Positions 1 through 64,000 of a DNA stretch of 64,000 nucleotides are shown here, piece after piece. How positions within the stretch are numbered: the first letter of the stretch is position 1; each line of letters begins with the position of its first letter. Both the position numbers and the translations under genes were made by a program. Source of the DNA: Candidatus Rokuibacteriota bacterium (GTDB taxonomy: Bacteria; Methylomirabilota; Methylomirabilia; Rokubacteriales; CSP1-6); NCBI GenBank assembly GCA_003220225.1, contig QHRU01000031.1:1-64000 (forward strand). The letters run 5' to 3'. Under the pieces are notes generated by a model. That model was not told the origin of the DNA and searched no databases. It was given only the letters and a program-made list of their open reading frames with translations.

Positions 1-505
1 GACGGCGGCGCCCGCCGTACCGGCCACGATCGCGTCCGAGTACGACAGTCCCGCTTGCGCGAGCATGTGGATCTCGTGCACGAACTCGCCCGGCGCGTAC
101 CAGCCCCAGGGCGAGTCGGACCCGGCGGTCATCCGCACGCCGGCCTCGCTCATGCGGCGCACGGCGTCGAGCTTCACGTCGAGCGCGCGGCGGGCCGCGT
201 CCAGCTGCGTGACGAGCTCGGGCGTCAGCCGTCCTTCGCGCTCGCGCGCCTCGCGCTGTCGCTCGATCCCCGCCTTCTGCACGTAGAGCGTCGGATTCAC
301 CCACGCCTTCGCCTTGGCCAGCCGGTCGACGAGATCGGGCCGAAAGCGGTAGGTGCCGTCGGGCTCGTTGAAGATGCAGTGGATGATCATGTCGACGTCG
401 GCGTCGAGGCAGTTCTGCACCGACTGCGCGGACGTGCAGTGGGCGGCCGTGAGCTTGCCGTGCCGGTGCGCCTCGTCGGTCATGGCCGCGAGCTCGGCCA
501 CGGTG
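1..505. repeat. 505-bp direct repeat, copy 1
   Basis: Bases 1-505 match 1008-1512 in the same orientation at an offset of 1007 bp. The only difference I find is G at 325 versus C at 1332. Identity stops abruptly after 505 (atgtcggg here, taggaggc in the other copy). The left limit is the window edge, so the repeat may be longer. Confidence 0.95.
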
Positions 506-690
506 ATGTCGGGAGTCATCAGCACGACGCGAGCACTGGACGGGACGCGCTCCCACTTGTCCGTCCTGGTGGCAACCCTGGATTGGGCGCACCCGGTCGC
601 GAGGAGGCCAGTCATGACGAAGGGGAGGACGACCGCCGATCGCAGCCGGTCGGAGCCCAGAAGAAATGCGACCGAGAGGCAGCGCGCCAT
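1..690 (-). CDS. Chimeric lipoprotein-signal / amidohydrolase fragment (3' end outside window)
   Basis: The reading frame opens with ATG at 690 behind a good GAGGAGG ribosome site and is still open at base 1. Residues 1-61 are not amidohydrolase: they contain a hydrophobic stretch ending in a lipobox (LATGC, Cys34), then a hydrophilic segment ending in PDITVAEL. From there the protein is the central part of the neighbouring amidohydrolase (852-2117), in the same frame, because bases 1-505 copy 1008-1512 with a single mismatch. The catalytic N-terminal HxH strand of the amidohydrolase is missing, so this could not be an active hydrolase. It is either a genuine duplication that fused a lipoprotein N-terminus to a hydrolase fragment, or an assembly join at a contig edge. 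I favour the latter, since the single mismatch looks like strain variation. Confidence 0.6.
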   Translation of the reverse strand, partial: MARCLSVAFLLGSDRLRSAVVLPFVMTGLLATGCAQSRVATRTDKWERVPSSARVVLMTPDITVAELAAMTDEAHRHGKLTAAHCTSAQSVQNCLDADVDMIIHCIFNEPDGTYRFRPDLVDRLAKAKAWVNPTLYVQKAGIERQREAREREGRLTPELVTQLDAARRALDVKLDAVRRMSEAGVRMTAGSDSPWGWYAPGEFVHEIHMLAQAGLSYSDAIVAGTAGAAV

Positions 691-851
691 AGGTGTCCTC
701 CTCGATGGAGTCGGACCAGCGCATCGCGCGGGCTGGAGAATAGAGCGGTGGGGTTTGGTGCGTCAAGAACTAAAGCTGCGCACTGTCCGTGAAGCGCCCG
801 TCGACGCTGGCGCAAGATCGGGCCCCTTGGTCGACGTTCAGGAGAAGCCGC

Positions 852-2117
852 CTACGCCGTACCGCGCTCGACGCGCCGGCCCGCCTGGTAAACGTCGAGC
901 ACATCCCACAGCGCGGTGATCTCGCGCGTGGGATCGCCGCGGACCACCAGGGCGTCCGCCGTCCGTCCGGGAGCGAGACGGCCGGCGGCCGGCCCGACGC
1001 CGATGGAGACGGCGGCGCCCGCCGTACCGGCCACGATCGCGTCCGAGTACGACAGTCCCGCTTGCGCGAGCATGTGGATCTCGTGCACGAACTCGCCCGG
1101 CGCGTACCAGCCCCAGGGCGAGTCGGACCCGGCGGTCATCCGCACGCCGGCCTCGCTCATGCGGCGCACGGCGTCGAGCTTCACGTCGAGCGCGCGGCGG
1201 GCCGCGTCCAGCTGCGTGACGAGCTCGGGCGTCAGCCGTCCTTCGCGCTCGCGCGCCTCGCGCTGTCGCTCGATCCCCGCCTTCTGCACGTAGAGCGTCG
1301 GATTCACCCACGCCTTCGCCTTGGCCAGCCGCTCGACGAGATCGGGCCGAAAGCGGTAGGTGCCGTCGGGCTCGTTGAAGATGCAGTGGATGATCATGTC
1401 GACGTCGGCGTCGAGGCAGTTCTGCACCGACTGCGCGGACGTGCAGTGGGCGGCCGTGAGCTTGCCGTGCCGGTGCGCCTCGTCGGTCATGGCCGCGAGC
1501 TCGGCCACGGTGTAGGAGGCGCGGTTGGGATCCGAGGTGCGCGTGGAGCCGCCGCTGGCCACGATCTTGATGTAGTCGGCGCCTTCCTTGAGCAGCTTGC
1601 GCACCTCCGCGCGCACGGCCGCCTCGCCGTCGGCCTCGGAGCCGAAGTAGCCCATGTGGCCGCCCGTGATCGTGATCGGTCGTCCGCAGATGACCATGCG
1701 CGGCCCCGGCGCGAGCTTGCGGCGGATGCCCTCGCGCAGCGAGAAGGCCACCTTGCCCTTGGCGCCGTTCTCGCGCAGCGTCGTCACGCCGGAATGCAGC
1801 AGCGTGCGCGCGTTCTTGGCCGCCTGCAGCAGCAGGATGTCGTCGTCTTCTTTCGCGACGTCGTCGCCCAGCGTCCCGTCGCCGGGCGCGACGAGGTGCG
1901 TGTGGGCGTCGACGAGCCCGGGCAGGATCGTGGCGGCGCCATAATCGTGTCGGTCGACCGCGGCGCCGGTCGGTGCGTGGACGTCCGCGGCGCGACCGAG
2001 GGCCGCGACGCGGTCACCGTCGATGAGCAGCGCCGCCTGCTCGACGGCCGCGGCGCCGCTGCCGTCGAGCAGACGCGCGGCCGTGATCAGCGTGTAGCGG
2101 GGAGCGGGCGCGCTCAC
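852..2117 (-). CDS. Amidohydrolase family protein (imidazolonepropionase/prolidase-like)
   Basis: A 421-residue metal-dependent hydrolase of the amidohydrolase superfamily. The N-terminal beta-sandwich segment is followed by the metal strand DAHTHL (His72, His74). Further landmarks are GGHMGYFG, the HGKLTAAHC strand, IIHCIFNEPDG, and the late TAGSDSPWGWY strand carrying the conserved Asp. The C-terminal segment returns to the sandwich (ADALVVRGDP). Members of this subfamily hydrolyse cyclic amides or dipeptides; the substrate cannot be told here. The start is a GTG without a clear Shine-Dalgarno, so a slightly different start is possible. Bases 1008-1512 of the gene are duplicated at 1-505. 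It stands alone, transcribed away from the small genes to its right. Confidence 0.85.
   Translation of the reverse strand: MSAPAPRYTLITAARLLDGSGAAAVEQAALLIDGDRVAALGRAADVHAPTGAAVDRHDYGAATILPGLVDAHTHLVAPGDGTLGDDVAKEDDDILLLQAAKNARTLLHSGVTTLRENGAKGKVAFSLREGIRRKLAPGPRMVICGRPITITGGHMGYFGSEADGEAAVRAEVRKLLKEGADYIKIVASGGSTRTSDPNRASYTVAELAAMTDEAHRHGKLTAAHCTSAQSVQNCLDADVDMIIHCIFNEPDGTYRFRPDLVERLAKAKAWVNPTLYVQKAGIERQREAREREGRLTPELVTQLDAARRALDVKLDAVRRMSEAGVRMTAGSDSPWGWYAPGEFVHEIHMLAQAGLSYSDAIVAGTAGAAVSIGVGPAAGRLAPGRTADALVVRGDPTREITALWDVLDVYQAGRRVERGTA
1008..1512. repeat. 505-bp direct repeat, copy 2 (inside amidohydrolase gene)
   Basis: This is the second copy of the repeat at 1-505. It lies wholly inside the intact amidohydrolase gene, so this copy is the original context and the copy at 1-505 is the displaced one. 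Confidence 0.95.
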
Positions 2118-2383
2118 CGCGGGCGTCAGTCGATCACGATCTGGTAGACGAGGTTGCTGGCCGGAAGGGCGATCGACCCCATGAGACGGCGAGAGTAGCC
2201 TCCCGGGCGCGCGCGGTCAATCGCTCGGGCCTTTCGCCCGACCTGCATCCGGTCCGCGTCGCCAACCGTCCCAACTTATCCGCGCAAACCGCGGCTCTTC
2301 CTGGATGTTCGTGTCCGGCACTCGCCTTGCCCTGTGCCCCGGCCAAGGTCCCACGTCCCGTCGGGAAAAAGGAGGACATGGCC

Positions 2384-2539
2384 ATGGCGGAAGATCTACT
2401 CGTGACCGCTGGAGTCCTGGTCGCGTCGGCCGTCTGCGGATGGTACGTCGTTCACGCCATCAGCGGCGTCGTCCTCAGCATCCCCGCTGATGACATGTGC
2501 ACGACCGCCGCCCAATGTCTGGCGCTCGTGGGCGGCTAG
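2384..2539 (+). CDS. Small single-span membrane protein
   Basis: A 51-residue protein starting at the second of two nearby ATGs; this one has AAAAAGGAGG at the proper distance (8 nt), while the first lies only 2 nt from it. Residues 5-30 form one hydrophobic membrane span, and the tail contains two cysteines (ADDMCTTAAQCLALVGG). I recognise no family. A GGCCAAGGTCCCA element about 30 bp upstream resembles the palindromes found at 29782, 30203 and 32740. It ends just before a strong hairpin terminator. Confidence 0.6.
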   Translation: MAEDLLVTAGVLVASAVCGWYVVHAISGVVLSIPADDMCTTAAQCLALVGG

Positions 2540-2564
2540 GATCTCACCGAGCAGCCGAAAGCCG

Positions 2565-2590
2565 AGGCCCCGGAGCCGACTCCGGGGCCT
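2565..2590. terminator. Bidirectional hairpin terminator
   Basis: A perfect 11-bp stem (AGGCCCCGGAG / CTCCGGGGCCT) with a four-base loop CCGA lies between two convergent small genes ending at 2539 and 2611. A short T-rich run follows on the plus strand (TTCGTTCC). Confidence 0.8.
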
Positions 2591-2610
2591 TCGTTCCTCG
2601 CCCGGGTCGA

Positions 2611-2871
2611 TCAGCGGGCCGTGAGCTGGCTGGCGAGAATGGCGCCGGCGAGCGCCTTGTGGTGCGAGCAGACGTTCTCGAACTCGCAGGGATCCTGACG
2701 GTCGCACGCCATCTGCTCGCGCAGGGCGTCGCGGTCCTCGCTCACCGCCTTCTGGATCTCGTCCGCGATGATCTTCTGGAGCAGGCTCGGCTCAACCGTC
2801 GCCGAGCCGGCGCCATCCCGCGAGTACACCGTAAGGACGTGACGAGCGTGGCTGTCAGCCGTCGTCATCAT
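2611..2871 (-). CDS. Small conserved-looking cytoplasmic protein with Cys/His cluster
   Basis: An 86-residue protein starting at ATG 2871, with GGGGAGG seven bases upstream; a second ATG follows five bases later. The N-terminus reads like a beta strand (HARHVLTVYSRDGAG), then a charged helical segment, then a C-terminal Cys/His group (ACDRQDPCEFENVCSHH) that could hold a metal. I see no signal peptide or membrane span and recognise no family. It converges on the small gene ending at 2539 across a shared terminator. Confidence 0.55.
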   Translation of the reverse strand: MMTTADSHARHVLTVYSRDGAGSATVEPSLLQKIIADEIQKAVSEDRDALREQMACDRQDPCEFENVCSHHKALAGAILASQLTAR

Positions 2872-3057
2872 GAGGGGCCTCCCCGCCTTTTGGGCTCTCC
2901 GTTATGTAGGCAAGGAGTACGCCAGAGGGGCTTTGGGCCGGAAAATCAGGACCTTGCAAAGAGCCTGAGTCTTGCCGGTGTCACCGAAATGACGCGGCCT
3001 GCCTGCGTGACACGCCGGATGTGATAGTCTCTCCGGGCAACGCAAGGAGGCTTAACG

Positions 3058-3270
3058 GTGCAGGTCACCGCATTCTCGACGCCGAAACGACCGGACTGGC
3101 GCTGGCGTATCGTCAACTACGCGGGCGAGACCATCGAAGAGTCGCGCGACGTGTTTCCGACCATCGCCGCCGCGGTGGCGCGCGGCACCGAGCACATGAG
3201 CCGACTCAACGTCGACCGCTCCGCGCCCGCCCGGGCGTGGCGCTCGACGTCGCACCTGCGCAGCCGCTGA
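3058..3270 (+). CDS. Small WRWRI/YAGE-motif protein, copy 1
   Basis: A 70-residue protein with a GTG start and a perfect AAGGAGG seven bases upstream. It is a paralogue of the 70-residue protein at 28769-28981: by eye 36 of the first 52 residues are identical, including MQVTA, STP, WRWRI, YAGET, EES, FP and IAAAVA. The pattern resembles a small antiparallel beta sheet followed by a helix. The C-terminal 18 residues are Arg/Ser-rich and not shared. Function is unknown. A GGACCTTG element at 2950, about 100 bp upstream, matches the core of the palindromes in the 29.7-32.8 kb regulatory cluster, where the paralogue resides. Confidence 0.7.
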   Translation: MQVTAFSTPKRPDWRWRIVNYAGETIEESRDVFPTIAAAVARGTEHMSRLNVDRSAPARAWRSTSHLRSR

Positions 3271-3283
3271 GCGGACGGGAAGG

Positions 3284-4450
3284 CTAGCGCGCGGCCTTCC
3301 CCTGCGGCAGGTCGTACAGCCGGCACACGTTCTCGAACACGATCTTGCGGCGCACGCGCGGCGAGATGGCGGCCAGGTTCTTCTCGATCGTGGCGTGCGA
3401 CTCGGGCCAGATGCAATCCGGGTGCGGGTAATCGGCGCCCCAGATGATGTTGTCCTCGCCGATCAGCGGAATGATCGGCTCCAGGTACATGTCTTGCTGG
3501 TACGTGACGAAGCCCTGCCGCTTGAAGTAGTCGCTCGGCTTGAGCGAGAAATTCAGCGCGCGCGCCCGGTCGTGGTACTCCGTGTCGAGCCGGTCGAACA
3601 CGTAGGGCAGCCACGTCACGCCGGACTCGCCGAGCACGAAGTTGAAGTCGGGGTACTTCTCGCAGGCGCCGGAGGCGAGCAGCGAGACCAGCACCTCCAT
3701 CGTGTCGAGCTGGAAGAGCGCCGAGCGCACGAGCCGCCACTGGAGGTTGAACTCCTTCTCCATCTCCGGCGTGTCGGGCGCCCGCAGCCCTTTGAAGCCC
3801 GTCGAGTGGAAGGAGATCGGGAAGCGGCACTCCGCGGCGGCCTCCCACAGCGCGTACCATGCGTGATGGTAGAGCGGCGGGCTCATGCGCTTGAAGGCGA
3901 GGTCGCCGCCGCGCAGGCCCATCTTCGCGCAGCGCCGAACCTCGGCGGCCGCCTCGACGGGATCGGTGTTCGGGATGATCGCCAGCGGGAACACGCGATT
4001 GGGGTCCGCCCGCCTGGCGAAGTCCGCGGCCCAGTCGTTGTAGACCTTGTTCGCCCATGTGCGCTGCTCGGCCTTGTCGATCAAATCGTTGATCATGAGG
4101 CAGCCGTAGACGACCTCGGCCTCGACGCCGTCCCGCTCCAGGTCGGCCAGCCGTAGCTCCGGCGTCGTCGGTCGCGGCTGGATGCCCGGCGCGTTGCCCC
4201 ACTCGAAGCCGAGGTCCTTCATCTCGTCGATGTGGCCGAACATGCCCTTCTGGTACTTGAGGAACCCGGGCCCCACGCCGTTCCACATCCCCCGGTCCTG
4301 CGCGTCCACGAACCAGTGCAGGCCGTCCTCCAGCTCTTCGACCCGCGGCGCCAGCAGCTTCCACTTGGCCGGCGCCTGCGAGGACCAGAGGTCGGGCGGG
4401 CAGTAGGTCAGGTCGATGTGGTTGTCGCCGGAGATCAGCCGGTCTTGCAT
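3284..4450 (-). CDS. Amidohydrolase-2 family (PF04909-type) metal-dependent hydrolase
   Basis: A 388-residue TIM-barrel protein of the amidohydrolase-2 group, whose members include ACMSD-type decarboxylases and hydrolases of phenolic acids and lactones. The N-terminal metal motif is ISGDNHIDL (Asp9, His11), followed by SFHSTGF and the late barrel strand GADYPHPDCIWPES with the catalytic Asp. The long insert after the first strand (KWKLLAPRVEELEDG) is usual for this subgroup. GGGAGCG precedes the ATG. It is the last gene of the minus-strand operon that starts near 14547, 88 bp after the ABC ATPase gene. The substrate is unknown, though the linked importers suggest an imported organic acid or amide. 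Confidence 0.85.
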   Translation of the reverse strand: MQDRLISGDNHIDLTYCPPDLWSSQAPAKWKLLAPRVEELEDGLHWFVDAQDRGMWNGVGPGFLKYQKGMFGHIDEMKDLGFEWGNAPGIQPRPTTPELRLADLERDGVEAEVVYGCLMINDLIDKAEQRTWANKVYNDWAADFARRADPNRVFPLAIIPNTDPVEAAAEVRRCAKMGLRGGDLAFKRMSPPLYHHAWYALWEAAAECRFPISFHSTGFKGLRAPDTPEMEKEFNLQWRLVRSALFQLDTMEVLVSLLASGACEKYPDFNFVLGESGVTWLPYVFDRLDTEYHDRARALNFSLKPSDYFKRQGFVTYQQDMYLEPIIPLIGEDNIIWGADYPHPDCIWPESHATIEKNLAAISPRVRRKIVFENVCRLYDLPQGKAAR

Positions 4451-4538
4451 GTCGCGCTCCCTGGGTGCCGGGTCACGGCTCGATGGTGGCGAGATCGTAA
4501 ACCGGATCGGGCGCGGGCGCCAGCCGCGGCCGGCGCCC

Positions 4539-5282
4539 TCACACGAGCACCTTGTCGAGGAATCGCCGCAGTCGCTCGTGGCGCGGACGGCCGAAGATCT
4601 CCTCGGGTGTGCCGACCTCGAGGATCTTGCCCTGGTCCAGGAACACCACGCGGTCGGCGACCTTGCGCGCGAAGCCCATCTCGTGCGTCGCGACCACCAT
4701 CGTCATTCCCTCGCTCGCCACCTGCTCCATGACGCGCAGCACCTCGCCCACCAGCTCGGGATCGAGCGACGACGTCGGCTCGTCGAACAGCATGACCCGC
4801 GGCTCCATGGCCAGCGCGCGCGCGATGGCCACGCGCTGGCGCTGGCCGCCGGAGAGATGTTCGGGATAGACCTCCATCTTGTCGGTGAGGCCCACCTTCT
4901 CCAGCAGCGCGCGGCCCTTGGCCGCCGCCTCGCCGACGCCCATCCCCTTCACCGTCACGAGGCCCTCGATGACGTTCTCGAGCGCGATCATGTGCGGCCA
5001 GAGATAGAAATGCTGGAAGACCATCCCGATCTCGGCGCGCGTGCGGGCCAATTCGCGCGCGCTCACCCGGCGCGTGCCCTCCCGGCCGACGCGCTTGCCG
5101 TTCACGCGGACGACGCCGGAGGTCGGCTCCTCCAGGAAGTTGATGCAGCGGAGCAGGGTGCTCTTGCCCGAGCCGCTCGGCCCGATGAGGCACACCACCT
5201 CGCCGGCCGCCACCGACAGGCTGACGCCGTCGAGCGCGCGCACGGCGCCGAAGTGCTTCACGAGACTCTCGACTTCGATCAC
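4539..5282 (-). CDS. Polar amino-acid-type ABC transporter ATP-binding protein
   Basis: A 247-residue ATPase of the GlnQ/HisP class that powers uptake through the adjacent permease. Walker [10 protein letters not shown] is at 34-42, the Q-loop Gln at 90, the signature LSGGQRQRV from 143, Walker B VMLFDEP at 163-169 and the switch histidine in ATHEM. Length is normal for the family. The start is GTG, 11 bp after the permease stop. It is the third gene of a compact binding protein-permease-ATPase set. Amino-acid-type substrate specificity is inferred from family membership; the real ligand may be a related organic acid. Confidence 0.93.
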
Positions 5283-5292
5283 GCGCGCTCCA

Positions 5293-6018
5293 TCACGAGG
5301 CCGGCATCGTCGGCAGCGGCGCGTCCAGCCGGAGTCGCCGGCGACGGCCTTCGCCCAGCCCGCGCTGCTCGTAGGCCGTCAGCCGCTCGCCGTACATCTG
5401 CAGCGCGCTCAGGCAGCTCGTCAGCACCAGGTAGATGGCGCCGGTCACGGTGAGGATCTCGATCGCGCGATAGGTGCTGCTGTAGATCATCTGCGCGGTC
5501 AGCATCAGCTCCGGCACCGTGATCACGGACGCGAGCGACGAGTTCTTGCAGTGCGAGATTGCGTTGCCCATGTAGGGTGGGATGATGATGCGCACCGCCT
5601 GCGGCACGATGATGCGCCGCACGACTTGCCCGTAGCTCATGCCCACCGCGTACGCCGCCTCGAGCTGACCGCGGTGGACGGCCTGGAGGCCGGCGCGGAT
5701 GATCTCGGCGTTGTAGGCGGCGGCGCTGGCCGACATCGCGATGATGGCGGCGGGGAACGCGTCCAGCGTGATGCCGAAGGCCGGCGCCGCGTAGTACACG
5801 AAGAAGAGGTGCAGCAGCAGCGGCGTGCCGCGCACGACCCAGATGTAGGCCATGGCCGGCCGGCGCAGCCACGCGCGCGGCGACATGCGCGCCAGCGCCA
5901 CGAAGAACGCGGCCGCGGTGCCAAGGACCTGGCTCAGCACGAACAGCGCGATGGTCATGAGCGAGGCCTGGAGCAGGATCGGCAGGAACTTCCAGGCCAC
6001 GCCGAAGTCCAGGTGCAT
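5293..6018 (-). CDS. Amino-acid-type ABC transporter permease (HisM/GlnP class)
   Basis: A 241-residue inner-membrane permease with about five hydrophobic spans. The ATPase-contacting EAA loop is clear: [20 protein letters not shown] followed by [10 protein letters not shown]. It starts with ATG one base after the stop of the binding-protein gene and ends 11 bp before the ATPase, so the three genes form a translationally coupled importer. Only one permease gene is present, so a homodimeric pore is expected, as in GlnP-type systems. Confidence 0.92.
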
Positions 6019-6019
6019 G

Positions 6020-6826
6020 TCAGGGCACCTGGTCGATCAGCTGCGCGCTGAAGTTGTCGATGCCGAAGTACTGCTTGGCCCAGCGATCGAGCAGCCCGTC
6101 CTTGCGCATCATACGGATGGCCTCGTCCATCTTGGCCTTGAGCTGCGTCGAGCCCTTCTGCATCGGCACCCCGACGTAGCGCACGACGTACGGCTTGCCG
6201 ACGATCTTCGCCACGCCCGGCTTGTCCTTGATGAAGTTCGCCGCCGCCGTGTCGGGCGCCACCGCCGCCTCGATCCGTCCGATCTCCATGTCGGCGAACA
6301 TCTCGGCGTAGCCCGCGTAGCCCTTGAAGCCCTTGAACGCGCCGTGCTCCTTTTCGATGGCCTTGGCCGGGATCTCGCCGTCCATGCCGCCGGAGATGGC
6401 GCCCACCATCCGGCCCTTGAGATCGGTCGGCCCGTGGATGTCGGGGACGTTCGCCTTCGCCACGACGACGACCGCGGAGCGCGAGTACGGGATCGAGTAG
6501 TCGAAGATCTCCTTGCGCTCCGGCGTCACGTTGACGTTGGAGAAGACGGCGTCGAAGCGCCCGGTCTGCAGTCCCGGCAGGATCCCCTTCCAGTCCAGCC
6601 GGACGAGATCGAGCTTCACGCCGATGTGCCTGGCGATGAACTTGCCGACCTCGATGTCGTAGCCGACCAGCTCGTTCTTATCGTTCAGGAAGGTCACGGG
6701 CGGCAGGTTGCCGCTGGTGGCGGCGACCATGTGGCCGCGCTTCGTGATCTCCGGCAGGTCGGCGGCGAAGACGCTGGTCGCGGGCAGCACGAGCGTGAGC
6801 GACACGAGCAGGCGGACGAGTCTCAT
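6020..6826 (-). CDS. Amino-acid-type ABC transporter substrate-binding protein
   Basis: A 268-residue periplasmic binding protein of family 3. I chose the ATG at 6826 because AAAGGAG lies eight bases upstream and a signal peptide starts at once (MRLVRLLVSLTLVLP, cleavage near VFA-ADLPEI). The two-lobe fold is marked by the early LVGYDIEVGKFIARHIGVK segment and by GRFDAVFSNVNVTPERK, typical of ligand-binding SBP_bac_3 proteins. An upstream in-frame ATG at 6868 would add 14 hydrophilic residues and spoil the signal peptide. It precedes its permease and ATPase genes directly. Confidence 0.92.
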   Translation of the reverse strand: MRLVRLLVSLTLVLPATSVFAADLPEITKRGHMVAATSGNLPPVTFLNDKNELVGYDIEVGKFIARHIGVKLDLVRLDWKGILPGLQTGRFDAVFSNVNVTPERKEIFDYSIPYSRSAVVVVAKANVPDIHGPTDLKGRMVGAISGGMDGEIPAKAIEKEHGAFKGFKGYAGYAEMFADMEIGRIEAAVAPDTAAANFIKDKPGVAKIVGKPYVVRYVGVPMQKGSTQLKAKMDEAIRMMRKDGLLDRWAKQYFGIDNFSAQLIDQVP

Positions 6827-6848
6827 GGTCGGGATCTCCTTTGTGTCA

Positions 6849-8804
6849 TCAGAGCGTCCGGGCGACACGGGTGCCGTCGAGGATGGCGTCGTGGACGCGA
6901 CGCGGAGAGTACGCGTCGCCGATCACCTTCAGCTCCGCCACCTTGCCTTCCAGCTCCCGCGACAACGGATCGTTCGCTTTGCCGCCGAACGCCAGCACCA
7001 CCGAGTCGGCCTCGACGATGGCCTCGGTGTTCGCGAACGTGTGACGCGTGCGCACGCCGCGGGGCAGGATCTCCCTGGCCACCGTCATCGGGATCAGGGT
7101 CACGCCGCGCGTGAACAGCCGCGCGTAGAGATCGGAGCGCGTGCCCTCGTCGATGTCCTCGCCGACCATGAAGTAGCGGCACACGATGGTGACCTGGGCT
7201 CCGCGCTCGGCCAGGAAGTCCGCCGTCGTCGGCGCCGCGAAGTAGCCCTCCTCGTCGACGATGACCACCCGGCGGCCGGTGGCGGCGCGGCCCGTGAGGA
7301 CGTCCACGGTGGTCGCGACGTGCGGCAGCGTCACGCCCGGGATGTCCGGCCGGCGCTGGGTGGCGCCGGTGGCGAGGATGACGGCGTCAGGCTTCAGCGC
7401 GAGGACGTCGGCGCCCGAGGCGGGCGTGTCGAGGCGGATCTCGACGCCGGCCTTCTTCGCCTGGTTGGCGAGCCATGCCGGGATCGACGCATAGTCCTCG
7501 CGCTTGGGCGCGCGCGCGACGGCAAGGACCTGGCCGCCGACAACCGAGGTCGCTTCGAGCAGGATCGTCTGGTGACCGCGCAGCGCGGCCACCCGCGCGG
7601 CCTCGAGCCCGGCCACGCCGCCGCCGACCACGACCACGCGCCGCCGCGTCAACGCCGGGCGGATCTCCATCAGCTCGGCCTCGCGGCCGATGGCCGGGTT
7701 TTGCACGCAGGTGATCGCCTTGCCCTGCCGCAGGCGTCCGATACAGCCCTCGGCGGCGCCGACGCACACGCGCACGTCGTCGGGCCGGCCCTCGCTGACC
7801 TTCTTCGGCATCTCGGGATCGGCGATCAGCGCCCGCGTCATGCCGACGAGATCGCACACGCCCGCCGCCAGGGCCGCCTCCGCCTGCTCGGCGGTCACGA
7901 TGCGGCCGGCCACGATGACGGGCACGCGGACCACGCTCTTCGTGAGCGCGGCGAGGTCGTTGAAGACGCCGCGGGGGTGGTAGTGCGACGGCGTGACCGC
8001 CGCCTCGTATTTCAGCGTCTCCGTGTTCGATCCGCTGACCATCCAGTAATCCGCGATGCCCAGCGCGTCCAGCTGCCGCGCGATCTCCAGCAGCTCCTCG
8101 CGCGTGAGCCCACCCTCCACGAAGTGATCGCCGCTGTGACGCAGGCCGATGATGAAGTCGCGCCCCACCGCCTCCCGCAGCGCACGCAGCACCTCGCGCG
8201 GCAGGCGCAGGCGATTGTCGAGGCTGCCGCCGTACTCGTCGGTGCGCGTGTTGGCGAGCGGCGAGATGAAGTTCTCGAGCAGGTGGCCGCCGTAGAGCGG
8301 GATGTCCGCGCCGTCGTAGCCGCCCTTCTTGAGCCGCACGGCCGCCGCCGCCCACGCGTCGACGACCTCGCGGATCTCGGCTCTGGTCATGACGTGCGGC
8401 CACTCGCGATGCCGCTCCTCCCGCGTGTCGGAGGGCGCCCACAGCGGAACGCCGGAGTACCACGAGTGGCCCCGGCGCCCGCGATGCGAGATCTGCGACA
8501 GGCAGAGCGCGCCGTGGCGGTGGATGGCCGCGCTCATCTGCGCGAACTGCGGGATCACGCCGTCGTCCCAGTTGTTGACCTCTCCCCAGTCGTTGATCGA
8601 TGTCGGATGGATGCTCGAGGAGCCGAACATCATCACGACGCCGCAACCGCCCTTCGCCTTCTCCTCGTGATAGCGGATGTAGCGGTCGGTGATGTTGCCC
8701 TTCTCGCCGAACGCGGCGCCGTGCGGCGTCGAGACGATGCGGTTCTTGGCCGTCGCGTGGCCGATTCTGATCGGACTGAACAGCCGAGACAACGCCGCGC
8801 TCAT
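6849..8804 (-). CDS. NADH:flavin oxidoreductase, old-yellow-enzyme/2,4-dienoyl-CoA reductase type
   Basis: A 651-residue enzyme with an N-terminal FMN TIM barrel (about 1-340) and a C-terminal nucleotide-binding half beginning at VVVGGGVAGLEAA (about 391). Barrel landmarks are AKNRIVSTPHG, SQISHRGRRG, FISPLANTRTDEYGGS and RALIADPEMP. The linker that should hold the [4Fe-4S] cluster has Cys347, Cys354 and Cys366 at the spacing of E. coli FadH (C-x2-C-x3-C-x11-C), but the second ligand, residue 350, is Ala (GCC codon). The start ATG overlaps the stop of the upstream binding-protein gene (TGATG). Such enzymes reduce activated double bonds or demethylate amines; here the operon suggests catabolism of an imported compound. 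Confidence 0.9.
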   Translation of the reverse strand: MSAALSRLFSPIRIGHATAKNRIVSTPHGAAFGEKGNITDRYIRYHEEKAKGGCGVVMMFGSSSIHPTSINDWGEVNNWDDGVIPQFAQMSAAIHRHGALCLSQISHRGRRGHSWYSGVPLWAPSDTREERHREWPHVMTRAEIREVVDAWAAAAVRLKKGGYDGADIPLYGGHLLENFISPLANTRTDEYGGSLDNRLRLPREVLRALREAVGRDFIIGLRHSGDHFVEGGLTREELLEIARQLDALGIADYWMVSGSNTETLKYEAAVTPSHYHPRGVFNDLAALTKSVVRVPVIVAGRIVTAEQAEAALAAGVCDLVGMTRALIADPEMPKKVSEGRPDDVRVCVGAAEGCIGRLRQGKAITCVQNPAIGREAELMEIRPALTRRRVVVVGGGVAGLEAARVAALRGHQTILLEATSVVGGQVLAVARAPKREDYASIPAWLANQAKKAGVEIRLDTPASGADVLALKPDAVILATGATQRRPDIPGVTLPHVATTVDVLTGRAATGRRVVIVDEEGYFAAPTTADFLAERGAQVTIVCRYFMVGEDIDEGTRSDLYARLFTRGVTLIPMTVAREILPRGVRTRHTFANTEAIVEADSVVLAFGGKANDPLSRELEGKVAELKVIGDAYSPRRVHDAILDGTRVARTL

Positions 8805-10318
8805 CACTTCAGCCGCGCGTCGTACAGGAACAGCATATTGTCGATCCAGGGCTTCCAGTCGAGCCGGTTGCTGATCCCGAAGATGTGCGCCTGCTGGTAC
8901 GCCTTGATGATGGGCGCGTCCTCGAAGACGATCTCCTGGGCCTTGAAGTAGAGCGCTCGGCGCTTCTCGGGATCGTTGGTGCCCTGCGCCTCCTCGAGGA
9001 TCTTGTCGAGCGCCTCGTTCTTGTGGATGGCGAGCGCGGACTTGCTGTGCAGGGAGTTCACGAGCAGGTCGCCGTCGAAGACGCCGGCGCCGCCCCAGGC
9101 CGTCATGTAGGCGGGCAGCAGCTCGCGCTTGCGCCACTTCGTCGTGTAGACGCTCTGCTCCCACACCTGCACGTTGGCCTTGATCCCGACCTTGCCCAGC
9201 ATGGCCGCCATCGCCTGCATGACCTCGATGTCGTTCATGTAGCGGCGGTTCGGCGCGTGCAGCGTCATCTCGAAGCCGTTGGCGTACCCGGCCTCACGCA
9301 GCAGCGCCCTCGCGCGCTCGGGGTCGTAGCCCCACCACTTCATGGCCGGGTTGAAGCCGAACGCCTCGCGCTCCAGCGGGACGCCGAGCACGTGGCCGTG
9401 CCCCTCGAGCACGGTCTTGATGATGGTGTCCATGTCGATCGCGTAGTTGATGGCGCGCCGCACGCGAGCATCCTGCCAGGGGCCCGGCATCAGGTAGTTC
9501 GTGATCTTCACCATGATGACGAAGCCGCCGAGCGTGCTCACCTCGGTGCGCGCGACGCCGCTGGCCTTGATCTTGGCCATCTGGTCCGGCGGCACGTCGC
9601 TGACGAGATCGGCCTGGCCGGAGAGCAGGGCCGCCACGCGCGTCGTCAGCTCGGGCACCGGACGGAAGACCAGTCGCTCGATGGCCGGCGCCCCGCGGTG
9701 GTAGTCGCGGTTGGCCTCGAGCACGAGCCGCTCGTCCTTCACCCACTCCACGAACTTGTAGGGACCGCTGCCGACGGGCTTGACGGCGAAGCCGGCGTCG
9801 CCGACCTGCTCGATGTACTTCGGCGGCACGATGCCGACGGTGCCGCAGTGGCCGGGACTCATCCGTACGGGCAGCAGCGGAAACGGCTTGCTCGTCACGA
9901 CGTTCACGGTGGAGGCGTCGACCACGTCCACGTGATCGATGGTCGCGATGCTCGTCCGCCCCGGCGCGCCCTGCTTGGGATTGAGCATCCGCTCGATGCT
10001 GTACTTGACGGCGGCCGCGTCGAGCGGCTCGCCGTTGTGGAACTTGATCCCGCGCCGCAGCTTGAACTGCCACGTCGTCTCGTTGAGCAGGCGCCAGGAC
10101 TCGGCGAGATTGCCCTCGAGCTTGAGCGTCTTGAGGTCGCGCCGCAGCAACGTGTCGAAGATCTGCCGGTCGGGCTCGTGGGCGTTCTTGTCGCAGTGCA
10201 TGTGCCAGTCGAGCGTGGCCGCCTCGCCGGACTGCACCACGATCACGGGCTTGGGCTGCCCCTGCGCGACGCCGGCGAGCAGGACGACAAGCGCGAGCGC
10301 TCCGAGCACGATCCTCAT
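8804..10318 (-). CDS. Peptide/nickel-type ABC transporter substrate-binding protein (family 5)
   Basis: A 504-residue periplasmic binding protein of the DppA/OppA/NikA group. The signal peptide is MRIVLGALALVVLLAGVAQG. Characteristic segments are LAESWRLLNETTWQFKLRRG, IKFHNGEPLDAAAVKYSIER and DARVRRAINYAIDMDTI. A strong GGGAGG site precedes the ATG. It sits 14 bp after its permease pair and overlaps the flavin oxidoreductase gene by one base, so import and reduction are probably coupled. Family 5 proteins bind peptides but also many opines, glycosides and metal chelates, so the ligand is open. Confidence 0.92.
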   Translation of the reverse strand: MRIVLGALALVVLLAGVAQGQPKPVIVVQSGEAATLDWHMHCDKNAHEPDRQIFDTLLRRDLKTLKLEGNLAESWRLLNETTWQFKLRRGIKFHNGEPLDAAAVKYSIERMLNPKQGAPGRTSIATIDHVDVVDASTVNVVTSKPFPLLPVRMSPGHCGTVGIVPPKYIEQVGDAGFAVKPVGSGPYKFVEWVKDERLVLEANRDYHRGAPAIERLVFRPVPELTTRVAALLSGQADLVSDVPPDQMAKIKASGVARTEVSTLGGFVIMVKITNYLMPGPWQDARVRRAINYAIDMDTIIKTVLEGHGHVLGVPLEREAFGFNPAMKWWGYDPERARALLREAGYANGFEMTLHAPNRRYMNDIEVMQAMAAMLGKVGIKANVQVWEQSVYTTKWRKRELLPAYMTAWGGAGVFDGDLLVNSLHSKSALAIHKNEALDKILEEAQGTNDPEKRRALYFKAQEIVFEDAPIIKAYQQAHIFGISNRLDWKPWIDNMLFLYDARLK

Positions 10319-10331
10319 GGTCGAGGCCTCC

Positions 10332-11207
10332 CTAGAACCGATCGACGGTTCCTCGAGTCTGGAGATACGGATCGAGCGCGTCCCGCAGGGCGTCGCCGAT
10401 CAGGTTGATCGCGATCACCGTCGCGAAGAGCGCGGCGCCGGGCGACAGCGCCAGCCAGTAGCGCGTGTCCACGAACTGCCGCCCCTCGGCGAGCATGCCG
10501 CCCCACGACGGGATGCTGAGCGGCACGCCGAGGCCGAGAAAGCTCAGCCCGGCCTCCGTCAGGATCGCGCCGGCCACGCCGAAGGTGGCCACCACGATGA
10601 GCGAGGCGCTCACGTTGGGCAGGATGTGGCGCCAGACGATGCGCGGGACCGACATGCCGAGCGAGCGCGCGGCGTCGACGTACGCGCGCTCGCGCACGGC
10701 CAGCGTCTCCGCGCGCACCACGCGCGCGTAGGTCGCCCAGCTGCTGAGCCCGACCACGAGGATGATGTTGCGCACGCTCGGGCCGAGCACGCCGATGACC
10801 GTGATGGCGAGCAGGATGAACGGGAACGCGAACTGCATGTCGGCCAGCCGCATGACGAGATGGTCGGCGAGGCCGCCACGGATGCCCGCGGTGAGGCCGA
10901 GGCTCGTGCCGACGCTGCCCGCGAGCAGCACCGCCGACACGCCGATCAGCGCGGAGGTGCGCGCGCCATGGATGACGCGGCTGAGGATGTCGCGCCCGAG
11001 CTGGTCGGTGCCGAGCACGGCGAGGTCGCCGTCAGGCGTGCGCGCCGTCGGCGGCGTGAAGCGCGCGAGCAGGCGCTGCTCGTTCGGATCCGCGGGCGCG
11101 AGCAGGCCCGGCAGCAGCGCGCAGAGGGTGACGAGCGCCACCGCCAGCAGGCCGAGCCCGGCGGCGGGCGAGCCGATCAGCGCGCGCGTGCGGCGGCCGC
11201 TAGGCAA
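10332..11207 (-). CDS. Peptide-type ABC transporter permease (DppC class)
   Basis: A 291-residue permease of the DppC/OppC class with an N-terminal span, a periplasmic segment ending in LGTDQLGRDILSRVIHGART, and the EAA loop YVDAARSLGMSVPRIVWRHI. The start is TTG, with GAGGG six bases upstream; no ATG or GTG is available in frame before it. The start overlaps the end of the DppB-type gene by eight bases, a normal arrangement for this pair. The cognate ATPases (DppD/DppF) are not in the operon. Confidence 0.92.
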   Translation of the reverse strand: MPSGRRTRALIGSPAAGLGLLAVALVTLCALLPGLLAPADPNEQRLLARFTPPTARTPDGDLAVLGTDQLGRDILSRVIHGARTSALIGVSAVLLAGSVGTSLGLTAGIRGGLADHLVMRLADMQFAFPFILLAITVIGVLGPSVRNIILVVGLSSWATYARVVRAETLAVRERAYVDAARSLGMSVPRIVWRHILPNVSASLIVVATFGVAGAILTEAGLSFLGLGVPLSIPSWGGMLAEGRQFVDTRYWLALSPGAALFATVIAINLIGDALRDALDPYLQTRGTVDRF

Positions 11208-12135
11208 GGCGCACCCTCGGATCCAGCGCCATGTACAGGAGGTCGATCGCGACGTTCAAGAGGATCAGGCTCGCCGCCACCGTGAACACGACGGCCTGCA
11301 GCAGGGGGACGTCCTTGTTCACCACGGCCTCGACGGCCAGACGCCCGACGCCCGGGTACGCGAAGACCGCCTCGGTGATGACGGCGCCGCCCAGCAGGTT
11401 GCCCAGCTCCAGCCCGATCGCCGTCACGATCGGAATCGCGCCGTTCCGCAGCGCGTGCCGGAGGACCACGCCCCATTCGCTGATCCCCTTGGCGCGCGCC
11501 GTTCGCAGGAAATCCTGGTGCAGCACCTCGAGCATGCTCGAGCGTGTGATGCGCGCGGTGCGTGCCATCGCCCACACGCCGAGCGTCAGCGCCGGCAGCG
11601 CGAGCGCGGCGAGGCCCTCACCGCCGTAGACCGGCACCCAGCGGAGCTGCACGGCGAAGACGAGGATCAGCAATATTCCGAGCCAGAACGTGGGCATGCA
11701 CTGGCCCGACAGCGCGAACGCCATCGCGAAGGTGTCGAGGACGGAGTTGCGGCGCAGCGCGGAGAGGATGCCGAGGGGCAGCGCGAGCGCCACCGCGAGC
11801 GCCATGGCCACGAGCGCCAGCTTGAGCGTGGCGGGAAAGCGCGTCAGCACGAGCGGCAGCGTCGGCTGCTGGTGGCGCAGCGAGCGGCCGAAGTCCCCCT
11901 GCACGGCGCGGAGCAGGAAGCGGCCGTACTGCTCCGGCAGCGGACGGTCGAAGCCGAGCGCAGCGCGGACCATCTCGTAGTCCTCGCGGGTGCCCTCGGG
12001 ACCGACGTAGAGCGCGGTGGGATCGCCGGAGAGGTGAACGACGAGGAAGACGGCCAGCGTGATGCCGAAAAGCAGCACCACCGCCCAGGCGAGCCGGCGG
12101 AACAGGTACGCGATCACCAGCGGAACGTACAGCAC
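11200..12135 (-). CDS. Peptide-type ABC transporter permease (DppB class)
   Basis: A 311-residue permease of the DppB class. The first span begins YLFRRLAWAVVLLFGITLAV; the family motif around HLSGDPTALYVGPEG follows, and the EAA loop is HQDFLRTARAKGISEWGVVL. I chose GTG 12135 because GGAGG lies seven bases upstream; a TTG six codons earlier is possible. It is the first gene of the peptide-importer set, about 120 bp after an amidohydrolase gene in the same direction. Confidence 0.9.
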   Translation of the reverse strand: MLYVPLVIAYLFRRLAWAVVLLFGITLAVFLVVHLSGDPTALYVGPEGTREDYEMVRAALGFDRPLPEQYGRFLLRAVQGDFGRSLRHQQPTLPLVLTRFPATLKLALVAMALAVALALPLGILSALRRNSVLDTFAMAFALSGQCMPTFWLGILLILVFAVQLRWVPVYGGEGLAALALPALTLGVWAMARTARITRSSMLEVLHQDFLRTARAKGISEWGVVLRHALRNGAIPIVTAIGLELGNLLGGAVITEAVFAYPGVGRLAVEAVVNKDVPLLQAVVFTVAASLILLNVAIDLLYMALDPRVRLA

Positions 12136-12257
12136 AAAGCGGCCTCCGACCAAGAGGGGCCGGATTGAACGAACCCGGAGGATCTTCTCAGATACCCGTC
12201 TACTGCAAGTTCACCGTCCTCACCCCGGGTCGCTCGAGGTCGGACATCCGCGGACAC

Positions 12258-13253
12258 TCAGAGCTTCAGCAGCCGCTCGAGGTTCTTCCAGAGGATCGCC
12301 TCCTTCTCGTCCTGCGAGAGGCTCTTCATGCCGAGGATCCACGCCACAGGCCAGTCCAGGGCCATGTCGTAGGGCCAGTCGGTCCCGAACACGACCCGGT
12401 CGACGCCGACGGTGTCGATGAGATAGCGCAGCGCCGGCTCGGTGTAGACGATGCAGTCGTAGTAGAAGCGCCGCAGATACGCGCTGGGCGGCTGCGTGAC
12501 GTGCACGCGCGCCTCGGAGCGGACCTGCCATGCGTGGTCCATGCGGCCGATCCCGTAGCACGTGTACCCGCCGCCGTGGCCGAGCACGATCCGGAGCTCC
12601 GGGAACGCGTCCATGACGCCACCGTGCACGAGCGTGGCGAACGTCACCGCCCGGTCTACGAGGTTGCCGATGCTGTTCGGGAGGTGATAACGCTTCGTCC
12701 GCGGAGTCACCAGCGTCTCGCCCCCCTGATGGAAGAAGATCAGCGCCCCCATCTGCTCGGCGGCCTTCCAGAAGGGGCGGAAGTCCGGCTCGTCCAGGGT
12801 TCGGCCGTTGACGTGATCGTTGATCTCCACGCCCTTGAGGCCGAGCTGCATCATGCCGCGCTCCAGCTCCGTGATCGCGGCCTTCACGTCCTGCATGGGC
12901 AGCGTCCCGAGCCCCGCGAACCGCTGGGGCCGGGCCCGGACCATGTCGGCGATCTCGTCGTTCGTGGCGCGGGCGGTCGCGACCGCGGCCGTGGTGTCGA
13001 GGTGATAGTTGTAGAACCCGACGTAGGGCGAGACGACGTGGACGTCGACGCCGAGCGAGTCCATGTCGGCCAGGCGCTCTTCGGGCGTCCACTTGGCCCG
13101 CGGCGGCAGCGGGTGCCGCTGGCCGCCGACGATGGCGGACTCCCTGCCCCGCGCATCCTTCTCGCGCTTGATGGTGTGCCAGTCGCCGCCGTTCTCGGTC
13201 GCCCGCCAGAAGCACTGCGGAGTCAGATGGGCATGGATGTCGATGGTCCGCAT
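12258..13253 (-). CDS. Amidohydrolase-2 family protein, ACMSD-like
   Basis: A 331-residue TIM-barrel metal enzyme close in layout to aminocarboxymuconate-semialdehyde decarboxylase. The N-terminus MRTIDIHAHL gives the HxH pair (His7, His9); further ligands are expected in IFFHQGGE and VLGHGGGYTCYGIGR, and the conserved Asp is in VFGTDWPYDM. AAGGAG precedes the ATG. It follows a larger amidohydrolase-2 gene by 94 bp. ACMSD acts on ring-cleavage products of tryptophan or aromatic degradation; related enzymes decarboxylate other aromatic acids, so the substrate is unsettled. Confidence 0.88.
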   Translation of the reverse strand: MRTIDIHAHLTPQCFWRATENGGDWHTIKREKDARGRESAIVGGQRHPLPPRAKWTPEERLADMDSLGVDVHVVSPYVGFYNYHLDTTAAVATARATNDEIADMVRARPQRFAGLGTLPMQDVKAAITELERGMMQLGLKGVEINDHVNGRTLDEPDFRPFWKAAEQMGALIFFHQGGETLVTPRTKRYHLPNSIGNLVDRAVTFATLVHGGVMDAFPELRIVLGHGGGYTCYGIGRMDHAWQVRSEARVHVTQPPSAYLRRFYYDCIVYTEPALRYLIDTVGVDRVVFGTDWPYDMALDWPVAWILGMKSLSQDEKEAILWKNLERLLKL

Positions 13254-13347
13254 GGCTCTCCTTGGTCCTGCTCGTCATCGCGCTCCTGCGCGACGGCCAA
13301 TGCGGACGGACCGCCGCGGCGCTGAGCCGCGCGCGCGCCGAGACGGC

Positions 13348-14547
13348 TCAGGCCCGTGCCGCGGCCGCGTCCGCCTTGTTGAAATCGGCCTCCGTGAAGC
13401 CGTAGAGGTGCGCGCCACCTATCAGAATTTGCGCGGCGATCTCGCGCGGCACGTTCTTGAGGAGGTTCTCCGAAACGTGCGGGAAGTTGGAGTCGAAATG
13501 CGGGTAGTCCGTCGAGACGCACATGCGATCGGCGCCGATGAGCCCGGCCGTCGCCTCGATCTCGGGCTCGCTGCCCTCGACGGCGGCCCAGCAGTTGCGC
13601 CGGAAGTACTCGCGCGGGGTCAACGTCAGGTACGGCGCGTGCGAGTCACGGTACTGCGGGTAATCCCACTCGATCCGTGACAGGAGTCCCGGCGCCCACG
13701 AATTCTGAGCCTCGAGGAAGCCCACGCGCAGCCGCGGATGAAACTCGAACACGCCGCCGATGATCATGGCGACCATCGCCTGCTGCATCTCGATCCAGTG
13801 GCTGGCCACGTGACGGTAGAACCGGTTCTCGCCGTACAGCGGGATCATCCGCGAATACACTGCGCTCACGCCCTCGTGAAAGCCCCAGGTGACGTTCAGC
13901 TCTTCGTGCACGCTGTAGAGCGGGTCCCAGTAATTGGAGTGCCAGTAATGATCGTTCACCAGATTCGGCCGGATGAACGAGCCGACGGCGCCCAGCTCGC
14001 GCACGCACCGGATCAGCTCGCGGCAGGCCAGGTGCACGTCGTGGACGGGCAGCATCGCGACCCATTTCAGGCGATCGGGGCTGTAGCGGGTGAACTCGTG
14101 GATCCAGTTGTTGTAGGCCTGGCAAATGGCGAGCGACAGGCGCGGGTCCATGTTGTCGCGGGCGATGAGAGCCAGCCCGCTGGTGGGATAGAGGACGGCG
14201 ATGTCGACGCCCTCCAGCTCCATGCCCATGACCTGCGCCTCGGCGTTGTAGTCGCGCTCGATGGCGAAATCGAGCCGGCCGGTGTCGAACAGCCGCGAGC
14301 CCGAGAGGGGTTGGGTGGTCTGCGAGCCGGCCGGGCGGACGCGCTTGCGGTACTGCTGCAGGTCCATGTCGGACGTCGGCAGCCCGTCGATGATGGTGAG
14401 GCCCGCGACGCCGCGCTTGGGACGGCCGTCGGCGCCCACCGGCACGCTGATGCGGTGCCTGAACGCCGGGTCCAGGTAGCGGTCGAAGAGATCGGGCGGT
14501 TCCATGATGTGCATGTCGGAATCGACGAACCGGAGGCCGTCCTTCAT
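13348..14547 (-). CDS. Amidohydrolase-2 family protein (large subgroup)
   Basis: A 399-residue metal-dependent hydrolase with the N-terminus FVDSDMHIMEPPDLF (Asp11, His13), shared with the paralogue at 39476-40642 (MDSDLHTMEPDGLW). The C-terminal barrel strand is MCVSTDYPHFDSNFP, carrying the catalytic Asp. AGGAGG lies upstream of the ATG. It is the first gene of the long minus-strand operon, facing the plus-strand binding-protein gene at 14728 across 180 bp that must contain both promoters. Family members act on diverse cyclic or acyl compounds. Confidence 0.87.
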   Translation of the reverse strand: MKDGLRFVDSDMHIMEPPDLFDRYLDPAFRHRISVPVGADGRPKRGVAGLTIIDGLPTSDMDLQQYRKRVRPAGSQTTQPLSGSRLFDTGRLDFAIERDYNAEAQVMGMELEGVDIAVLYPTSGLALIARDNMDPRLSLAICQAYNNWIHEFTRYSPDRLKWVAMLPVHDVHLACRELIRCVRELGAVGSFIRPNLVNDHYWHSNYWDPLYSVHEELNVTWGFHEGVSAVYSRMIPLYGENRFYRHVASHWIEMQQAMVAMIIGGVFEFHPRLRVGFLEAQNSWAPGLLSRIEWDYPQYRDSHAPYLTLTPREYFRRNCWAAVEGSEPEIEATAGLIGADRMCVSTDYPHFDSNFPHVSENLLKNVPREIAAQILIGGAHLYGFTEADFNKADAAAARA

Positions 14548-14727
14548 GAGTTCCTCCTGCGCGGGTGACCGAGGTGGCCGAGTCGCGCCTGGTCGCGGTT
14601 GTTCCGGACTATAGCGGGCTCGGGCGCGGAGTCAAGCGGCGCGCGGCCGGGCGCGGCGCCTCCCGGCCCGAACTGGCCGCCGACGAAGAAATCGTGGTAG
14701 CGTACCGCCGCTCCAGGAGGTCCACCC

Positions 14728-16269
14728 ATGAACGCATACGCGACGCGCGCTCGCGTCGTCCTGCTCGCCGCGCTGGCGGTCGCCGCCGCCGCCGCGCCGG
14801 CGCTCGCCGCCGAGCCTGCGGGCGAGGTCACCGTCTCGTTCCACGTCACGCTGGCGCCGGCCTGGTTCGATCCGTCCACCGCCCCGCCCCAGATCACGCC
14901 GTTCGGCGTGATGTACGCGATCCACGACGCGCTGGTGCGGCCGCTGCCCAACCAGAAGATGGGCGCCAGCCTGGCGGAGTCGTGGACGGAGAGCCGCGAC
15001 GGGCTCGTGTACGAGTTCAAGCTGCGCCGCGGGCTCAAGTTTCACAACGGCGACCCGCTCAGCGCGGAGGACGTGAAGTTCAGCTTCGATCGCTACAACG
15101 GCGCCGGCGCGCGAGAGCTGCGCGCGCGCGTCCGGCAGCTCGAGATCGTCGATCCGCTCACCGTGCGCTTCACCCTCAAGGAGCCGTGGCCGGACTTCAT
15201 GACGTTCTACGGCACCACGGCCACCGCGGCGGGCATCGTGCTGCCGAAGAAATATTTCGAGTCGGTCGGCCCCGACGGCTTCAAGCAGAAGCCCATCGGC
15301 GCGGGCCCGTACAGGTTCCTCAGCCAGCGGCCCGGCCTCGAGATCGTCCTGGAAGCGAACACGGCGCACTGGCGGCACGCCCCCTACATCCGGAAGCTGA
15401 CGATGAAGAGCGTGCCCGACAGCACGACGCGGCTGGCCATGCTGAAGAGCGGCGAGACGGATTTCGCCCTGTTCCTGGACGGCCCCGACGCGCTGGCGCT
15501 CAAGGGCGACGCGCGCTACAAGCTGGTCGACACGCGGCATGCGTCCATCTTCTGGATCGAGTTCCCGGACCAGTGGGACCCGAAGTCGCCGTGGGCCGAC
15601 AAGCGGCTGCGCCAGGCCGTGAACTACGCCCTCGATCGCAAGTCCACGAACGAGGCGGCCTGCCTCGGCTTCTGCCCGCCCGCCGGCGTGATCGTGCCGC
15701 GCGTGATGGATTTCGCGCTCCAGGTCCCCCCGCACCCCTACGACCCGCAGAAAGCCAGGCAGCTGCTCGCCGAGGCCGGCTATCCGAACGGCCTCGACGC
15801 CGGCGAGTTCACGCCCATCCCCGGCTTCTCGACCGTGGGCGAATCCGCGCTGAACAACCTGAACGCCGTCGGGATCCGCGTGAGGATGCGACTGATGGAG
15901 CGCGCGTCGTTCTACGCCGCGTGGCAGGAGAAGAAGCTGCGCGGGCTCTTCCTCACCGCCGTGGGCAACTCGGGCAACGCCGCCACCCGCGTCGAGACGT
16001 TCATGTACAGCAAGGGCCCCTACGCCTACGGCGGCTATCCCGACCTCGACGAGATGTTCCTGCAGCAGTCACGCGAGCGGGATCCCGTCAAGCGGGAGGC
16101 GATCCTGCATCGGATCCAGCAGCTCACCATCGACCGCGTGATGTACGCGCCGATCATGGACCTGCGCGGCCTGATCGGCATCGGCCCCCGCCTGAGCGAG
16201 CACACCATGAACGTGATCCCGATGTACTCGTTCCCGTCGTACGAGGATATGCGGCTCAAGGCTCAGTGA
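14728..16269 (+). CDS. Peptide/nickel-type ABC transporter substrate-binding protein (family 5), orphan
   Basis: A 513-residue periplasmic binding protein. The signal peptide is Ala-rich and ends near PALA-AEPAG. Family 5 landmarks are LAESWTESRDGLVYEFKLRR, LKFHNGDPLSAEDVKFSFDR and KRLRQAVNYALDRK. CAGGAGG lies eight bases before the ATG. No permease or ATPase genes accompany it; the next gene is an aldo-keto reductase overlapping by four bases. It may feed the DppBC-type permeases encoded on the opposite strand nearby. Confidence 0.9.
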   Translation: MNAYATRARVVLLAALAVAAAAAPALAAEPAGEVTVSFHVTLAPAWFDPSTAPPQITPFGVMYAIHDALVRPLPNQKMGASLAESWTESRDGLVYEFKLRRGLKFHNGDPLSAEDVKFSFDRYNGAGARELRARVRQLEIVDPLTVRFTLKEPWPDFMTFYGTTATAAGIVLPKKYFESVGPDGFKQKPIGAGPYRFLSQRPGLEIVLEANTAHWRHAPYIRKLTMKSVPDSTTRLAMLKSGETDFALFLDGPDALALKGDARYKLVDTRHASIFWIEFPDQWDPKSPWADKRLRQAVNYALDRKSTNEAACLGFCPPAGVIVPRVMDFALQVPPHPYDPQKARQLLAEAGYPNGLDAGEFTPIPGFSTVGESALNNLNAVGIRVRMRLMERASFYAAWQEKKLRGLFLTAVGNSGNAATRVETFMYSKGPYAYGGYPDLDEMFLQQSRERDPVKREAILHRIQQLTIDRVMYAPIMDLRGLIGIGPRLSEHTMNVIPMYSFPSYEDMRLKAQ

Positions 16270-17084
16270 CGCCGGTCCTCCGCGCGATTCCCTCGACCGG
16301 CGAGAGGATCCCTGCCCTCGGGCTCGGCACGTGGCAGGCCTTCGACGTCGGCGATCCCGCCCGGCGCGGCCCGCTCCGCGAGGTGCTGCGGCGTTTCGTC
16401 GATCTCGGCGGGCGCGTCGTGGACTCTTCGCCCATGTACGGCGCCGCGGAGGCGGCCGTCGGCGACCTCGCCGCCGAGCTGGGCGTGCGCGACGCCCTCT
16501 GGGTCGCGACCAAGGTGTGGACGACGGGGCGCGCGGCCGGCGTCGCCCAGATGGAGCGCTCGCTCGAGCTCCTGCGCGGCAAGGGGCTGGACCTGATGCA
16601 GGTCCACAACCTCGTCGACTGGCAGACGCACCTCGCGACGCTGCGCGAGTGGAAGGCCACGGGCCGCATCCGCTATCTCGGCGTGACGCACTACAGCGCG
16701 GCCGGCCACGACCCGCTGGAGCGCGTCATGCGCAGCGTGCCGCTCGACTTCGTGCAGCTCAACTACTCGCTGGCCGAGCGCGAGGCGGAGCGGCGGCTGT
16801 TGCCGCTGGCGCGCGAGCGCGGCATCGCGGTGCTGGTGAACCGCCCCCTCGCCCAGGGCGCCCTCTTCGCCCAGGCGCGCGGCCGTCGCCTGCCGTCGTG
16901 GGCGGCGGACTTCGACTGCGCGTCATGGGCGCAGCTCTTCCTCAAGTGGATCCTGGCGCACCCGGCCGTGACCTGCGTGATTCCGGCCACCCGCCGGCTG
17001 CCGCACCTCGAGGACAACATGCAGGCCGGCGTGGGGCGCCTGCCCGACGCGGCGACGCGCGAGCGCATCACCGCGCTGTTCTGA
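16266..17084 (+). CDS. Aldo/keto reductase
   Basis: A 272-residue NADPH-dependent reductase of the aldo-keto reductase superfamily. The catalytic tetrad is visible: Asp53 and Tyr58 (VVDSSPMYGAAE), Lys83 (VATKVW) and His114 (MQVHNLVDW). The C-terminal cofactor segment is AVTCVIPATRRLPHLEDN. It starts with GTG inside the stop region of the binding-protein gene (GTGA overlap), so the two are translationally coupled. The reading frame extends far upstream without a stop, but that part is antisense-like sequence over the binding-protein gene and not part of this protein. Confidence 0.9.
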   Translation: MTPVLRAIPSTGERIPALGLGTWQAFDVGDPARRGPLREVLRRFVDLGGRVVDSSPMYGAAEAAVGDLAAELGVRDALWVATKVWTTGRAAGVAQMERSLELLRGKGLDLMQVHNLVDWQTHLATLREWKATGRIRYLGVTHYSAAGHDPLERVMRSVPLDFVQLNYSLAEREAERRLLPLARERGIAVLVNRPLAQGALFAQARGRRLPSWAADFDCASWAQLFLKWILAHPAVTCVIPATRRLPHLEDNMQAGVGRLPDAATRERITALF

Positions 17085-17090
17085 CCGGCG

Positions 17091-17279
17091 TTACCCGCCG
17101 CGGATCTCTTTCAGCCGCTTCTTGAGCGTCGTCATGCGGTCGTTCATCTGCTCGGACAGCCGGCTCGACGGCGACCGCCGCTTGGACGCCGGCCGGGCGG
17201 CCGGCGTCGTCGTCGTGCGCGCGTGGCAGTACACGCATCCTTGCTTCAATCCGTGCTTGCACTCTTTCGTCGTCTCCAT
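17091..17279 (-). CDS. Small CxHGL-type zinc-motif protein
   Basis: A 62-residue protein with the N-terminal motif CKHGLKQGCVYC, a short Cys/His arrangement likely to bind zinc, followed by a Thr/Pro/Arg-rich linker and a C-terminal basic helix (MTTLKKRLKEIRGG). Similar CxHGL...CxxC motifs occur in small proteins of unknown role. The upstream ribosome site is weak. It converges on the aldo-keto reductase with 6 bp between stops. Confidence 0.5.
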   Translation of the reverse strand: METTKECKHGLKQGCVYCHARTTTTPAARPASKRRSPSSRLSEQMNDRMTTLKKRLKEIRGG

Positions 17280-17283
17280 GCAT

Positions 17284-18156
17284 TCAGACTACCGCATTCT
17301 TCAGCGCGCGATCCAGCTCATCGGCCAAACCGCTGGAAATCCGCGTCAACGGGAGGCGACATTCGGGTGACGTGATCAGCCCCTGGCGCCACACACAATG
17401 CTTGATCGGCATCGGATTGGCTTCCTTGAAGAGCAGCGGCACCACCGCCTCGAGCCGCGACCAGATCGCGCGCGCCGCGTGGTGGTCGTTGGCGGCCATG
17501 CGTGCGTGGACGCCGACGAACCCCTCGGTGGCGACGTGGCAGGAGGCCAGGATCCCGCCGTCGCCGCCGTGGGCGAGCATCGTGTAGAAGAGCGCGTCGT
17601 CGCCCGTCATGACGGCGAAGCCCTCGGGCCGCTGCCGCAGGAGATCCAGCGACTGGGCGAGGTTGCCGGACGAGTCCTTGACGCCGACGACGTTGGGCAG
17701 CTCCGCCAGCCGCAGCAGCGTGTCGTTGGCGAGGTTGACGCTGGTCCGGTACGGGATGTTGTAGACGAGGATCTGCCGGTCGGTGGCTTCCGCGATGCGC
17801 GTGAAGTGCTCCCGCATCCCGTCCTGGCTCGGCCGGTTGTAGTACGGGCACACGGAGACGATGCCCTCGAAGCGATGACGCTCGAGCCGCTTCAGGGTCG
17901 CGAGCACCTTCCTGGTCGCGTTGCCGCCGACGCCCACGAAGACGGGCACGCGTCCGGCGACCACGCCGACGGTCCGCTCGACGAGCGCCTCCATCTCGTC
18001 GTCGTCGATGGTCGGGCTCTCGCCCGTGGTGCCCAGCGGGAAGACGCCGCTCACGCCCTTGCCCAGGTAGTGCTCGAGCAGCCGCTCGTAGCCGGCGAAG
18101 TCGACGGCGCCATCCACGAACGGCGTGACGATCGGCAACCAGACTCCTGAGATCAT
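17284..18156 (-). CDS. dapA: 4-hydroxy-tetrahydrodipicolinate synthase (DHDPS family)
   Basis: A 290-residue class I aldolase-fold enzyme condensing pyruvate with aspartate semialdehyde in lysine biosynthesis. All hallmark residues are present at E. coli-like positions: Thr43/Thr44 in LGTTGES, Tyr106, Tyr132 and Arg137 in VYNIPYRT, and the Schiff-base Lys160 in VGVKDSSG. The ATG at 18156 has AAAGGAGAG upstream; an open frame continues 71 codons further but crosses the terminator hairpin. The presence of Arg137, which binds the semialdehyde carboxylate in true DapA, supports this assignment over related sugar-acid lyases, though those cannot be excluded. No other lysine gene is nearby. Confidence 0.85.
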   Translation of the reverse strand: MISGVWLPIVTPFVDGAVDFAGYERLLEHYLGKGVSGVFPLGTTGESPTIDDDEMEALVERTVGVVAGRVPVFVGVGGNATRKVLATLKRLERHRFEGIVSVCPYYNRPSQDGMREHFTRIAEATDRQILVYNIPYRTSVNLANDTLLRLAELPNVVGVKDSSGNLAQSLDLLRQRPEGFAVMTGDDALFYTMLAHGGDGGILASCHVATEGFVGVHARMAANDHHAARAIWSRLEAVVPLLFKEANPMPIKHCVWRQGLITSPECRLPLTRISSGLADELDRALKNAVV

Positions 18157-18180
18157 GCCCCTCTCCTTTGCTCGCGTGCG

Positions 18181-18217
18181 CAAACGAAAACGGCCCGCGA
18201 CCTGGTGGTCGCGGGCC
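18181..18217 (-). terminator. Leader terminator (probable attenuator) upstream of dapA
   Basis: On the minus strand a perfect 11-bp stem GGCCCGCGACC / GGTCGCGGGCC with loop ACCA is followed at once by GTTTTCGTTT, the classic intrinsic-terminator layout. It ends 25 bp before the dapA ATG and lies downstream of the likely promoter near 18363. That position means it must be read through or disrupted for dapA to be expressed from that promoter. Confidence 0.75.
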
Positions 18218-18248
18218 TCGTCGGTCCGAGAACGTGGCTGAGACTTCG

Positions 18249-18350
18249 CTAGGGCTCTCCGCCGGCGCGCGCCACCACCGTCGCTGGGCGTCCCTTCGAT
18301 GGGGACCCCAGCCGGCTCTTGTCGGTCGCGCGCTTGATCCGGGACGCCAT
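18249..18350 (-). CDS. Possible 33-residue leader peptide upstream of dapA
   Basis: An ATG at 18350 with AAAGGA eight bases upstream opens a 33-codon frame (MASRIKRATDK...) ending in TAG at 18249, about 30 bp before the attenuator hairpin. It has three Lys and several Arg codons but no run of one amino acid, so it is not a textbook attenuation leader. It could be a translated leader that couples ribosome position to the hairpin, or simply an open frame in a structured leader. Confidence 0.35.
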   Translation of the reverse strand: MASRIKRATDKSRLGSPSKGRPATVVARAGGEP

Positions 18351-18362
18351 GCCGGCGTCCTT

Positions 18363-18376
18363 TATACACGTGTATA
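18363..18376. promoter_or_regulatory. Perfect 14-bp palindrome, candidate operator
   Basis: TATACACGTGTATA is a perfect palindrome and strikingly AT-rich for this genome. It lies just upstream of the 33-codon leader frame and about 190-205 bp before dapA. The shape is that of a dimeric repressor site (GntR-like sites look similar). TATAAA at its minus-strand end could double as a -10 element. No regulator gene of that type is adjacent. Confidence 0.5.
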
Positions 18377-18403
18377 TACGTGCGGCGGCGCCAGGCGTCA
18401 AGG

Positions 18404-18739
18404 TCAGAAGCCCGCCTTGCGCATGCACGTCCGGTAGGCCGCCTGGTACACAGGGTCCTTGGCGCCGTCGGGGTCCATGCCGTCGGTCTGCGGATCGGCC
18501 GCGCGGGTGTCGCCGCTCACGGTCGCCGACGGCGCGTCGCTCCGGCGGGCGTCGGCGGCCCGGCTGTGGTCCTTGGTGTTCGGCGAGGCTGCCCGAGAAT
18601 CGTCGCCCTTGCGGGCCGCTTCCTGCGCTTCGTCGTTACAGGCCATGATGTCGTCCGGCTTCGGAACGTCGGCGTGACCAACGCCCCACGCTCCGAACAG
18701 GATGACGGCGGCGATGAGAGACATGGACTTCAGTGGCAT
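18404..18739 (-). CDS. Small secreted protein with N- and C-terminal cysteines
   Basis: A 111-residue protein. ATG 18739 is chosen because GGAGGG precedes it by about eight bases and the signal peptide follows directly (MPLKSMSLIAAVILFGAW, cleavage near GHA-DVPKP). The mature part begins DDIMACNDEAQEA and ends YRTCMRKAGF, with a low-complexity Ala/Asp/Ser/Arg-rich middle. The two cysteines may form a disulfide linking the ends. I recognise the general architecture of small periplasmic proteins but no function. It is followed on the minus strand by the dapA leader region. Confidence 0.65.
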   Translation of the reverse strand: MPLKSMSLIAAVILFGAWGVGHADVPKPDDIMACNDEAQEAARKGDDSRAASPNTKDHSRAADARRSDAPSATVSGDTRAADPQTDGMDPDGAKDPVYQAAYRTCMRKAGF

Positions 18740-18775
18740 GGGAAAACCCTCCATGTTGAGATTCAATCTACACCG

Positions 18776-21700
18776 CTACGGCTTGCCCAGGACCACGCGG
18801 AGCCGGTGCTCCGCGCCGTCGTCGGCGAGCACGACCTCTGCGCAGCCGGCGACGGGGCGTCCGTCGAGCTCGAGCGACGACACGCCTCGGCTCACGCCCT
18901 CGGGATTCTCCACCACGATGTCGTACCGCGCGGAGCGATGGCGGAAGGCGATCGAGAACCCCGGCCACGCGCGCGGGATGCAGGGATCGATCAGCAACCG
19001 GGTACCGTGGACGCGGAAGCCCAGCAGCGACTCGAGGCCGGCGCGATACAGCCAGCCCGCGGAGCCGGTGTACCAGGTCCAGCCCCCACGGCCGACGTGC
19101 GGGGCTTCGGCGTAGACGTCGGCCGCGACGACGTACGGCTCGACGGCGTAGCGCGCGACGCCTGCCGGCGTCGCCGCGCGACCGATCGGATTCAGCATGG
19201 TGAACAGCTCGCCGGCCTTGTCTCCGTCTCCGAGCGCGGCAAAGGCCATCACCGTCCAGATCGCCGCGTGCGTGTACTGGCCGCCGTTCTCGCGCACGCC
19301 CGGCGGGTAGCCTTTGATGTAGCCCGGATCGAGCGCCGTGGCGTCGAACGGCGGCGTGCAGAGCACGATCAGACGATCGGCCGGACGGACGAGGTACTCG
19401 TCCACGGCGGCCATGGCGCGCTGCGCGCGATCGGGAACGCCTGCGCCCGACAGCACGCTCCATGACTGCGCGACGGAGTCGATGCGACAGGCGTCGTTGA
19501 GCACGGAGCCCAGCGGCGTCCCGTCGTCGAAGTAGGCGCGGCGATACCACGCGCCGTCCCATCCCTCGCGTTCGAGCGCGGCGCGCAGCGCGCGCGCGTG
19601 TCGCCGCCACGTGTCGGCGCGCTGCGGCTCTCCCCGCGTGCCGGCCAGCGGCGCCCATTCGCTCAGCACGGTGTGGAGGAACCACCCGAGCCACACGCTC
19701 TCGCCCGTCCCGCCGACGCCGACGCGGTTCATGCCGTCGTTCCAGTCGCCCGTTCCCATCAGGGGCAGACCGTGGGGCCCGACGCGCAGGCTCCGCTCGA
19801 TGGCGCGGCCGCAATGCTCGAACAGCGTGCCGGCTGTCTCGGCGCGCCGCGGCTGCAGATACGCCTCGGTCTGCTCGGCGGCGAGGAGCGGCGCCTCGAG
19901 ATAGGCGACGACTTCATCGAGAATGCCGGCGTCGCCGGTGACCTCGAGATAGCGGCTGACGACCCAGGGCAGCCAGAGCAGATCGTCCGAGATCCGCGTT
20001 CGAACGCCCCGCCCCGCCGGCGGGTGCCACCAGTGTTGTACGTCGCCCTCGACGAACTGCCGCGCCGCCGCGCGCAGGACGTGCTGGCGCGCGACGTCGG
20101 GGCGCGCCAGCGTGAGCGCCGCCACGTCCTGGAGCTGGTCGCGAAAGCCGTAGGCGCCACCGGCCTGATAGAAGGCGGACCGCGCCCAGACCCGACAGGC
20201 GAGCGTCTGGTAGAGCAGCCAGCGGTTGAGCAGGACGTCGAGGCTGCGATCGGGCGTCGAGACCTGCACGGCGCCGAGCACCTCGTCCCAGTGGGACACG
20301 ACGCCCGCCAGCACCGCCTCGACGTCGCATGCGCGATAGCGCGCGATCAGCTGCGTTGCCGCCTCGCGAGACGCCGCCTGGCCGAGCAAGAACACGACGT
20401 CGGCGCGTTCGTCGGCGGCCAGCTCGATGGTCGTCTGCAGCGCGCTGCACGGGTCCAGCGCGACGCCGACCCGTCCCGAGAGCGGTTGGCCCCGCTCCAG
20501 CGCCGCCGGATGCTCCGGCGTTCCGTGGCGCCCCAGGAACTCCGTGCGGTCGGCCGTCCACGCGGTCTGCCGTCCACCGAGATCGGCAAACGCCACCCGG
20601 GAGCCGAAATCCACGCTCCACGGGTTGCGGGCGAGCATGGCGCCCGTCTGCGGATCGATCTCGGTCACGACGAACGGCGCCGAGACGCTCCGCGACGCAC
20701 CGAGGACCCATTCCACGTACGCCGTCACCGACAGCCGCCGGCGGCGTCCGGACGCGTTCGTCAGTGTGAGACGGCAGATCTTGACGGGATCGTCGAGCGG
20801 CACGAGCTGCAGGAGCTCGAACGCGACGCCGTGGGAGCGATGCGTGAAGCGGCTGTAGCCCTGCCCGTGCCGCGCCACGTAGGTCTCGCTGTCCTGTCGG
20901 ATCGGAAGCGCCGTCGCACTCCACACCTCGCCGGTCTCGTCGTCCCGGACGTAAACGACCTCGCCCGCCGGATCGCTCACGGGATCGTTCGACCACGCCG
21001 TGAGCTGGTTCTCCCGGCTGTTGACCGACCACGTGTAGCCGGAGCCCGACTCCGAGACCTGGAAGCCGAAGGCCGCGTTCGCGACGACGTTGATCCACGG
21101 CGCGGGCGACCAGCGCCCTTCGTCGAGAATCGTAACGTACTCCCGCCCCTTCGCGTCAAAGCCGCCCAGGCCGTTGAAGAACTCGAGGTCCGGCAGCGAG
21201 GGCGAGGCGGCCGCCGCGGATTTCCTCACGGCCGTGTGCCGCGCAGGTAGGGCGGCCGCCGGCTCGGCGCGCTCGGCGCGCAGGACCTGCTCGGACAGCG
21301 TCCCGCGGCGGCTCAACAGGATGGCGCGCGCGGCCGCCTGGAGCACGTCGCGCTGCGCGGCGGTCGTGAGATCCGCGCGCACGATGAACACGCCGCCATG
21401 CGTCGCGCGCCCGGTGGAGGCCGCGTAGGACGGGCTCGTGCGAACGACGGTCTCGAGCAGCGTTTGCAAGTCCTGAAGGTAGGACGGGGCGTGCTCGTTC
21501 AGGATCACCAGATCGACCGCGAGCTGCTTCATCCGCCAGTACTCGTGGGCCCGGAGCAGCTGCCGCACGATCTCGACGTCGTCGACCTCGTCGATCCGGA
21601 CGAGGACGATCGGCGTGTCCCCCGAGATCCCGTGCGCCCACAACGCGGCCGGGCCCTCCACGTGGCGCGCCAGGACGTCCGCGGAGGCCCGCAGCGTGCG

Positions 21701-24700
21701 CTGCGGATAGAGGATGTGGGCGGCGAGACTCTGAAAGAGGTGCGCCTCGTCGGGCTTGACGCCGAGGTGATGCAACTGGACCTGCGCCTGCGTCCACGCC
21801 AGGGTGGCGGCGCGGTCGAAGGTGGCCGCGTCGCGGTACTTGTCGGCGAGCGCGACCGCCTCGTCGCGCGAGGGCGCCACGAGCGTGGAGAACACGACGC
21901 GGACCGTCTGGCCCGGCCGCAACCGCACGCGGTGGCGAAGACTCACGATCGGATCGAGCACGGTGCCGACGGTGTTCGACAGCGGCCCGCCGTCGAGGAT
22001 GGCCTGCGGCGTTCCGATGCCGCGGCCCCGTCCGAGGAACCGCGCCCGATCGGTCTCCCACTGCAGGGCGCCGATGGCCTCGCCCTCGACCCGCGCGACG
22101 TGCGCCAGCCACACCGGCGTCTCGTCGCGCGAGCGCGCGCGCCGGGTGGCGAGCAGGGTGTCCAGCTCCGGCACCGCCTCCGTCTGCACGAACAGGTTCG
22201 AGAAGGCGGGGTGCGACGCGTCGGCCGCCGGCTCGGCCAGCACCACCTCGGCGTACGAGGTCACGTCGATCTCCCGCGTCCGCGTTCCGTGGTTGGTCAG
22301 CGAGACGCGGCGCATCTCGGCGTCGTCCTCCGGCGAGACGATCACCTCCAGCGTGGTGGCGATGCCGCGATCCCGCCGCACGATCTCCACGCGGTCTTCG
22401 GCGAACCGCACCTCGTAACGGTCGGGCGCGCGGGCGGTCGGCTGGTAGCCAGCCGACCAGGTCTCACCGCTCTGCACGTTGCGCAGGAACACGTAGGTGC
22501 CTCCGAGATCGCGCGTGACGTCGTCGCGCCAGCGCGTGATCGCGAGGCTCTTCCAGCGGCTGTAGCCGGATCCCGCCGCCGTCATCATCACGGCGTAGCG
22601 CCCGTTCGACAGCAGATGGGTCCGCGGTGTCGCCGCGTGGGGCGAGGTGAACCGGCGCACCACGGCCGGGGCGAGCTCCCGGACGTCGGCGACGCCGCTC
22701 ACCTCGTCGCGGCGCGGGCGCGTGACGGCCACGTCCCGGGGCGTGCGTTCCTGCAGCAGGAGCTCGGTCGCCTGTACGATCGGCTCGGCGTGGAAGCGCG
22801 CGCGCATCGCCCCGTCGTGCAGCACGTTGGCGATGGCCACGATCACCATGCCCTGGTGGTGCGCCATGTACGTCCGGACGATCGCCACGCCCGTCCCCTC
22901 GGGCCGCCGCTGGGCCGTATAGTCGAGCGCCTCGTAGAAGCCGTACGCGCCCAGCGCGCCGGCCTCTTCGAGACGCAGGAAGTTCTGGACCGCCGCCGAC
23001 GGATCGATCATGGCCGCCAGTCCCGTCGCGTAGGGAGCGATGACCACGTCGTCGACGAGGCCGAAGCGCAGCCCCAGACCCGGAACGCCGAAATTCGAGT
23101 ACTGGTAGGTCATCTCGAGGTCTCGGACGTTGTAGCTCGACTCGGAGACGCCCCACGGCACGCCCCGCTCCGCCCCGTACGAGATCTGGCGCGCGACGAC
23201 GAGCTCGCCGGTCTGGGCGAGCAGGCTGCCCGCGGGCACGCGCATCACCAGGGCGGGCATCAGGTACTCGAACATCGATCCGGACCACGAGACGAGGACC
23301 GAGTCGCTTTCCACCGGCGTCAGGGCGCGGCCGAGCCGGAACCAGTGCGACACCGGGACGTCACCCCTCGCGATCGTGAGGAAGCTCGTCAGCCGTGCCT
23401 CCGAGGCCAGCAGGTCGTAGCGCCCCGGATCGAGCGTGCCGTCCGAGACGCGATAGCCGATCGAGAAGAGCTTGCGGGCGGAGTCGAAAAGGAACGTGAA
23501 GTCCATGCCGGCGACGAGCGTCTGGGCACGCTCGGCCAGCGCCGCGAGACGCTCGGCCAGCGCCGGCGCCGGCGTCTGCAGATCGCGCAGGTGGCTGTCG
23601 ACGCACCCGCGCAGCGCCTCCGCCCAGTCGAGGACGGGCTGCGCGCTCTCGGCGTCCTCCTCCGCGATGGAGCGGGCGATGGCCGTCACCATCCGGGCGC
23701 CGGCCTCCAGCTCTGCCAGCCACGCCGCCCACGCGCCCGGCGTGTGGACGCTGCTCTCGATGGCGGCCGCCATGATGTCGAGCGCCCCCTCCAGACGTCG
23801 CGCCACCGCCAGTACGCGCCCTCGGTCCGCCAGCGCGTTGAGCGATTCGCGGACGAGCGACACCGCGTCCGCGATGCCGGCCAGCGCCGCGCCGGGGCGC
23901 GGACCGTCGATCAGCTCGCGACAGGCGTGGGCGAGCGTGATCAGATGCCCGGCGAGATTTCCGCTGTCCACCGACGAGACGTAGCGGGGATCGAGCGCGC
24001 GCAGGTCCCGCGTGGCGTACCAGTTGTAGAAGTGGCCGCGAAAGCGCTCGAGACCCATCATCGTCTGAAGCGTCGCCTCGAGTCGCTCGACGGTGTCCAC
24101 GGTCCCGAGCCAGCCGAAGTCGCGCGCGGCCACCGTGGCCAGCAGGTAGAGCCCGAGATTCGTCGGCGACGTCCGGTGGGCGACCACGGGGTTCGGATCC
24201 TCCTGGAAGTTGTCGGGAGGCAGCGCATGGTCTTCGGCGCCGACGAACGTCGTGAAGAAGCGCCAGGTGCGGCGTGCGATCAGCCTGAGCGCGCGCGCCT
24301 CCGCAGCCGAGGGCGCCTTCGTGCGCACGGCCAGCCACGGCAGGCTGCTCCAGCGAGCGACCGCCGGTGACGCCGCCCAGAGCAGGAGAAACGGGAGCGC
24401 GATGGGCCACGCCGCCGGACGAACCCACACGCTGAGGACCGCGGCGACGCAGGCCAGGGTGACGCCGCCTGCCATCCGCCGGTAGAAGCCGCGCAGGTCC
24501 AGGCGCAGCCCGGCTTTCGCCCGCGCCGCGGTCGTCCATTCCAGCCGCTTGCGATGGGTCACGCCGACGCGGACCACCGTCCGCACGATCGCGTCGGTCA
24601 TCAGCCAGGCCTGGTACGCCAGCAGCGTCGTCACGAACGCCGTCTGCGAGGCGGCGAGGACGAGGTCCCGGCCGACGGCACGCACGTGGCTGCGCTTGGA

Positions 24701-27286
24701 GATCCCGCGGCCGCGCGGGATGGCGCCGGTGAGCACGGGCAGAAGTGTCGGGAGCCCGATGGTCGCCAGGACGAACGCGGTCCAGACGACGGGCCACGCC
24801 CCCGGAAGCGTCCAGCCGACAGCCAGCGTGAGCAGCGCCGCCGGCGCCGACAGGGTGCGCCGGAGGTTGTCGAGCATCTTCCAGCGCCCGATCGCCGGGA
24901 TCGAGCGGGATCCCGAGGCGAAGATCCACGGCAGCAGCTGCCAGTCGCCGCGTGCCCATCGGTGCTGACGCGCGGAGGCCACGCCGTAATGCGAGGGGGC
25001 GTGCTCGAAGAGCTCGACGTCGCTGACGAGGCCGGCGCGCGCGAACGCGCCCTCGAAGAGGTCGTGGCTCAGCATGACGTTCACCGGGACGCGGCCCGTC
25101 AAGGCCGCCTCGAACGCGTCGACGTCGTAGATCCCCTTGCCGGTGTACGAGCCCTCGCCGAAGAGGTCCTGGTACACGTCGGACGTGGCCGCTGCGTACG
25201 GATCGATCCCGGCCGGCCCCGCGGACAGGCGCTGGAAGACTGAGCTCTCGCCGCCGGGCAAGGGCGGCGTGATGCGTGGCTGGAGCACGCCGTAGCCTTC
25301 GACGACGCGGCCGCAGCGCGCATCGAAGCGCGGTCGATTGAGCGGATGCGCCATCGTGCCGACCAGGCGCTTGACGGCTTCGCGCGGCAGCTGGGTGTCC
25401 GCGTCGAGCGTGACGACGTAGCGGACGTCGGGCGGGACGCCGTCGGACGCGCCGTTCACGGGCGCGAAGCTCGTGTCGGTCGCTCCCCGCAGGAGGCGGT
25501 TCAGCTCGTGCAACTTTCCGCGCTTGCGCTCCCAGCCCATCCACGTCCGCTCTCCTGCGTTCCAGAGCCGCCGGCGATGGAAGAGGAGAAAGCGGTCGCT
25601 GCCGCCCGGTGCTCCGCCGTGACGGTGGTTGAGGCGCGCGACGGCCGCGCGCGCCGCCGCGAGGGTCTCCTCGTCCCCCGGCATGTGCTCCGCCGTCGCG
25701 TCGGTCCAGTCGGACAGGACGGCGAAGCGGAGGTCACCATCGGGATTCGACAGGTAGTGCACCTCCAGCCCTTCGATCTGCGCCGCGGCCTGGACGGGAT
25801 CGGCGAGCAGGGTGGGGACGACGACGAGGGTCCGCAGCGTGGAGGGCACGCCCTCGCGCAAGTCGAGCCGCGGCAGAACGCTCGGCGGAAGAAGGGTCGC
25901 GAGACCGCGATTCACGAGCGCGATCACCAGATCGGACGCGGGAACGAGCGCCAGACATCCGAGCACGAGCAGGATCGCGGGGCCGACGCCCGAGGCCGCG
26001 GTCCGGACGAGGAGGACCGCGAGGAGGCATCCGGTGAGCACGGCGATCGTTCCGAGATAGGCGGGAACCGCCGCCCCGACGAAGGCCCGAAGCCACCGAC
26101 GCATCGGGGGACCGCGGAAGCGGAGCGACTGCTCGAAGGTCGCGCGCCCGTTGCCGACGAGGTAGTAGCCGACCTCGTGATGCCGGGCATCGTGCGGCTC
26201 GCCGGCTTCCCCTGCCCCGGCGCGCTCCGCATAGAGCGCCGCCGCCCGGGCGACGTCGAGCTCGGACCGACTCGACCCACGCGCCAGCTCTTCAATCGCG
26301 TGGCGGTAGCTGTCGCGGGTCGTGAAGTCCATCGCGCGATAGGTCGGCGTCGCGCCGAGGACGCCGTCGACGAGGCTGACGCTCTCGAAGAGCTCCGCCC
26401 AGTCGAGCGACGACATCAGGGTCATGCTCAGGATCACGTTGCGGACCGTCACGTTGGTGGCGGCCTGCCGCTGGTGCTCGACCCGGACGATCTCGTCGGC
26501 CGTCGTCCCCTGAGCGGCCAGACGCTGATCCAGCCACAGGAGCGCGGGGGTAACGGCCGGATCCTGATCGCGCAGGCGCTGGACGAGCTGGACAGCGAAC
26601 GCGGTCACGAGCGGGCCGTCGTCGAGCCACTGCAGCCCGATCGCCGCCGGGTCCACCGGGCCGCCGCGGAGCCCGAGCACGTCGTCCGCGAGGGCGTCGG
26701 CCTCCTGGCGCGCCGCGCGCCCGCGCACGATCGCCTCCGCCACCCGGCGGAGGTTCTCGACGAGGACGATTCGGATGGTGATCGCGACCGCCCACAGCTC
26801 GCCGATCGTGAGCGGCTGCACGCGCTGGTACGCGTTCACGAAGCGGCGCAGCGTGTCGGGGTCCAGGCGGCTGTCGGTGTGAGCGACGAACGCCCACGCC
26901 AGGCCGTAGACGCGCGGATAACCCCGGTGGGGGCCCTCGGCGAGTTTGGGCAGCTCGCGATAGAAGCCGGCAGGCAGGTCGTCGCGGATCTCGCGTAGCT
27001 GGTCCTCGACGACGTGGAAGTTGTCGACGAGCCATTCCGCCGCCGGCGTGATGGCGCGCTCCTCGCGGATAGAGCGGCTGATCGCGCGATAGGCTTCGCG
27101 CAGGACGCGACCGTTGTCGTGGACGCGCTCCAGCAGGCGATGCCCGCGCTCCGAGCCGCGCCACACGGGCTGCGCGGCGGCCAGGCTCTCCGCGTGCTGC
27201 TCGAGCCGCTCGATACCGAAGAGCTCCGACCGAACCGGCTCCTCGACGCTTATCCGTCGCCCTTCACGATCCGGTAGACGATCCAC
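18776..27286 (-). CDS. ndvB: Cyclic beta-1,2-glucan synthase (NdvB/ChvB type)
   Basis: A 2836-residue inner-membrane enzyme that builds and cyclises beta-1,2-glucan from UDP-glucose. The N-terminal third holds membrane spans (about 400-460 and 815-975) flanking a GT84 glycosyltransferase domain with VVTLDADTQLP (Asp628, Asp630), MLSHDLFEG (740-746) and QHRWARGDW (774-782). A glycoamylase-like segment follows (for example VIAPYATGLAAM), then carbohydrate-binding regions and a C-terminal GH94 phosphorylase domain with GDWNDG near 2513-2518, which sets glucan chain length. Size and domain order match the family (about 2800 residues). The start is GTG, overlapping the small upstream gene by 37 bp. 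Products act in osmoprotection or host interaction in Rhizobiales; the role here is unknown. Confidence 0.93.
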   Translation of the reverse strand: MDRLPDREGRRISVEEPVRSELFGIERLEQHAESLAAAQPVWRGSERGHRLLERVHDNGRVLREAYRAISRSIREERAITPAAEWLVDNFHVVEDQLREIRDDLPAGFYRELPKLAEGPHRGYPRVYGLAWAFVAHTDSRLDPDTLRRFVNAYQRVQPLTIGELWAVAITIRIVLVENLRRVAEAIVRGRAARQEADALADDVLGLRGGPVDPAAIGLQWLDDGPLVTAFAVQLVQRLRDQDPAVTPALLWLDQRLAAQGTTADEIVRVEHQRQAATNVTVRNVILSMTLMSSLDWAELFESVSLVDGVLGATPTYRAMDFTTRDSYRHAIEELARGSSRSELDVARAAALYAERAGAGEAGEPHDARHHEVGYYLVGNGRATFEQSLRFRGPPMRRWLRAFVGAAVPAYLGTIAVLTGCLLAVLLVRTAASGVGPAILLVLGCLALVPASDLVIALVNRGLATLLPPSVLPRLDLREGVPSTLRTLVVVPTLLADPVQAAAQIEGLEVHYLSNPDGDLRFAVLSDWTDATAEHMPGDEETLAAARAAVARLNHRHGGAPGGSDRFLLFHRRRLWNAGERTWMGWERKRGKLHELNRLLRGATDTSFAPVNGASDGVPPDVRYVVTLDADTQLPREAVKRLVGTMAHPLNRPRFDARCGRVVEGYGVLQPRITPPLPGGESSVFQRLSAGPAGIDPYAAATSDVYQDLFGEGSYTGKGIYDVDAFEAALTGRVPVNVMLSHDLFEGAFARAGLVSDVELFEHAPSHYGVASARQHRWARGDWQLLPWIFASGSRSIPAIGRWKMLDNLRRTLSAPAALLTLAVGWTLPGAWPVVWTAFVLATIGLPTLLPVLTGAIPRGRGISKRSHVRAVGRDLVLAASQTAFVTTLLAYQAWLMTDAIVRTVVRVGVTHRKRLEWTTAARAKAGLRLDLRGFYRRMAGGVTLACVAAVLSVWVRPAAWPIALPFLLLWAASPAVARWSSLPWLAVRTKAPSAAEARALRLIARRTWRFFTTFVGAEDHALPPDNFQEDPNPVVAHRTSPTNLGLYLLATVAARDFGWLGTVDTVERLEATLQTMMGLERFRGHFYNWYATRDLRALDPRYVSSVDSGNLAGHLITLAHACRELIDGPRPGAALAGIADAVSLVRESLNALADRGRVLAVARRLEGALDIMAAAIESSVHTPGAWAAWLAELEAGARMVTAIARSIAEEDAESAQPVLDWAEALRGCVDSHLRDLQTPAPALAERLAALAERAQTLVAGMDFTFLFDSARKLFSIGYRVSDGTLDPGRYDLLASEARLTSFLTIARGDVPVSHWFRLGRALTPVESDSVLVSWSGSMFEYLMPALVMRVPAGSLLAQTGELVVARQISYGAERGVPWGVSESSYNVRDLEMTYQYSNFGVPGLGLRFGLVDDVVIAPYATGLAAMIDPSAAVQNFLRLEEAGALGAYGFYEALDYTAQRRPEGTGVAIVRTYMAHHQGMVIVAIANVLHDGAMRARFHAEPIVQATELLLQERTPRDVAVTRPRRDEVSGVADVRELAPAVVRRFTSPHAATPRTHLLSNGRYAVMMTAAGSGYSRWKSLAITRWRDDVTRDLGGTYVFLRNVQSGETWSAGYQPTARAPDRYEVRFAEDRVEIVRRDRGIATTLEVIVSPEDDAEMRRVSLTNHGTRTREIDVTSYAEVVLAEPAADASHPAFSNLFVQTEAVPELDTLLATRRARSRDETPVWLAHVARVEGEAIGALQWETDRARFLGRGRGIGTPQAILDGGPLSNTVGTVLDPIVSLRHRVRLRPGQTVRVVFSTLVAPSRDEAVALADKYRDAATFDRAATLAWTQAQVQLHHLGVKPDEAHLFQSLAAHILYPQRTLRASADVLARHVEGPAALWAHGISGDTPIVLVRIDEVDDVEIVRQLLRAHEYWRMKQLAVDLVILNEHAPSYLQDLQTLLETVVRTSPSYAASTGRATHGGVFIVRADLTTAAQRDVLQAAARAILLSRRGTLSEQVLRAERAEPAAALPARHTAVRKSAAAASPSLPDLEFFNGLGGFDAKGREYVTILDEGRWSPAPWINVVANAAFGFQVSESGSGYTWSVNSRENQLTAWSNDPVSDPAGEVVYVRDDETGEVWSATALPIRQDSETYVARHGQGYSRFTHRSHGVAFELLQLVPLDDPVKICRLTLTNASGRRRRLSVTAYVEWVLGASRSVSAPFVVTEIDPQTGAMLARNPWSVDFGSRVAFADLGGRQTAWTADRTEFLGRHGTPEHPAALERGQPLSGRVGVALDPCSALQTTIELAADERADVVFLLGQAASREAATQLIARYRACDVEAVLAGVVSHWDEVLGAVQVSTPDRSLDVLLNRWLLYQTLACRVWARSAFYQAGGAYGFRDQLQDVAALTLARPDVARQHVLRAAARQFVEGDVQHWWHPPAGRGVRTRISDDLLWLPWVVSRYLEVTGDAGILDEVVAYLEAPLLAAEQTEAYLQPRRAETAGTLFEHCGRAIERSLRVGPHGLPLMGTGDWNDGMNRVGVGGTGESVWLGWFLHTVLSEWAPLAGTRGEPQRADTWRRHARALRAALEREGWDGAWYRRAYFDDGTPLGSVLNDACRIDSVAQSWSVLSGAGVPDRAQRAMAAVDEYLVRPADRLIVLCTPPFDATALDPGYIKGYPPGVRENGGQYTHAAIWTVMAFAALGDGDKAGELFTMLNPIGRAATPAGVARYAVEPYVVAADVYAEAPHVGRGGWTWYTGSAGWLYRAGLESLLGFRVHGTRLLIDPCIPRAWPGFSIAFRHRSARYDIVVENPEGVSRGVSSLELDGRPVAGCAEVVLADDGAEHRLRVVLGKP

Positions 27287-27480
27287 CCGCTGCCATCCTG
27301 GCCTCCGACGCGCTCGGCCCGTTCGAAGAGGCTCGGAGGCCCCGGAGCGCGCGCCGGCGGATACTCTGCGAGCATCGCCTGTCGGCCCGACACGACCGCC
27401 GACGCCGCCGACGGCGCGTCGACGTCATAGCGCGCCACGAGCGCGCGCCGCTGGTTATAAAAGTCGACCACCCACCTCAT
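27250..27480 (-). CDS. Small hypothetical protein overlapping the glucan synthase start
   Basis: A 76-residue protein starting at ATG 27480 (MRWVVDFYNQRRALVARYD) with a likely strand-helix start and a C-terminal strand (SGWIVYRIVKGDG). Its tail overlaps the first 37 bp of the glucan-synthase gene in another frame, suggesting translational coupling. There is no good Shine-Dalgarno and no recognised family. The Trp-rich first strand is reminiscent of, but not clearly related to, the WRWRI proteins at 3058 and 28769. Confidence 0.5.
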   Translation of the reverse strand: MRWVVDFYNQRRALVARYDVDAPSAASAVVSGRQAMLAEYPPARAPGPPSLFERAERVGGQDGSGWIVYRIVKGDG

Positions 27481-27489
27481 CCGCGCGGC

Positions 27490-28197
27490 TCAGCTCCGCC
27501 GGCCGCCCGTGAAGCGGAGCAGGATGAGGAAGAGGTTGATGAAGTTCAGGTAGAGGGACAGCGCGCCGACGATCGCGTACGCGCCGCTGCGTCCCTCGGG
27601 AAGCTCGGTCGCCATGTGCTTGAGGCGCTGGGCGTCCCATGCCGTCAGCCCGGTGAAGACGATGACGCCGACGACGGAGATCAGGAACTGAAGGGCGTCG
27701 CTCTGCCAGAACAGGCCGAGGATCGACGCGAGGATCAGGCCGACGAGCCCCATGAAAAAGAACTGTCCCGCGCCGGCCAGACTACGCTTCGTCGTCGAGC
27801 CGAACGCAGCGAGCGCCCCGAACATCCCGGCGGTGACCACGAACGTCGTCGCGATGGAGGCGCCGGTGTACGCCAGCAGCACCACCGAGAGCGTGACGCC
27901 GTTCAGGCCCGAGTAGAGCAGGAAGAGCAGCATGGCCGCGTTCGGCGCCAGACTCTGCACGCGCGCCGAAAGGTAGAAGACCAGCCCCAGCTCGACCGCG
28001 AGCGCGCCGAGGAAGAGCAGGTGATTCGACGCGATCGTCTGCACGACGGCGGCCGAGGCGGTGATTGCATACGCCACCACCGCCGTGACACCGAGACCGA
28101 CGCACATCCAGCCGTAGACGGCCCGTAAGAATGCGCTGACGCGCTCGGCCGCCGCGGCGGAGACCCCGGACACGCGTGTCGCGGCAACATCGTTCAT
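27490..28197 (-). CDS. Bax inhibitor-1/YccA family membrane protein
   Basis: A 235-residue protein with a hydrophilic N-terminus and seven predicted hydrophobic spans, matching the TMBIM/UPF0005 fold. Family-typical segments include VYGWMCVGLGVTAVVAYAI, FLGALAVELGLVFYLS and the late QSDALQFLISVVGVIVFTGL. Bacterial members such as YbhL and YccA are proton-sensitive channels or modulators of membrane proteolysis. It is followed by the tiny 27250 gene and the glucan synthase, and preceded by small membrane proteins. Confidence 0.88.
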   Translation of the reverse strand: MNDVAATRVSGVSAAAAERVSAFLRAVYGWMCVGLGVTAVVAYAITASAAVVQTIASNHLLFLGALAVELGLVFYLSARVQSLAPNAAMLLFLLYSGLNGVTLSVVLLAYTGASIATTFVVTAGMFGALAAFGSTTKRSLAGAGQFFFMGLVGLILASILGLFWQSDALQFLISVVGVIVFTGLTAWDAQRLKHMATELPEGRSGAYAIVGALSLYLNFINLFLILLRFTGGRRS

Positions 28198-28215
28198 GAG
28201 CGTTCCCTCCGAGGC

Positions 28216-28491
28216 CTACGTGGCATGCCGGGCGGAGCGCCAGAGACCGCGCTGGGCGACGATCGCCAGCCCCGCCCCCACGCCGCCGGCCAGGAGCATC
28301 GTCGTCATCGCGGGATCCCGCGAGGTGACTCCCCACACGACCGCGCCCGCGATCATGCTGCCGGTGAGACCCAGGAGCGTATCGGGGATGAACCCGTAGC
28401 CGCCGGCGCGCACGCCCGCCTCGGCCAGCCACGCGGCGATGAGCCCGGCGAGAACGAGCATCGGCACCATCTGCACGAGGGTCTCAGACAT
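28216..28491 (-). CDS. Small GlsB/YeaQ-like membrane protein
   Basis: A 91-residue protein beginning MSETLVQMVPML with three hydrophobic spans. It resembles the 87-residue protein at 33425-33688: both have a first span ending AAWLAEAG or AGWVADS, then a Gly-Tyr-Gly turn (RAGGYGFIPD / KAGGYGVAGD), a second Gly-rich span and a final GLWRSARHAT or RRFWSRE tail. This layout fits GlsB/YeaQ/YmgE stress membrane proteins. The start overlaps the ribbon-helix-helix gene by eight bases; an ATG three codons earlier is also possible. Confidence 0.6.
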   Translation of the reverse strand: MSETLVQMVPMLVLAGLIAAWLAEAGVRAGGYGFIPDTLLGLTGSMIAGAVVWGVTSRDPAMTTMLLAGGVGAGLAIVAQRGLWRSARHAT

Positions 28492-28693
28492 GGACGTCAT
28501 CCGCCCGCGGGGACCAGGTCCCGGCCGCGTACTCACCCAGCGCGCGCGCGAGCACCCGGCGCAGCGTGGTGCCCTCACTCACGGCGCGCGCGCGCGCCGA
28601 GCGCTGGATCTCGAGAGGAATGCCGCGCACGAGGTAGATGCCCGTGATCGCCATCCGCACGAGCGCGCGGCTCGGCCGGCCCGACCGCGTCAC
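28484..28693 (-). CDS. Small ribbon-helix-helix (FitA/CopG-like) DNA-binding protein
   Basis: A 69-residue protein. After a basic leader, YLVRGIPLEIQRSARARAVS then EGTTLRRVLARALGEYAAG match the strand-helix-helix plan of Arc/FitA-type proteins, which bind DNA as dimers and often serve as antitoxins. No PIN-domain toxin follows, so a toxin-antitoxin role is not supported. The GTG start at 28693 overlaps the stop of a nine-codon frame (28690-28719) that has a strong AAGGAGG, so translation may be coupled; an internal ATG at 28654 is an alternative start. Confidence 0.6.
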   Translation of the reverse strand: MTRSGRPSRALVRMAITGIYLVRGIPLEIQRSARARAVSEGTTLRRVLARALGEYAAGTWSPRADDVHV

Positions 28694-28768
28694 TCGACAC
28701 CGACCGCTGTGAAGCTCATGAGTGGTCCTCCTTGCATTGTGTCGCGTCGACGATGTCCCGGCCGCATT

Positions 28769-28981
28769 TCATCTCCGCCCCGGGCGGGGGTGCCACGGCC
28801 GTGTCGCCGCGTCCGAGCGATCGACCACGTTCAGGCTGGCCAGCCGCTCCGTCCCCGCGGCCACCGCCGCCGCGATGCTGGGAAAGCCGACGTTGGATTC
28901 CTCCACGGTCTCGCCGGCGTAGTCCGTGATGCGCCAGCGCCATTCGGGATATCTCGGCGTCGAGATCGCGGTCACCTGCAC
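28769..28981 (-). CDS. Small WRWRI/YAGE-motif protein, copy 2
   Basis: A 70-residue paralogue of the protein at 3058-3270, sharing MQVTA, STP, WRWRI, YAGET, EES, FP and IAAAVA; the Arg/Pro-rich C-termini differ. The GTG start follows the stop of the upstream lipoprotein gene with no spacer (TAAGTG) and has no Shine-Dalgarno of its own, so it depends on translational coupling, unlike the other copy. Function is unknown; conservation of the strand-rich core in two contexts argues that it is a real protein. Confidence 0.7.
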   Translation of the reverse strand: MQVTAISTPRYPEWRWRITDYAGETVEESNVGFPSIAAAVAAGTERLASLNVVDRSDAATRPWHPRPGRR

Positions 28982-29527
28982 TTACTTCGGCTCGGCGATC
29001 GTCACGGCGAAGGTGACGGCCTCGGCCTTGTACGGCGACTGGATGTACGTCAGCTCGAGGCGGATGTCCTTCAACGACTTCGCCTTCAATGCCGCCGCCG
29101 GGAACTCCACGTCCACGGCCTGGGTCGCTTCCTGCCCCGGGTCCAGGCGCTCGGCGCCGTAGCCGTCCAGCTTGAGGATCGGCGCGGTTCGTGAGTCCTC
29201 GAGGTTCATGGGTCGTCCCTGACCATCGAGATAGAAGATCTTCGCCCCGATCAGGCGCACGCTCTCGTTGGCGGAGGTGTTCTTCAGCTTCAGCGAGCCG
29301 GTGAGCTTCGCGGGAGTCACGATGCGGCCGGAGCCGGTCTCGATTCGCTCGGTCACCTTCATCTCGCTCATCGCGCCCGTGACGACCCCGGCTTTCACCG
29401 TCACCGTCGCCGGCGTGAGCGCGTACGTCTTGTCTTCGACCACGACCGCCGCGCGGGACTGCTGCGCGCACCCGTAGGTCGCGGCCACGGTCAGCATCAC
29501 GATCGCCACGCCGATTCCTCTCAGCAT
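28982..29527 (-). CDS. Periplasmic lipoprotein, unknown function
   Basis: A 181-residue lipoprotein: ATG 29527 has GAGGAGA upstream, and the signal sequence ends in the lipobox ATYGC. The mature part is beta-rich, with a long immunoglobulin-like middle (LTGSLKLKNTSANESVRLIG) and a region of alternating strands up to EAVTFAVTIAEPK, suggesting one beta-sandwich domain. I recognise no catalytic motif. It is cotranscribed with the WRWRI-motif gene and follows the zinc-ribbon gene by 28 bp. Confidence 0.7.
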   Translation of the reverse strand: MLRGIGVAIVMLTVAATYGCAQQSRAAVVVEDKTYALTPATVTVKAGVVTGAMSEMKVTERIETGSGRIVTPAKLTGSLKLKNTSANESVRLIGAKIFYLDGQGRPMNLEDSRTAPILKLDGYGAERLDPGQEATQAVDVEFPAAALKAKSLKDIRLELTYIQSPYKAEAVTFAVTIAEPK

Positions 29528-29555
29528 CGCTGTCTCCTCAAGCATCGGTTCCCGG

Positions 29556-29726
29556 CTAGAGCCTGCGGCCGCCGCGGCGCCGCCGTCGCCGAGCCGCGGT
29601 CCGGCCGGGCGCGTAATGGGTGCGCGTGGCTTTCAGGCGGCACGCTTCGTCGCAGTACCCTTCGATGCTCGCCGGCAACGCGGTCTTGCACGTGAGACAT
29701 CGTGCGATCACGGGCATGGACGTCAT
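29556..29726 (-). CDS. Very small zinc-ribbon protein with Arg-rich tail
   Basis: A 56-residue protein starting at ATG 29726 behind AGGAGA. The core RCLTCKTALPASIEGYCDEA ends in a further Cys, giving C-x2-C...C-x3-C spacing that fits a treble-clef or ribbon zinc site. The C-terminus is almost pure Arg/Gly, suggesting nucleic-acid contact. It lies between the receiver-only protein and the lipoprotein, and the perfect palindrome at 29782-29797 is about 55 bp upstream, inside the end of the receiver gene. I recognise no named family. Confidence 0.65.
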   Translation of the reverse strand: MTSMPVIARCLTCKTALPASIEGYCDEACRLKATRTHYAPGRTAARRRRRRGGRRL

Positions 29727-29749
29727 GGACATCTCCTGTCACGAAGAGA

Positions 29750-30154
29750 TCAAGTCTCGCCGACGCCGTCCGGCCATCCAATTGGACCTTGGTCCAACTG
29801 ATTCGCCGCCACTGCCCGACTGATCGCGCCCAGTACCGTCGCGGCGTCGAAGGGCTTTCTCAGGTGGGCGGCGGCGCCGGACTTCTCGATGCGCGCGCGC
29901 ATCGGCCCATCGTCGTGGGCCGTGATGAAGATGATCGGCACCGCGAGCCTTTCTTGGAGATCGAAGCCGCTCATCCCGTCCATCTGGACGTCGAGCACGA
30001 GACAGGCCGCTCGACCCGTGAGGAGCCACTCGAGGAACGCACGCGCAGATGCGAAGGCCTCGGCCTTGTAGCCGGCCTTCCGGACGACGCGAAGGAGCGA
30101 GCGGCGGACCGAGACGTCGTCGTCCACGATCGCGATCACGTGCGCATCGTTCAT
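29750..30154 (-). CDS. Receiver-only response regulator (FixJ-like REC domain)
   Basis: A 134-residue protein that is a single CheY-like receiver: acidic pocket IVDDD (10-13), phosphoacceptor Asp55 in LVLDVQMDGMSG, Thr in FITAHDD and Lys in LRKPFD. It resembles the receiver of the FixJ-type regulator next to it but has no output domain. ATG 30154 is chosen for GGGAGGG seven bases upstream. It may act as a phosphate sink or competitor for the same kinase. The last residues (NQLDQGPIGWP) are encoded by the palindromic site at 29782-29797, so the 3' end doubles as regulatory DNA for the next gene. Confidence 0.85.
   Translation of the reverse strand: MNDAHVIAIVDDDVSVRRSLLRVVRKAGYKAEAFASARAFLEWLLTGRAACLVLDVQMDGMSGFDLQERLAVPIIFITAHDDGPMRARIEKSGAAAHLRKPFDAATVLGAISRAVAANQLDQGPIGWPDGVGET
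29782..29797. promoter_or_regulatory. Perfect palindrome TTGGACC-TT-GGTCCAA, candidate operator
   Basis: A 7-bp inverted repeat with a 2-bp spacer, flanked by AT bases, 55 bp upstream of the zinc-ribbon gene start. The same element recurs in imperfect form at 30203 and 32740, each at a similar distance before a gene in this two-component cluster. Confidence 0.6.
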
Positions 30155-30202
30155 GCAGAGCCCTCCCCTCACCACCCTGGGCGTGGAGGCGCCGGGGCGC
30201 TA

Positions 30203-30218
30203 TTGGACCTTGGGGGCA
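30203..30218. promoter_or_regulatory. Half-conserved copy of the palindrome (TTGGACCTTGGGGGCA)
   Basis: One half-site and the centre (TTGGACCTTGG) are exact; the other arm is degenerate. It lies 48 bp upstream of the receiver-only gene at 30154, between it and the FixJ-type regulator gene. Confidence 0.5.
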
Positions 30219-30256
30219 CTCGGGCGGAGCGGGGGTGGGACGCGAGCGGCGAGCGA

Positions 30257-30883
30257 TCAGGCCCGCGTGACGATCACGCCGACGTCGGCGGCGAGCCGAA
30301 CCAGCTCGGCCACCGACCCCGCCCGCATCTTGTCCATGACGCGGGCGCGGTGCACCTTGACGGTCTTCTCGACGACGCCGAGCTCCGCGGCGATCTGCTT
30401 GTTCAACATGCCGGCGACGACGAGGGTGAACACCTGCCGCTCGCGCGGGGTGAGCGTCTTGACGCGCGCCTGGATCTCCTCGGTGCGGGCTTCGGTGCCG
30501 AGGTTCCGCGTGTCGCGCTCCACGGCGCGCTGGATGGCGCCGAGCAGGTCCCTGCTGGCGAACGGCTTGGTCAGGAAGTCGACCGCCCCGGCCTTCATCG
30601 CCGCGACGCTCATCGCGACATCACCGTGACCGGTGATGAAGACGACCGGGATCTGGTGCACGGCCTGCGCGAGCGTCTTCTGGAGATCCATCCCGGTGAC
30701 GCCGGGCATGCGCACGTCCAGGACGAGGCAGCAGGGTCCCGTCACGGGCGCGCGCTCCTGGAATTCGCGCGCCGAGACGAAGGTCTCCACGGCATACCCC
30801 GCCGCCGCGATGACGCGGGTGAGGCTCTTCCGCACCGAAGGGTCGTCGTCGACGACGAACACCACGGCGGTGGCGACCGCCAT
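30257..30883 (-). CDS. FixJ-family two-component response regulator (REC-LuxR HTH)
   Basis: A 208-residue regulator: receiver domain 1-125 with VVDDD (10-14), phosphoacceptor Asp56 in LVLDVRMPGVTG, TGHGD and the Lys of LTKPF; linker; then a LuxR-type helix-turn-helix at about 145-205 (LTPRERQVFTLVVAGMLNKQ and a recognition helix ending VKVHRARVMDKM). Its start overlaps the kinase stop by one base, so the pair is certainly coupled. FixJ/TodT-type regulators bind short palindromes near -40, which fits the repeated TTGGACC elements around it. Confidence 0.93.
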   Translation of the reverse strand: MAVATAVVFVVDDDPSVRKSLTRVIAAAGYAVETFVSAREFQERAPVTGPCCLVLDVRMPGVTGMDLQKTLAQAVHQIPVVFITGHGDVAMSVAAMKAGAVDFLTKPFASRDLLGAIQRAVERDTRNLGTEARTEEIQARVKTLTPRERQVFTLVVAGMLNKQIAAELGVVEKTVKVHRARVMDKMRAGSVAELVRLAADVGVIVTRA

Positions 30884-32700
30884 CAGCGCCCCCGGTCGGC
30901 GGCCACAGGCAGCGTGAACTGAAACGTCGCGCCGCCTGCCGCGTTGTTCGAGGCGCGCAGCCGACCGCCGTGCGCGTCGACGATCGTACGCGCGATGGCG
31001 AGGCCCATGCCGAGTCCCTCGGGCTTGGTCGTGTAGAGCGGCTGGAAGAGCCGCTCGACGTTCTCCATGTCGATGCCCGCCCCCGAGTCCTCGACGGCGA
31101 CCCTGACGGCCGCGTCGCCGGCCCTGGATGTCCGGATCACAAGGGCGTGCGCCCGGCCGTTGGGCTCGACCATGGCCTCCAGCCCGTTGAGAACCATGTT
31201 CAGAATCACCTGCTGGAGCTGCACCCGGTCGCCGCGGACAACCGGCAGGCCCGAGGCGAGATCCACCGTCATCGGCACGTTGCGGAGAACGACGTCGTTC
31301 CGCACGAGCTGGGCCACCTCGCCGACGACGTCGTTGATGTCGAGCGGCGCGTGCTCGAGCGTGCCCTTCTTGAGGAGAGCCCGCAGTCGCTGAATCACCT
31401 CGGCGGCACGCTTGTCGTCGGCCACGATGTCATCGAGGATCTCGCGCAGCTCCAGGCGATTCGGAGCGGCGGCCTGGAGGTGCTGCTGGGCGACTTCTGC
31501 GTTGTTGAGAATCGCCGTCAGAGGCTGGTTCAGCTCGTGCGCCAGCGACGCGGCCAGCTCCCCCATGGCCGAGACCCGGCCGATGTGCGCCAGCTCCTGG
31601 CGGAGGCGTCCTGACTCGCGCTCCGCCTGCCCGGCCGCGAGGGCGTTCGCCACGGTTTCGCCGACGAGGTGCAGCTGTTCCAGCAGCTCGTCCGACCACG
31701 CGCGCCCGGCGCCGACCGTCGCGACCACGAGGCCACCGAGGATGACACCGCCGGACCGCAACGGCAGGGCGACCAGGTCCTTCATGCCGTCCGGAAGCTC
31801 CGCTGGCGGCGAGACGCGAACGACGTCGCCGCTCTGCAGCCGGGGCATCAGCCACGAAAGCCGGCTCATGTCCGTGGCGCCGTCGACGCTCCACGACGCC
31901 TCGGCCCCACCCCGTGTCGGGAACGCGATCAGCGCGGCGCGATCCACGCCCAGGAAGTCGACGATCGAGCGCAGCGCGCCGTGAACGGCTTGATCGAAAT
32001 CGAGGGCCGGCACGTTGGCGAATCTGACGGACAGATCCGAGAGCAGCCGCTGGAAGCGCAGCCGCTCGGCGAGCGCCAGCTCCATGCGCTTGCGCTCCAG
32101 CGCACCGGCGAACGCCTCGCTCAGCAGACGGAGCCGATCGACGAGCTCGTCCGGCCAGTCGCGCTCGGCACGAACGGAGTCGAACGACAGCACGCCGAGC
32201 ATCGGCCCGCCGGCCTGCAGCGGAATCGACAGGTGCGAGCGCGTGCCGAGGCGCTCGTAGCCTGCCCGGTCGGCCGCCGCCGCCGCGGGCAGGGCATCGG
32301 TCCGCCGGAATCGGACGACACCCCCGCGTCGCAGCGTGCCGGCCGTCCACACGAAGTGCCCCGCCGCCAGAATCGGCGGCAGCTTCTCGATGCCCGGCTC
32401 GGTCCACGACACGCGGGCACCGGGCCGGCCCTCGATGTATTCGTCGAGATTCCCCCGGTCCATTCCGAGGAAGGCGACGACCTGCCGGAGCGCGGCCCCC
32501 AGGGCGGCGTCCAGACCGCTCGCGTCGACGTGGATGAGCTTGGCCGAGAGGTCCGAGAGCAACGTCTCGAACCGGAGGCGGTCTTCCAGCAGCCGCTGCG
32601 CGCGGCTGCCCATTGCCCGGTGGCGCAGGAGCCAGGCCAGGAAGGCCGCCTCGACGACGATCAGCGTCATCGCCGCTGCATCGAGCCACGTCAGGCCCAT
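30883..32700 (-). CDS. Sensor histidine kinase with two GAF domains
   Basis: A 605-residue kinase. One N-terminal membrane span (MTLIVVEAAFLAWLLRH) is followed by two GAF-like domains (about 40-205 and 210-360), whose starts are recognisable duplicates (FETLLSDLSAKLIHV and FQRLLSDLSVRFANV). The H-box is LAHELNQPLTAI with His388; the ATP-binding domain has the N-box (Asn505) and DSGAG. The H-box subtype is that of FixL/TodS-like kinases, consistent with the FixJ-type partner. The ligand is unknown; GAF domains often bind heme, flavin or cyclic nucleotides. The ATG at 32700 faces the receiver gene at 32803 across a 102-bp divergent promoter region. Confidence 0.92.
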   Translation of the reverse strand: MGLTWLDAAAMTLIVVEAAFLAWLLRHRAMGSRAQRLLEDRLRFETLLSDLSAKLIHVDASGLDAALGAALRQVVAFLGMDRGNLDEYIEGRPGARVSWTEPGIEKLPPILAAGHFVWTAGTLRRGGVVRFRRTDALPAAAAADRAGYERLGTRSHLSIPLQAGGPMLGVLSFDSVRAERDWPDELVDRLRLLSEAFAGALERKRMELALAERLRFQRLLSDLSVRFANVPALDFDQAVHGALRSIVDFLGVDRAALIAFPTRGGAEASWSVDGATDMSRLSWLMPRLQSGDVVRVSPPAELPDGMKDLVALPLRSGGVILGGLVVATVGAGRAWSDELLEQLHLVGETVANALAAGQAERESGRLRQELAHIGRVSAMGELAASLAHELNQPLTAILNNAEVAQQHLQAAAPNRLELREILDDIVADDKRAAEVIQRLRALLKKGTLEHAPLDINDVVGEVAQLVRNDVVLRNVPMTVDLASGLPVVRGDRVQLQQVILNMVLNGLEAMVEPNGRAHALVIRTSRAGDAAVRVAVEDSGAGIDMENVERLFQPLYTTKPEGLGMGLAIARTIVDAHGGRLRASNNAAGGATFQFTLPVAADRGR

Positions 32701-32739
32701 GCCCGGTACTCTACGCTCCCCGCCAGCCCCACAGCGACA

Positions 32740-32755
32740 TTGGCCCAAGGTCCAA
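32740..32755. promoter_or_regulatory. Palindrome TTGGCCCAAGGTCCAA in divergent promoter
   Basis: This imperfect copy of the 29782 palindrome (one mismatch between arms) sits midway between the kinase start (40 bp away) and the receiver gene start (47 bp away), so a bound dimer could control both. Confidence 0.55.
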
Positions 32756-32802
32756 TATCGGCCGTGTCGAGCCGCTGCTACCTTGTAAACGCGGAGTCCG
32801 CC

Positions 32803-33237
32803 ATGACTGATGGATCGCGGCTCGAAGGTCTGCGGGTGCTGGTCGTCGATGATGCGCCCTACGTGCTCGACGTCGTGAGCGACATCCTGCAGGCGGATGG
32901 CGCCGTGGTGACGGCGGTCGGCTCCGCCGAAGAGGCGCTGGAAGTCCTGCAGCGCGAGCGCCCCCACGTCCTGCTCAGCGACCTCTCGATGCCGGACAAG
33001 GGCGGCTACTGGCTGATCGGGCAGGTGCGCGCGCTGCCGCCGGAGCGCGGTGGCGCCACCCCCGCCGCGGCGTTCTCCGCCTACACCAGCCCCGAGCATC
33101 GCGCGGGCGTCCTGCGCGCCGGATTCCAGTTCCACGTCGACAAGCCGGTCGGCGTCCTCGAGCTCGTCGAGGTGGTCGCCGCCCTGGCTCGCAGCCAGGG
33201 CGTCCAGGGAGCCGACGCCGCGTCGTCGATGCGCTGA
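32803..33237 (+). CDS. Receiver-only protein with GYWL signature, copy 1
   Basis: A 144-residue stand-alone receiver domain: VLVVDDAPYV (acidic pair 16-17), phosphoacceptor Asp60 in LLSDLSMPDKGGYWL, and Lys in VDKPVG. The ATG has GCGGAG upstream. Strand and helix lengths match the receivers attached to hybrid kinases rather than FixJ types. A paralogue with the same DGYWLVRQLKRLP-like patch lies at 53262. It is divergent from the GAF kinase and leads a short operon with two tiny genes. Confidence 0.85.
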   Translation: MTDGSRLEGLRVLVVDDAPYVLDVVSDILQADGAVVTAVGSAEEALEVLQRERPHVLLSDLSMPDKGGYWLIGQVRALPPERGGATPAAAFSAYTSPEHRAGVLRAGFQFHVDKPVGVLELVEVVAALARSQGVQGADAASSMR

Positions 33238-33251
33238 GAGAGGGATCGAAG

Positions 33252-33428
33252 ATGCCCGAGACCGAGCACGTCGAGTTCGTCCAGATCGCGTCCGCCAAGG
33301 ATCACCTCTACGGCCTGACACGGTCGGGGGCCGTCTGGAGGTACGACGACGTTCGGCGACTCTGGGAGGCGCTGTCGATGACCGTCGCGACGACGCTGAA
33401 GAAGCCGGCGTTCGGGGTTCGAACATGA
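33252..33428 (+). CDS. Tiny hypothetical protein, single propeller-blade-like
   Basis: A 58-residue frame from ATG 33252 (GAGGGATC upstream), 14 bp after the receiver gene and overlapping the next start by ATGA. The sequence IASAKDHLYGLTRSGAVWRY reads like one beta-propeller blade, followed by a short tail. Placement in a coupled operon supports that it is translated; function unknown. Confidence 0.55.
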   Translation: MPETEHVEFVQIASAKDHLYGLTRSGAVWRYDDVRRLWEALSMTVATTLKKPAFGVRT

Positions 33429-33688
33429 GCACCGAGATGATCGCGGTGGTCGTCGTCGGGCTGCTCGCCGGCTGGGTGGCGGACTCCGTCCTCAAGGCTG
33501 GCGGTTACGGTGTCGCGGGCGACCTGGGCCTCGGGCTCGGCGGCGGCATCCTGGCGGCCATCCTGGTCCAGGCGGCGGGCATCGGTATCGACGCCGGCTG
33601 GTTCGCGATGGGCCTCGTGGCGCTGGTCGGGGCGACGGTCGTGATCGGCGCCCAGCGCCGGTTCTGGAGTCGAGAGGTCAGCCTCTAG
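33425..33688 (+). CDS. GlsB/YeaQ/YmgE-like small membrane protein
   Basis: An 87-residue membrane protein with three Gly-rich hydrophobic spans: MSTEMIAVVVVGLLAGWVAD, then the KAGGYGVAGDLGLGLGGG turn typical of the transglycosylase-associated (YeaQ/YmgE) family, and a last span before AQRRFWSRE. It is related to the protein at 28216-28491. These proteins are commonly stress-induced. Its TAG stop overlaps the stop of the convergent cupin gene by three bases. Confidence 0.75.
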   Translation: MSTEMIAVVVVGLLAGWVADSVLKAGGYGVAGDLGLGLGGGILAAILVQAAGIGIDAGWFAMGLVALVGATVVIGAQRRFWSREVSL

Positions 33689-34176
33689 CGCGTCTTCAGA
33701 TGCTCGTCGCGGCGCGCCTGCAGTCCCGCGTCGGCGTACTGCATGAGGTCGGGCGTCGCGCGGCCGAGCATCACCTGCATGTAGGCGGGCTCGAGGCCGA
33801 CGTTCTGAAAGCCGTGGATCACGTTGGCCGGCGCCGACACGCAGTCCCACTCGCCCAGCACCGCCTCCGCGCGCCGGCCCGTGCCATCCTCGAAGAAGAC
33901 CAGCACCTGGCCGTGCAGGACGAAGAAGACCTCTTCGACCTCGTGGGTGTGGGCGGCATTGCCCTGGCCGGGCGGGACGAACATGATGCTCAGCGTGAAG
34001 TGCTCGGCGGGGATCGCGTTGGGATCCTTCTTGCCCGACGCGCCGGCCCCGATGAAGCGGTGCTGTGCGCGCCGGAAACCCTCGACGCGCGCGTCGGCGA
34101 AGGCGTCCCAGTCCGCCCGGCGATCCACGAACCGCGCCACCCGTCGCTTCAGCAGCTCGTCCATGCTGGCGTCCAT
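33685..34176 (-). CDS. Cupin-domain protein
   Basis: A 163-residue protein with one cupin barrel: the first motif GQGNAAHTHEVEEVFFVLHG supplies the metal-binding His/Glu set, and the second is WDCVSAPANVIHGFQN. The N-terminal 40 residues are helical and charged, without a signal peptide. GAGAGGAG precedes the ATG. Single-domain cupins range from dioxygenases to isomerases and sugar-binding regulators; nothing here narrows it. It converges with the YeaQ-like gene and lies about 57 bp after a small conserved gene in the same direction. Confidence 0.85.
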   Translation of the reverse strand: MDASMDELLKRRVARFVDRRADWDAFADARVEGFRRAQHRFIGAGASGKKDPNAIPAEHFTLSIMFVPPGQGNAAHTHEVEEVFFVLHGQVLVFFEDGTGRRAEAVLGEWDCVSAPANVIHGFQNVGLEPAYMQVMLGRATPDLMQYADAGLQARRDEHLKTR

Positions 34177-34232
34177 GACGGTCTCCTCTCCGGCTCATGA
34201 TAGGTGATGGCACGCGGAGGTGACTCAGAACG

Positions 34233-34550
34233 TCACGGCTTCACCACGACGTCGTGCAGGAAGGCGCCCACGAGCGGATCGGAGTAGACGCCGAACGCGT
34301 CGACCAGCGTCCCGCGCACGCCGCTGCGCGTCTCAATGGCGCACAGGATCGACATGTCGTCGGGGTCCGAGACGCCTTCGAACCGGTGACACTCGGGGAT
34401 CGAGACCTGGCTCGGCGTGAACGTGCCCCCGCCGTTCACCGCGCGGAGCCGGCTGCCGTCCAGCACGCGGAAGTGCTCGGCGAAGCCCCGGCGCGTCAGG
34501 TCGTCCAGCACGCCGGCCAGGGTCCGCGGCTCGAGCGGCGGGTCCTCCAC
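34233..34550 (-). CDS. Small conserved protein resembling short 'phosphoribosylpyrophosphate synthetase'-labelled proteins
   Basis: A 105-residue protein with a GTG start. Segments LTRRGFAEHFRV, CHRFEGVSDPDDMSILCAIE and RGTLVDAFGVYSDPLVGAFL match my memory of a family of about 100 residues often labelled phosphoribosylpyrophosphate synthetase in databases, although it lacks the PRPP-synthase fold and is best called uncharacterised. It follows the cytochrome/propeller gene on the minus strand. Confidence 0.6.
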   Translation of the reverse strand: MEDPPLEPRTLAGVLDDLTRRGFAEHFRVLDGSRLRAVNGGGTFTPSQVSIPECHRFEGVSDPDDMSILCAIETRSGVRGTLVDAFGVYSDPLVGAFLHDVVVKP

Positions 34551-34664
34551 GGCGCTACTCCCGGCCGTGACGCGTGCCGCGGTAGGGCAGCGGCACGTAC
34601 TCGACGGCCGGCCGCGTGCGTGCGGGCTGCGGGAAGAGCGCCATGAAGTCGTAGACCTCGTCCG

Positions 34665-36824
34665 TTACCTCGCGAGCGGATCCGGGCGCAGCTGGAACTT
34701 CACGACCTTGCTCGTCGTCCCCTTGCCGCCTTCCATGTGGAACGGCGCGCGGGTGCTGACCGTCGCCCACAGGCCCTTGCCCTTCCAGCCCGCGCCCGGA
34801 TCGTCGATGCGCCCGTCCATCCACTTCGTGTAGAAGCCCAGCGGATACGGCACGCGCAGGTTGACGAACGTGCCGTTCACGAGCGCGAGGAGCGATTCGT
34901 TGAGGTTGCCGGTGGCCATCGGCACGTCGCGGCCGAGCCCGAACGTGTCGAACTGGTCCACCCACGTGTAGTAGCTCGCCTCGGCGCTGCCCGTCTCGCT
35001 CACGTTCGCGAGCTGCGGGCCGGGGAAAGGATAGAGGGTCCAGCCTTCCGGACACTGCTTGCCCGTCGCGGTCGGCCCGTTCAGCGGGCCCCTGCACTTC
35101 TTCCGATCGAAGCTCGCCATGTGTCCGCTGGACAGCGGCGTCCACACGACGCCACGCCGATCGATGTCCATCCCGCGCGGCCCGTAGCCGGGCAGCGGCG
35201 GCTCGAAGACTTCCGCCAGCGCCGTCGCGGGCGGATTGGATCCCGGGTCGAGTCGGATGACGTAGCCGGGGAAGCCGAGCACCGTCCCCCAGATCGTTCC
35301 GTCGCTCGGGTTCACACCGATGCCGTAGAACGCCGCCACGATGCGCTTGTCCTTCGCCGGATCCACGGGCTGGTTCGGCTCGACGTAGTCTTCGTCGCGC
35401 TTGCCGTTGCCGTTGGTGTCGAGGATGAGCGCCGTCCAGCCCTGGGATCTCACCTCGTCGCCCGTCGCGTCGAACATCTTGCGGTTCAGCCAGCCGATCA
35501 CGCCGCTCTGCGGGCCGCCCGCGCTGGTCCACAGCGTGTTGTTCGCGTCCTCGGCGAAGACGAGATGGTGCGTCGGAAAGCACGTCCGGATCAGCGTGAT
35601 CTTTCCGGTCTTCGGCTCATAGACCGAGAGGTGGCGGTTGGACGACTCCACCGGGGTGAGCTTCGCGGAGGGATGCTCGGAGCCCCGCTTGCAAAAATCC
35701 GGGTTCGCCGCCGGCCCCACGCGCGAGGTGAACCACACGCGGCCTTTCTCGTCGAGCATGGGGTTGTGCATGCTCGTCTGGCTGTCCCAGATCCGCTCGT
35801 CGCCCCAGAATGGCGACGGCAGCATCGGGTTCTGCTTCGATGACGGCGTGGCGGGATCGCGGACGAGCATCCTCACCTGCGTCACCTTGTGCTTCACGGG
35901 ATCGAGCACGGGGAAGAGGTCCGTGCTCTCCTCGGTGGCGCCGAAGATCGGGCCGTTGGCGTGCAGGCGCGGGTTGCGCTTGTCGGTCGAGACCTCGTCG
36001 TGCAGGTAGTCCTTCGCCCCCGCCCAGTCCCAGAGCGTGAGGACGACGTTGCGCTCCACGCCCTGCGGCCGCATCGGCTTCGACGTGGGCAGTTCGCCGG
36101 CGGCGATCCGATCCGTCCAGTCCGCGAAGAGCTTCAGCGCGCGGGGCGCGCCCATCCGGCCGAGGTTGGTGGTCATCTGGGTCAGGGCCTGGCCGGACTG
36201 GATCCGGCGCTGCCACGCCTCCGTCGAGCTCGCGAACGTACCGAGCTCTCTGGGGATCGCGCGCATCGCCCGGGTGCCGAGCGAGTGACAGCCGTTGCAG
36301 CCATTGGTCTTCACGATGTCGAGCCATTGCTCCTGGCTGGCGAGCGCGGGGTTGATGCCGTTGCCGTCGGGCCCCGTGCCCGGGAACTCGCTCCTGTCCG
36401 GCACGCGGAGCATCGAATACCAGTAGATCGCCGGGTAGTATTCCGCCGCCGCGGCCGCATTGCGCGCCGGCACCGCGGTCAGGTTCAAGATCTTGCCCGG
36501 CGCCGTGCGAACTTTCGGCGAGTCGACGAGCCCGTAGCCGCGCACCCACACGCTGTAGCTCGCCTTCGGCAGCTCGGGCAGCACGTAACGGCCGCGGTCG
36601 TCGGTGACCACGATCTTCGCGAACTTCGTCGGCAGCTCGGTCGTCTCCGCGATCACCCACACGCCGGCCTCCGGCCCGTTGGCGCCGGTGACCACGCCGC
36701 CGAGATCGGTCGCGCCGATGCGAAGCGCCGGGTCCACCGCCGGCTGGGCGTCCAGCCGAGCCTGCCCGGCCGCGAAGAGCGCCGCCGCCACGATCGTCAG
36801 GGAGATCACGCCGGCCGTTCTCAT
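34665..36824 (-). CDS. Secreted c-type cytochrome / beta-propeller protein with carboxypeptidase-regulatory domain
   Basis: A 719-residue exported protein; GAGAGGAG precedes the ATG and the signal peptide is MRTAGVISLTIVAAALFA. Residues 38-118 form a carboxypeptidase-regulatory-like beta sandwich (GGVVTGANGPEAGVWV ... YVLPELPKASYSVWVRGYG). A single heme-c site CNGCH is at 176-180. The rest is a lactonase/virginiamycin-B-lyase-like propeller (VFAEDANNTLWTSAGG, NPSDGTIWGTVLGFPG, GMDIDRRGVVWTPLSSGHM). Such fusions are probably periplasmic redox enzymes or electron carriers, but no substrate is known. Downstream, between its stop and 34550, a 110-bp stretch is open in another frame and reads like coding sequence; see findings. 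Confidence 0.82.
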   Translation of the reverse strand: MRTAGVISLTIVAAALFAAGQARLDAQPAVDPALRIGATDLGGVVTGANGPEAGVWVIAETTELPTKFAKIVVTDDRGRYVLPELPKASYSVWVRGYGLVDSPKVRTAPGKILNLTAVPARNAAAAAEYYPAIYWYSMLRVPDRSEFPGTGPDGNGINPALASQEQWLDIVKTNGCNGCHSLGTRAMRAIPRELGTFASSTEAWQRRIQSGQALTQMTTNLGRMGAPRALKLFADWTDRIAAGELPTSKPMRPQGVERNVVLTLWDWAGAKDYLHDEVSTDKRNPRLHANGPIFGATEESTDLFPVLDPVKHKVTQVRMLVRDPATPSSKQNPMLPSPFWGDERIWDSQTSMHNPMLDEKGRVWFTSRVGPAANPDFCKRGSEHPSAKLTPVESSNRHLSVYEPKTGKITLIRTCFPTHHLVFAEDANNTLWTSAGGPQSGVIGWLNRKMFDATGDEVRSQGWTALILDTNGNGKRDEDYVEPNQPVDPAKDKRIVAAFYGIGVNPSDGTIWGTVLGFPGYVIRLDPGSNPPATALAEVFEPPLPGYGPRGMDIDRRGVVWTPLSSGHMASFDRKKCRGPLNGPTATGKQCPEGWTLYPFPGPQLANVSETGSAEASYYTWVDQFDTFGLGRDVPMATGNLNESLLALVNGTFVNLRVPYPLGFYTKWMDGRIDDPGAGWKGKGLWATVSTRAPFHMEGGKGTTSKVVKFQLRPDPLAR

Positions 36825-36975
36825 GGGTCCACTCCTCTCGGGTCCCGACCGTTCGACGGCTGGACACCAACGGCGGACATGGTAACGCCGATTCGAGCCC
36901 GAGGCGGAGCGGCGGCGGGCGCGGAGCTACGGCGGGCGCACGCCGCGATGCTGTGCCATCGCGGCGGACAGGACG

Positions 36976-37338
36976 CTACTTGCTGGAGGCCGTCTTGAGC
37001 AGTACGGACGTGCACGCTTCCGCGACGTCGCGGTTCGGGCCCTCGCTTCCCGGCACGGTGGCCCAGCCCGTCTTGGTCACGAACTCGTGCTGCTCGTAGG
37101 ACGACGTGATCGCCCGGAGCGCGGCGAGCTTTTGCGCCGCGCCGCGATCGGCCTTCGACTGCGCGACGCACAGCGGGACCAGCGCCGCGGTCACCGCGGC
37201 ATCGGCACGCTGCTTCGCCTGCTGCAGTGCGGTCCCGCTGGTCGTCCACCCCCCATAACTGAATCCGACGATCATGGTCAGAATGCTTCCGAGAACGACA
37301 CCCCAGGCAGCCGGCTTCACCCAAATCGGGATCATCAT
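36976..37338 (-). CDS. Small single-span membrane protein, periplasmic C-terminus
   Basis: A 120-residue protein with an N-terminal span (WGVVLGSILTMIVGFSYGGW) then a helical soluble part rich in Ala (TALQQAKQRADAAVTAALVP) and a tail with ACTSVLLK. The two cysteines (PLCVAQ and EACTS) could pair. AAGGAGG lies five bases upstream of the ATG and a markedly AT-rich promoter lies at 37365-37406, so it is probably strongly expressed. I do not recognise its function. Confidence 0.7.
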   Translation of the reverse strand: MMIPIWVKPAAWGVVLGSILTMIVGFSYGGWTTSGTALQQAKQRADAAVTAALVPLCVAQSKADRGAAQKLAALRAITSSYEQHEFVTKTGWATVPGSEGPNRDVAEACTSVLLKTASSK

Positions 37339-37364
37339 GAAATCCTCCTTGCCTTCCGGGCCAG

Positions 37365-37406
37365 ACTATAACTTAAATAATTTATATAATTTGAATATTT
37401 TATATC
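37365..37406 (-). promoter_or_regulatory. AT-rich promoter / UP-element region
   Basis: About 40 bases contain only a few G/C, in otherwise about 70% GC DNA. On the minus strand it offers a -10 element TATAGT (37365-37370) about 25 bp before the start codon of the membrane-protein gene, with A/T tracts further upstream like an UP element. Confidence 0.55.
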
Positions 37407-37431
37407 GCCAGGCCCGACGACTCGGACGGGG

Positions 37432-37983
37432 CTATTCCGCGTAGAGCCGACCGGCGACCGCGTAGCCGCCGTCGTCCCGAGGGCGCAGGACGACGAACTC
37501 TCCCATCCGGATCGCGAAGCCCGTCAGGTCGTTGACGACGCTGCCGTGCGTGACGAGGACGAGCGGCGCGGCGGCCCGGTGCGCGGCGATCGCCCTCTTG
37601 ATCTCGACCAGCTGGCGCCCGCGGAGCCCCTCGTCCCTCAGCGCGCCCTGCAGCACACTCCAGGCCTCGACGCGGCCGAAGGCCAGGCGGGCGGTGTCCA
37701 GACATCGGCAGCGCGGGCTGGACCGCACCGCGCCGACGACGATCCCGTTGTGCTGGAACGCCTCGCCGATGCGTCGGGCCTGCGCCCGGCCGCTCTCGTC
37801 GAGATTGCGTTGCGTCGAGCAGTCATCGAGCCTGGCGTCGGGCGGATCGAACCCTCCGGGCGCGAAGCTGTGGCGCAGGACGACGACGGAGCCGGGCGTG
37901 CGAAGCACGTCCCACACCGGTTCGCCCGCGTGCGCGACCGACGCCAGGCACGTCCACAGGACGACCGCCGTCAGCCACCGCAC
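37432..37983 (-). CDS. Periplasmic histidine phosphatase-superfamily protein
   Basis: A 183-residue protein with a GTG start and a signal peptide (VRWLTAVVLWTCLASVAHA). The phosphatase core has VVLRHSF (Arg37-His38), SSPRCRCLDTA (second Arg) and VTHGSVVNDLTG (His146). This is the phosphoglycerate-mutase-like fold, in the small SixA-like size range but exported. It is the last gene of the coupled 44842-37432 operon, two bases after the amidase stop. A periplasmic dephosphorylation step before import is possible but not demonstrated. Confidence 0.82.
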   Translation of the reverse strand: MRWLTAVVLWTCLASVAHAGEPVWDVLRTPGSVVVLRHSFAPGGFDPPDARLDDCSTQRNLDESGRAQARRIGEAFQHNGIVVGAVRSSPRCRCLDTARLAFGRVEAWSVLQGALRDEGLRGRQLVEIKRAIAAHRAAAPLVLVTHGSVVNDLTGFAIRMGEFVVLRPRDDGGYAVAGRLYAE

Positions 37984-37985
37984 CG

Positions 37986-39479
37986 TCAGCTGCCCTCCGG
38001 TCGGTCTCCGTCGTAACCCGGCGGCCGGGCGAAGCCGCCGAGCTCGCGCCCGAGGAGCGCGGCAAAGCGGATCGGCGTGCGGTCTTCGAGGTACGGACCG
38101 ACCGCCTGGAGCCCGATCGGCAGGCCGCCGCGCGTGAGACCGACCGGAAACGCCGTGGCCGGCTGACCGGCGAGCGTGGCCAGCGCCGGGTAGAACAGGC
38201 CGAGCTCCTCCAGCACCGGGGTGCCGTTCACGTCGACCGTCTTGCGGATGGAGTCGGGTGTGTTCGGCCACGGCTTGTCCCAGTGCGGGTAGGCCGGCGT
38301 GAAGAACGCCGGCGCCACGAGGACGTCCCATTCCCGGAAGAACGAGCGCCAGGCCGCGCGGTACTGCTCACGCTGCGCGATCCAGGCGATGTAGTCCGGC
38401 GCGCCGCTCTCGATCCCCCGCTGCAGCGCGCGGCTCCATTCGTCGTCGCGCGTTCGCATCACCTGGAGGCGCGCGACGCGCTGCTCGGCCGGGATGCGGC
38501 TGGAGGTGACCGCCGAGAGCAGCGTCAGATAGAGCGCGTAGTGCTGGCGATGGTCGCCGAGCGCATCGGGCTGCGCGACCTTCACCTGACAGCCGAGGCG
38601 CCCGAGCCGTGAGGCCACGGAGTCCAGCGCGGCGGCGATCTCGGCGTCCAGAGGCATCCAGTCGATCGGCGGCAGGACGGCGACGCGGAACTCGGCCAGG
38701 CGCTGGTGGCGCGCCGGAGGAATCCCGAGCCGCCAGGCGACGTCCTCGCCGACCTCGGGCCCGGCGGCGACGTCGAGCGCCAGCTCGAGATCGTCGGCCG
38801 AGCGCGCCAGCGGCCCCTGGACGCCCATCACCACCGCGGCGTTGGGCATCGGCGGATAGGGAAACTGGCCGCTGCGCGGCATCGCCGTCTCGCTCGGCCG
38901 ATGACCACAGACGCCGCAGAAGACCGCGGGCACGCGGATCGAGCCCCCGATGTCGCTGCCGAACTCCAGCGGCGTCAGCCCCGCGGCCAGCGCCGCCGCA
39001 CCGCCGCCCGTCGAGCCGCCCGGCGTGCGTGCGAGGTCCCACGGATTGTTGGTCCGGCCGTGGACCGGGTTGGCCGACTGCCAGTCGGCCAGCATCTGGG
39101 GAACGTTCGTCTTCGCCATGACCACGGCGCCCGCGGCCTTCACGCGTGTGGTGACCGGCGCGTCGTGCTCGGAGCGAAAATCCTTCCACATCTCCATCCC
39201 GATCGTCGTGCGCAGGCCGCGAACGTTGATGGATTCCTTCAGGGTCATCGGCAGCCCGAGCAACGGCGCATCCTCGCCGCGGGCGCGCCGCGCGTCGGCG
39301 GTCCCGGCGTCGCGCCGCGCCCGCTCGAAGTCGGGCTCGACGATGGCGTTCAGCGCCTGGTTGTAGCGCTCGATGCGGCGGCGGTGCAGGTCGAGCAGCT
39401 CGACGGCGGAGACGCGGCGGGCGCGCAGCGCGGCGAGCATCTCGACGGCGCTCGCGAACGCATCGATCCGATCGCTCAT
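37986..39479 (-). CDS. Amidase signature-family enzyme
   Basis: A 497-residue amidohydrolase of the amidase signature family. The catalytic triad is in place: Lys81 (PMTLKES), the cis-Ser156 (TPGGSTGGG) and nucleophile Ser180 (GSDIGGSIRVP). No signal peptide is seen, so it should be cytoplasmic. It starts inside the stop of the amidohydrolase-2 gene (ATGA). Together with that enzyme, a Gfo/Idh oxidoreductase and an ABC importer it suggests breakdown of an imported amide-containing compound. It is not GatA-like in context: gatB and gatC are absent. Confidence 0.9.
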   Translation of the reverse strand: MSDRIDAFASAVEMLAALRARRVSAVELLDLHRRRIERYNQALNAIVEPDFERARRDAGTADARRARGEDAPLLGLPMTLKESINVRGLRTTIGMEMWKDFRSEHDAPVTTRVKAAGAVVMAKTNVPQMLADWQSANPVHGRTNNPWDLARTPGGSTGGGAAALAAGLTPLEFGSDIGGSIRVPAVFCGVCGHRPSETAMPRSGQFPYPPMPNAAVVMGVQGPLARSADDLELALDVAAGPEVGEDVAWRLGIPPARHQRLAEFRVAVLPPIDWMPLDAEIAAALDSVASRLGRLGCQVKVAQPDALGDHRQHYALYLTLLSAVTSSRIPAEQRVARLQVMRTRDDEWSRALQRGIESGAPDYIAWIAQREQYRAAWRSFFREWDVLVAPAFFTPAYPHWDKPWPNTPDSIRKTVDVNGTPVLEELGLFYPALATLAGQPATAFPVGLTRGGLPIGLQAVGPYLEDRTPIRFAALLGRELGGFARPPGYDGDRPEGS

Positions 39480-40642
39480 TGCCGTGGCCCTTCTCCGACA
39501 CGGTAGAGCCGCGCGCAATTGTCCCAGAGGATCTTGGCCTTCGTTTTGTCGCTCACGCCCTCGAGCGCGACGAACTCGCTCATCGCCTCCGGGAACAGCC
39601 CGTCGGAGTGCGGGTAGTCGGTCGAGACGACGATGTTGTCGTCGCCGACCGCCTCCACCACCTGCCGCAGCACCTTCTCGTCGGCGTCGGTGGCCACGTA
39701 GCACTGCCGATAGAAGTATTCGCTGGGAAGGCCCGTGATCTGCACCTCGGAGCCCGGGCCGAACTTCTCCCACGCCTCGTCCAGGCGCCAGAGCCACCAC
39801 GGGAGCCAGCCGCACGTGCCTTCGAGGAACGCGCAGCGCAGGCCCGGGTGACGCTCGAGCACGCCGCCGGCGGCCATGCTCGCGAACGCGAACATCAGCT
39901 CGACGGGATTGCGTCCGGCCACGCCGATCACGCGGCCGTTCGGGGTATCGAGGTAGCGCCGCGCGATGTCGTCGCGCAGCGACGCCTGACCCGTCGGATG
40001 AAAGCCGATCGGCACGCCGAGCTCCTCGATGGCGTCCCACAGCGGCTCGAGCTCCGGATCGTGGACGTGCCGGCCGTTGATCGGGTTCGGGTTGCCGATG
40101 ACGGCCACCGCGCCCCGCTCGCGCACGGCGCGCCGCGCCTCGCGGGCCGCGAGCTTGGGATCGTGGAAGGCGACCTGGGCGGCGAACTTGAGGCGCTTGG
40201 GATCGTACTGGCAGTAGTCGGCCGTCCAGTTGTTGTGCGCCCGCGCGAGCGCGTCGGCCACGAGCGGATCGAGATCGTCGTGCATCTGCACCTGGCGCCC
40301 GCGGGTGCCGTAGAGGATCGCGACGTCGATGCCCTCGATGTCCATGGCCCGGACGTGGGACTCGGCGTCGTATCCGCGCGCGTGCGCGACCTCGTAGTGG
40401 GGCGAGCGCTCGAAGGCGCGTCGCTGGAGGTCCTTGCCGACGACGGCCGTCCGTGGCCGCTTCGACATCTCCCCGATCTCGAGGTCGCCGATGCGGATCA
40501 TCGGCTGATTCGACGCGTTGTCCGTTCTCCGGATGAACTTCGGCGCGAACTTCTTGAAGGGCTCGTCGAGGTAGCGCTCCCAGAGACCGTCCGGCTCCAT
40601 CGTGTGCAGGTCGCTGTCCATGACCTTGAACCCGTTCTTCAT
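39476..40642 (-). CDS. Amidohydrolase-2 family protein
   Basis: A 388-residue metal-dependent hydrolase paralogous to that at 13348-14547; both start with M-K-x-G and share the strand VMDSDLHTMEPDGLW (Asp11, His13). Late landmarks are IGFHPTGQ and the catalytic strand IVVSTDYPHSDGLFP. GGAGGACGCC precedes the ATG. The start overlaps the MocA-type gene stop and its own stop overlaps the amidase start, so all three are translationally coupled. Confidence 0.88.
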   Translation of the reverse strand: MKNGFKVMDSDLHTMEPDGLWERYLDEPFKKFAPKFIRRTDNASNQPMIRIGDLEIGEMSKRPRTAVVGKDLQRRAFERSPHYEVAHARGYDAESHVRAMDIEGIDVAILYGTRGRQVQMHDDLDPLVADALARAHNNWTADYCQYDPKRLKFAAQVAFHDPKLAAREARRAVRERGAVAVIGNPNPINGRHVHDPELEPLWDAIEELGVPIGFHPTGQASLRDDIARRYLDTPNGRVIGVAGRNPVELMFAFASMAAGGVLERHPGLRCAFLEGTCGWLPWWLWRLDEAWEKFGPGSEVQITGLPSEYFYRQCYVATDADEKVLRQVVEAVGDDNIVVSTDYPHSDGLFPEAMSEFVALEGVSDKTKAKILWDNCARLYRVGEGPRQ

Positions 40643-41691
40643 GGCGTCCTCCGATCCGGAGTGTAGTCCAGCGCCAGCGCAACTTCACGCCCCTCTCGCA
40701 ACGACTGCTCGACGGCGAGACACACGGCCACGGCGCGTCGAGCATCCTCGCCGGACACGAGTGGCCGCCGCTCCCGAAAGGCCGGCACGATCCGTCGGAG
40801 CTGCTCCTCGAGCTCGAACAGCTCACCCGAGGCCGCGAGCGGAATGGCCTCGGGCGCCGTCGCGCCCCGCCGGCGCACCTTCAGCTCGAAGGCCGCCTCC
40901 CGGCTGCGGTCCAGGACGCCCGACCAGAAGCCGCGCAGCGCGCCCTCGGTCCCGATCACCTCGGCCGTCAGGTGATATTCGAAGCCGGCGAGCGTCTGCG
41001 TCACCACCGCGTAACGGCCTCCGGGAAACCGCAGCGTACAGCTGACGGCCTCGGACATCGCCGCGTCGGCCGCCGACGAATGACCGACGGTGCTCACCGA
41101 CACCGGCTCACCGCAGCGCGCGAAATACCAGAGGAGCAGGTCGAAGTGATGCACCAGCTCCTCCATGATCCAGGAGCCGATCCGGCGCCGCTCGTAGCGC
41201 CAGCCGTCGGAGCCCGGCCGATACGGGAATCGGAACAGGTTGATCGTCGCGCACCGCACGTCGCCGAGGTCGCCCGAGTCGATGGCCGCCTTGATGGCGC
41301 CCCACTGGGCCGACAGGCGTAGCTCGTGGCCGACGGAGAGCACGCGGCCCGTCCGGCGCGCCGCCATCAGTAGACGGTCGCACTCGGCGAGCGTCGGAGC
41401 CAGTGGCTTCTCGAGCAGGACGTCCTTGTCCTGCTCCAGCGCGGCCACCCCGCACTCGGCGTGGAGGTCGTTGGGCAGAACCACGTCGACGGCGTCGACG
41501 TCACGCCGCGCCAGCAGCTCGTGATAGTCGAGGTGCACCGGCACGCCGGGGAAGTCGCGGCGGGCGTCGGCGGCCGTCGCCTCGCTGCGGCACGCGATCG
41601 CCGTCAGCGTCGCGCCGGGCGCGCGGGTGATCGCCCGCGCGTGATGCCGGCCCCACAGCCCGTAGCCGACGAGGCCGAAGCGCACGCTCAT
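40639..41691 (-). CDS. Gfo/Idh/MocA family oxidoreductase
   Basis: A 350-residue NAD(P)-dependent dehydrogenase. The N-terminal Rossmann fold has FGLVGYGLWGRHHARA; VDAVDVVLPNDLH and the family Lys in LLEKPLAPT follow; the C-terminal domain includes IGSWIMEELVHHFDLLLWYF. It begins within the stop of the sugar-type permease gene (ATGA overlap). Association with a carbohydrate-class importer suggests oxidation of a sugar or cyclitol derivative. Confidence 0.9.
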   Translation of the reverse strand: MSVRFGLVGYGLWGRHHARAITRAPGATLTAIACRSEATAADARRDFPGVPVHLDYHELLARRDVDAVDVVLPNDLHAECGVAALEQDKDVLLEKPLAPTLAECDRLLMAARRTGRVLSVGHELRLSAQWGAIKAAIDSGDLGDVRCATINLFRFPYRPGSDGWRYERRRIGSWIMEELVHHFDLLLWYFARCGEPVSVSTVGHSSAADAAMSEAVSCTLRFPGGRYAVVTQTLAGFEYHLTAEVIGTEGALRGFWSGVLDRSREAAFELKVRRRGATAPEAIPLAASGELFELEEQLRRIVPAFRERRPLVSGEDARRAVAVCLAVEQSLREGREVALALDYTPDRRTP

Positions 41692-42578
41692 CCCTTGAGC
41701 GCTCCGCTGACGAGCCCGCGGACGACGTACTTCTGGAGCACGACCACGAGGAGGAGCGTGGGCGCCAGGCCCAGCAGGCAGATCGCCATCATCAGCGTGA
41801 AGAAGACGAAGTAGTCGGAGACGAGCCCCGCGAGGACCACCGGCACCGTCATGGCCTCGGGCCGGCTGACGACGATGAGCGGAATCAGCAGCTCGTGCCA
41901 CGACAGGATGAACATGATGGTGGCGCACGCGGCCAGCCCCGGCGTGGCGAGCGGCAGCACGATCCGCCGGAACGCGCCGAAGCGCGTGCAGCCGTCGATG
42001 CGCGCGGCGTCCTCCAGCTCGGCCGGCAGCGAGGCGAGATACGGCGCCAGGATCAGCACGGCGTACGGGACCAGGAATCCCACCTCCGCGATGACGACGC
42101 CCGTCAGGGAGTTGAGCAGCCCGTACGTCCGGAACAGGACGTAGAGCGGCACCATCAGCACGATCAACGGCACCAGCCGGCTCGCCACCGACAGCGAGAG
42201 CATCGCCTTCACCCACCGGAGGTTCAGGCGCGCCACCGTGTAGGCGGACAGGCTTCCCAGCACCAGCGTGAGGAGCGTCACCGCGCACGCCACGATCAGA
42301 CTGTTGGCGAACGCCGCCGGGAAGCGGTCGACCGACTTCGGCAGGTACGTCACCTGCTCGAAGATGGGGCCCCGCGTCGCGCCGCCGGAGAGGATGAGCT
42401 GGAAGTTCGCGAGGGTGATCTCGCGCGGGAGCAGCGCGCGGACGTCGCGCTGGATCACCTTCTCGGACTGCAGGCTGGCCAGGACGACCGGGGCCAGCGG
42501 CGCCAGCAGAAATGCGATGGCGGCGAGATTCGCCAGCCACAAGAGCGCCCGCCGACGCCACGAGAGGCGCCACGCCAC
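41688..42578 (-). CDS. Carbohydrate ABC transporter permease (MalG class)
   Basis: A 296-residue inner-membrane permease with about six spans and the EAA loop ELEDAARIDGCTRFGAFRRI, characteristic of the sugar-importer MalG/UgpE group. The start is GTG, 3 bp after the MalF-class gene stop. No MalK-type ATPase is encoded in the operon; such importers often share an ATPase from elsewhere in the genome. Confidence 0.92.
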   Translation of the reverse strand: MAWRLSWRRRALLWLANLAAIAFLLAPLAPVVLASLQSEKVIQRDVRALLPREITLANFQLILSGGATRGPIFEQVTYLPKSVDRFPAAFANSLIVACAVTLLTLVLGSLSAYTVARLNLRWVKAMLSLSVASRLVPLIVLMVPLYVLFRTYGLLNSLTGVVIAEVGFLVPYAVLILAPYLASLPAELEDAARIDGCTRFGAFRRIVLPLATPGLAACATIMFILSWHELLIPLIVVSRPEAMTVPVVLAGLVSDYFVFFTLMMAICLLGLAPTLLLVVVLQKYVVRGLVSGALKG

Positions 42579-42581
42579 GGC

Positions 42582-43454
42582 TCAGGGCTCCAGCCGCCGG
42601 CCGACGAGCCGCGCGTACGCGAGGCCCGCCACCGCGAGGATGAGCGCCATCACCCACGCCGAGGCCGAGCCGAGGCCGACGTTGAACGGCGGCTGGAAGG
42701 CCGCCCGGTACGTGTACCAGGCCGCCACCCACGTGGCGTTGCCCGGCCCGCCCTGCGTGATCGCGAAGATCTCGTCGAAGACCATGAACGCGAACGCCGT
42801 CCTCAAGATGAGGCTCACGGCGATGACCGGTCGCAGCAGCGGCAGCGTGATCCGCCAGAAGCGGCTCCAGCCCGAGGCACCATCCACTTCCGCCGCCTCG
42901 TAGTAGTCGCGCGGGATCCCCTGCAGGCCCGCGTGGTAGAGGAGGATGTTGAACGGCGTGGTGCGCCAGACGTACGCGGTGATCACGGCGCCCATGGCCA
43001 GCCGCGAGTCGCCGAGCCAGTTGACGTGCTCGGCGATCAGCCCCAGCGCCAGCAGCGCGCGGTTGAGATAGCCGTACTGAGCGTTGAAGATGAACGACCA
43101 GAGCAGGCCGTTGACGACCGGCGGCACGCCCCACGGCACGAGCAACAGCCCCCGCGTCACCCGCGAGAGCCACACGCGCTCATCGTTGATCACGAGCGCG
43201 ATGGCCAGCGCGATCACCACCTCGAGCGCCACCGAGATCGCCACGAACACCACGGTGTGCGAGAGCGCCAGCCAGAAGACGTCGTCCCGGAACAGCCGGA
43301 CGTAATTGGCGGCACCGGCGAACGGGAACTCGCCCGTTCTCAGCTGCCGGATGCTCACCTCGTGCAGCGAGAGCCAGCCGGCGTAGAGCACCGGCCACGC
43401 CAGGATCAGCGCGAGCCAGAGGCCGGACGGCGCGTTCATCAGGAGCGCGAGCAC
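42582..43454 (-). CDS. Carbohydrate ABC transporter permease (MalF class)
   Basis: A 290-residue permease with EAA loop YYEAAEVDGASGWSRFWRIT and family segments such as VPWGVPPVVNGLLW. The frame is open far upstream, but that portion overlaps the binding-protein gene. I take GTG 43454 as start because it directly follows that gene; ATG 43439 is the alternative, and neither has a strong ribosome site. It pairs with the MalG-class gene to form the heterodimeric channel. Confidence 0.88.
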   Translation of the reverse strand: MLALLMNAPSGLWLALILAWPVLYAGWLSLHEVSIRQLRTGEFPFAGAANYVRLFRDDVFWLALSHTVVFVAISVALEVVIALAIALVINDERVWLSRVTRGLLLVPWGVPPVVNGLLWSFIFNAQYGYLNRALLALGLIAEHVNWLGDSRLAMGAVITAYVWRTTPFNILLYHAGLQGIPRDYYEAAEVDGASGWSRFWRITLPLLRPVIAVSLILRTAFAFMVFDEIFAITQGGPGNATWVAAWYTYRAAFQPPFNVGLGSASAWVMALILAVAGLAYARLVGRRLEP

Positions 43455-43489
43455 TCCCGCCGTCGGCTCGCGGCGCCGGAGGGGGACGC

Positions 43490-44842
43490 TCAGGCTCGCT
43501 TGGCCTTCGCGACGGCGGCGACCATGTTGTCGCACGCCTGGTCGGCCGTCACCTTCCCCTGCAGGCACGCCGTCAGCTCGACGTTCATCATGTCGCTCCA
43601 GCGCGGGTACCACGGCTGGGAGACCGTCGGCACGACCTCGGCGAAGTTCGTCGCGCCTTTCCAGGCGGACAGGATCGTGGGCACGTCGCCCCACTTCGAC
43701 CAGCCCTTGCGCAACAGCTCGCTGTCCATGACCGACTGGTAGCCGCTGCCGAGCATCGCGTCGGTGGCGAGGCGGTTGGCCTGCGTGTACTCGCCGTTCT
43801 TCGTCCGGCCGCCGAGATACTGCAGCAGCTTCCACGCCCACTCGCGGTCCTTGGTATTGCCGGTGAGGATGTAGAGCATGGTGTACCCGATCGTCTTGCC
43901 GTCGCCCGGGTGACCGAGCACGCGCCCCTTACCGGCGATCGGCGACTGCGCGGCGTCGTTGATCAGGCTGACGTAGTAGTGGTGCAGCGTGCCGAGGTAG
44001 ACGTGCTGCCCGGCGTTGAACGCTTTGACGGCCGGGATGAATCGCAGGTTGAGCGAGTTCGGATCGGCTAGCTCGTCCTTGAACGTGCCCTGCCACCAGC
44101 GCAGCGTCTCCCGCGCGACGGAGCCCGCGCCGAGCTGAGGCGCCAGCTGCCGATCGAAGATGACGCCACCGCGGTTGCACGTGAGGCTGAACCACGTGCC
44201 GGGCAGCTGCTCGAATCCCTGGCCCCCGATCCACAGGATCGGGTACCTGGCCACACCGTCGCGCTTGGCCTTGCGCGCCTGGTCGACCAGCTCCGGGTAG
44301 CTGCGAAAGGGCTTGTCCTTGAACCCGGCCCTGGTCAGCAGCTCGTCGTTGTACATGAAGGTCCACACCGTCGAGAAGTACGGCAGGCCCCACGTCTTGC
44401 CGTCGCGCTGGGCAATCGCCCGCGTGAACGGCGTGAAGTCGCGCACGTACTGCTCGACGCCGGGCAGGCCGTCGATCGGCAGGGCGATGCCCTGCTCGAT
44501 GTAGTTCGCCAGGTATTGCATCGGCGACTGCGAGACGTCGACCGTATCGCCGGCGGCGTACATCGCGGTCAGCTTGGCGACCTGCGGCTCGACGTTGGGC
44601 TCGATGACCTGATTGACCTTGACGCCCCAGTCGTCCTCGAACTGTTTGGCGATCTGGTCGTAGATCTTGCCGTACTGCCACACGACGAACGTCACCTGGC
44701 GTGGATGGCCGGGAGGCCGCTGCGCCCATGGGCCGCCCTGGGCGGGGACCGCGCCGGGCAGCAGGCCGGCGCCCGCCGCGGCCGCCGCCGTCCCGATGAA
44801 CCGCCGACGACTCCAGCGTCCGGCGTGTGGTGTGCTCGGCAT
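43490..44842 (-). CDS. Carbohydrate-type ABC transporter substrate-binding protein (Tat-exported)
   Basis: A 450-residue family 1 binding protein. The start at ATG 44842 has GGAGG upstream and gives a twin-arginine signal, WSRRRFIGTAAAAAGAGLLP. Export through Tat is therefore likely, unusual among sugar-binding proteins but common in this kind of genome. The mature part has VTFVVWQYGKIYDQIAKQFE, GKTWGLPYFSTVWTFMYN and a C-terminal CLQGKVTADQACDNMVAA. It leads the minus-strand operon; the divergent partner is the Ni/Co-type gene at 44990. Confidence 0.9.
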   Translation of the reverse strand: MPSTPHAGRWSRRRFIGTAAAAAGAGLLPGAVPAQGGPWAQRPPGHPRQVTFVVWQYGKIYDQIAKQFEDDWGVKVNQVIEPNVEPQVAKLTAMYAAGDTVDVSQSPMQYLANYIEQGIALPIDGLPGVEQYVRDFTPFTRAIAQRDGKTWGLPYFSTVWTFMYNDELLTRAGFKDKPFRSYPELVDQARKAKRDGVARYPILWIGGQGFEQLPGTWFSLTCNRGGVIFDRQLAPQLGAGSVARETLRWWQGTFKDELADPNSLNLRFIPAVKAFNAGQHVYLGTLHHYYVSLINDAAQSPIAGKGRVLGHPGDGKTIGYTMLYILTGNTKDREWAWKLLQYLGGRTKNGEYTQANRLATDAMLGSGYQSVMDSELLRKGWSKWGDVPTILSAWKGATNFAEVVPTVSQPWYPRWSDMMNVELTACLQGKVTADQACDNMVAAVAKAKRA

Positions 44843-44906
44843 CGGCGTCCTCCATCCGCGGATGTCGCGGGCCTCACGGATAGCGCCGACGGCTCGGGGT
44901 GTCAAG

Positions 44907-44942
44907 GCTGCTGACGCAGCCGCGTTGCTGCTGACGCAGCCG
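44907..44942. repeat. Tandem pair of 16-bp repeats forming hairpins
   Basis: GCTGCTGACGCAGCCG occurs twice (44907-44922 and 44927-44942) with a four-base spacer. Each copy can fold as a short hairpin (GCTGC-TGAC-GCAGC). The pair sits in the 147-bp divergent region between the Tat-exported binding protein and the Ni/Co transporter gene, so it could be a tandem regulator site. Confidence 0.6.
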
Positions 44943-44989
44943 ATGGCGCCGATTGCGCTCGGCCTCCGCCGAGGCGTAGGATTCGCCGC

Positions 44990-45784
44990 GTGACGGAGAC
45001 GGTGTTCTATCTCGCGTCCAGCTTCTGGCTCGGCGCCGTGCACGCGGCGACGCCGGGACACGGCAAGACGATCTCCGCCGCGTACATCGTCGGCGCGCGC
45101 GGACGTCCGGTGGACGCCCTCGTGCTCGGCATCTTCGTCACGCTCTCACACACGAGCGGCATCATCCTCGTGGCCGTGCTCGCCACCATGGGGTCGGCAT
45201 GGCTGGTGCCGCAGCGCGTGGAGGCCTACCTCGGCGTCGGCACGGGCCTGCTCGTCGTCGCGATCGGCCTGTGGATGCTCCGGATTCAGATGTCGCTCGC
45301 ATCCGACGGCAGCGACGCGCACGCTCACGACGCGGAGCCTGACCATGAGCACGAACACGCCCACGAGGGCCACACGCACGCTCACGCGCATGGCCACGAT
45401 CACGTCCACAGTCACGGCTGGGGCGTCCGGCACAGTCACCGCGTCGATCTCGACGCCCTCACGCGTCCGCGGCTGCCGATCCTGCTCGGTCTCGGCATCG
45501 CGGGCGGTCTGCTCCCCGACCCCGGCGCTCTGGCCATCCTGCTCGCCGCCCTCGCGAGCGGGAAGCTGGTGCTGGGCCTGTTCACGGTCGTCGTGTTCAG
45601 CATCGGGTTCGCGTCGGTGCTGGTCATCGTCGGCGTGGTGGCCGCGCGCGTGGGGGCGGTGGTGCTGACCTGGCTCAGCGGACGCTGGATGGGCTGGCTT
45701 CAGGTGGGGGCGGCGCTGCTGATCGTCGCCGTCGGCCTCGGTCTCACGGTCACGGCGTGGCGGAGCCTCGTGGCGTTCCACTAG
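44990..45784 (+). CDS. NicO/RcnA-family nickel/cobalt transporter with His-rich loop
   Basis: A 264-residue membrane protein with about six spans. The first span carries VHAATPGHGKT (His18, His24), the signature of the NicO/RcnA family, and LSHTSGI follows. A long cytoplasmic loop at 111-150 is exceptionally rich in His, Asp and Glu (for example HEHAHEGHTHAHAHGHDHVH), which binds divalent metal. RcnA members export Ni and Co; NicO relatives may import. The start is GTG. It is followed 14 bp later by a second metal-transporter gene. Confidence 0.85.
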   Translation: MTETVFYLASSFWLGAVHAATPGHGKTISAAYIVGARGRPVDALVLGIFVTLSHTSGIILVAVLATMGSAWLVPQRVEAYLGVGTGLLVVAIGLWMLRIQMSLASDGSDAHAHDAEPDHEHEHAHEGHTHAHAHGHDHVHSHGWGVRHSHRVDLDALTRPRLPILLGLGIAGGLLPDPGALAILLAALASGKLVLGLFTVVVFSIGFASVLVIVGVVAARVGAVVLTWLSGRWMGWLQVGAALLIVAVGLGLTVTAWRSLVAFH

Positions 45785-45798
45785 GTGCGGCCGCCGAC

Positions 45799-46596
45799 AT
45801 GATCACCGCGCTCACGCTCGTCGCGCTCGGCTTCTTCCTCGGGATGCGGCATGCCACGGACGCCGATCACGTCATCGCCGTCAGCACGATCGTGACGCGA
45901 CAGCGGACACTGCGCGGCGGCGTGCTCATCGGCGGCTTGTGGGGGCTCGGCCACACCCTGACCATCATGGGCGTCGGCGGCGCGATCATCGTCTTCAGCC
46001 TGGTGATCCCGCCCGCGCTCGGCCTGACGATGGAGATGACGGTGGCCCTCATGCTGATCGTGCTCGGGTTGTGGAATCTCACCGGAATCATCCAGACGCT
46101 TCGCGACCACCTCGGCGGGGGCGCCGGGCTGCACGCCCACGCGCACCGACACGGCGACTACGTGCACAGCCACCGCCACGGACATGGGGCGCAGGATCAC
46201 GGACATCGCGAAGATGCGACGCCGCAAGCCTGGCTCGATCGCCATCTCGGTGGGCTGGGCCTGTACCAGATGGTCCGCCCGCTCGTCGTGGGCCTGGTCC
46301 ACGGCCTGGCCGGCTCGGCGGCGGTGGCCCTCCTCGTGCTCACGACCATCGGCGACCCTCGATGGGCGATGGCCTACCTCGTGCTCTTCGGCATCGGCAC
46401 CATCGTGGGAATGATGCTCATCACGGTGGTCATCGCCGCGCCGATGGCGTACGCCGCCAGGCGATTGACGCACGTCGAACGCCACCTTCGGGTGGCGTCC
46501 GGTCTGTTGAGCCTGGGCTTCGGACTCTTTCTCGTCTATCACATCGGGTTCGTGAGCGGCCTGTTCACGGGCCATGCCGTCTGGACGCCCAAGTGA
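45799..46596 (+). CDS. NiCoT/HoxN-like nickel-cobalt transporter
   Basis: A 265-residue membrane protein beginning MITALTLVALGFFLGMRHAT; the next residues complete the DADH motif (His18, Asp21, Asp23, His24), the family signature HxxxDxDH of nickel/cobalt permeases and UreH-like proteins. Other conserved His are in GLWGLGHTLT and GLVHGLAGSAA. A His-rich loop lies around 125-150. ATG 45799 is preferred; an upstream GTG at 45757 would overlap the previous gene by 28 bp and add a non-membrane tail. The product may work together with, or against, the first transporter. Confidence 0.85.
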   Translation: MITALTLVALGFFLGMRHATDADHVIAVSTIVTRQRTLRGGVLIGGLWGLGHTLTIMGVGGAIIVFSLVIPPALGLTMEMTVALMLIVLGLWNLTGIIQTLRDHLGGGAGLHAHAHRHGDYVHSHRHGHGAQDHGHREDATPQAWLDRHLGGLGLYQMVRPLVVGLVHGLAGSAAVALLVLTTIGDPRWAMAYLVLFGIGTIVGMMLITVVIAAPMAYAARRLTHVERHLRVASGLLSLGFGLFLVYHIGFVSGLFTGHAVWTPK

Positions 46597-46600
46597 GACG

Positions 46601-47746
46601 GTGAAGTCGGGCGTCATCGCCGCGCTCGCGCAGGTCGTCCTCCTGTGGTCGAGCGCCGTCTCCGCTCACGATGCGAGCGCCTGGGGTGGGCTGTTCCGGT
46701 CACGCGATCACGGCGCGACGTGGTTTCTCGCGAGCCCCGGAACGTACCCGACGGCCGCCATCGCGCTCGCGGTCAGCCCGACCGACGGCAATCACCTGCT
46801 GCTCGCCACCGACAGCGGCCTGCTGCGCTCGCGTAACGGGGGTCGGGACTGGAGCCGCGAGGCGTCGAACGTGTTGACCGGCGCCGTCTTCGCCGCCGCC
46901 TTCGCCGGCGACGGCCGGCGCGCGCTGGTGTCGACGGGCACGGAAATCTTCCGGAGCGACGCGGACGGCGAGTGGCGCCCGACGCGGCCGCCGCGCGGCA
47001 CTCCGCCGGCCCGCGCCATCGCACGGGGCGCCGCGCCAGGCCGCGCGTACGTCGCCGGCTGGACCGGGTTCGTGCGCACCGATGACTGGGGCGCCTCCTG
47101 GTCCGACGCCGCCGATGGCCTTCCTGGCTCCCCGGTGACGTCGATGCTCGTGGTGCCGGGTCGACCCGAATCCCTTCACGTCCTCGTCGAGGGCCAGATG
47201 TGGTCGAGTCACGATGGGGCACAGACCTGGGTGAAGCGAGAGGCGGGGACGGAGGGCGTCGATGCGCTCGGGGACGATGCCGGCGTCGCGGGGCGGCTCT
47301 GGGCGGCGCGAGGCGATCGGCTGCTGAGGAGCGACGACGGCGGCGCGAGCTGGCGGGCGGCGGGTCGCCCGCTGCCGGAGCCGAACACGTCGGTGCGCGG
47401 AATCAGCGCGAGCGGAGACGTCGTCGTCGTCACCACGGATCGCGGGATCTTCCGCGCGAGCGACGGCGGGGAGCGCTGGACGCCGCTGGTCGACAACCTG
47501 CCCGCGCACCTCGAGGCGGGGCCGCTGGTGCGCGACCCGTCGGAGCCGGCGAGGCTGTTTGCGGGATTCGCCGTGACGCCCTATCCGGAACTCTGGCGTC
47601 GCGCCGTCGAGGGCACCGCGGCGTGGCAGCGGATCGACCTCTCGAGCCTCCTCGGCGCCGCCGCTTTTCTGACGCTGCTCGTCGTCCTCAGTTTCGTCGC
47701 CCTGCGCCGGCTGCGCCGGCACTATCGAGCGGACCCCCTTCGATGA
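46601..47746 (+). CDS. Exported BNR/sortilin-like beta-propeller protein with C-terminal membrane anchor
   Basis: A 381-residue protein: GTG 46601 followed by a signal peptide (IAALAQVVLLWSSAVSAH). Seven Asp-box-like repeats are readable, e.g. FRSRDHGATWFLAS, LRSRNGGRDWSREA, VRTDDWGASWSDAA, LRSDDGGASWRAAG and FRASDGGERWTPL, consistent with a propeller. The C-terminus is a membrane span with a basic tail (LLVVLSFVALRRLRRHYR), so it is anchored with the propeller outside. It follows the NiCoT gene by 4 bp and overlaps the next by ATGA. Such proteins resemble photosystem-assembly Ycf48/sortilin folds; role unknown. Confidence 0.8.
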   Translation: MKSGVIAALAQVVLLWSSAVSAHDASAWGGLFRSRDHGATWFLASPGTYPTAAIALAVSPTDGNHLLLATDSGLLRSRNGGRDWSREASNVLTGAVFAAAFAGDGRRALVSTGTEIFRSDADGEWRPTRPPRGTPPARAIARGAAPGRAYVAGWTGFVRTDDWGASWSDAADGLPGSPVTSMLVVPGRPESLHVLVEGQMWSSHDGAQTWVKREAGTEGVDALGDDAGVAGRLWAARGDRLLRSDDGGASWRAAGRPLPEPNTSVRGISASGDVVVVTTDRGIFRASDGGERWTPLVDNLPAHLEAGPLVRDPSEPARLFAGFAVTPYPELWRRAVEGTAAWQRIDLSSLLGAAAFLTLLVVLSFVALRRLRRHYRADPLR

Positions 47747-48738
47747 GCCCGGCCGCGATGCCGGCCGCCTTGCGTCGTCACGCGTGGCTGACGGTGGCGG
47801 GCCTCGTGATCGTCGCCGGTCTCCTCGCGTTCGTCTGGGGGCCCTGGCGCGACTCCGGATTCGTCGAGCACCGCATGCTGCGGCGCACGGACATCCCCGC
47901 GGCCATCGCGGTCGCGCCGGACGGCGCGGTCTGGTTCACGATCGAGATGTCGGACGCGCTCGGCGTGCACCGCCACGGCAAAATCGAGCGTCTGTCCAAG
48001 CAAACGCCAAATCTCGAATCGCTGGGTCTCGACGTCGACGCCGACGGCGGCGCCTGGTACACGGACGCAAGCGCCCGCGCCGTCGCCCGCATGGCGGCCG
48101 ACGGCAGCATTCGAGCGTTCCCCCTGACCACGCCCATCGTCAGGCTCGGCCGACTGGCCGTCGCGCCCGACCGCGCGGTGTGGTTCGCCGATGCCACGAC
48201 GGCCAGCGTGACTCGGCTCAAAGACGGCGTGTTCACGCGCCACGTCTCCCGCTCGTCGGGCGCCGTTCCGTGGGGCGTCGCGGTCGACGCTCGCGGCACG
48301 GTCTGGGCCACGTTGCCGAACGTGAACCGGCTGGCCCGCATCGCCGGAGACGGCCAGGTGACGGAATTCGATGTCCCGACGCGCGGCAGCGGGCTCGGCG
48401 ACGTGGCCGTCGATGCCAGCGGCGCCGTGTGGTTCCTCGAGCAGCAAGCGAACCGGATCGGGCGCTTCGCGGACGGTCGATTCTCGGAGTTCGCGATTGC
48501 CACGCCCTCGCCCGGCCTCACCGCGCTCGCCGTGGCGCCCGACGGCGCCGTGTGGTTCAGCGAGCTCCGGAGCGGGCGATTGGGGCGGCTGCGCGACGGC
48601 CGCGTGACGGAATTTCGTCTGCCACGACCCGATGCCCGTCCGTTCGGCGTCACCGTCGATCGCGCGAACAACGTCTGGTACACCGATCTCGGCGGGTGGC
48701 TCGGGATGTTGCGCGCCGATCACGCGACGGGCGGATAG
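47743..48738 (+). CDS. Membrane-anchored virginiamycin-B-lyase-like beta-propeller
   Basis: A 331-residue protein with an N-terminal signal anchor (WLTVAGLVIVAGLLAFVWG) and repeats of the Vgb/streptogramin-lyase type: AVAPDGAVWFTIE, DVDADGGAWYTDA, AVAPDRAVWFADA, AVDASGAVWFLEQ, AVAPDGAVWFSEL. Each blade ends with an acidic or polar loop. True Vgb has a catalytic His and Mg-site residues that I cannot confirm here. The ATG lies inside the preceding stop codon region, so it is coupled to the BNR-type propeller, suggesting two partners of one surface complex. Confidence 0.8.
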   Translation: MSPAAMPAALRRHAWLTVAGLVIVAGLLAFVWGPWRDSGFVEHRMLRRTDIPAAIAVAPDGAVWFTIEMSDALGVHRHGKIERLSKQTPNLESLGLDVDADGGAWYTDASARAVARMAADGSIRAFPLTTPIVRLGRLAVAPDRAVWFADATTASVTRLKDGVFTRHVSRSSGAVPWGVAVDARGTVWATLPNVNRLARIAGDGQVTEFDVPTRGSGLGDVAVDASGAVWFLEQQANRIGRFADGRFSEFAIATPSPGLTALAVAPDGAVWFSELRSGRLGRLRDGRVTEFRLPRPDARPFGVTVDRANNVWYTDLGGWLGMLRADHATGG

Positions 48739-48764
48739 GTCAGTCCAATTAGCCGCGCTACTCG

Positions 48765-48793
48765 TTGACAATGGATGTGACGCGGAATAGCGT
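48765..48793 (+). promoter_or_regulatory. Sigma70-like promoter
   Basis: TTGACA at 48765-48770 is separated by 17 bases from TAGCGT at 48788-48793. The -35 is exact, the -10 weak. It argues that the following gene begins at 48842, since the earlier ATG at 48794 would lie at the transcription start. Confidence 0.45.
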
Positions 48794-48841
48794 ATGCGCG
48801 CCCTACTTGGGCTAGCCCATGATGCAGGTCGAGCCGAGCCG

Positions 48842-49417
48842 ATGATGCCTCGAGCGGAGAGACTCTCCCCGAGCATTTCCCGCCGCGGTCTTGTCCTGAT
48901 CGCAGTCGGCCTCCTGATCCTCATCGGGATCGTGATCGTCGCCGTCGCCCGCGAGGCGACCTCGCGCCGGGTCGTTGCCGCGGCACTCTCGCGCCCTGCG
49001 GCGCCGGCGAGGCCGCCGCTGACCCCCGCCGAGGAAACGTACATCCAGGCCTTGTGGCCCATCCACGGTGCGGTCGAGCGCAGCGCGGTGCGCATGAGCC
49101 TGGGCCAGATCTTCTACGTGACCAAGGACGTGGGACGGACCGAGCTCAAAGCCCGGGTCGACGAGGCGCTGACGACCTTTCAAAAGGCCGAGGCTCAGCT
49201 GCTCACGCTCGAGCCGCCGCCGTCGTTGCGGCCCGCCCACGACGAGTATGGCGCCGCCGTTCGTCTCTTCCACAAATCCGCGGTCGAGGTGTCGAAGATC
49301 TTCGCGGACGGCCGCGAAGACCACCTGCGAGCCGCGTATCCGCTGGCTCAGGAGGCCTCCGACAAGATCCGAGAGATCGGCGGCAGGTTCTGGCCAGGTG
49401 AGTTTCCACCCAACTGA
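48842..49417 (+). CDS. Membrane-anchored protein of unknown function
   Basis: A 191-residue protein starting at ATG 48842 (two ATGs in tandem; the one at 48794 is inside the promoter). A basic N-terminus precedes one span (GLVLIAVGLLILIGIVIVAV), then a helical periplasmic domain: LTPAEETYIQALWPIHGAVE, SAVRMSLGQIFYVTKD and KARVDEALTTFQKAEAQLLT. The helical layout resembles a four-helix ligand-binding or cytochrome-c-prime-like module but lacks CxxCH. No family recognised. Confidence 0.6.
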   Translation: MMPRAERLSPSISRRGLVLIAVGLLILIGIVIVAVAREATSRRVVAAALSRPAAPARPPLTPAEETYIQALWPIHGAVERSAVRMSLGQIFYVTKDVGRTELKARVDEALTTFQKAEAQLLTLEPPPSLRPAHDEYGAAVRLFHKSAVEVSKIFADGREDHLRAAYPLAQEASDKIREIGGRFWPGEFPPN

Positions 49418-49490
49418 GAAGGAGGTGTGACGAAAGGTCGCATCGCTCGTTGTGCGTTCGTGTCCCGGTCACGCTATCGGGAGGTAAGAG

Positions 49491-50648
49491 ATGAGAGGAA
49501 GAATCGTACGTGTCGTGTCGGCTCTTGCCGCCATCGCGGCGCTCGGCGTCCTCGTCAACGTGGGGACGCTCGCCGCCGACAACAATGACAACGACAACAA
49601 CGGAGGTCAGCACAGACCTCCCCAGACACTGCCGCAGGGCTTCGAGACCCACCGCGAGCTGCTGCACGACGCCATCCGCTCCGACGAGGCGCCGGAGAAT
49701 TCCGCCTGGATCCTCGAGAGCACCCGCTTCATGGGCGTGCCGTTCCGTTCCTTCATGCCGGACCGTGGCGACAAGCCCACCGTGGATCTCCCGGTGAACG
49801 TCGGCATCATCAAGGGGCCGGATGGAAAGCTCGGGCTGTACGACAGCGGCTGGAAGCAGCTGCACTACATCTTCGACCTGAACACCTCGTGCTGCTGGGC
49901 CCCGATTCGCCAGCAGATGACGGCGATCGGGCTCAATCCCAATGACGTCGAATGGATCGTCATCGGCCATGGCCACTGGGACCACGCCGGCCAGATCAGC
50001 GAGTTCCCGAACGCCATCCTGTACGTGCAGAAGGAAGAGCTCAAGCAGATCGACTTCTTCCTCAACTACCCGTCCACGTTCGACGGTGGACACATCAGCC
50101 GGGTGAACACGGATCCGGGCGGGTGCGCGCGCAGCCCCGTCTGCGGATATCCGCCCCAGACCGTCAACGAGATCCTCGGCAAGGTTCTCGGCGGAAAGGC
50201 GCACATCGTCGACGGACGCCACGAGATCCGGAGGGGCGTGATCATTCATCCTGCCTTCCGGGGCCACACCTACGGCTCGCAGCTGCTGCAGGTGAACACG
50301 CCCCGCGGCCAGCTGGTGTTCGGCAGCGACACGTACTCGTCCTGGGAAGGCATTCGGGACTGGAACGTCGCGAACATCCAGCAGACGGACACCATCCAGC
50401 AGATGCTCGCCTACGAGAAGTGCTACGTGCTGACGTCGCGGCCGGGAGACATGAGCTTCCACAACTGCGTGTCGGCTCACGAGCCAATCTCTTACACCGC
50501 CGGTTATCCCCTCACGTCCAACTGGTGGCTGATCCCGGGTGGCAACTGCTCACGCGCCGCCGAGCTCACGCTGGCGAACGGTGAGGGAACCCACGTGCCG
50601 AACCCGCCGCCCCGCGGAGCGTGCACGCCGGTGATTCCGCCTCACTAG
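49491..50648 (+). CDS. Exported metallo-beta-lactamase-fold hydrolase
   Basis: A 385-residue protein with a signal peptide (VVSALAAIAALGVLVNVG) and an Asn/Asp-rich linker. The metal motif is VIGHGHWDHAG (His160, His162, Asp164, His165), followed by GVIIHPAFRGHT and LVFGSDTYSSWEGIRD. GGGAGGTAAGAG precedes the ATG. Lactonases and related quorum-quenching enzymes share this motif, but several CC or C-containing segments (NTSCCWAP, GCARSPVCGY) are unlike AiiA types and suggest disulfides, consistent with export. A strong hairpin follows. Confidence 0.85.
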   Translation: MRGRIVRVVSALAAIAALGVLVNVGTLAADNNDNDNNGGQHRPPQTLPQGFETHRELLHDAIRSDEAPENSAWILESTRFMGVPFRSFMPDRGDKPTVDLPVNVGIIKGPDGKLGLYDSGWKQLHYIFDLNTSCCWAPIRQQMTAIGLNPNDVEWIVIGHGHWDHAGQISEFPNAILYVQKEELKQIDFFLNYPSTFDGGHISRVNTDPGGCARSPVCGYPPQTVNEILGKVLGGKAHIVDGRHEIRRGVIIHPAFRGHTYGSQLLQVNTPRGQLVFGSDTYSSWEGIRDWNVANIQQTDTIQQMLAYEKCYVLTSRPGDMSFHNCVSAHEPISYTAGYPLTSNWWLIPGGNCSRAAELTLANGEGTHVPNPPPRGACTPVIPPH

Positions 50649-50679
50649 CTTTCGGCTCGCGTCGCTGAGCGTGTCGGCG

Positions 50680-50709
50680 TCCGGAGCCCGTGTCAGCACG
50701 GGCTCCGGA
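50680..50709. terminator. Strong hairpin terminator
   Basis: Perfect 13-bp stem TCCGGAGCCCGTG / CACGGGCTCCGGA with loop TCAG, 31 bp after the metallohydrolase stop. No T-tract follows, so it may act with Rho or as an mRNA-stabilising hairpin. Confidence 0.7.
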
Positions 50710-50791
50710 TGCCGGCGACACCGAAGCTCACGCCCAGGCGTCATGCCCGACGCGTTGACAGACATCGCTGCGCGACCTAGGGTGTCGCACC

Positions 50792-51988
50792 ATGGCGGAC
50801 ACGGCGGACGTGGTGGTCGTCGGCGGCGGCGTCATCGGCACGAGCATCGCCTTCGCGCTGGCCTCGGCCGGCGTCAAGCGCGTCACGCTGCTCGAAAAGG
50901 GCGCGCTCGCCAGCGGCGCCTCGGGCCGCTCGAGCGCGCTCATCCGCATGCACTACGTCAACGAGGAGGACGCACGCCTGGCGTGGGCGAGCTTCCCCGT
51001 GTTCAGGGACTGGCGCGAGCGCATGGGCGGGCCGCCCGTGTTCACGCAGACGGGCTTCGTGGCCGTGGTCGGTCATCGCGATGCGGCGGCGCTGCGCGCC
51101 AACGTCGAGATGCTGAAGAAGATCGGCATCGACACGACCGCGCTGTCGCCGGCCGAGCTCAAGACGCTCCAGCCGTTCGTGAACGTGGACGACGTCGGCG
51201 CCGTCGCCTACGAGCCGGCGAGCGGCTACGCGAGCCCGGCCGACGTGGTGGAAGGCTTTCGCCGGCAGGCCCAGGCGCGCGGCGCGCACATATTACAGTG
51301 GACGCCGGCGACGCGCATCGTCCGGCGCGAGAGCGCCGTGGTCGGCGTCGAGACCGCGGCCGCGCGCATCGACGCCGGCGCCGTCGTGGTGGCGGCCGGC
51401 GCGTGGGCGCCGCGGCTCTGCCGCGAGATCGGGATCGCGCTCGACGCGCGGCCCAAGGCCCTCGACACGATGCTGGTGACGCGCCCACCGGAGATCGCGA
51501 AGCCGCACATGGTCGTGATCGACCACGTGCTCGGCACCTACTTCCGGCCGGAGGGCGACGCCCAGACGATCGTCGGCGTGCCGTGCCAGGTGTGGGACAT
51601 CGATCCCGACACGATGCCGACGGGCCTGCCGCCGTCCGCGCCGGTGGAGGGCGCGCAGATGCTCACCCACCGCATGCCCCCGATGGAGCGCGCCGCGCTC
51701 TCGCGCGGCTATCGCGCCTTCGACTGCTACAGCGCCGACCGCCACGCGATTCTCGGCGCGGTGGGCGGGATCGACGGCCTGTATCTCGCGACCGCCTTCA
51801 GCGGCTCCGGCTTCAAGATCGCGCCGGCCGTCGGCGCGTGCCTGGCCGAGCTGATCACCGAGGGCCGCGCGCGCACCGTCGACATCTCCGCGTTTCGCCC
51901 CGAGCGGTTCGCCGAGGGCCGGCCCATCGCGGGTCGGCACCCATACGCGCCACGCCGCGATCACGTGGAGCCGACTCGTTCGGCTTAG
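50792..51988 (+). CDS. FAD-dependent oxidoreductase, DAO family
   Basis: A 398-residue flavoenzyme with the N-terminal FAD site VVVVGGGVIGTSIAFALASA, a GASGRSSALIRMHY motif typical of glycine/sarcosine oxidase-type enzymes, and the C-terminal GLYLATAFSGSGFKIAPAVG that closes the flavin site. It is cytoplasmic. Substrates are probably D-amino acids or N-methylated amines. It converges with another enzyme of the same superfamily (52079-53188), with a shared terminator between them. Confidence 0.88.
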   Translation: MADTADVVVVGGGVIGTSIAFALASAGVKRVTLLEKGALASGASGRSSALIRMHYVNEEDARLAWASFPVFRDWRERMGGPPVFTQTGFVAVVGHRDAAALRANVEMLKKIGIDTTALSPAELKTLQPFVNVDDVGAVAYEPASGYASPADVVEGFRRQAQARGAHILQWTPATRIVRRESAVVGVETAAARIDAGAVVVAAGAWAPRLCREIGIALDARPKALDTMLVTRPPEIAKPHMVVIDHVLGTYFRPEGDAQTIVGVPCQVWDIDPDTMPTGLPPSAPVEGAQMLTHRMPPMERAALSRGYRAFDCYSADRHAILGAVGGIDGLYLATAFSGSGFKIAPAVGACLAELITEGRARTVDISAFRPERFAEGRPIAGRHPYAPRRDHVEPTRSA

Positions 51989-52050
51989 GAAGCTGTCGCG
52001 GGATCGAGGGGTGTCACGGCTTCGCCGGGGCGCCCCGAGCGCTGGGGGGT

Positions 52051-52077
52051 ATGGGGGGCCATTTCGGGGCCCCCCAT
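52051..52077. terminator. Hairpin terminator between convergent genes
   Basis: Stem ATGGGGGGCC / GGCCCCCCAT with a 7-base loop, lying just before the minus-strand stop at 52079 and about 60 bp after the plus-strand stop at 51988. It serves the plus-strand gene and may be bidirectional. Confidence 0.7.
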
Positions 52078-52078
52078 C

Positions 52079-53188
52079 TCAATAGACAAAGCGGTCGGGT
52101 CGGAACGGTGCCAGCGACGGGTGGGGCGCGCCACCGACGACCTCGTCGGTGATCAGGCGACCGAGCAACGGGCCCAGCGTGACGCCACTGTGGGTGGCCA
52201 CGACCCAGATGTTGTCGAAGCCCGGCAGCCGCCCCGCGATCGTGTGACGATCGGCGGGCATCGGGCGCACGCCGACGCGGCGGTCGACCACCTTCACGCC
52301 GCGCGCGGCCGGCACCACGTGGGCCGCGCGCTCGAGCAGGAGCGCCGCGAGCTCGTCGAGCCTCGACGGCGAGCGCGCCTCCGCGGCGGGCGCATCGACG
52401 TCCTCGGCGCCGAGCAGCAAGCCCCCGCCCGCATCGGGCCGCAGATGAATGCCGGGCGCGTGCACGACGCGACGCAGCGGCTGCGCAGGCGGCGACGTCA
52501 CGGCCAGCAATCCGGGGACGCGGCCGACCGGGACACGGACGCCCAGCGGGGCGACGAACGCCTGCGTCGAGGGCCCGACGCAGACCACCAGCGAGCCGGC
52601 CGTCACCTCGCCGTCGTCGGCGACCAGCGCCTCCACGCGGCCGCCGCGCGCCCGCAGCGAGCGGACGGGCGCGCGCTCACGGATCACGGCGCCGCACGCC
52701 GACGCCGCCCGGAGGAGCGCTCGAATCAGGCGGGGCGCGTCGAGCCAGGCCTCAGCGGCGTAGAGAGCGACCTCGCGCACGTGATCGCCGACGACCAGCG
52801 CCGGCTCCAGCGCCCGGGCGCGCTCACGACTGATCCACTCCGCGGGGTAGCCACGACGCGCGAGCCGCTCGACACGAGCGCGAAGCTCCCGCTCCTGCTC
52901 GTCGCCCTCGGCCCATTCGAGCGACCCGCCCGGGTGATGGCCGGCGTCGCCCCCGAGCTCGCGCGCCAGCTCGCGGTGCGCGGCCATCCCGTCCGCGTTC
53001 AGCCGATGGTAGACCTCCGGCTCCTTCCTGGCGGCGTTCAGCCATGCGAAGGAGGTGCCGCTCGTGCCCTCGCCCGGAGCTCCCGCGTCGAGGGCCACGA
53101 TGCGCGCGCCCGCTCGCGCCGCTGCGTACGCGACCGAGGCGCCGACGATCCCGAGGCCGACGATGGCGAGGTCGTGCTGCGTCGTCAC
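52079..53188 (-). CDS. FAD-dependent oxidoreductase, glycine/D-amino-acid oxidase-like
   Basis: A 369-residue flavoenzyme of the DAO superfamily with LAIVGLGIVGASVAYAAARA for FAD, GTSFAWLNAARKE near the active site, and a late NIWVVATHSGVTLGP loop. The start is GTG. Similar enzymes deaminate D-amino acids or glycine, or act in opine and proline metabolism. It is divergent from the receiver gene at 53262 and convergent with its distant paralogue; by eye the two differ widely and are not a recent duplication. Confidence 0.87.
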   Translation of the reverse strand: MTTQHDLAIVGLGIVGASVAYAAARAGARIVALDAGAPGEGTSGTSFAWLNAARKEPEVYHRLNADGMAAHRELARELGGDAGHHPGGSLEWAEGDEQERELRARVERLARRGYPAEWISRERARALEPALVVGDHVREVALYAAEAWLDAPRLIRALLRAASACGAVIRERAPVRSLRARGGRVEALVADDGEVTAGSLVVCVGPSTQAFVAPLGVRVPVGRVPGLLAVTSPPAQPLRRVVHAPGIHLRPDAGGGLLLGAEDVDAPAAEARSPSRLDELAALLLERAAHVVPAARGVKVVDRRVGVRPMPADRHTIAGRLPGFDNIWVVATHSGVTLGPLLGRLITDEVVGGAPHPSLAPFRPDRFVY

Positions 53189-53261
53189 GCCGTGGACTGT
53201 ATCAGACGGCGACGATCGGTCACCGCTTGACAGCCCAACACGCCGGCATATAGTCGCGCCG

Positions 53262-53815
53262 ATGCCCCGTCACGCCGCCGTGACCCACCCGGCAGTCCCC
53301 TCACGTTCGGAGGCGGTTCCGCACCGGCGTCTCGAGCGCGAACGAATCCGCTCGGGCGGCGGCACCCTGCCGGGCGACGTCAGGAAGCCTTCGGAATTCG
53401 GCCCGGCGCCGGCGGCGGAACCTGGTCGGCTCCAACGCGTGCTCGTCGGACTCCGCGTCCTCGTCGTCGATGACCACCCCGACGTCCTGGAGCTCTTCGC
53501 GGTGGCGCTGACGGCCTGCGGCGCCGAGGTGACGACCGTCGACAACGCGCGCGACGCTCTCGCGCTCGCGACACAGACGCGGCCCCACGCCGTCGTCAGC
53601 GACATCGCGATGATCGGCGAAGACGGCTACTGGCTCGTTCGGCAATTGAAGCGGCTGCCCGGCGCGATGCTGGCCGACGTTCCCGTCATCGCGGCCACCG
53701 CCTACGGGCACGAGCATCCCCGCGCGCGCGTCCTGGCCGCGGGGTTCGCCGAGCATCTCCAGAAGCCCATCGACCCCGAGCTGCTCTGCCGGCTCGTCGC
53801 GAGCGTGACGGGGCG

Positions 53816-53819
<4 letters not shown>
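53262..53819 (+). CDS. Receiver-only protein with GYWL signature, copy 2
   Basis: A 185-residue protein with an unstructured, Arg/Pro-rich N-terminus of about 60 residues then a receiver: VLVVDDHPDV, phosphoacceptor Asp114 in VVSDIAMIGEDGYWLVRQLK, and Lys in LQKPIDPE. It is related to the receiver at 32803 (shared GYWL patch). The ATG at 53262 is plausible but lacks a clear ribosome site. It converges with the PAS kinase gene, overlapping its end by four bases. Confidence 0.8.
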
Positions 53820-55387
<1,568 letters not shown>

Positions 55388-55392
55388 CTGAT

Positions 55393-55902
55393 TCACGATA
55401 CACCGAGCGCCTCGGGTGTGATGACGTAGTGCACGACGCGGACGCCTGTGTAGTCGACGAATCCCCGCTGGGTGAAGCCGACCTTTTCCAGCACGCGCTG
55501 CGAGGCGAGGTTGTCGGGATAGGTCACGGCCACGAGCCTCGGCAGCCTCAGGGCCCCGAACGCATGGCCGACGAGCGCGCGCGCGGCTTCGGTGGCGATC
55601 CCCTGGCCCCAGCTGTCGCGTGCGAGACGATAGGCCAGCTCGATGTCGTCGCCCGCTGGCATCCGGAGCAAGGCGCAGAGGCCGTGGGCGACGCCGGCAC
55701 GACTCTCCACGAGCCAGAAGCCCAGCGGCGCCTGATCCTCGGCGATGCGCTGTCGCACCCGCGCGGCCGTCTCGTCGGCCGGTCGTGTCCCCGCCGGGCT
55801 GCCCACGTGGCGCATGACTTCCGGGTCGCTGTCGAGCGCGATGAGGTCGCCCTCGTCGGAGGGACGCAGCCGTCGCAACCGGAGTCGCGGAGTCTCGATC
55901 AC
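55393..55902 (-). CDS. GNAT-family N-acetyltransferase (RimJ/RimL type)
   Basis: A 169-residue acetyltransferase: VIETPRLRLRRLRPSDEGDL, then ELAYRLARDSWGQGIATEAA with the acetyl-CoA loop (WGQGIAT), and YPDNLASQRVLEKVGFTQRG. GAGGA about nine bases upstream of GTG 55902 favours this start; ATG 55920 would add six residues. Its stop is a few bases before the PAS kinase start, so they are likely cotranscribed. Acceptor unknown. Confidence 0.88.
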   Translation of the reverse strand: MIETPRLRLRRLRPSDEGDLIALDSDPEVMRHVGSPAGTRPADETAARVRQRIAEDQAPLGFWLVESRAGVAHGLCALLRMPAGDDIELAYRLARDSWGQGIATEAARALVGHAFGALRLPRLVAVTYPDNLASQRVLEKVGFTQRGFVDYTGVRVVHYVITPEALGVS

Positions 55903-56015
55903 GGAGCCGGATCCTCGCACCGGATCCTCGCATACTTGACTGCCTTCCCCGGGCGCGGCTATTGTTCGACTCCCTGTGACCGCTGGACCGTGAAGTCATC
56001 CCCGAGGAGGCCGCC

Positions 56016-57554
56016 ATGCGCCGCACGCTCGTCAGTGGATCGGCCCTGTTCCTGCTTCTGGCTCTCGGCTGCCCGCCGGCGGCAGACGCGCAGACCAGGG
56101 ACGACACGCTCGTCTACGCGCTCCAGTCGGACGTCGACACCTGGGACCCGCCCAATTCCGTGCTGCGCGAGGCGATCATCCTCGGCTACCACGTCTTCGA
56201 TCACCTGGCCGTGCGCGATCTCAAGACGCGCCGGGTGGTGCCGAATCTCGCCCTGTCGTGGAAAGCGCTGAACGACACCACCTGGGAGGTCAAGCTGCGC
56301 CAGGGCGTGAAGTTCCACGATGGCAGCCCCTTCACCGCGCGCGACGTCAAGGCCACGTTCGAGCGCGTGCTCGATCCGACCAAGAAGATGACCGCGCGAG
56401 GCAACCACGCCAAGATCAAGAGCGTCGAGATCGTCGACGACCACACGGTCAAGTTCCACACGGACGGCCCCTACCCCATCTTCGTCGAGCGCCTCACCGC
56501 GCTCGTCATGGCGTCCGAGAAGGTCATCAAGGACAAGGGCCACGAGTGGATGCAGGAGCACCCGATCGGCACCGGCCCCTACAAGCTCGTCAAGTGGGAC
56601 CGCAAGCACGAGCACCTGCTCGTGCGCAACGACGAGTACTGGGGCCCGAAGGCCCCCTACAAGTACGTGCGCATCCGCATCATCCCCGAGCAGGCCACCC
56701 AGATCGCCGAGCTGATCTCGGGCGGCGTGGACGTCATCAAGGCGGTGCCGCCCGATCAGATCGACGTCATCAACAAGTCGGGGCAGGCGCGGACCGCGAG
56801 CTCGCCCATTTTGCGGACGGCGTTCTTGCAGCTCGACCAGGCCGCGCGCAGCGGACCGAATCCCTTCACCGATCGGCGCGTCCGCCAGGCGGCGAACCTC
56901 GCCACCGACATGGACGGCATCATCAAGCACGTGCTCAACGGTCTGGGCGACCGCGTGGCCACCGCCGTCAACCCCATGGCCTTCGGGTTCGACGCGGGCC
57001 TCAAGCCGTACAAGCAGGACCTGGCCGCGGCCAAGAAGCTGCTCGCCGAGGCGGGCTATCCCAACGGCGTCGACATCGTGTACAACCAGGGGCCGCCGAC
57101 GGTCGAGCCCGGACTGCTGCAGACCGACGAAGCGATCGTGGCCGACCTCACGAAGGCCGGCTTCCGGGTGAAGCAGAACTACGTCGGCGACAACACCGTG
57201 TTCGTCGCCCGCATCAAGGACAGCAAGGCCGGCCCCATGTTCTCGTTCTCCTGGGGCTACTACTCGGTGTTCGACGCCGACGCGATCCTGTACGACATCT
57301 TCAAGTGCAAAGAGACGTACGCCTATTACTGCAACCCCGCCATGGACGACCTCATCATCCAGGGGCGCTCGACGCTGGATCAGAAGAAGCGCGCCGAGGT
57401 CTACGCGAAGGCGCAGAAGCTGGCCTTCGACGACGCGGCCTACCTCTTCAAGTGGGGCCTTCGTGGCGTGTGGGGCATCTCCAACCGCGTGGACTACCAG
57501 GCGCCGCCCGACGAGGTCGACCGCATGTTCCTCGTGACGCCGCGAAAGAAGTAA
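56016..57554 (+). CDS. Peptide/nickel-type ABC transporter substrate-binding protein (family 5)
   Basis: A 512-residue binding protein with GAGGAGG upstream of the ATG. The signal region LALGCPPAADA has a cysteine that only partly fits a lipobox, so either a lipoprotein or cleavage at ADA-QTRDD is possible. Landmarks are NDTTWEVKLRQGVKFHDGSP, DRRVRQAANLATDMDGIIKH and the C-terminal YLFKWGLRGVWGISNRVD. It is followed directly by its two permeases. The ligand is unknown; family members bind peptides or larger conjugates. Confidence 0.92.
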   Translation: MRRTLVSGSALFLLLALGCPPAADAQTRDDTLVYALQSDVDTWDPPNSVLREAIILGYHVFDHLAVRDLKTRRVVPNLALSWKALNDTTWEVKLRQGVKFHDGSPFTARDVKATFERVLDPTKKMTARGNHAKIKSVEIVDDHTVKFHTDGPYPIFVERLTALVMASEKVIKDKGHEWMQEHPIGTGPYKLVKWDRKHEHLLVRNDEYWGPKAPYKYVRIRIIPEQATQIAELISGGVDVIKAVPPDQIDVINKSGQARTASSPILRTAFLQLDQAARSGPNPFTDRRVRQAANLATDMDGIIKHVLNGLGDRVATAVNPMAFGFDAGLKPYKQDLAAAKKLLAEAGYPNGVDIVYNQGPPTVEPGLLQTDEAIVADLTKAGFRVKQNYVGDNTVFVARIKDSKAGPMFSFSWGYYSVFDADAILYDIFKCKETYAYYCNPAMDDLIIQGRSTLDQKKRAEVYAKAQKLAFDDAAYLFKWGLRGVWGISNRVDYQAPPDEVDRMFLVTPRKK

Positions 57555-57561
57555 CTCGCGT

Positions 57562-58479
57562 GTGAAGCGCTACGCGCTGCGACAGCTGCTGCAGCTCGGG
57601 GTCGTCGTCGTCGGCATCTCGATGCTGGCGTTCGCGATCCTGCACGTGATCGGCGACCCCGTGCTGCTGCTCCTGCCGCTGAACGCGGGCAAGGAAGAGT
57701 ACGAGCGGTACCACAAGCTGCTCGGCCTCGACAAGCCCGTGTACGTGCAGTACTGGAAGTTCGCGAGCCGCGCCGTCCAGGGCGACTTCGGCAAGTCCTG
57801 GTACACGGACACCCCCGCCTTCACGCTCGTGCTGGAGCGCATGCCGCCGACGCTCTATCTCACGTCGGCGGGCCTGGTCGCCGCGCTGCTCATCGCCCTG
57901 CCGCTGGGAATCCTCGCGGCGCTCAAACGACACTCCCTCGTGGACAACCTCTGTACCATGCTCGCGGTGGCCGGCCAGGCCATGCCGATCTTCTGGCTCG
58001 GCATCATGCTCATCATCGTCTTCGCCGTGCGCCTCAAGGCCCTGCCCGCCTCCGGCTACGGCACCTGGCAGCACTTCCTGATGCCCGCCTTCACCCTGGG
58101 CGCGTTCCTGGCGCCCCTCACCATGCGGCTGGTGCGCTCCGGCGTCATCGAGATCATGAACATGGACTACATCCGGACGGCGCGGGCCAAGGGTGTCGGC
58201 GAGAACACCGTGGTCGTCAAGCACGCCTTCCGCAACGCGTGCATTCCCATCATCACGGTGCTGGGGCTGCAGTTCGGCCAGCTGCTGGGCGGCGCCATCG
58301 TCACCGAGACCGTCTTCGCATGGCCGGGCGTGGCCACCCTCACCGTGGAATCCATCCGCAACCAGGACTTCCCGGTCGTGCAGTGCGCGGTCGTGCTGCT
58401 GGCGCTCATCATCGTGAGCGTCAACTTCCTCGTGGACATGATCGTCGGCCTCATCGACCCGCGCATCCGGCTCGGCTGA
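57562..58479 (+). CDS. Peptide-type ABC transporter permease (DppB class)
   Basis: A 305-residue permease starting GTG 57562, 7 bp after the binding-protein stop. Landmarks: YALRQLLQLGVVVVGISMLA first span, GDPVLLLLPLNAGKEEY, and EAA loop NMDYIRTARAKGVGENTVVV. Its stop overlaps the next start (TGATG), confirming a single transport operon. Confidence 0.93.
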   Translation: MKRYALRQLLQLGVVVVGISMLAFAILHVIGDPVLLLLPLNAGKEEYERYHKLLGLDKPVYVQYWKFASRAVQGDFGKSWYTDTPAFTLVLERMPPTLYLTSAGLVAALLIALPLGILAALKRHSLVDNLCTMLAVAGQAMPIFWLGIMLIIVFAVRLKALPASGYGTWQHFLMPAFTLGAFLAPLTMRLVRSGVIEIMNMDYIRTARAKGVGENTVVVKHAFRNACIPIITVLGLQFGQLLGGAIVTETVFAWPGVATLTVESIRNQDFPVVQCAVVLLALIIVSVNFLVDMIVGLIDPRIRLG

Positions 58480-59399
58480 TGAAGGCGGTCAGCGCCCGCG
58501 GCGAGGTGGTCCTCGAGGCCGACGAGCCCGCGGCCCTGCGCGCCGGCCCGCCCCGCATGTCGCTGCGCCGGCTCTGGCGCTTCAAGTGGGGCGTGGCAGC
58601 CACCGCGATCATCCTGACGATCGTCGGCAGCGCGGTGTGGGCGCCATGGATCTCGCCCTGGGACCCGCTGTCGGTGGACATCCGGCACCGGCTGGGGCCG
58701 CCGGCCTGGATGGACGGCGGCACGCGCGCGCACGTGCTGGGCACCGACCAGGTGGGGCGCGACCTGCTCTCGCGCGTGATCTACGGCGGGCGCGTGTCGT
58801 TGATCATCGGCGTGGCCGCGGTGCTCGTGTCCTCGAGCATCGGCGTGCTGCTCGGCCTCGCCGCGGGCTACTTCGCCGGACGCATGGACTGGACCATCAT
58901 GACGCTGGTCAACGTCATGCTCACGTTCCCCTTCGTGCTGCTCGCCCTCGCCGTCATCGCCGTGCTCGGGCCGAGCCTCGTCAACATGATCATCGTGCTC
59001 GGCATCGCCGACTGGCCGCTGTACGCGCGGGTCATCCGCGCGGAGACGCTGGCCATCCGGGAGCGCGAGTTCATCCTCGCGGGCCGCGCGCTCGGCATGA
59101 GCCACGCGCGCCTCGTCTTCCGCCAGATCCTGCCGAACCTCGTCTCGGTGATCGTCGTCATCGCCACGCTGCAGGTGGCCCGCGTGATCATCCTGGAGTC
59201 GTTCCTGTCGTTCCTGGGCCTGGGCGTGCAGCCGCCGACGCCGGCCTGGGGCAACATGCTCGGCGAGGGGCGCGTCTACATGCTCAACTCGTGGTGGATC
59301 GCCACCTTCCCCGGCCTCGCGATCTTCGTGACCACGCTGGCCATCAACCTGATGGGCAACGCGCTGCGCGACTGGCTCGACCCCCACATGAAGCTGTGA
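58479..59399 (+). CDS. Peptide-type ABC transporter permease (DppC class)
   Basis: A 306-residue permease with the DppC-type motif VLGTDQVGRDLLSRVIYGGR and EAA loop EFILAGRALGMSHARLVFRQ. The ATG lies in the stop of the DppB-class gene. The ATPase genes do not follow; the next gene is a HAD-family protein 22 bp later, so transport may be cotranscribed with the downstream biosynthetic genes. Confidence 0.93.
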   Translation: MKAVSARGEVVLEADEPAALRAGPPRMSLRRLWRFKWGVAATAIILTIVGSAVWAPWISPWDPLSVDIRHRLGPPAWMDGGTRAHVLGTDQVGRDLLSRVIYGGRVSLIIGVAAVLVSSSIGVLLGLAAGYFAGRMDWTIMTLVNVMLTFPFVLLALAVIAVLGPSLVNMIIVLGIADWPLYARVIRAETLAIREREFILAGRALGMSHARLVFRQILPNLVSVIVVIATLQVARVIILESFLSFLGLGVQPPTPAWGNMLGEGRVYMLNSWWIATFPGLAIFVTTLAINLMGNALRDWLDPHMKL

Positions 59400-59421
59400 G
59401 GGTGGGTCTGGTGGCGTTCCT

Positions 59422-60159
59422 GTGAGAAAATGCGCGCTCGTGAGGCCTGACGCACGCGCCGCGCAGGACGCTCGGAACGGGCACTCGCCTGCCGCCATCC
59501 TGTTCGACTTCGGAGGCACGCTGGACGCCGGGGCGCTCACCTGGAAGGAGCGCATGTTCCGGCTCTGTCGGGCGGAGGGCGTGGTGGTCCCGCCGGAGCG
59601 GTTCGACGCGCTGTTCTACGGCGCCGACGACGCGCTGGTGGGAGCCATCCCCGCGACGCTCTCGCTCGACGAGACCGTTCGGCGGCTCGCCACCGGCCTC
59701 GGCGCCGCGTTGGGTCTGAGCGACGGACGGCTCGTCGACCGTATCGTGACGCGCTTCCTGGACGAGGCGACCCGCTCCGTCCGGGACAACGTCTCGTTGC
59801 TCTCCGAGCTCGCGCGCCGTTACCCTCTGGGCATCGTCTCCAACTTCTACGGCAATCTCACGGCCGTGTGTGACGACCTCGGCATCCGGTCGCTGTTCCG
59901 CGTGATCGTCGATTCCGAGACCGTCGGGTGCAGGAAGCCCGATCCCCGCATCTTCAGGCACGCGCTCGACGGGCTCGGCGTGGAGTCGGGCGACGCGACG
60001 TTCGTCGGCGATTCTCCCTCGCGTGACATGGCCGGCGCGCGCGGTGTCGGCATGGCGCACATCTGGCTCGTCGGCGAGGCCACGTGGCACCCGCCACCGT
60101 GCTGCCCCGGCGATCGCGTGATTCGCGCGCTGGGAGAGCTCCGAGGGTTGCTTCTGTGA
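59422..60159 (+). CDS. HAD-superfamily hydrolase
   Basis: A 245-residue HAD-fold protein: motif I is ILFDFGGTLDAG (nucleophile Asp29), motif II SNFYGN, motif III GCRKPDPRIF (Lys) and motif IV FVGDSPSRDMAGA. The +2 residue after Asp29 is Gly rather than the Asp general acid of classical phosphatases, which occurs in several HAD branches and may lower or alter phosphatase activity. GTG start, with a later GTG possible. It is coupled by overlap to the nucleotidyltransferase. Confidence 0.85.
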   Translation: MRKCALVRPDARAAQDARNGHSPAAILFDFGGTLDAGALTWKERMFRLCRAEGVVVPPERFDALFYGADDALVGAIPATLSLDETVRRLATGLGAALGLSDGRLVDRIVTRFLDEATRSVRDNVSLLSELARRYPLGIVSNFYGNLTAVCDDLGIRSLFRVIVDSETVGCRKPDPRIFRHALDGLGVESGDATFVGDSPSRDMAGARGVGMAHIWLVGEATWHPPPCCPGDRVIRALGELRGLLL

Positions 60160-60878
60160 GAATCCCCACGGGTTGCCCCGGCGGGATCATCGCCGCCGGT
60201 GACGGCAGCCGCCTGCGGGCCGCGGGCTTCGCGATGCCCAAGCCGCTCGTGCCGGTCGCCGGCGTGCCGCTGATCGAGTGGGTCATCGGAAACTTCCTGG
60301 CCGCGGGCATCACGTCGCTCGTCGCCATCGTGAATGAGCAGGCCCGGGAGTGTCGCGACTTGGTCCACGCCCGCTTCCCGGACCTCGACGCCGAGGTCAT
60401 CGTCAAGACGACCCCGTCGTCGCTGGAAAGCTTCTTCGAGATCAATCGGCGCCTGGGCGGCGGCCGCGCGCTCGTCTCGACGGTGGACGCGTGGTGTCGG
60501 ACGGACGACTTCGTGCGCTTCGTCGAGGCGGCGCTCCGCCGCCCGCCCGACGCGAGCGTGCTCGCGGTGACGCCGCTCGTGGCCGATGAGAGTCCGCTGT
60601 GGGTCGACGTGGACGCGGCGAGCCGCGTGCGGGCCCTCGGAGGAACGGCGGGGACGCACGTCACCGCCGGCATGTACCTGTTCTCCGCGCGCGCGCGCGC
60701 CGCGACACCGCCGCCGCTCGGGAGGCTGCGGGAGTTCCTGGCATGGCTGCACCGGCAGGGAGAGCCGTTCTACGCTGAAACGATCGAAAACGTGGTCGAC
60801 GTCGATCACGGGTCCGATGTCGCGCTGGCCGAAGCCCTCGCAGGCTCGGGCCGCCGCGTGAACCTTCATGGGAGATGA
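60156..60878 (+). CDS. Sugar-nucleotide-type nucleotidyltransferase (GT-A fold)
   Basis: A 240-residue nucleotidyltransferase starting GTG 60156, overlapping the HAD stop. The NTP-binding signature is GGIIAAGDGSRLRAAGFAMP followed by KPLVPVAGVPLIEW; Asp of VSTVDAW is likely the metal ligand. It is smaller than RmlA/RfbA-type enzymes and lacks an acetyltransferase tail. It would attach NMP to a phosphorylated small molecule, producing an activated donor. Confidence 0.85.
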   Translation: MRIPTGCPGGIIAAGDGSRLRAAGFAMPKPLVPVAGVPLIEWVIGNFLAAGITSLVAIVNEQARECRDLVHARFPDLDAEVIVKTTPSSLESFFEINRRLGGGRALVSTVDAWCRTDDFVRFVEAALRRPPDASVLAVTPLVADESPLWVDVDAASRVRALGGTAGTHVTAGMYLFSARARAATPPPLGRLREFLAWLHRQGEPFYAETIENVVDVDHGSDVALAEALAGSGRRVNLHGR

Positions 60879-60881
60879 CTG

Positions 60882-61718
60882 GTGAGTGAACCGTACTGCT
60901 GGGGGATCTTTCGAGAACAGGAGCATTCGCCGGGCCGAGAGAACGATGACGCCGAGATCCTGAGACTGACGGGCAAGCATCTGGAGGCCCGCGGGTTCCA
61001 GGTGACGTTCAAGACCCCGGAAGAGATCGGCCCCGCCGATCCCCGCCCCCTCGGCGTGTTCCTGATGTGCGAGCGACTGGAGATCCTCGATCGTCTGCAC
61101 GCGCTCGAGGTCCGCGGGATCCCTCTCGTGAACAGTCCGCGGGCCGTGCTGAACACGTACCGGGAGCGCATGATCGCGCTCTTCGACGAAGCCAACGTCG
61201 CCTTCATCGAGAGCCGGCTCGTCGCCACCGACGCGCGCAATGACGTCGGCGCGCTCCCGGTGTGGGTGAAGCGCGCGGACGTCCACAACACGCAGGCAGG
61301 GGACGTGACGTTCGCGAGCACGCGCGAGGGTGTGACGGCGGCGCTCGAGGCGCTCGCGGCCCGCGGTATCCGGCGCGCGGTCATCCAGCCCAACGTCGAG
61401 GGCGACCTCGTGAAGTTCTATGGCATCGGCGCCGCCGCGCGGTCCGACGGCGCGCCGGGGTGGTTCCGCTGGTTCTACCACAAGGAGCAGCGCGTGGCCG
61501 GCCACCCGTTCGAGCCCGCCCAGCTGGCGCGGGCGGTGCGGCGGGCGGCGCTGGCGCTCGGGCTCGACATCTACGGCGGCGACGCCATCGTGACCGCGAC
61601 CGGCGGCGTCGTGCTGCTCGACGTCAACGCCTGGCCGAGCTTCGCGCTCTTCCGCGAGGAGGCGGCCGAGCGCATCGCCGCGCACGTGGCGCTCCGCTTC
61701 GCCGGAGCCTCCCGATGA
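60882..61718 (+). CDS. ATP-grasp-like ligase
   Basis: A 278-residue protein with ATP-grasp features similar to RimK or glutathione-synthetase types: IPLVNSPRAVLNTYRERM, WVKRADVHNTQAGDV (ATP Lys130), AVIQPNVEGDLVKFYGI and the metal strand VVLLDVNAWPSFALFREE (Asp257, Asn259). GTG 60882 has GGGAGA upstream, within the end of the previous gene. Such enzymes join an acyl-phosphate to an amine, so an amide bond in the product is suggested. Its fit to a known subfamily is uncertain. Confidence 0.78.
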   Translation: MSEPYCWGIFREQEHSPGRENDDAEILRLTGKHLEARGFQVTFKTPEEIGPADPRPLGVFLMCERLEILDRLHALEVRGIPLVNSPRAVLNTYRERMIALFDEANVAFIESRLVATDARNDVGALPVWVKRADVHNTQAGDVTFASTREGVTAALEALAARGIRRAVIQPNVEGDLVKFYGIGAAARSDGAPGWFRWFYHKEQRVAGHPFEPAQLARAVRRAALALGLDIYGGDAIVTATGGVVLLDVNAWPSFALFREEAAERIAAHVALRFAGASR

Positions 61719-63043
61719 CCGCGCGACGCGAGGTCGGGCCACGCTCGCGTGAGATCGTCGCCCAGGAGCGGCGCCACATCGCGCCCGGGCTGCAGTCGTT
61801 CGCCCTCACGGCCGGCGTCGCGATGGCCCGGGGCGAAGGCTGCACGCTCGTCGACGAGGACGGCAACGAGTACATCGACTTCATCGCCGGCATCGGCGTG
61901 GGCAGCGTCGGCCACTGCCATCCGCACTACGTGGAATCGCTGAAGCGACAGCTCGAGCGCCTGACGTTCGGCAGCTTCACCACGGACACGCGCGCCCGCT
62001 TCCTCTCGCAGCTGGCCAGCCTCACGCCGCAGGGGCTCACCCGCATCCAGCTGTTCTCCGGCGGCGCCGAAGCCGTGGAGGCCGCCCTGCGCCTTGCCAA
62101 GGCCGCCACCGGCAAGCACGAGGTCCTCGGATTCTGGGGCGGGTTCCACGGCAAGACGGGCGGCGTGCTGGGCCTGCTCGGCAGCGAGTTCAAGCACCAC
62201 CTGGGCCCCTTCATGCCCGGCCGCCACGTGTCGCCGTACGCGGACTGTTACCGCTGCCCGCTCAAGCTGCGCTTTCCGGACTGCGGGATCGCGTGCGCGG
62301 ACTTTCTGCGCGACGTCGTCCGCTATCAGACGGGCGGCGAGATCTCCGCCATCATCGTCGAGCCGATCCAGGGGACGGCCGGCAACGTGGTTCCGCCGCC
62401 GGGGTTCTTGCGGGCGGTCCAGGCGATCGCCAGGGAGCACGACGCGCTCCTCATCGCGGACGAGATGCTGACGGGCTTCGGGCGCACGGGTGCGATGTGG
62501 GGCTGCGACCACGACGGCGTCGTGCCCGACGTGATGACGGTCGGCAAGGGCATGGGCGGCGGTTTCCCGCTGAGCGCCGTCGTCTCCACCGACGACCTGA
62601 CGGGCCGCGCCCCCTGGTCGAACCCCAGCGCCAGCTCGTCCAGCTACGGTGGGAATCCCCTGGCGGCCGCCGCCGGGCTCGCCACGCTCGAGATCTTGCT
62701 GAAGGAAGACCTCGTCCGCAACGCCGAACGCGTCGGCCAGGTCATGCTCAGACGGCTGGAGGCGCTGAAGGAGAAACACCGGTGCGTGGGCGAGGTGCGG
62801 GGCAAGGGCCTGATGCTCGGTATCGAGCTGGTCCGTGACCGGCAGACGAAGGAGCCGCTCGCCAAGGAGGTGACGCGCGCGCTGTACCAGGAGTGCCTGC
62901 GCCGCGGCCTGGTGGCCATGACGTACTCGCCCTCGATCCGAATCAACCCGCCCCTGGTCATCCGGGAGGATACCGCCCTCGCTGGCCTCGCCATCCTGGA
63001 CGAGGCGCTGGAGGCCGTCGGGCGCGCGCACGGGCTCCGCTGA
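61715..63043 (+). CDS. Class III PLP-dependent aminotransferase
   Basis: A 442-residue aminotransferase of the ornithine/4-aminobutyrate type. It has the GGAEAVEAALRLAK signature, the cofactor-stacking region LLIADEMLTGFGRTG (Asp249) and the Schiff-base Lys278 in VMTVGKGMGGGFPLSA. A Cys-rich insertion (YADCYRCPLKLRFPDCGIAC) is also found in some 4-aminobutyrate/diaminobutyrate-type members. It overlaps the ATP-grasp stop (ATGA). Confidence 0.9.
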   Translation: MTARREVGPRSREIVAQERRHIAPGLQSFALTAGVAMARGEGCTLVDEDGNEYIDFIAGIGVGSVGHCHPHYVESLKRQLERLTFGSFTTDTRARFLSQLASLTPQGLTRIQLFSGGAEAVEAALRLAKAATGKHEVLGFWGGFHGKTGGVLGLLGSEFKHHLGPFMPGRHVSPYADCYRCPLKLRFPDCGIACADFLRDVVRYQTGGEISAIIVEPIQGTAGNVVPPPGFLRAVQAIAREHDALLIADEMLTGFGRTGAMWGCDHDGVVPDVMTVGKGMGGGFPLSAVVSTDDLTGRAPWSNPSASSSSYGGNPLAAAAGLATLEILLKEDLVRNAERVGQVMLRRLEALKEKHRCVGEVRGKGLMLGIELVRDRQTKEPLAKEVTRALYQECLRRGLVAMTYSPSIRINPPLVIREDTALAGLAILDEALEAVGRAHGLR

Positions 63044-63047
63044 GCGG

Positions 63048-64000
63048 ATGCTACGCGGGGCGATCATCGGCCTCGGGAACGTGGCCCTGGAGGGCCATCT
63101 GCCCGGCTGGACCCGTCGCGACGATGTCGAGATCGTTGCCGTCAGCGACACCGAACGCGGGCGCCGACAGCTCGCCGACGCGCGACTGCCGGCGGCGCGC
63201 TGGTACGACTCGGTCGACGGGCTTCTCGCGCACGAGCCGCTCGACTTCGTCGACATCTGCACGCCGCCCGCGAGCCACGGCCCCCTGGTGTGCCGCGCGC
63301 TCGAGCGCGGGCTTCACGTGCTCTGCGAGAAGCCCCTCGTCGTCGGCCCGGACGACCTGGCCCGGGTGAGCCGTCTCGCCGAGGCGACTCGCCGCGTCGT
63401 CCACACCGTTCACAACTGGCATCACGCGCCGATCATCAAACGGACGATGCAGCTCGTGCAGCAGGGAACGATCGGGCCGGTCACGCGGGTCGTGTGGCAG
63501 ACGCTTCGGACGCGCCCCGCCGCAGCCAGCAATGCGAACGGGGTGAACTGGCGCCTCGACCCCGCGCTCGGCGGCGGTGGCGTGCTGACCGACCACGGCT
63601 GGCACGTGTTCTATCTGCTCCGGAACTGGATCGGCGACCGGCCGACGGCGGTGAGCGCGCGCCTCGAGCGACGCCGGCACCTGACCTCGCCCGTCGAGGA
63701 TACGGCGACGGTGCAGGTGACCTTTCCCCGCGCGACGGCCGAGATCTTCCTCACCTGGGCCGCCGACCGGCGCGACAACGTCGCCGAGCTCGTCGGAACC
63801 GACGGGCGCATCGAGCTCCACGCGGAGACGCTGCGGCTCGAGCGCGACGGCCGCGAGCAGCGGTGGTCGTGTCCGCCCGCCCTGTCCAACGGCTCGGCGC
63901 ATCCGGAGTGGTTCGATCCCGTCGTGGATCAGTTCCTCGGCGCAGTGACCGGGACGGCGCCGCGCGACTCCAACCTCGCCGAGGCCCGGCTCTGCAGCGT
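63048..64000 (+). CDS. Gfo/Idh/MocA family oxidoreductase, 3' end outside window
   Basis: The ATG lies 4 bp after the aminotransferase stop. The visible part begins MLRGAIIGLGNVALEGHLPG (Rossmann glycines), then FVDICTPPASHGPLV, the Lys of LCEKPLVVG and VLTDHGWHVFYLLRNWIGD. The frame is still open at the window end, so length is at least 317 codons. It probably oxidises a sugar or cyclitol intermediate in the same pathway as the aminotransferase and nucleotidyltransferase. Confidence 0.88.
   Translation, partial: MLRGAIIGLGNVALEGHLPGWTRRDDVEIVAVSDTERGRRQLADARLPAARWYDSVDGLLAHEPLDFVDICTPPASHGPLVCRALERGLHVLCEKPLVVGPDDLARVSRLAEATRRVVHTVHNWHHAPIIKRTMQLVQQGTIGPVTRVVWQTLRTRPAAASNANGVNWRLDPALGGGGVLTDHGWHVFYLLRNWIGDRPTAVSARLERRRHLTSPVEDTATVQVTFPRATAEIFLTWAADRRDNVAELVGTDGRIELHAETLRLERDGREQRWSCPPALSNGSAHPEWFDPVVDQFLGAVTGTAPRDSNLAEARLCS

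What the first reader, a model, noticed from the sequence alone, without database searches (positions are those of the whole stretch)
44990..48738. Nickel/cobalt transporters linked to two surface propellers
A NicO/RcnA-like and a NiCoT-like protein are immediately followed, with 4-bp spacing or overlap, by two membrane-anchored propellers (BNR-type and Vgb-type). I know no described system with this order; the propellers might be metal-site assembly or sensing partners.
Basis: partly seen in the sequence, partly recalled or inferred. Interest (0 to 1): 0.52.

Follow-up and report, generated by a model that had tools for sequence, protein, structure and literature searches.

The report
Six-gene metal-transporter and propeller module
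Two nickel/cobalt-type membrane transporters travel together with two membrane-anchored propeller proteins, a secreted metal-dependent hydrolase and a small anchored helical protein in two distantly related groups of soil bacteria, which points to an undescribed system for handling metal at the inner membrane.

Summary
The four genes are real and in the stated order, but they are part of a six-gene module: an anchored four-helix protein (48842-49417) and a secreted metallo-beta-lactamase-fold hydrolase (49491-50648) follow directly. Outside the window's genus the usual order is NiCoT, helical protein, hydrolase, BNR, Vgb, with RcnA convergent; the window is a reshuffled form. Among 95 genomes of the class the two propellers occur in the same 10, always with a transporter. 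The module recurs in identical order in an alphaproteobacterial genus (hydrolase in 12 of 265 genomes; 8 loci with all six genes), and a broken copy sits on a Bradyrhizobium plasmid. In 22 of 23 BNR copies the predicted signal-peptidase cut leaves an invariant histidine as residue 1, as in the N-terminal-histidine metal-binding proteins described in 2025. The Vgb-like propeller lacks the lyase's catalytic histidines. Best reading: a horizontally spread periplasmic metal-handling module with the BNR propeller as metal-binding partner of the NicO transporters. Metal and hydrolase substrate are unknown.

The parts
44990..45784 (+). RcnA-like NicO-family transporter, 264 aa, His-rich loop
   Evidence: PF03824 45.3 bits over cut-off; relatives at >=60% identity in 11 of 95 genomes, 8 of them with the propellers
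45799..46596 (+). NiCoT-like NicO-superfamily transporter, 265 aa, HX4DH motif and His-rich loop
   Evidence: PF03824 22.5 bits, below cut-off; alignment of 14
46601..47746 (+). BNR/Ycf48-like seven-bladed propeller with signal peptide, predicted mature N-terminal His (His32 counted from ATG 46574) and C-terminal membrane helix; alternative start ATG 46574
   Evidence: model, fold match, alignments, cleavage pattern
47743..48738 (+). Vgb-like propeller with N-terminal membrane anchor, 331 aa; lyase catalytic residues absent
   Evidence: PF24684 197.9 bits
48842..49417 (+). Membrane-anchored periplasmic four-helix-bundle protein, 191 aa, no Pfam family
   Evidence: model pLDDT 85.5; conserved beside the other genes
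49491..50648 (+). Secreted metallo-beta-lactamase-fold hydrolase, 385 aa, complete metal-ligand set
   Evidence: PF00753 36.4 bits; ligands invariant in 20 copies; in 8 of the 10 propeller genomes and in none of the other 85

Best explanation
A six-gene, horizontally spread periplasmic metal-handling module. Shown by sequence: two NicO-superfamily permeases are held together with two inner-membrane-anchored propellers, an anchored four-helix protein and a secreted metallo-beta-lactamase-fold hydrolase. Inferred: after signal-peptide removal the BNR propeller exposes His as residue 1 and binds a transition-metal ion there, held beside the permeases by its C-terminal helix. It would work like the N-terminal-histidine 'anglerase' domains that are fused to HupE/UreJ-2 nickel permeases, but as a separate propeller. 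RcnA, the more constant transporter, moves metal out of the cytoplasm; NiCoT is an optional import arm. The Vgb-like propeller and the helical protein are anchored scaffold or ligand-binding parts. The hydrolase is the metal-dependent enzyme that is served by, or that feeds, this system. Nickel or cobalt is likeliest from the transporter family; copper or zinc are not excluded.
For: Both propellers in the same 10 of 95 genomes, each time with a NicO-type gene. Same six genes in the same order in a second phylum and a broken copy on a plasmid beside an IS110 transposase. No other gene family is shared by the loci as a set. Purifying selection in 27 of 28 comparisons at dN/dS 0.02-0.36, one at 0.66. 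A pattern fit for signal peptidase I stands right before a histidine in 22 of 23 BNR copies; this His32, His74 and His312 are among only 45 invariant columns of 22 aligned copies. Precedent: N-terminal-His proteins bind Ni or Cu, and some are fused to nickel permeases (PMC12537917; abstract, passages and section 8 part 1 read). Hydrolase metal ligands invariant in 20 copies. In G062, which lacks NiCoT locally, an ArsP_1 permease and a DUF1980 gene stand between Vgb and RcnA.
Against: No metal binding, transport direction or expression has been measured. No conserved regulator or riboswitch ties the module to a metal. L132 has the four middle genes and neither transporter nearby, and its BNR has Pro before the His. 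The N-terminal residue is a prediction; about 3 of 72 crudely predicted secreted proteins outside the module also have His there. The window's NiCoT-like gene is below the Pfam cut-off.
Confidence: 0.42

Rival explanations
1. Metal-resistance cassette: RcnA exports excess nickel or cobalt, and the anchored propellers and helical protein buffer it in the periplasm; the hydrolase is a passenger or repair enzyme.
For: RcnA is the more constant transporter, NiCoT is missing in L038-L040; patchy spread and a plasmid copy, as resistance genes often have.
Against: The hydrolase is the most constrained gene (dN/dS 0.02-0.12) and is kept in both phyla; an importer-like NiCoT is usually present; no RcnR-like or other regulator is conserved.
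Confidence: 0.2
2. Dedicated maturation line for the hydrolase: RcnA and NiCoT set the periplasmic metal supply, and the propellers and four-helix protein fold and load the secreted hydrolase, as Ycf48 helps to assemble photosystem II.
For: Hydrolase invariably beside the propellers where the contig allows it to be seen; BNR has weak Ycf48 similarity (PF14870 24.3 bits); hydrolase, BNR and Vgb are missing or ruined together in G039 and G041.
Against: Metallo-beta-lactamase-fold enzymes do not in general need dedicated assembly factors (established knowledge); hydrolase subtypes appear to have been exchanged between modules, which is odd for a client with private chaperones.
Confidence: 0.2
3. 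Metallophore or metal-complex processing: the secreted lactonase-like hydrolase, with the propellers as binding platforms, opens an ester- or lactone-type metal complex and the transporters deal with the freed metal.
For: Best solved relatives of the hydrolase after 8x78 are lactonases; Vgb-type propellers act on cyclic lactone peptides (established knowledge).
Against: No receptor or biosynthesis gene is conserved beside the module; the Vgb-like propeller has lost the lyase residues.
Confidence: 0.1
4. Chance neighbourhood: unrelated genes that happen to be adjacent in one lineage.
For: In the window's genus the order differs from that of the other loci; L132 lacks both transporters.
Against: Same six genes and order in two phyla; the two propellers are in the same 10 of 95 genomes (about 1 in 10^13 for two independent random sets of ten, without correction for kinship).
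Confidence: 0.03

Closest known systems
Anglerases Ang-1/Ang-2 with HupE/UreJ-2 nickel permeases (Franco Cairo et al. 2025, PMC12537917)
   Same: Secreted domain with a conserved His right after the signal peptide, held at the membrane beside a nickel-type permease.
   Different: Here the His stands on a seven-bladed propeller in a separate gene, the permeases are NicO/RcnA-type, and four more genes are linked. The words propeller, BNR and NicO do not occur in the main text of that paper.
RcnA nickel/cobalt exporter (NCBIfam PRK10019; E. coli RcnA recalled)
   Same: NicO family with a His-rich loop; 104.5 bits to the RcnA model.
   Different: Below that model's cut-off of 195; no RcnR regulator; sits with propellers and a hydrolase.
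Virginiamycin B lyase Vgb
   Same: Vgb_lyase family PF24684 at 198 bits.
   Different: Membrane-anchored; Phe or Tyr in place of His228 in 21 of 21 aligned copies, and no invariant histidine.
Ycf48 photosystem II assembly factor
   Same: BNR propeller; PF14870 24.3 bits in the window, 29.1 bits in L130; one solved hit 5ojp at E 0.00027.
   Different: Gains a predicted N-terminal His and a C-terminal membrane helix; found in bacteria of non-photosynthetic lineages beside metal transporters.
Lactonase-like metallo-beta-lactamase-fold hydrolases (8x78; AiiA, GcL)
   Same: HxHxDH and further metal ligands; 103 bits to 8x78, about 35 bits to AiiA-type lactonases.
   Different: Secreted, with conserved cysteines, and always beside the propellers where testable.

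Membership tests
NicO transporter family (PF03824), gene 44990-45784 | Profile score over the curated cut-off of 27.7 bits | tested here: met
   45.3 bits
NicO transporter family (PF03824), gene 45799-46596 | Profile score over the curated cut-off of 27.7 bits | tested here: not met
   22.5 bits, so it is called NiCoT-like or NicO-superfamily only
NiCoT family (TIGR00802) | Profile score over the cut-off of 333 bits | tested here: not met
   22 bits
NiCoT family (TIGR00802) | HX4DH motif (recalled as the family signature) | tested here: met
   H18, D23, H24 invariant in 14 aligned proteins
RcnA nickel/cobalt exporter (NF007454) | Profile score over the cut-off of 195 bits | tested here: not met
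   104.5 bits, so it is called RcnA-like only
RcnA nickel/cobalt exporter (NF007454) | Exports nickel or cobalt | not testable with these tools
   no transport data
Streptogramin B lyase Vgb (NF000022) | Profile score over the cut-off of 600 bits | tested here: not met
   152.8 bits
Streptogramin B lyase Vgb (NF000022) | Catalytic His228, Glu268, His270, Glu284 (residue numbers recalled) | tested here: not met
   His228 is Phe or Tyr in 21 of 21; no invariant His in the family; alignment at 268-284 is unsettled
Ycf48 family (PF14870) | Profile score over the cut-off of 27 bits | tested here: inconclusive
   24.3 bits for the window protein, 29.1 for L130
Anglerase-like N-terminal-histidine metal-binding protein | His directly after the signal-peptide cut | tested here: met
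   cleavage pattern before an invariant His in 22 of 23 copies; a sequence prediction, not protein data
Anglerase (Ang-1/Ang-2) | His-bearing domain fused to a HupE/UreJ-2 permease domain | tested here: not met
   the propeller is a separate gene; its Pfam matches hold no permease domain
Anglerase-like N-terminal-histidine metal-binding protein | Binds Ni or Cu with nanomolar affinity | not testable with these tools
   needs purified protein
Metallo-beta-lactamase superfamily (PF00753), gene 49491-50648 | Profile over the cut-off of 22.7 bits, and HxHxDH plus further His and Asp ligands | tested here: met
   36.4 bits; H160, H162, D164, H165, H259, D280, H330 invariant in 20 copies

The most novel reading that the evidence does not exclude
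The BNR propeller founds a new fold class of N-terminal-histidine metal-capture proteins that work in trans with NicO permeases, and the six genes are an undescribed metal-handling machine with its own secreted metallohydrolase that has spread between Rokubacteria and bradyrhizobia.
Probability: 0.28. Interest if true: 0.75.

Novelty: new variant of a known kind. Interest (0 to 1): 0.6.

Why it matters
It turns several 'hypothetical' proteins and misnamed virginiamycin B lyases into parts of one defined, testable system. Bradyrhizobia can be grown and use nickel enzymes (established knowledge), so the module can be deleted and assayed there. If the propeller binds metal through its first residue, it adds an unrelated fold to a class of metal-capture proteins described only in 2025.

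Tried and rejected
Streptogramin resistance was rejected: the Vgb-like propeller lacks the catalytic histidines. A riboswitch was looked for and not found: no Rfam match at gathering score in window 40000-56000 or in ten of the loci (L039, L040, L042 and L043, part of the first request that was too large, were not searched).

A wider spread was sought with the hydrolase profile: 0 of 396 genomes of the Acidobacteriota phylum at E 1e-50 and 0 of 398 of a Pseudomonadota sample at 1e-40. The tool warns that empty answers prove little, and the genus that carries the module is rare in such a sample. The one genome-contig scan used the window BNR protein alone; of 20 loci one was a true orthologue (L045, the same contig as G001), and the other 19 are generic BNR proteins (21-32% identity) with no match to the other five families. 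Plasmid searches with the hydrolase and with NiCoT found nothing. NiCoT homologues of about 60% identity in five other genomes of the class (L081-L085) stand without the other module genes, so that NiCoT subfamily is wider than the module.

The absence of further families from the propeller fold search is not used as evidence. A crude count of secreted proteins outside the module had His at position 1 in 3 of 72; it is rough background only. Literature: no paper describing this gene set was found in the listings of searches; search 90 for the Vgb catalytic residues gave nothing useful, so those residue numbers are recalled; one search found no paper for entry 8x78.
Full report
What is in the window. 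The window lies in an unnamed draft genome whose same-genus relative G001 is Candidatus Rokuibacteriota AR40 (G001 contig 29 and record QHSB01000179.1 have the same length of 4821 bases and the same match). Four plus-strand genes follow each other at 44990-48738: an RcnA-like NicO transporter, a NiCoT-like transporter, a BNR propeller and a Vgb-like propeller. Gaps are 14 bp, 4 bp (from GTG 46601) and a 4-bp overlap. Two more genes follow on the same strand after 103 and 73 bp: a 191-aa anchored helical protein with no Pfam family and a 385-aa secreted metallo-beta-lactamase-fold hydrolase.

A conserved module, larger than described. In the 95 genomes of the class searched, close BNR relatives are in 10 genomes (E at most 1e-20) and close Vgb relatives in the same 10 (E at most 1e-40). 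The hydrolase is in 8 of these 10 and in none of the other 85 at 1e-30; the two without it, G001 and G002, have contigs that end inside the module. Gene maps: L034, L035 and L036 have all six genes in the order NiCoT, helical protein, hydrolase, BNR, Vgb, with RcnA on the opposite strand converging on Vgb. L037 shows the first five and then ends. L038, L039 and L040 have helical protein, hydrolase, BNR, Vgb and convergent RcnA but no NiCoT; L040 ends inside the helical gene, yet the best NiCoT in that genome (G050) is only 44% identical. The window and L032 (same genus) have RcnA, NiCoT, BNR, Vgb and helical protein on one strand, followed in the window by the hydrolase. L033 (same genus) shows NiCoT, BNR and most of Vgb, and no RcnA was found in that genome at 1e-15.

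Decayed copies. G039 (L042) has RcnA, NiCoT, a piece of the helical gene and a short frame in which the start of BNR runs into the end of Vgb, as an internal deletion would leave. G041 (L043) has the helical gene, NiCoT and a broken RcnA, and no hydrolase, BNR or Vgb. RcnA relatives at 60% identity or more occur in 11 of the 95 genomes: eight with the propellers, these two, and G052, whose contig ends in RcnA. NiCoT differs: relatives of about 60% identity occur in five genomes without other module genes nearby.

The same module in another phylum. A plasmid search with BNR hit one record, Bradyrhizobium sp. CB82 plasmid pCB82_1: BNR, a frame-broken Vgb gene and a broken convergent RcnA, with an IS110 transposase next door. 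A profile of the ten BNR proteins then found 3 of 391 genomes in the family of the Pseudorhodoplanes genome G096, and the hydrolase profile found 12 of 265 genomes in the genus of those hits. Their maps show NiCoT, helical protein, hydrolase, BNR, Vgb and convergent RcnA, complete and in that order, in eight loci (L111, L112 with a frameshifted NiCoT, L127-L131, L135). L133 and L134 are cut by contig ends. L113 has no NiCoT and ends 0.45 kb past Vgb. L132 has the four middle genes but neither transporter in the 3.7 kb and 1.4 kb left on either side. RcnA of the CB82 plasmid is 98% identical over its first 196 residues to that of L135, so the genus is very probably Bradyrhizobium (inference). 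Two copies lie on contigs of 9.5 and 9.8 Mb. In all, 21 of 23 loci with both propellers carry at least one NicO-type transporter, one is undecided and one has none.

Boundaries and constraint. When the called genes of 26 loci were clustered, only the six families spanned both phyla as a set; other shared clusters were flanks of near relatives, reading frames antisense to the Vgb gene, or single pairs. In pairwise tests 27 of 28 gene comparisons gave dN/dS of 0.02-0.36, the hydrolase lowest (0.02-0.12); one pair of almost identical helical genes gave 0.66. Pairwise identities of the families are highly correlated over both phyla (r 0.84-0.99). Within the class the hydrolase fits worst (r 0.34-0.78), and the hydrolases of L035-L038 are nearer to the bradyrhizobial ones (mean 67-74%) than the window's is (58%), so hydrolase subtypes seem to have been exchanged.

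The parts. BNR: AlphaFold model at mean pLDDT 82 with a signal helix 9-25, a propeller over about 45-335 and a membrane helix 356-386; the best structural match is a seven-bladed designed propeller (Z 26.0, rmsd 2.9, 277 residues). In 22 of 23 copies a residue pattern fit for signal peptidase I stands right before a histidine (the exception, L132, has Pro there). That His32, with His74 and His312, is invariant among 22 aligned copies, where only 45 columns are invariant. Vgb-like: no invariant histidine, and Phe or Tyr at the Vgb His228 position in 21 of 21, so not a streptogramin lyase by the known mechanism. Helical protein: one membrane helix and a four-helix bundle (pLDDT 85.5), with weak resemblance to chemoreceptor ligand-binding domains (best E 0.05), which may be only a common arrangement. 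Hydrolase: all metal ligands invariant in 20 copies; best solved relative 8x78 (103 bits), then lactonases.

Mechanism. Shown: linkage, order, conservation and, by prediction, topology. Inferred: metal binding by the BNR N-terminus. Franco Cairo et al. 2025 (PMC12537917; abstract, found passages and part one of section 8 read) report that proteins with a histidine right after the signal peptide bind nickel or copper with nanomolar affinity, and that such domains are fused to HupE/UreJ-2 nickel permeases. The module fits that pattern in trans, with a different fold. RcnA is kept where NiCoT is lost (L038-L040), so transport out of the cytoplasm is the more constant function (inference from the RcnA resemblance). 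In G062 an ArsP_1 permease and a DUF1980 gene sit between Vgb and RcnA in a module without NiCoT, which looks like an exchange of transporter.

What speaks against. No conserved regulator or riboswitch ties the module to a metal. L132 breaks the link to the transporters. The metal, the direction of transport and the substrate of the hydrolase are unknown. Searches in samples of Acidobacteriota and Pseudomonadota were empty.

Verdict. It is a new variant of metal-transport modules with an unusual cast and a clear first experiment.

Noticed in passing
L038:6870-8842: An ArsP_1-type permease and a DUF1980 protein follow the Vgb-like gene in a module that lacks NiCoT, as if one transporter had replaced another.
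   Followed up: partly
L042:9727-10107: A short frame joins the start of BNR to the end of the Vgb-like gene, a natural internal deletion that left a relic.
   Followed up: partly
L112:7063-13923 (also L128, L135): TatD-, phosphodiesterase-, dehydroquinate-synthase- and UbiA-type genes, resembling an ebo cluster (name recalled), stand next to the module in closely related genomes.
   Followed up: no
L035-L038 hydrolase genes against window:49491-50648: Two subtypes of the hydrolase in the class; the short one is nearer to the bradyrhizobial copies than to the window's.
   Followed up: partly
G000 contig 137:14675-15379 (L001): A second NicO-family gene of the same genome, 38% identical to the window's RcnA-like protein.
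   Followed up: no
window:18776-27286 (-): A 2836-aa frame with GH94 and glucoamylase domains, like a cyclic beta-1,2-glucan synthase (name recalled).
   Followed up: no
window:50792-56107: Two FAD-dependent oxidoreductases (DAO family) on opposite strands directly after the module, then a response regulator and a PAS histidine kinase.
   Followed up: no
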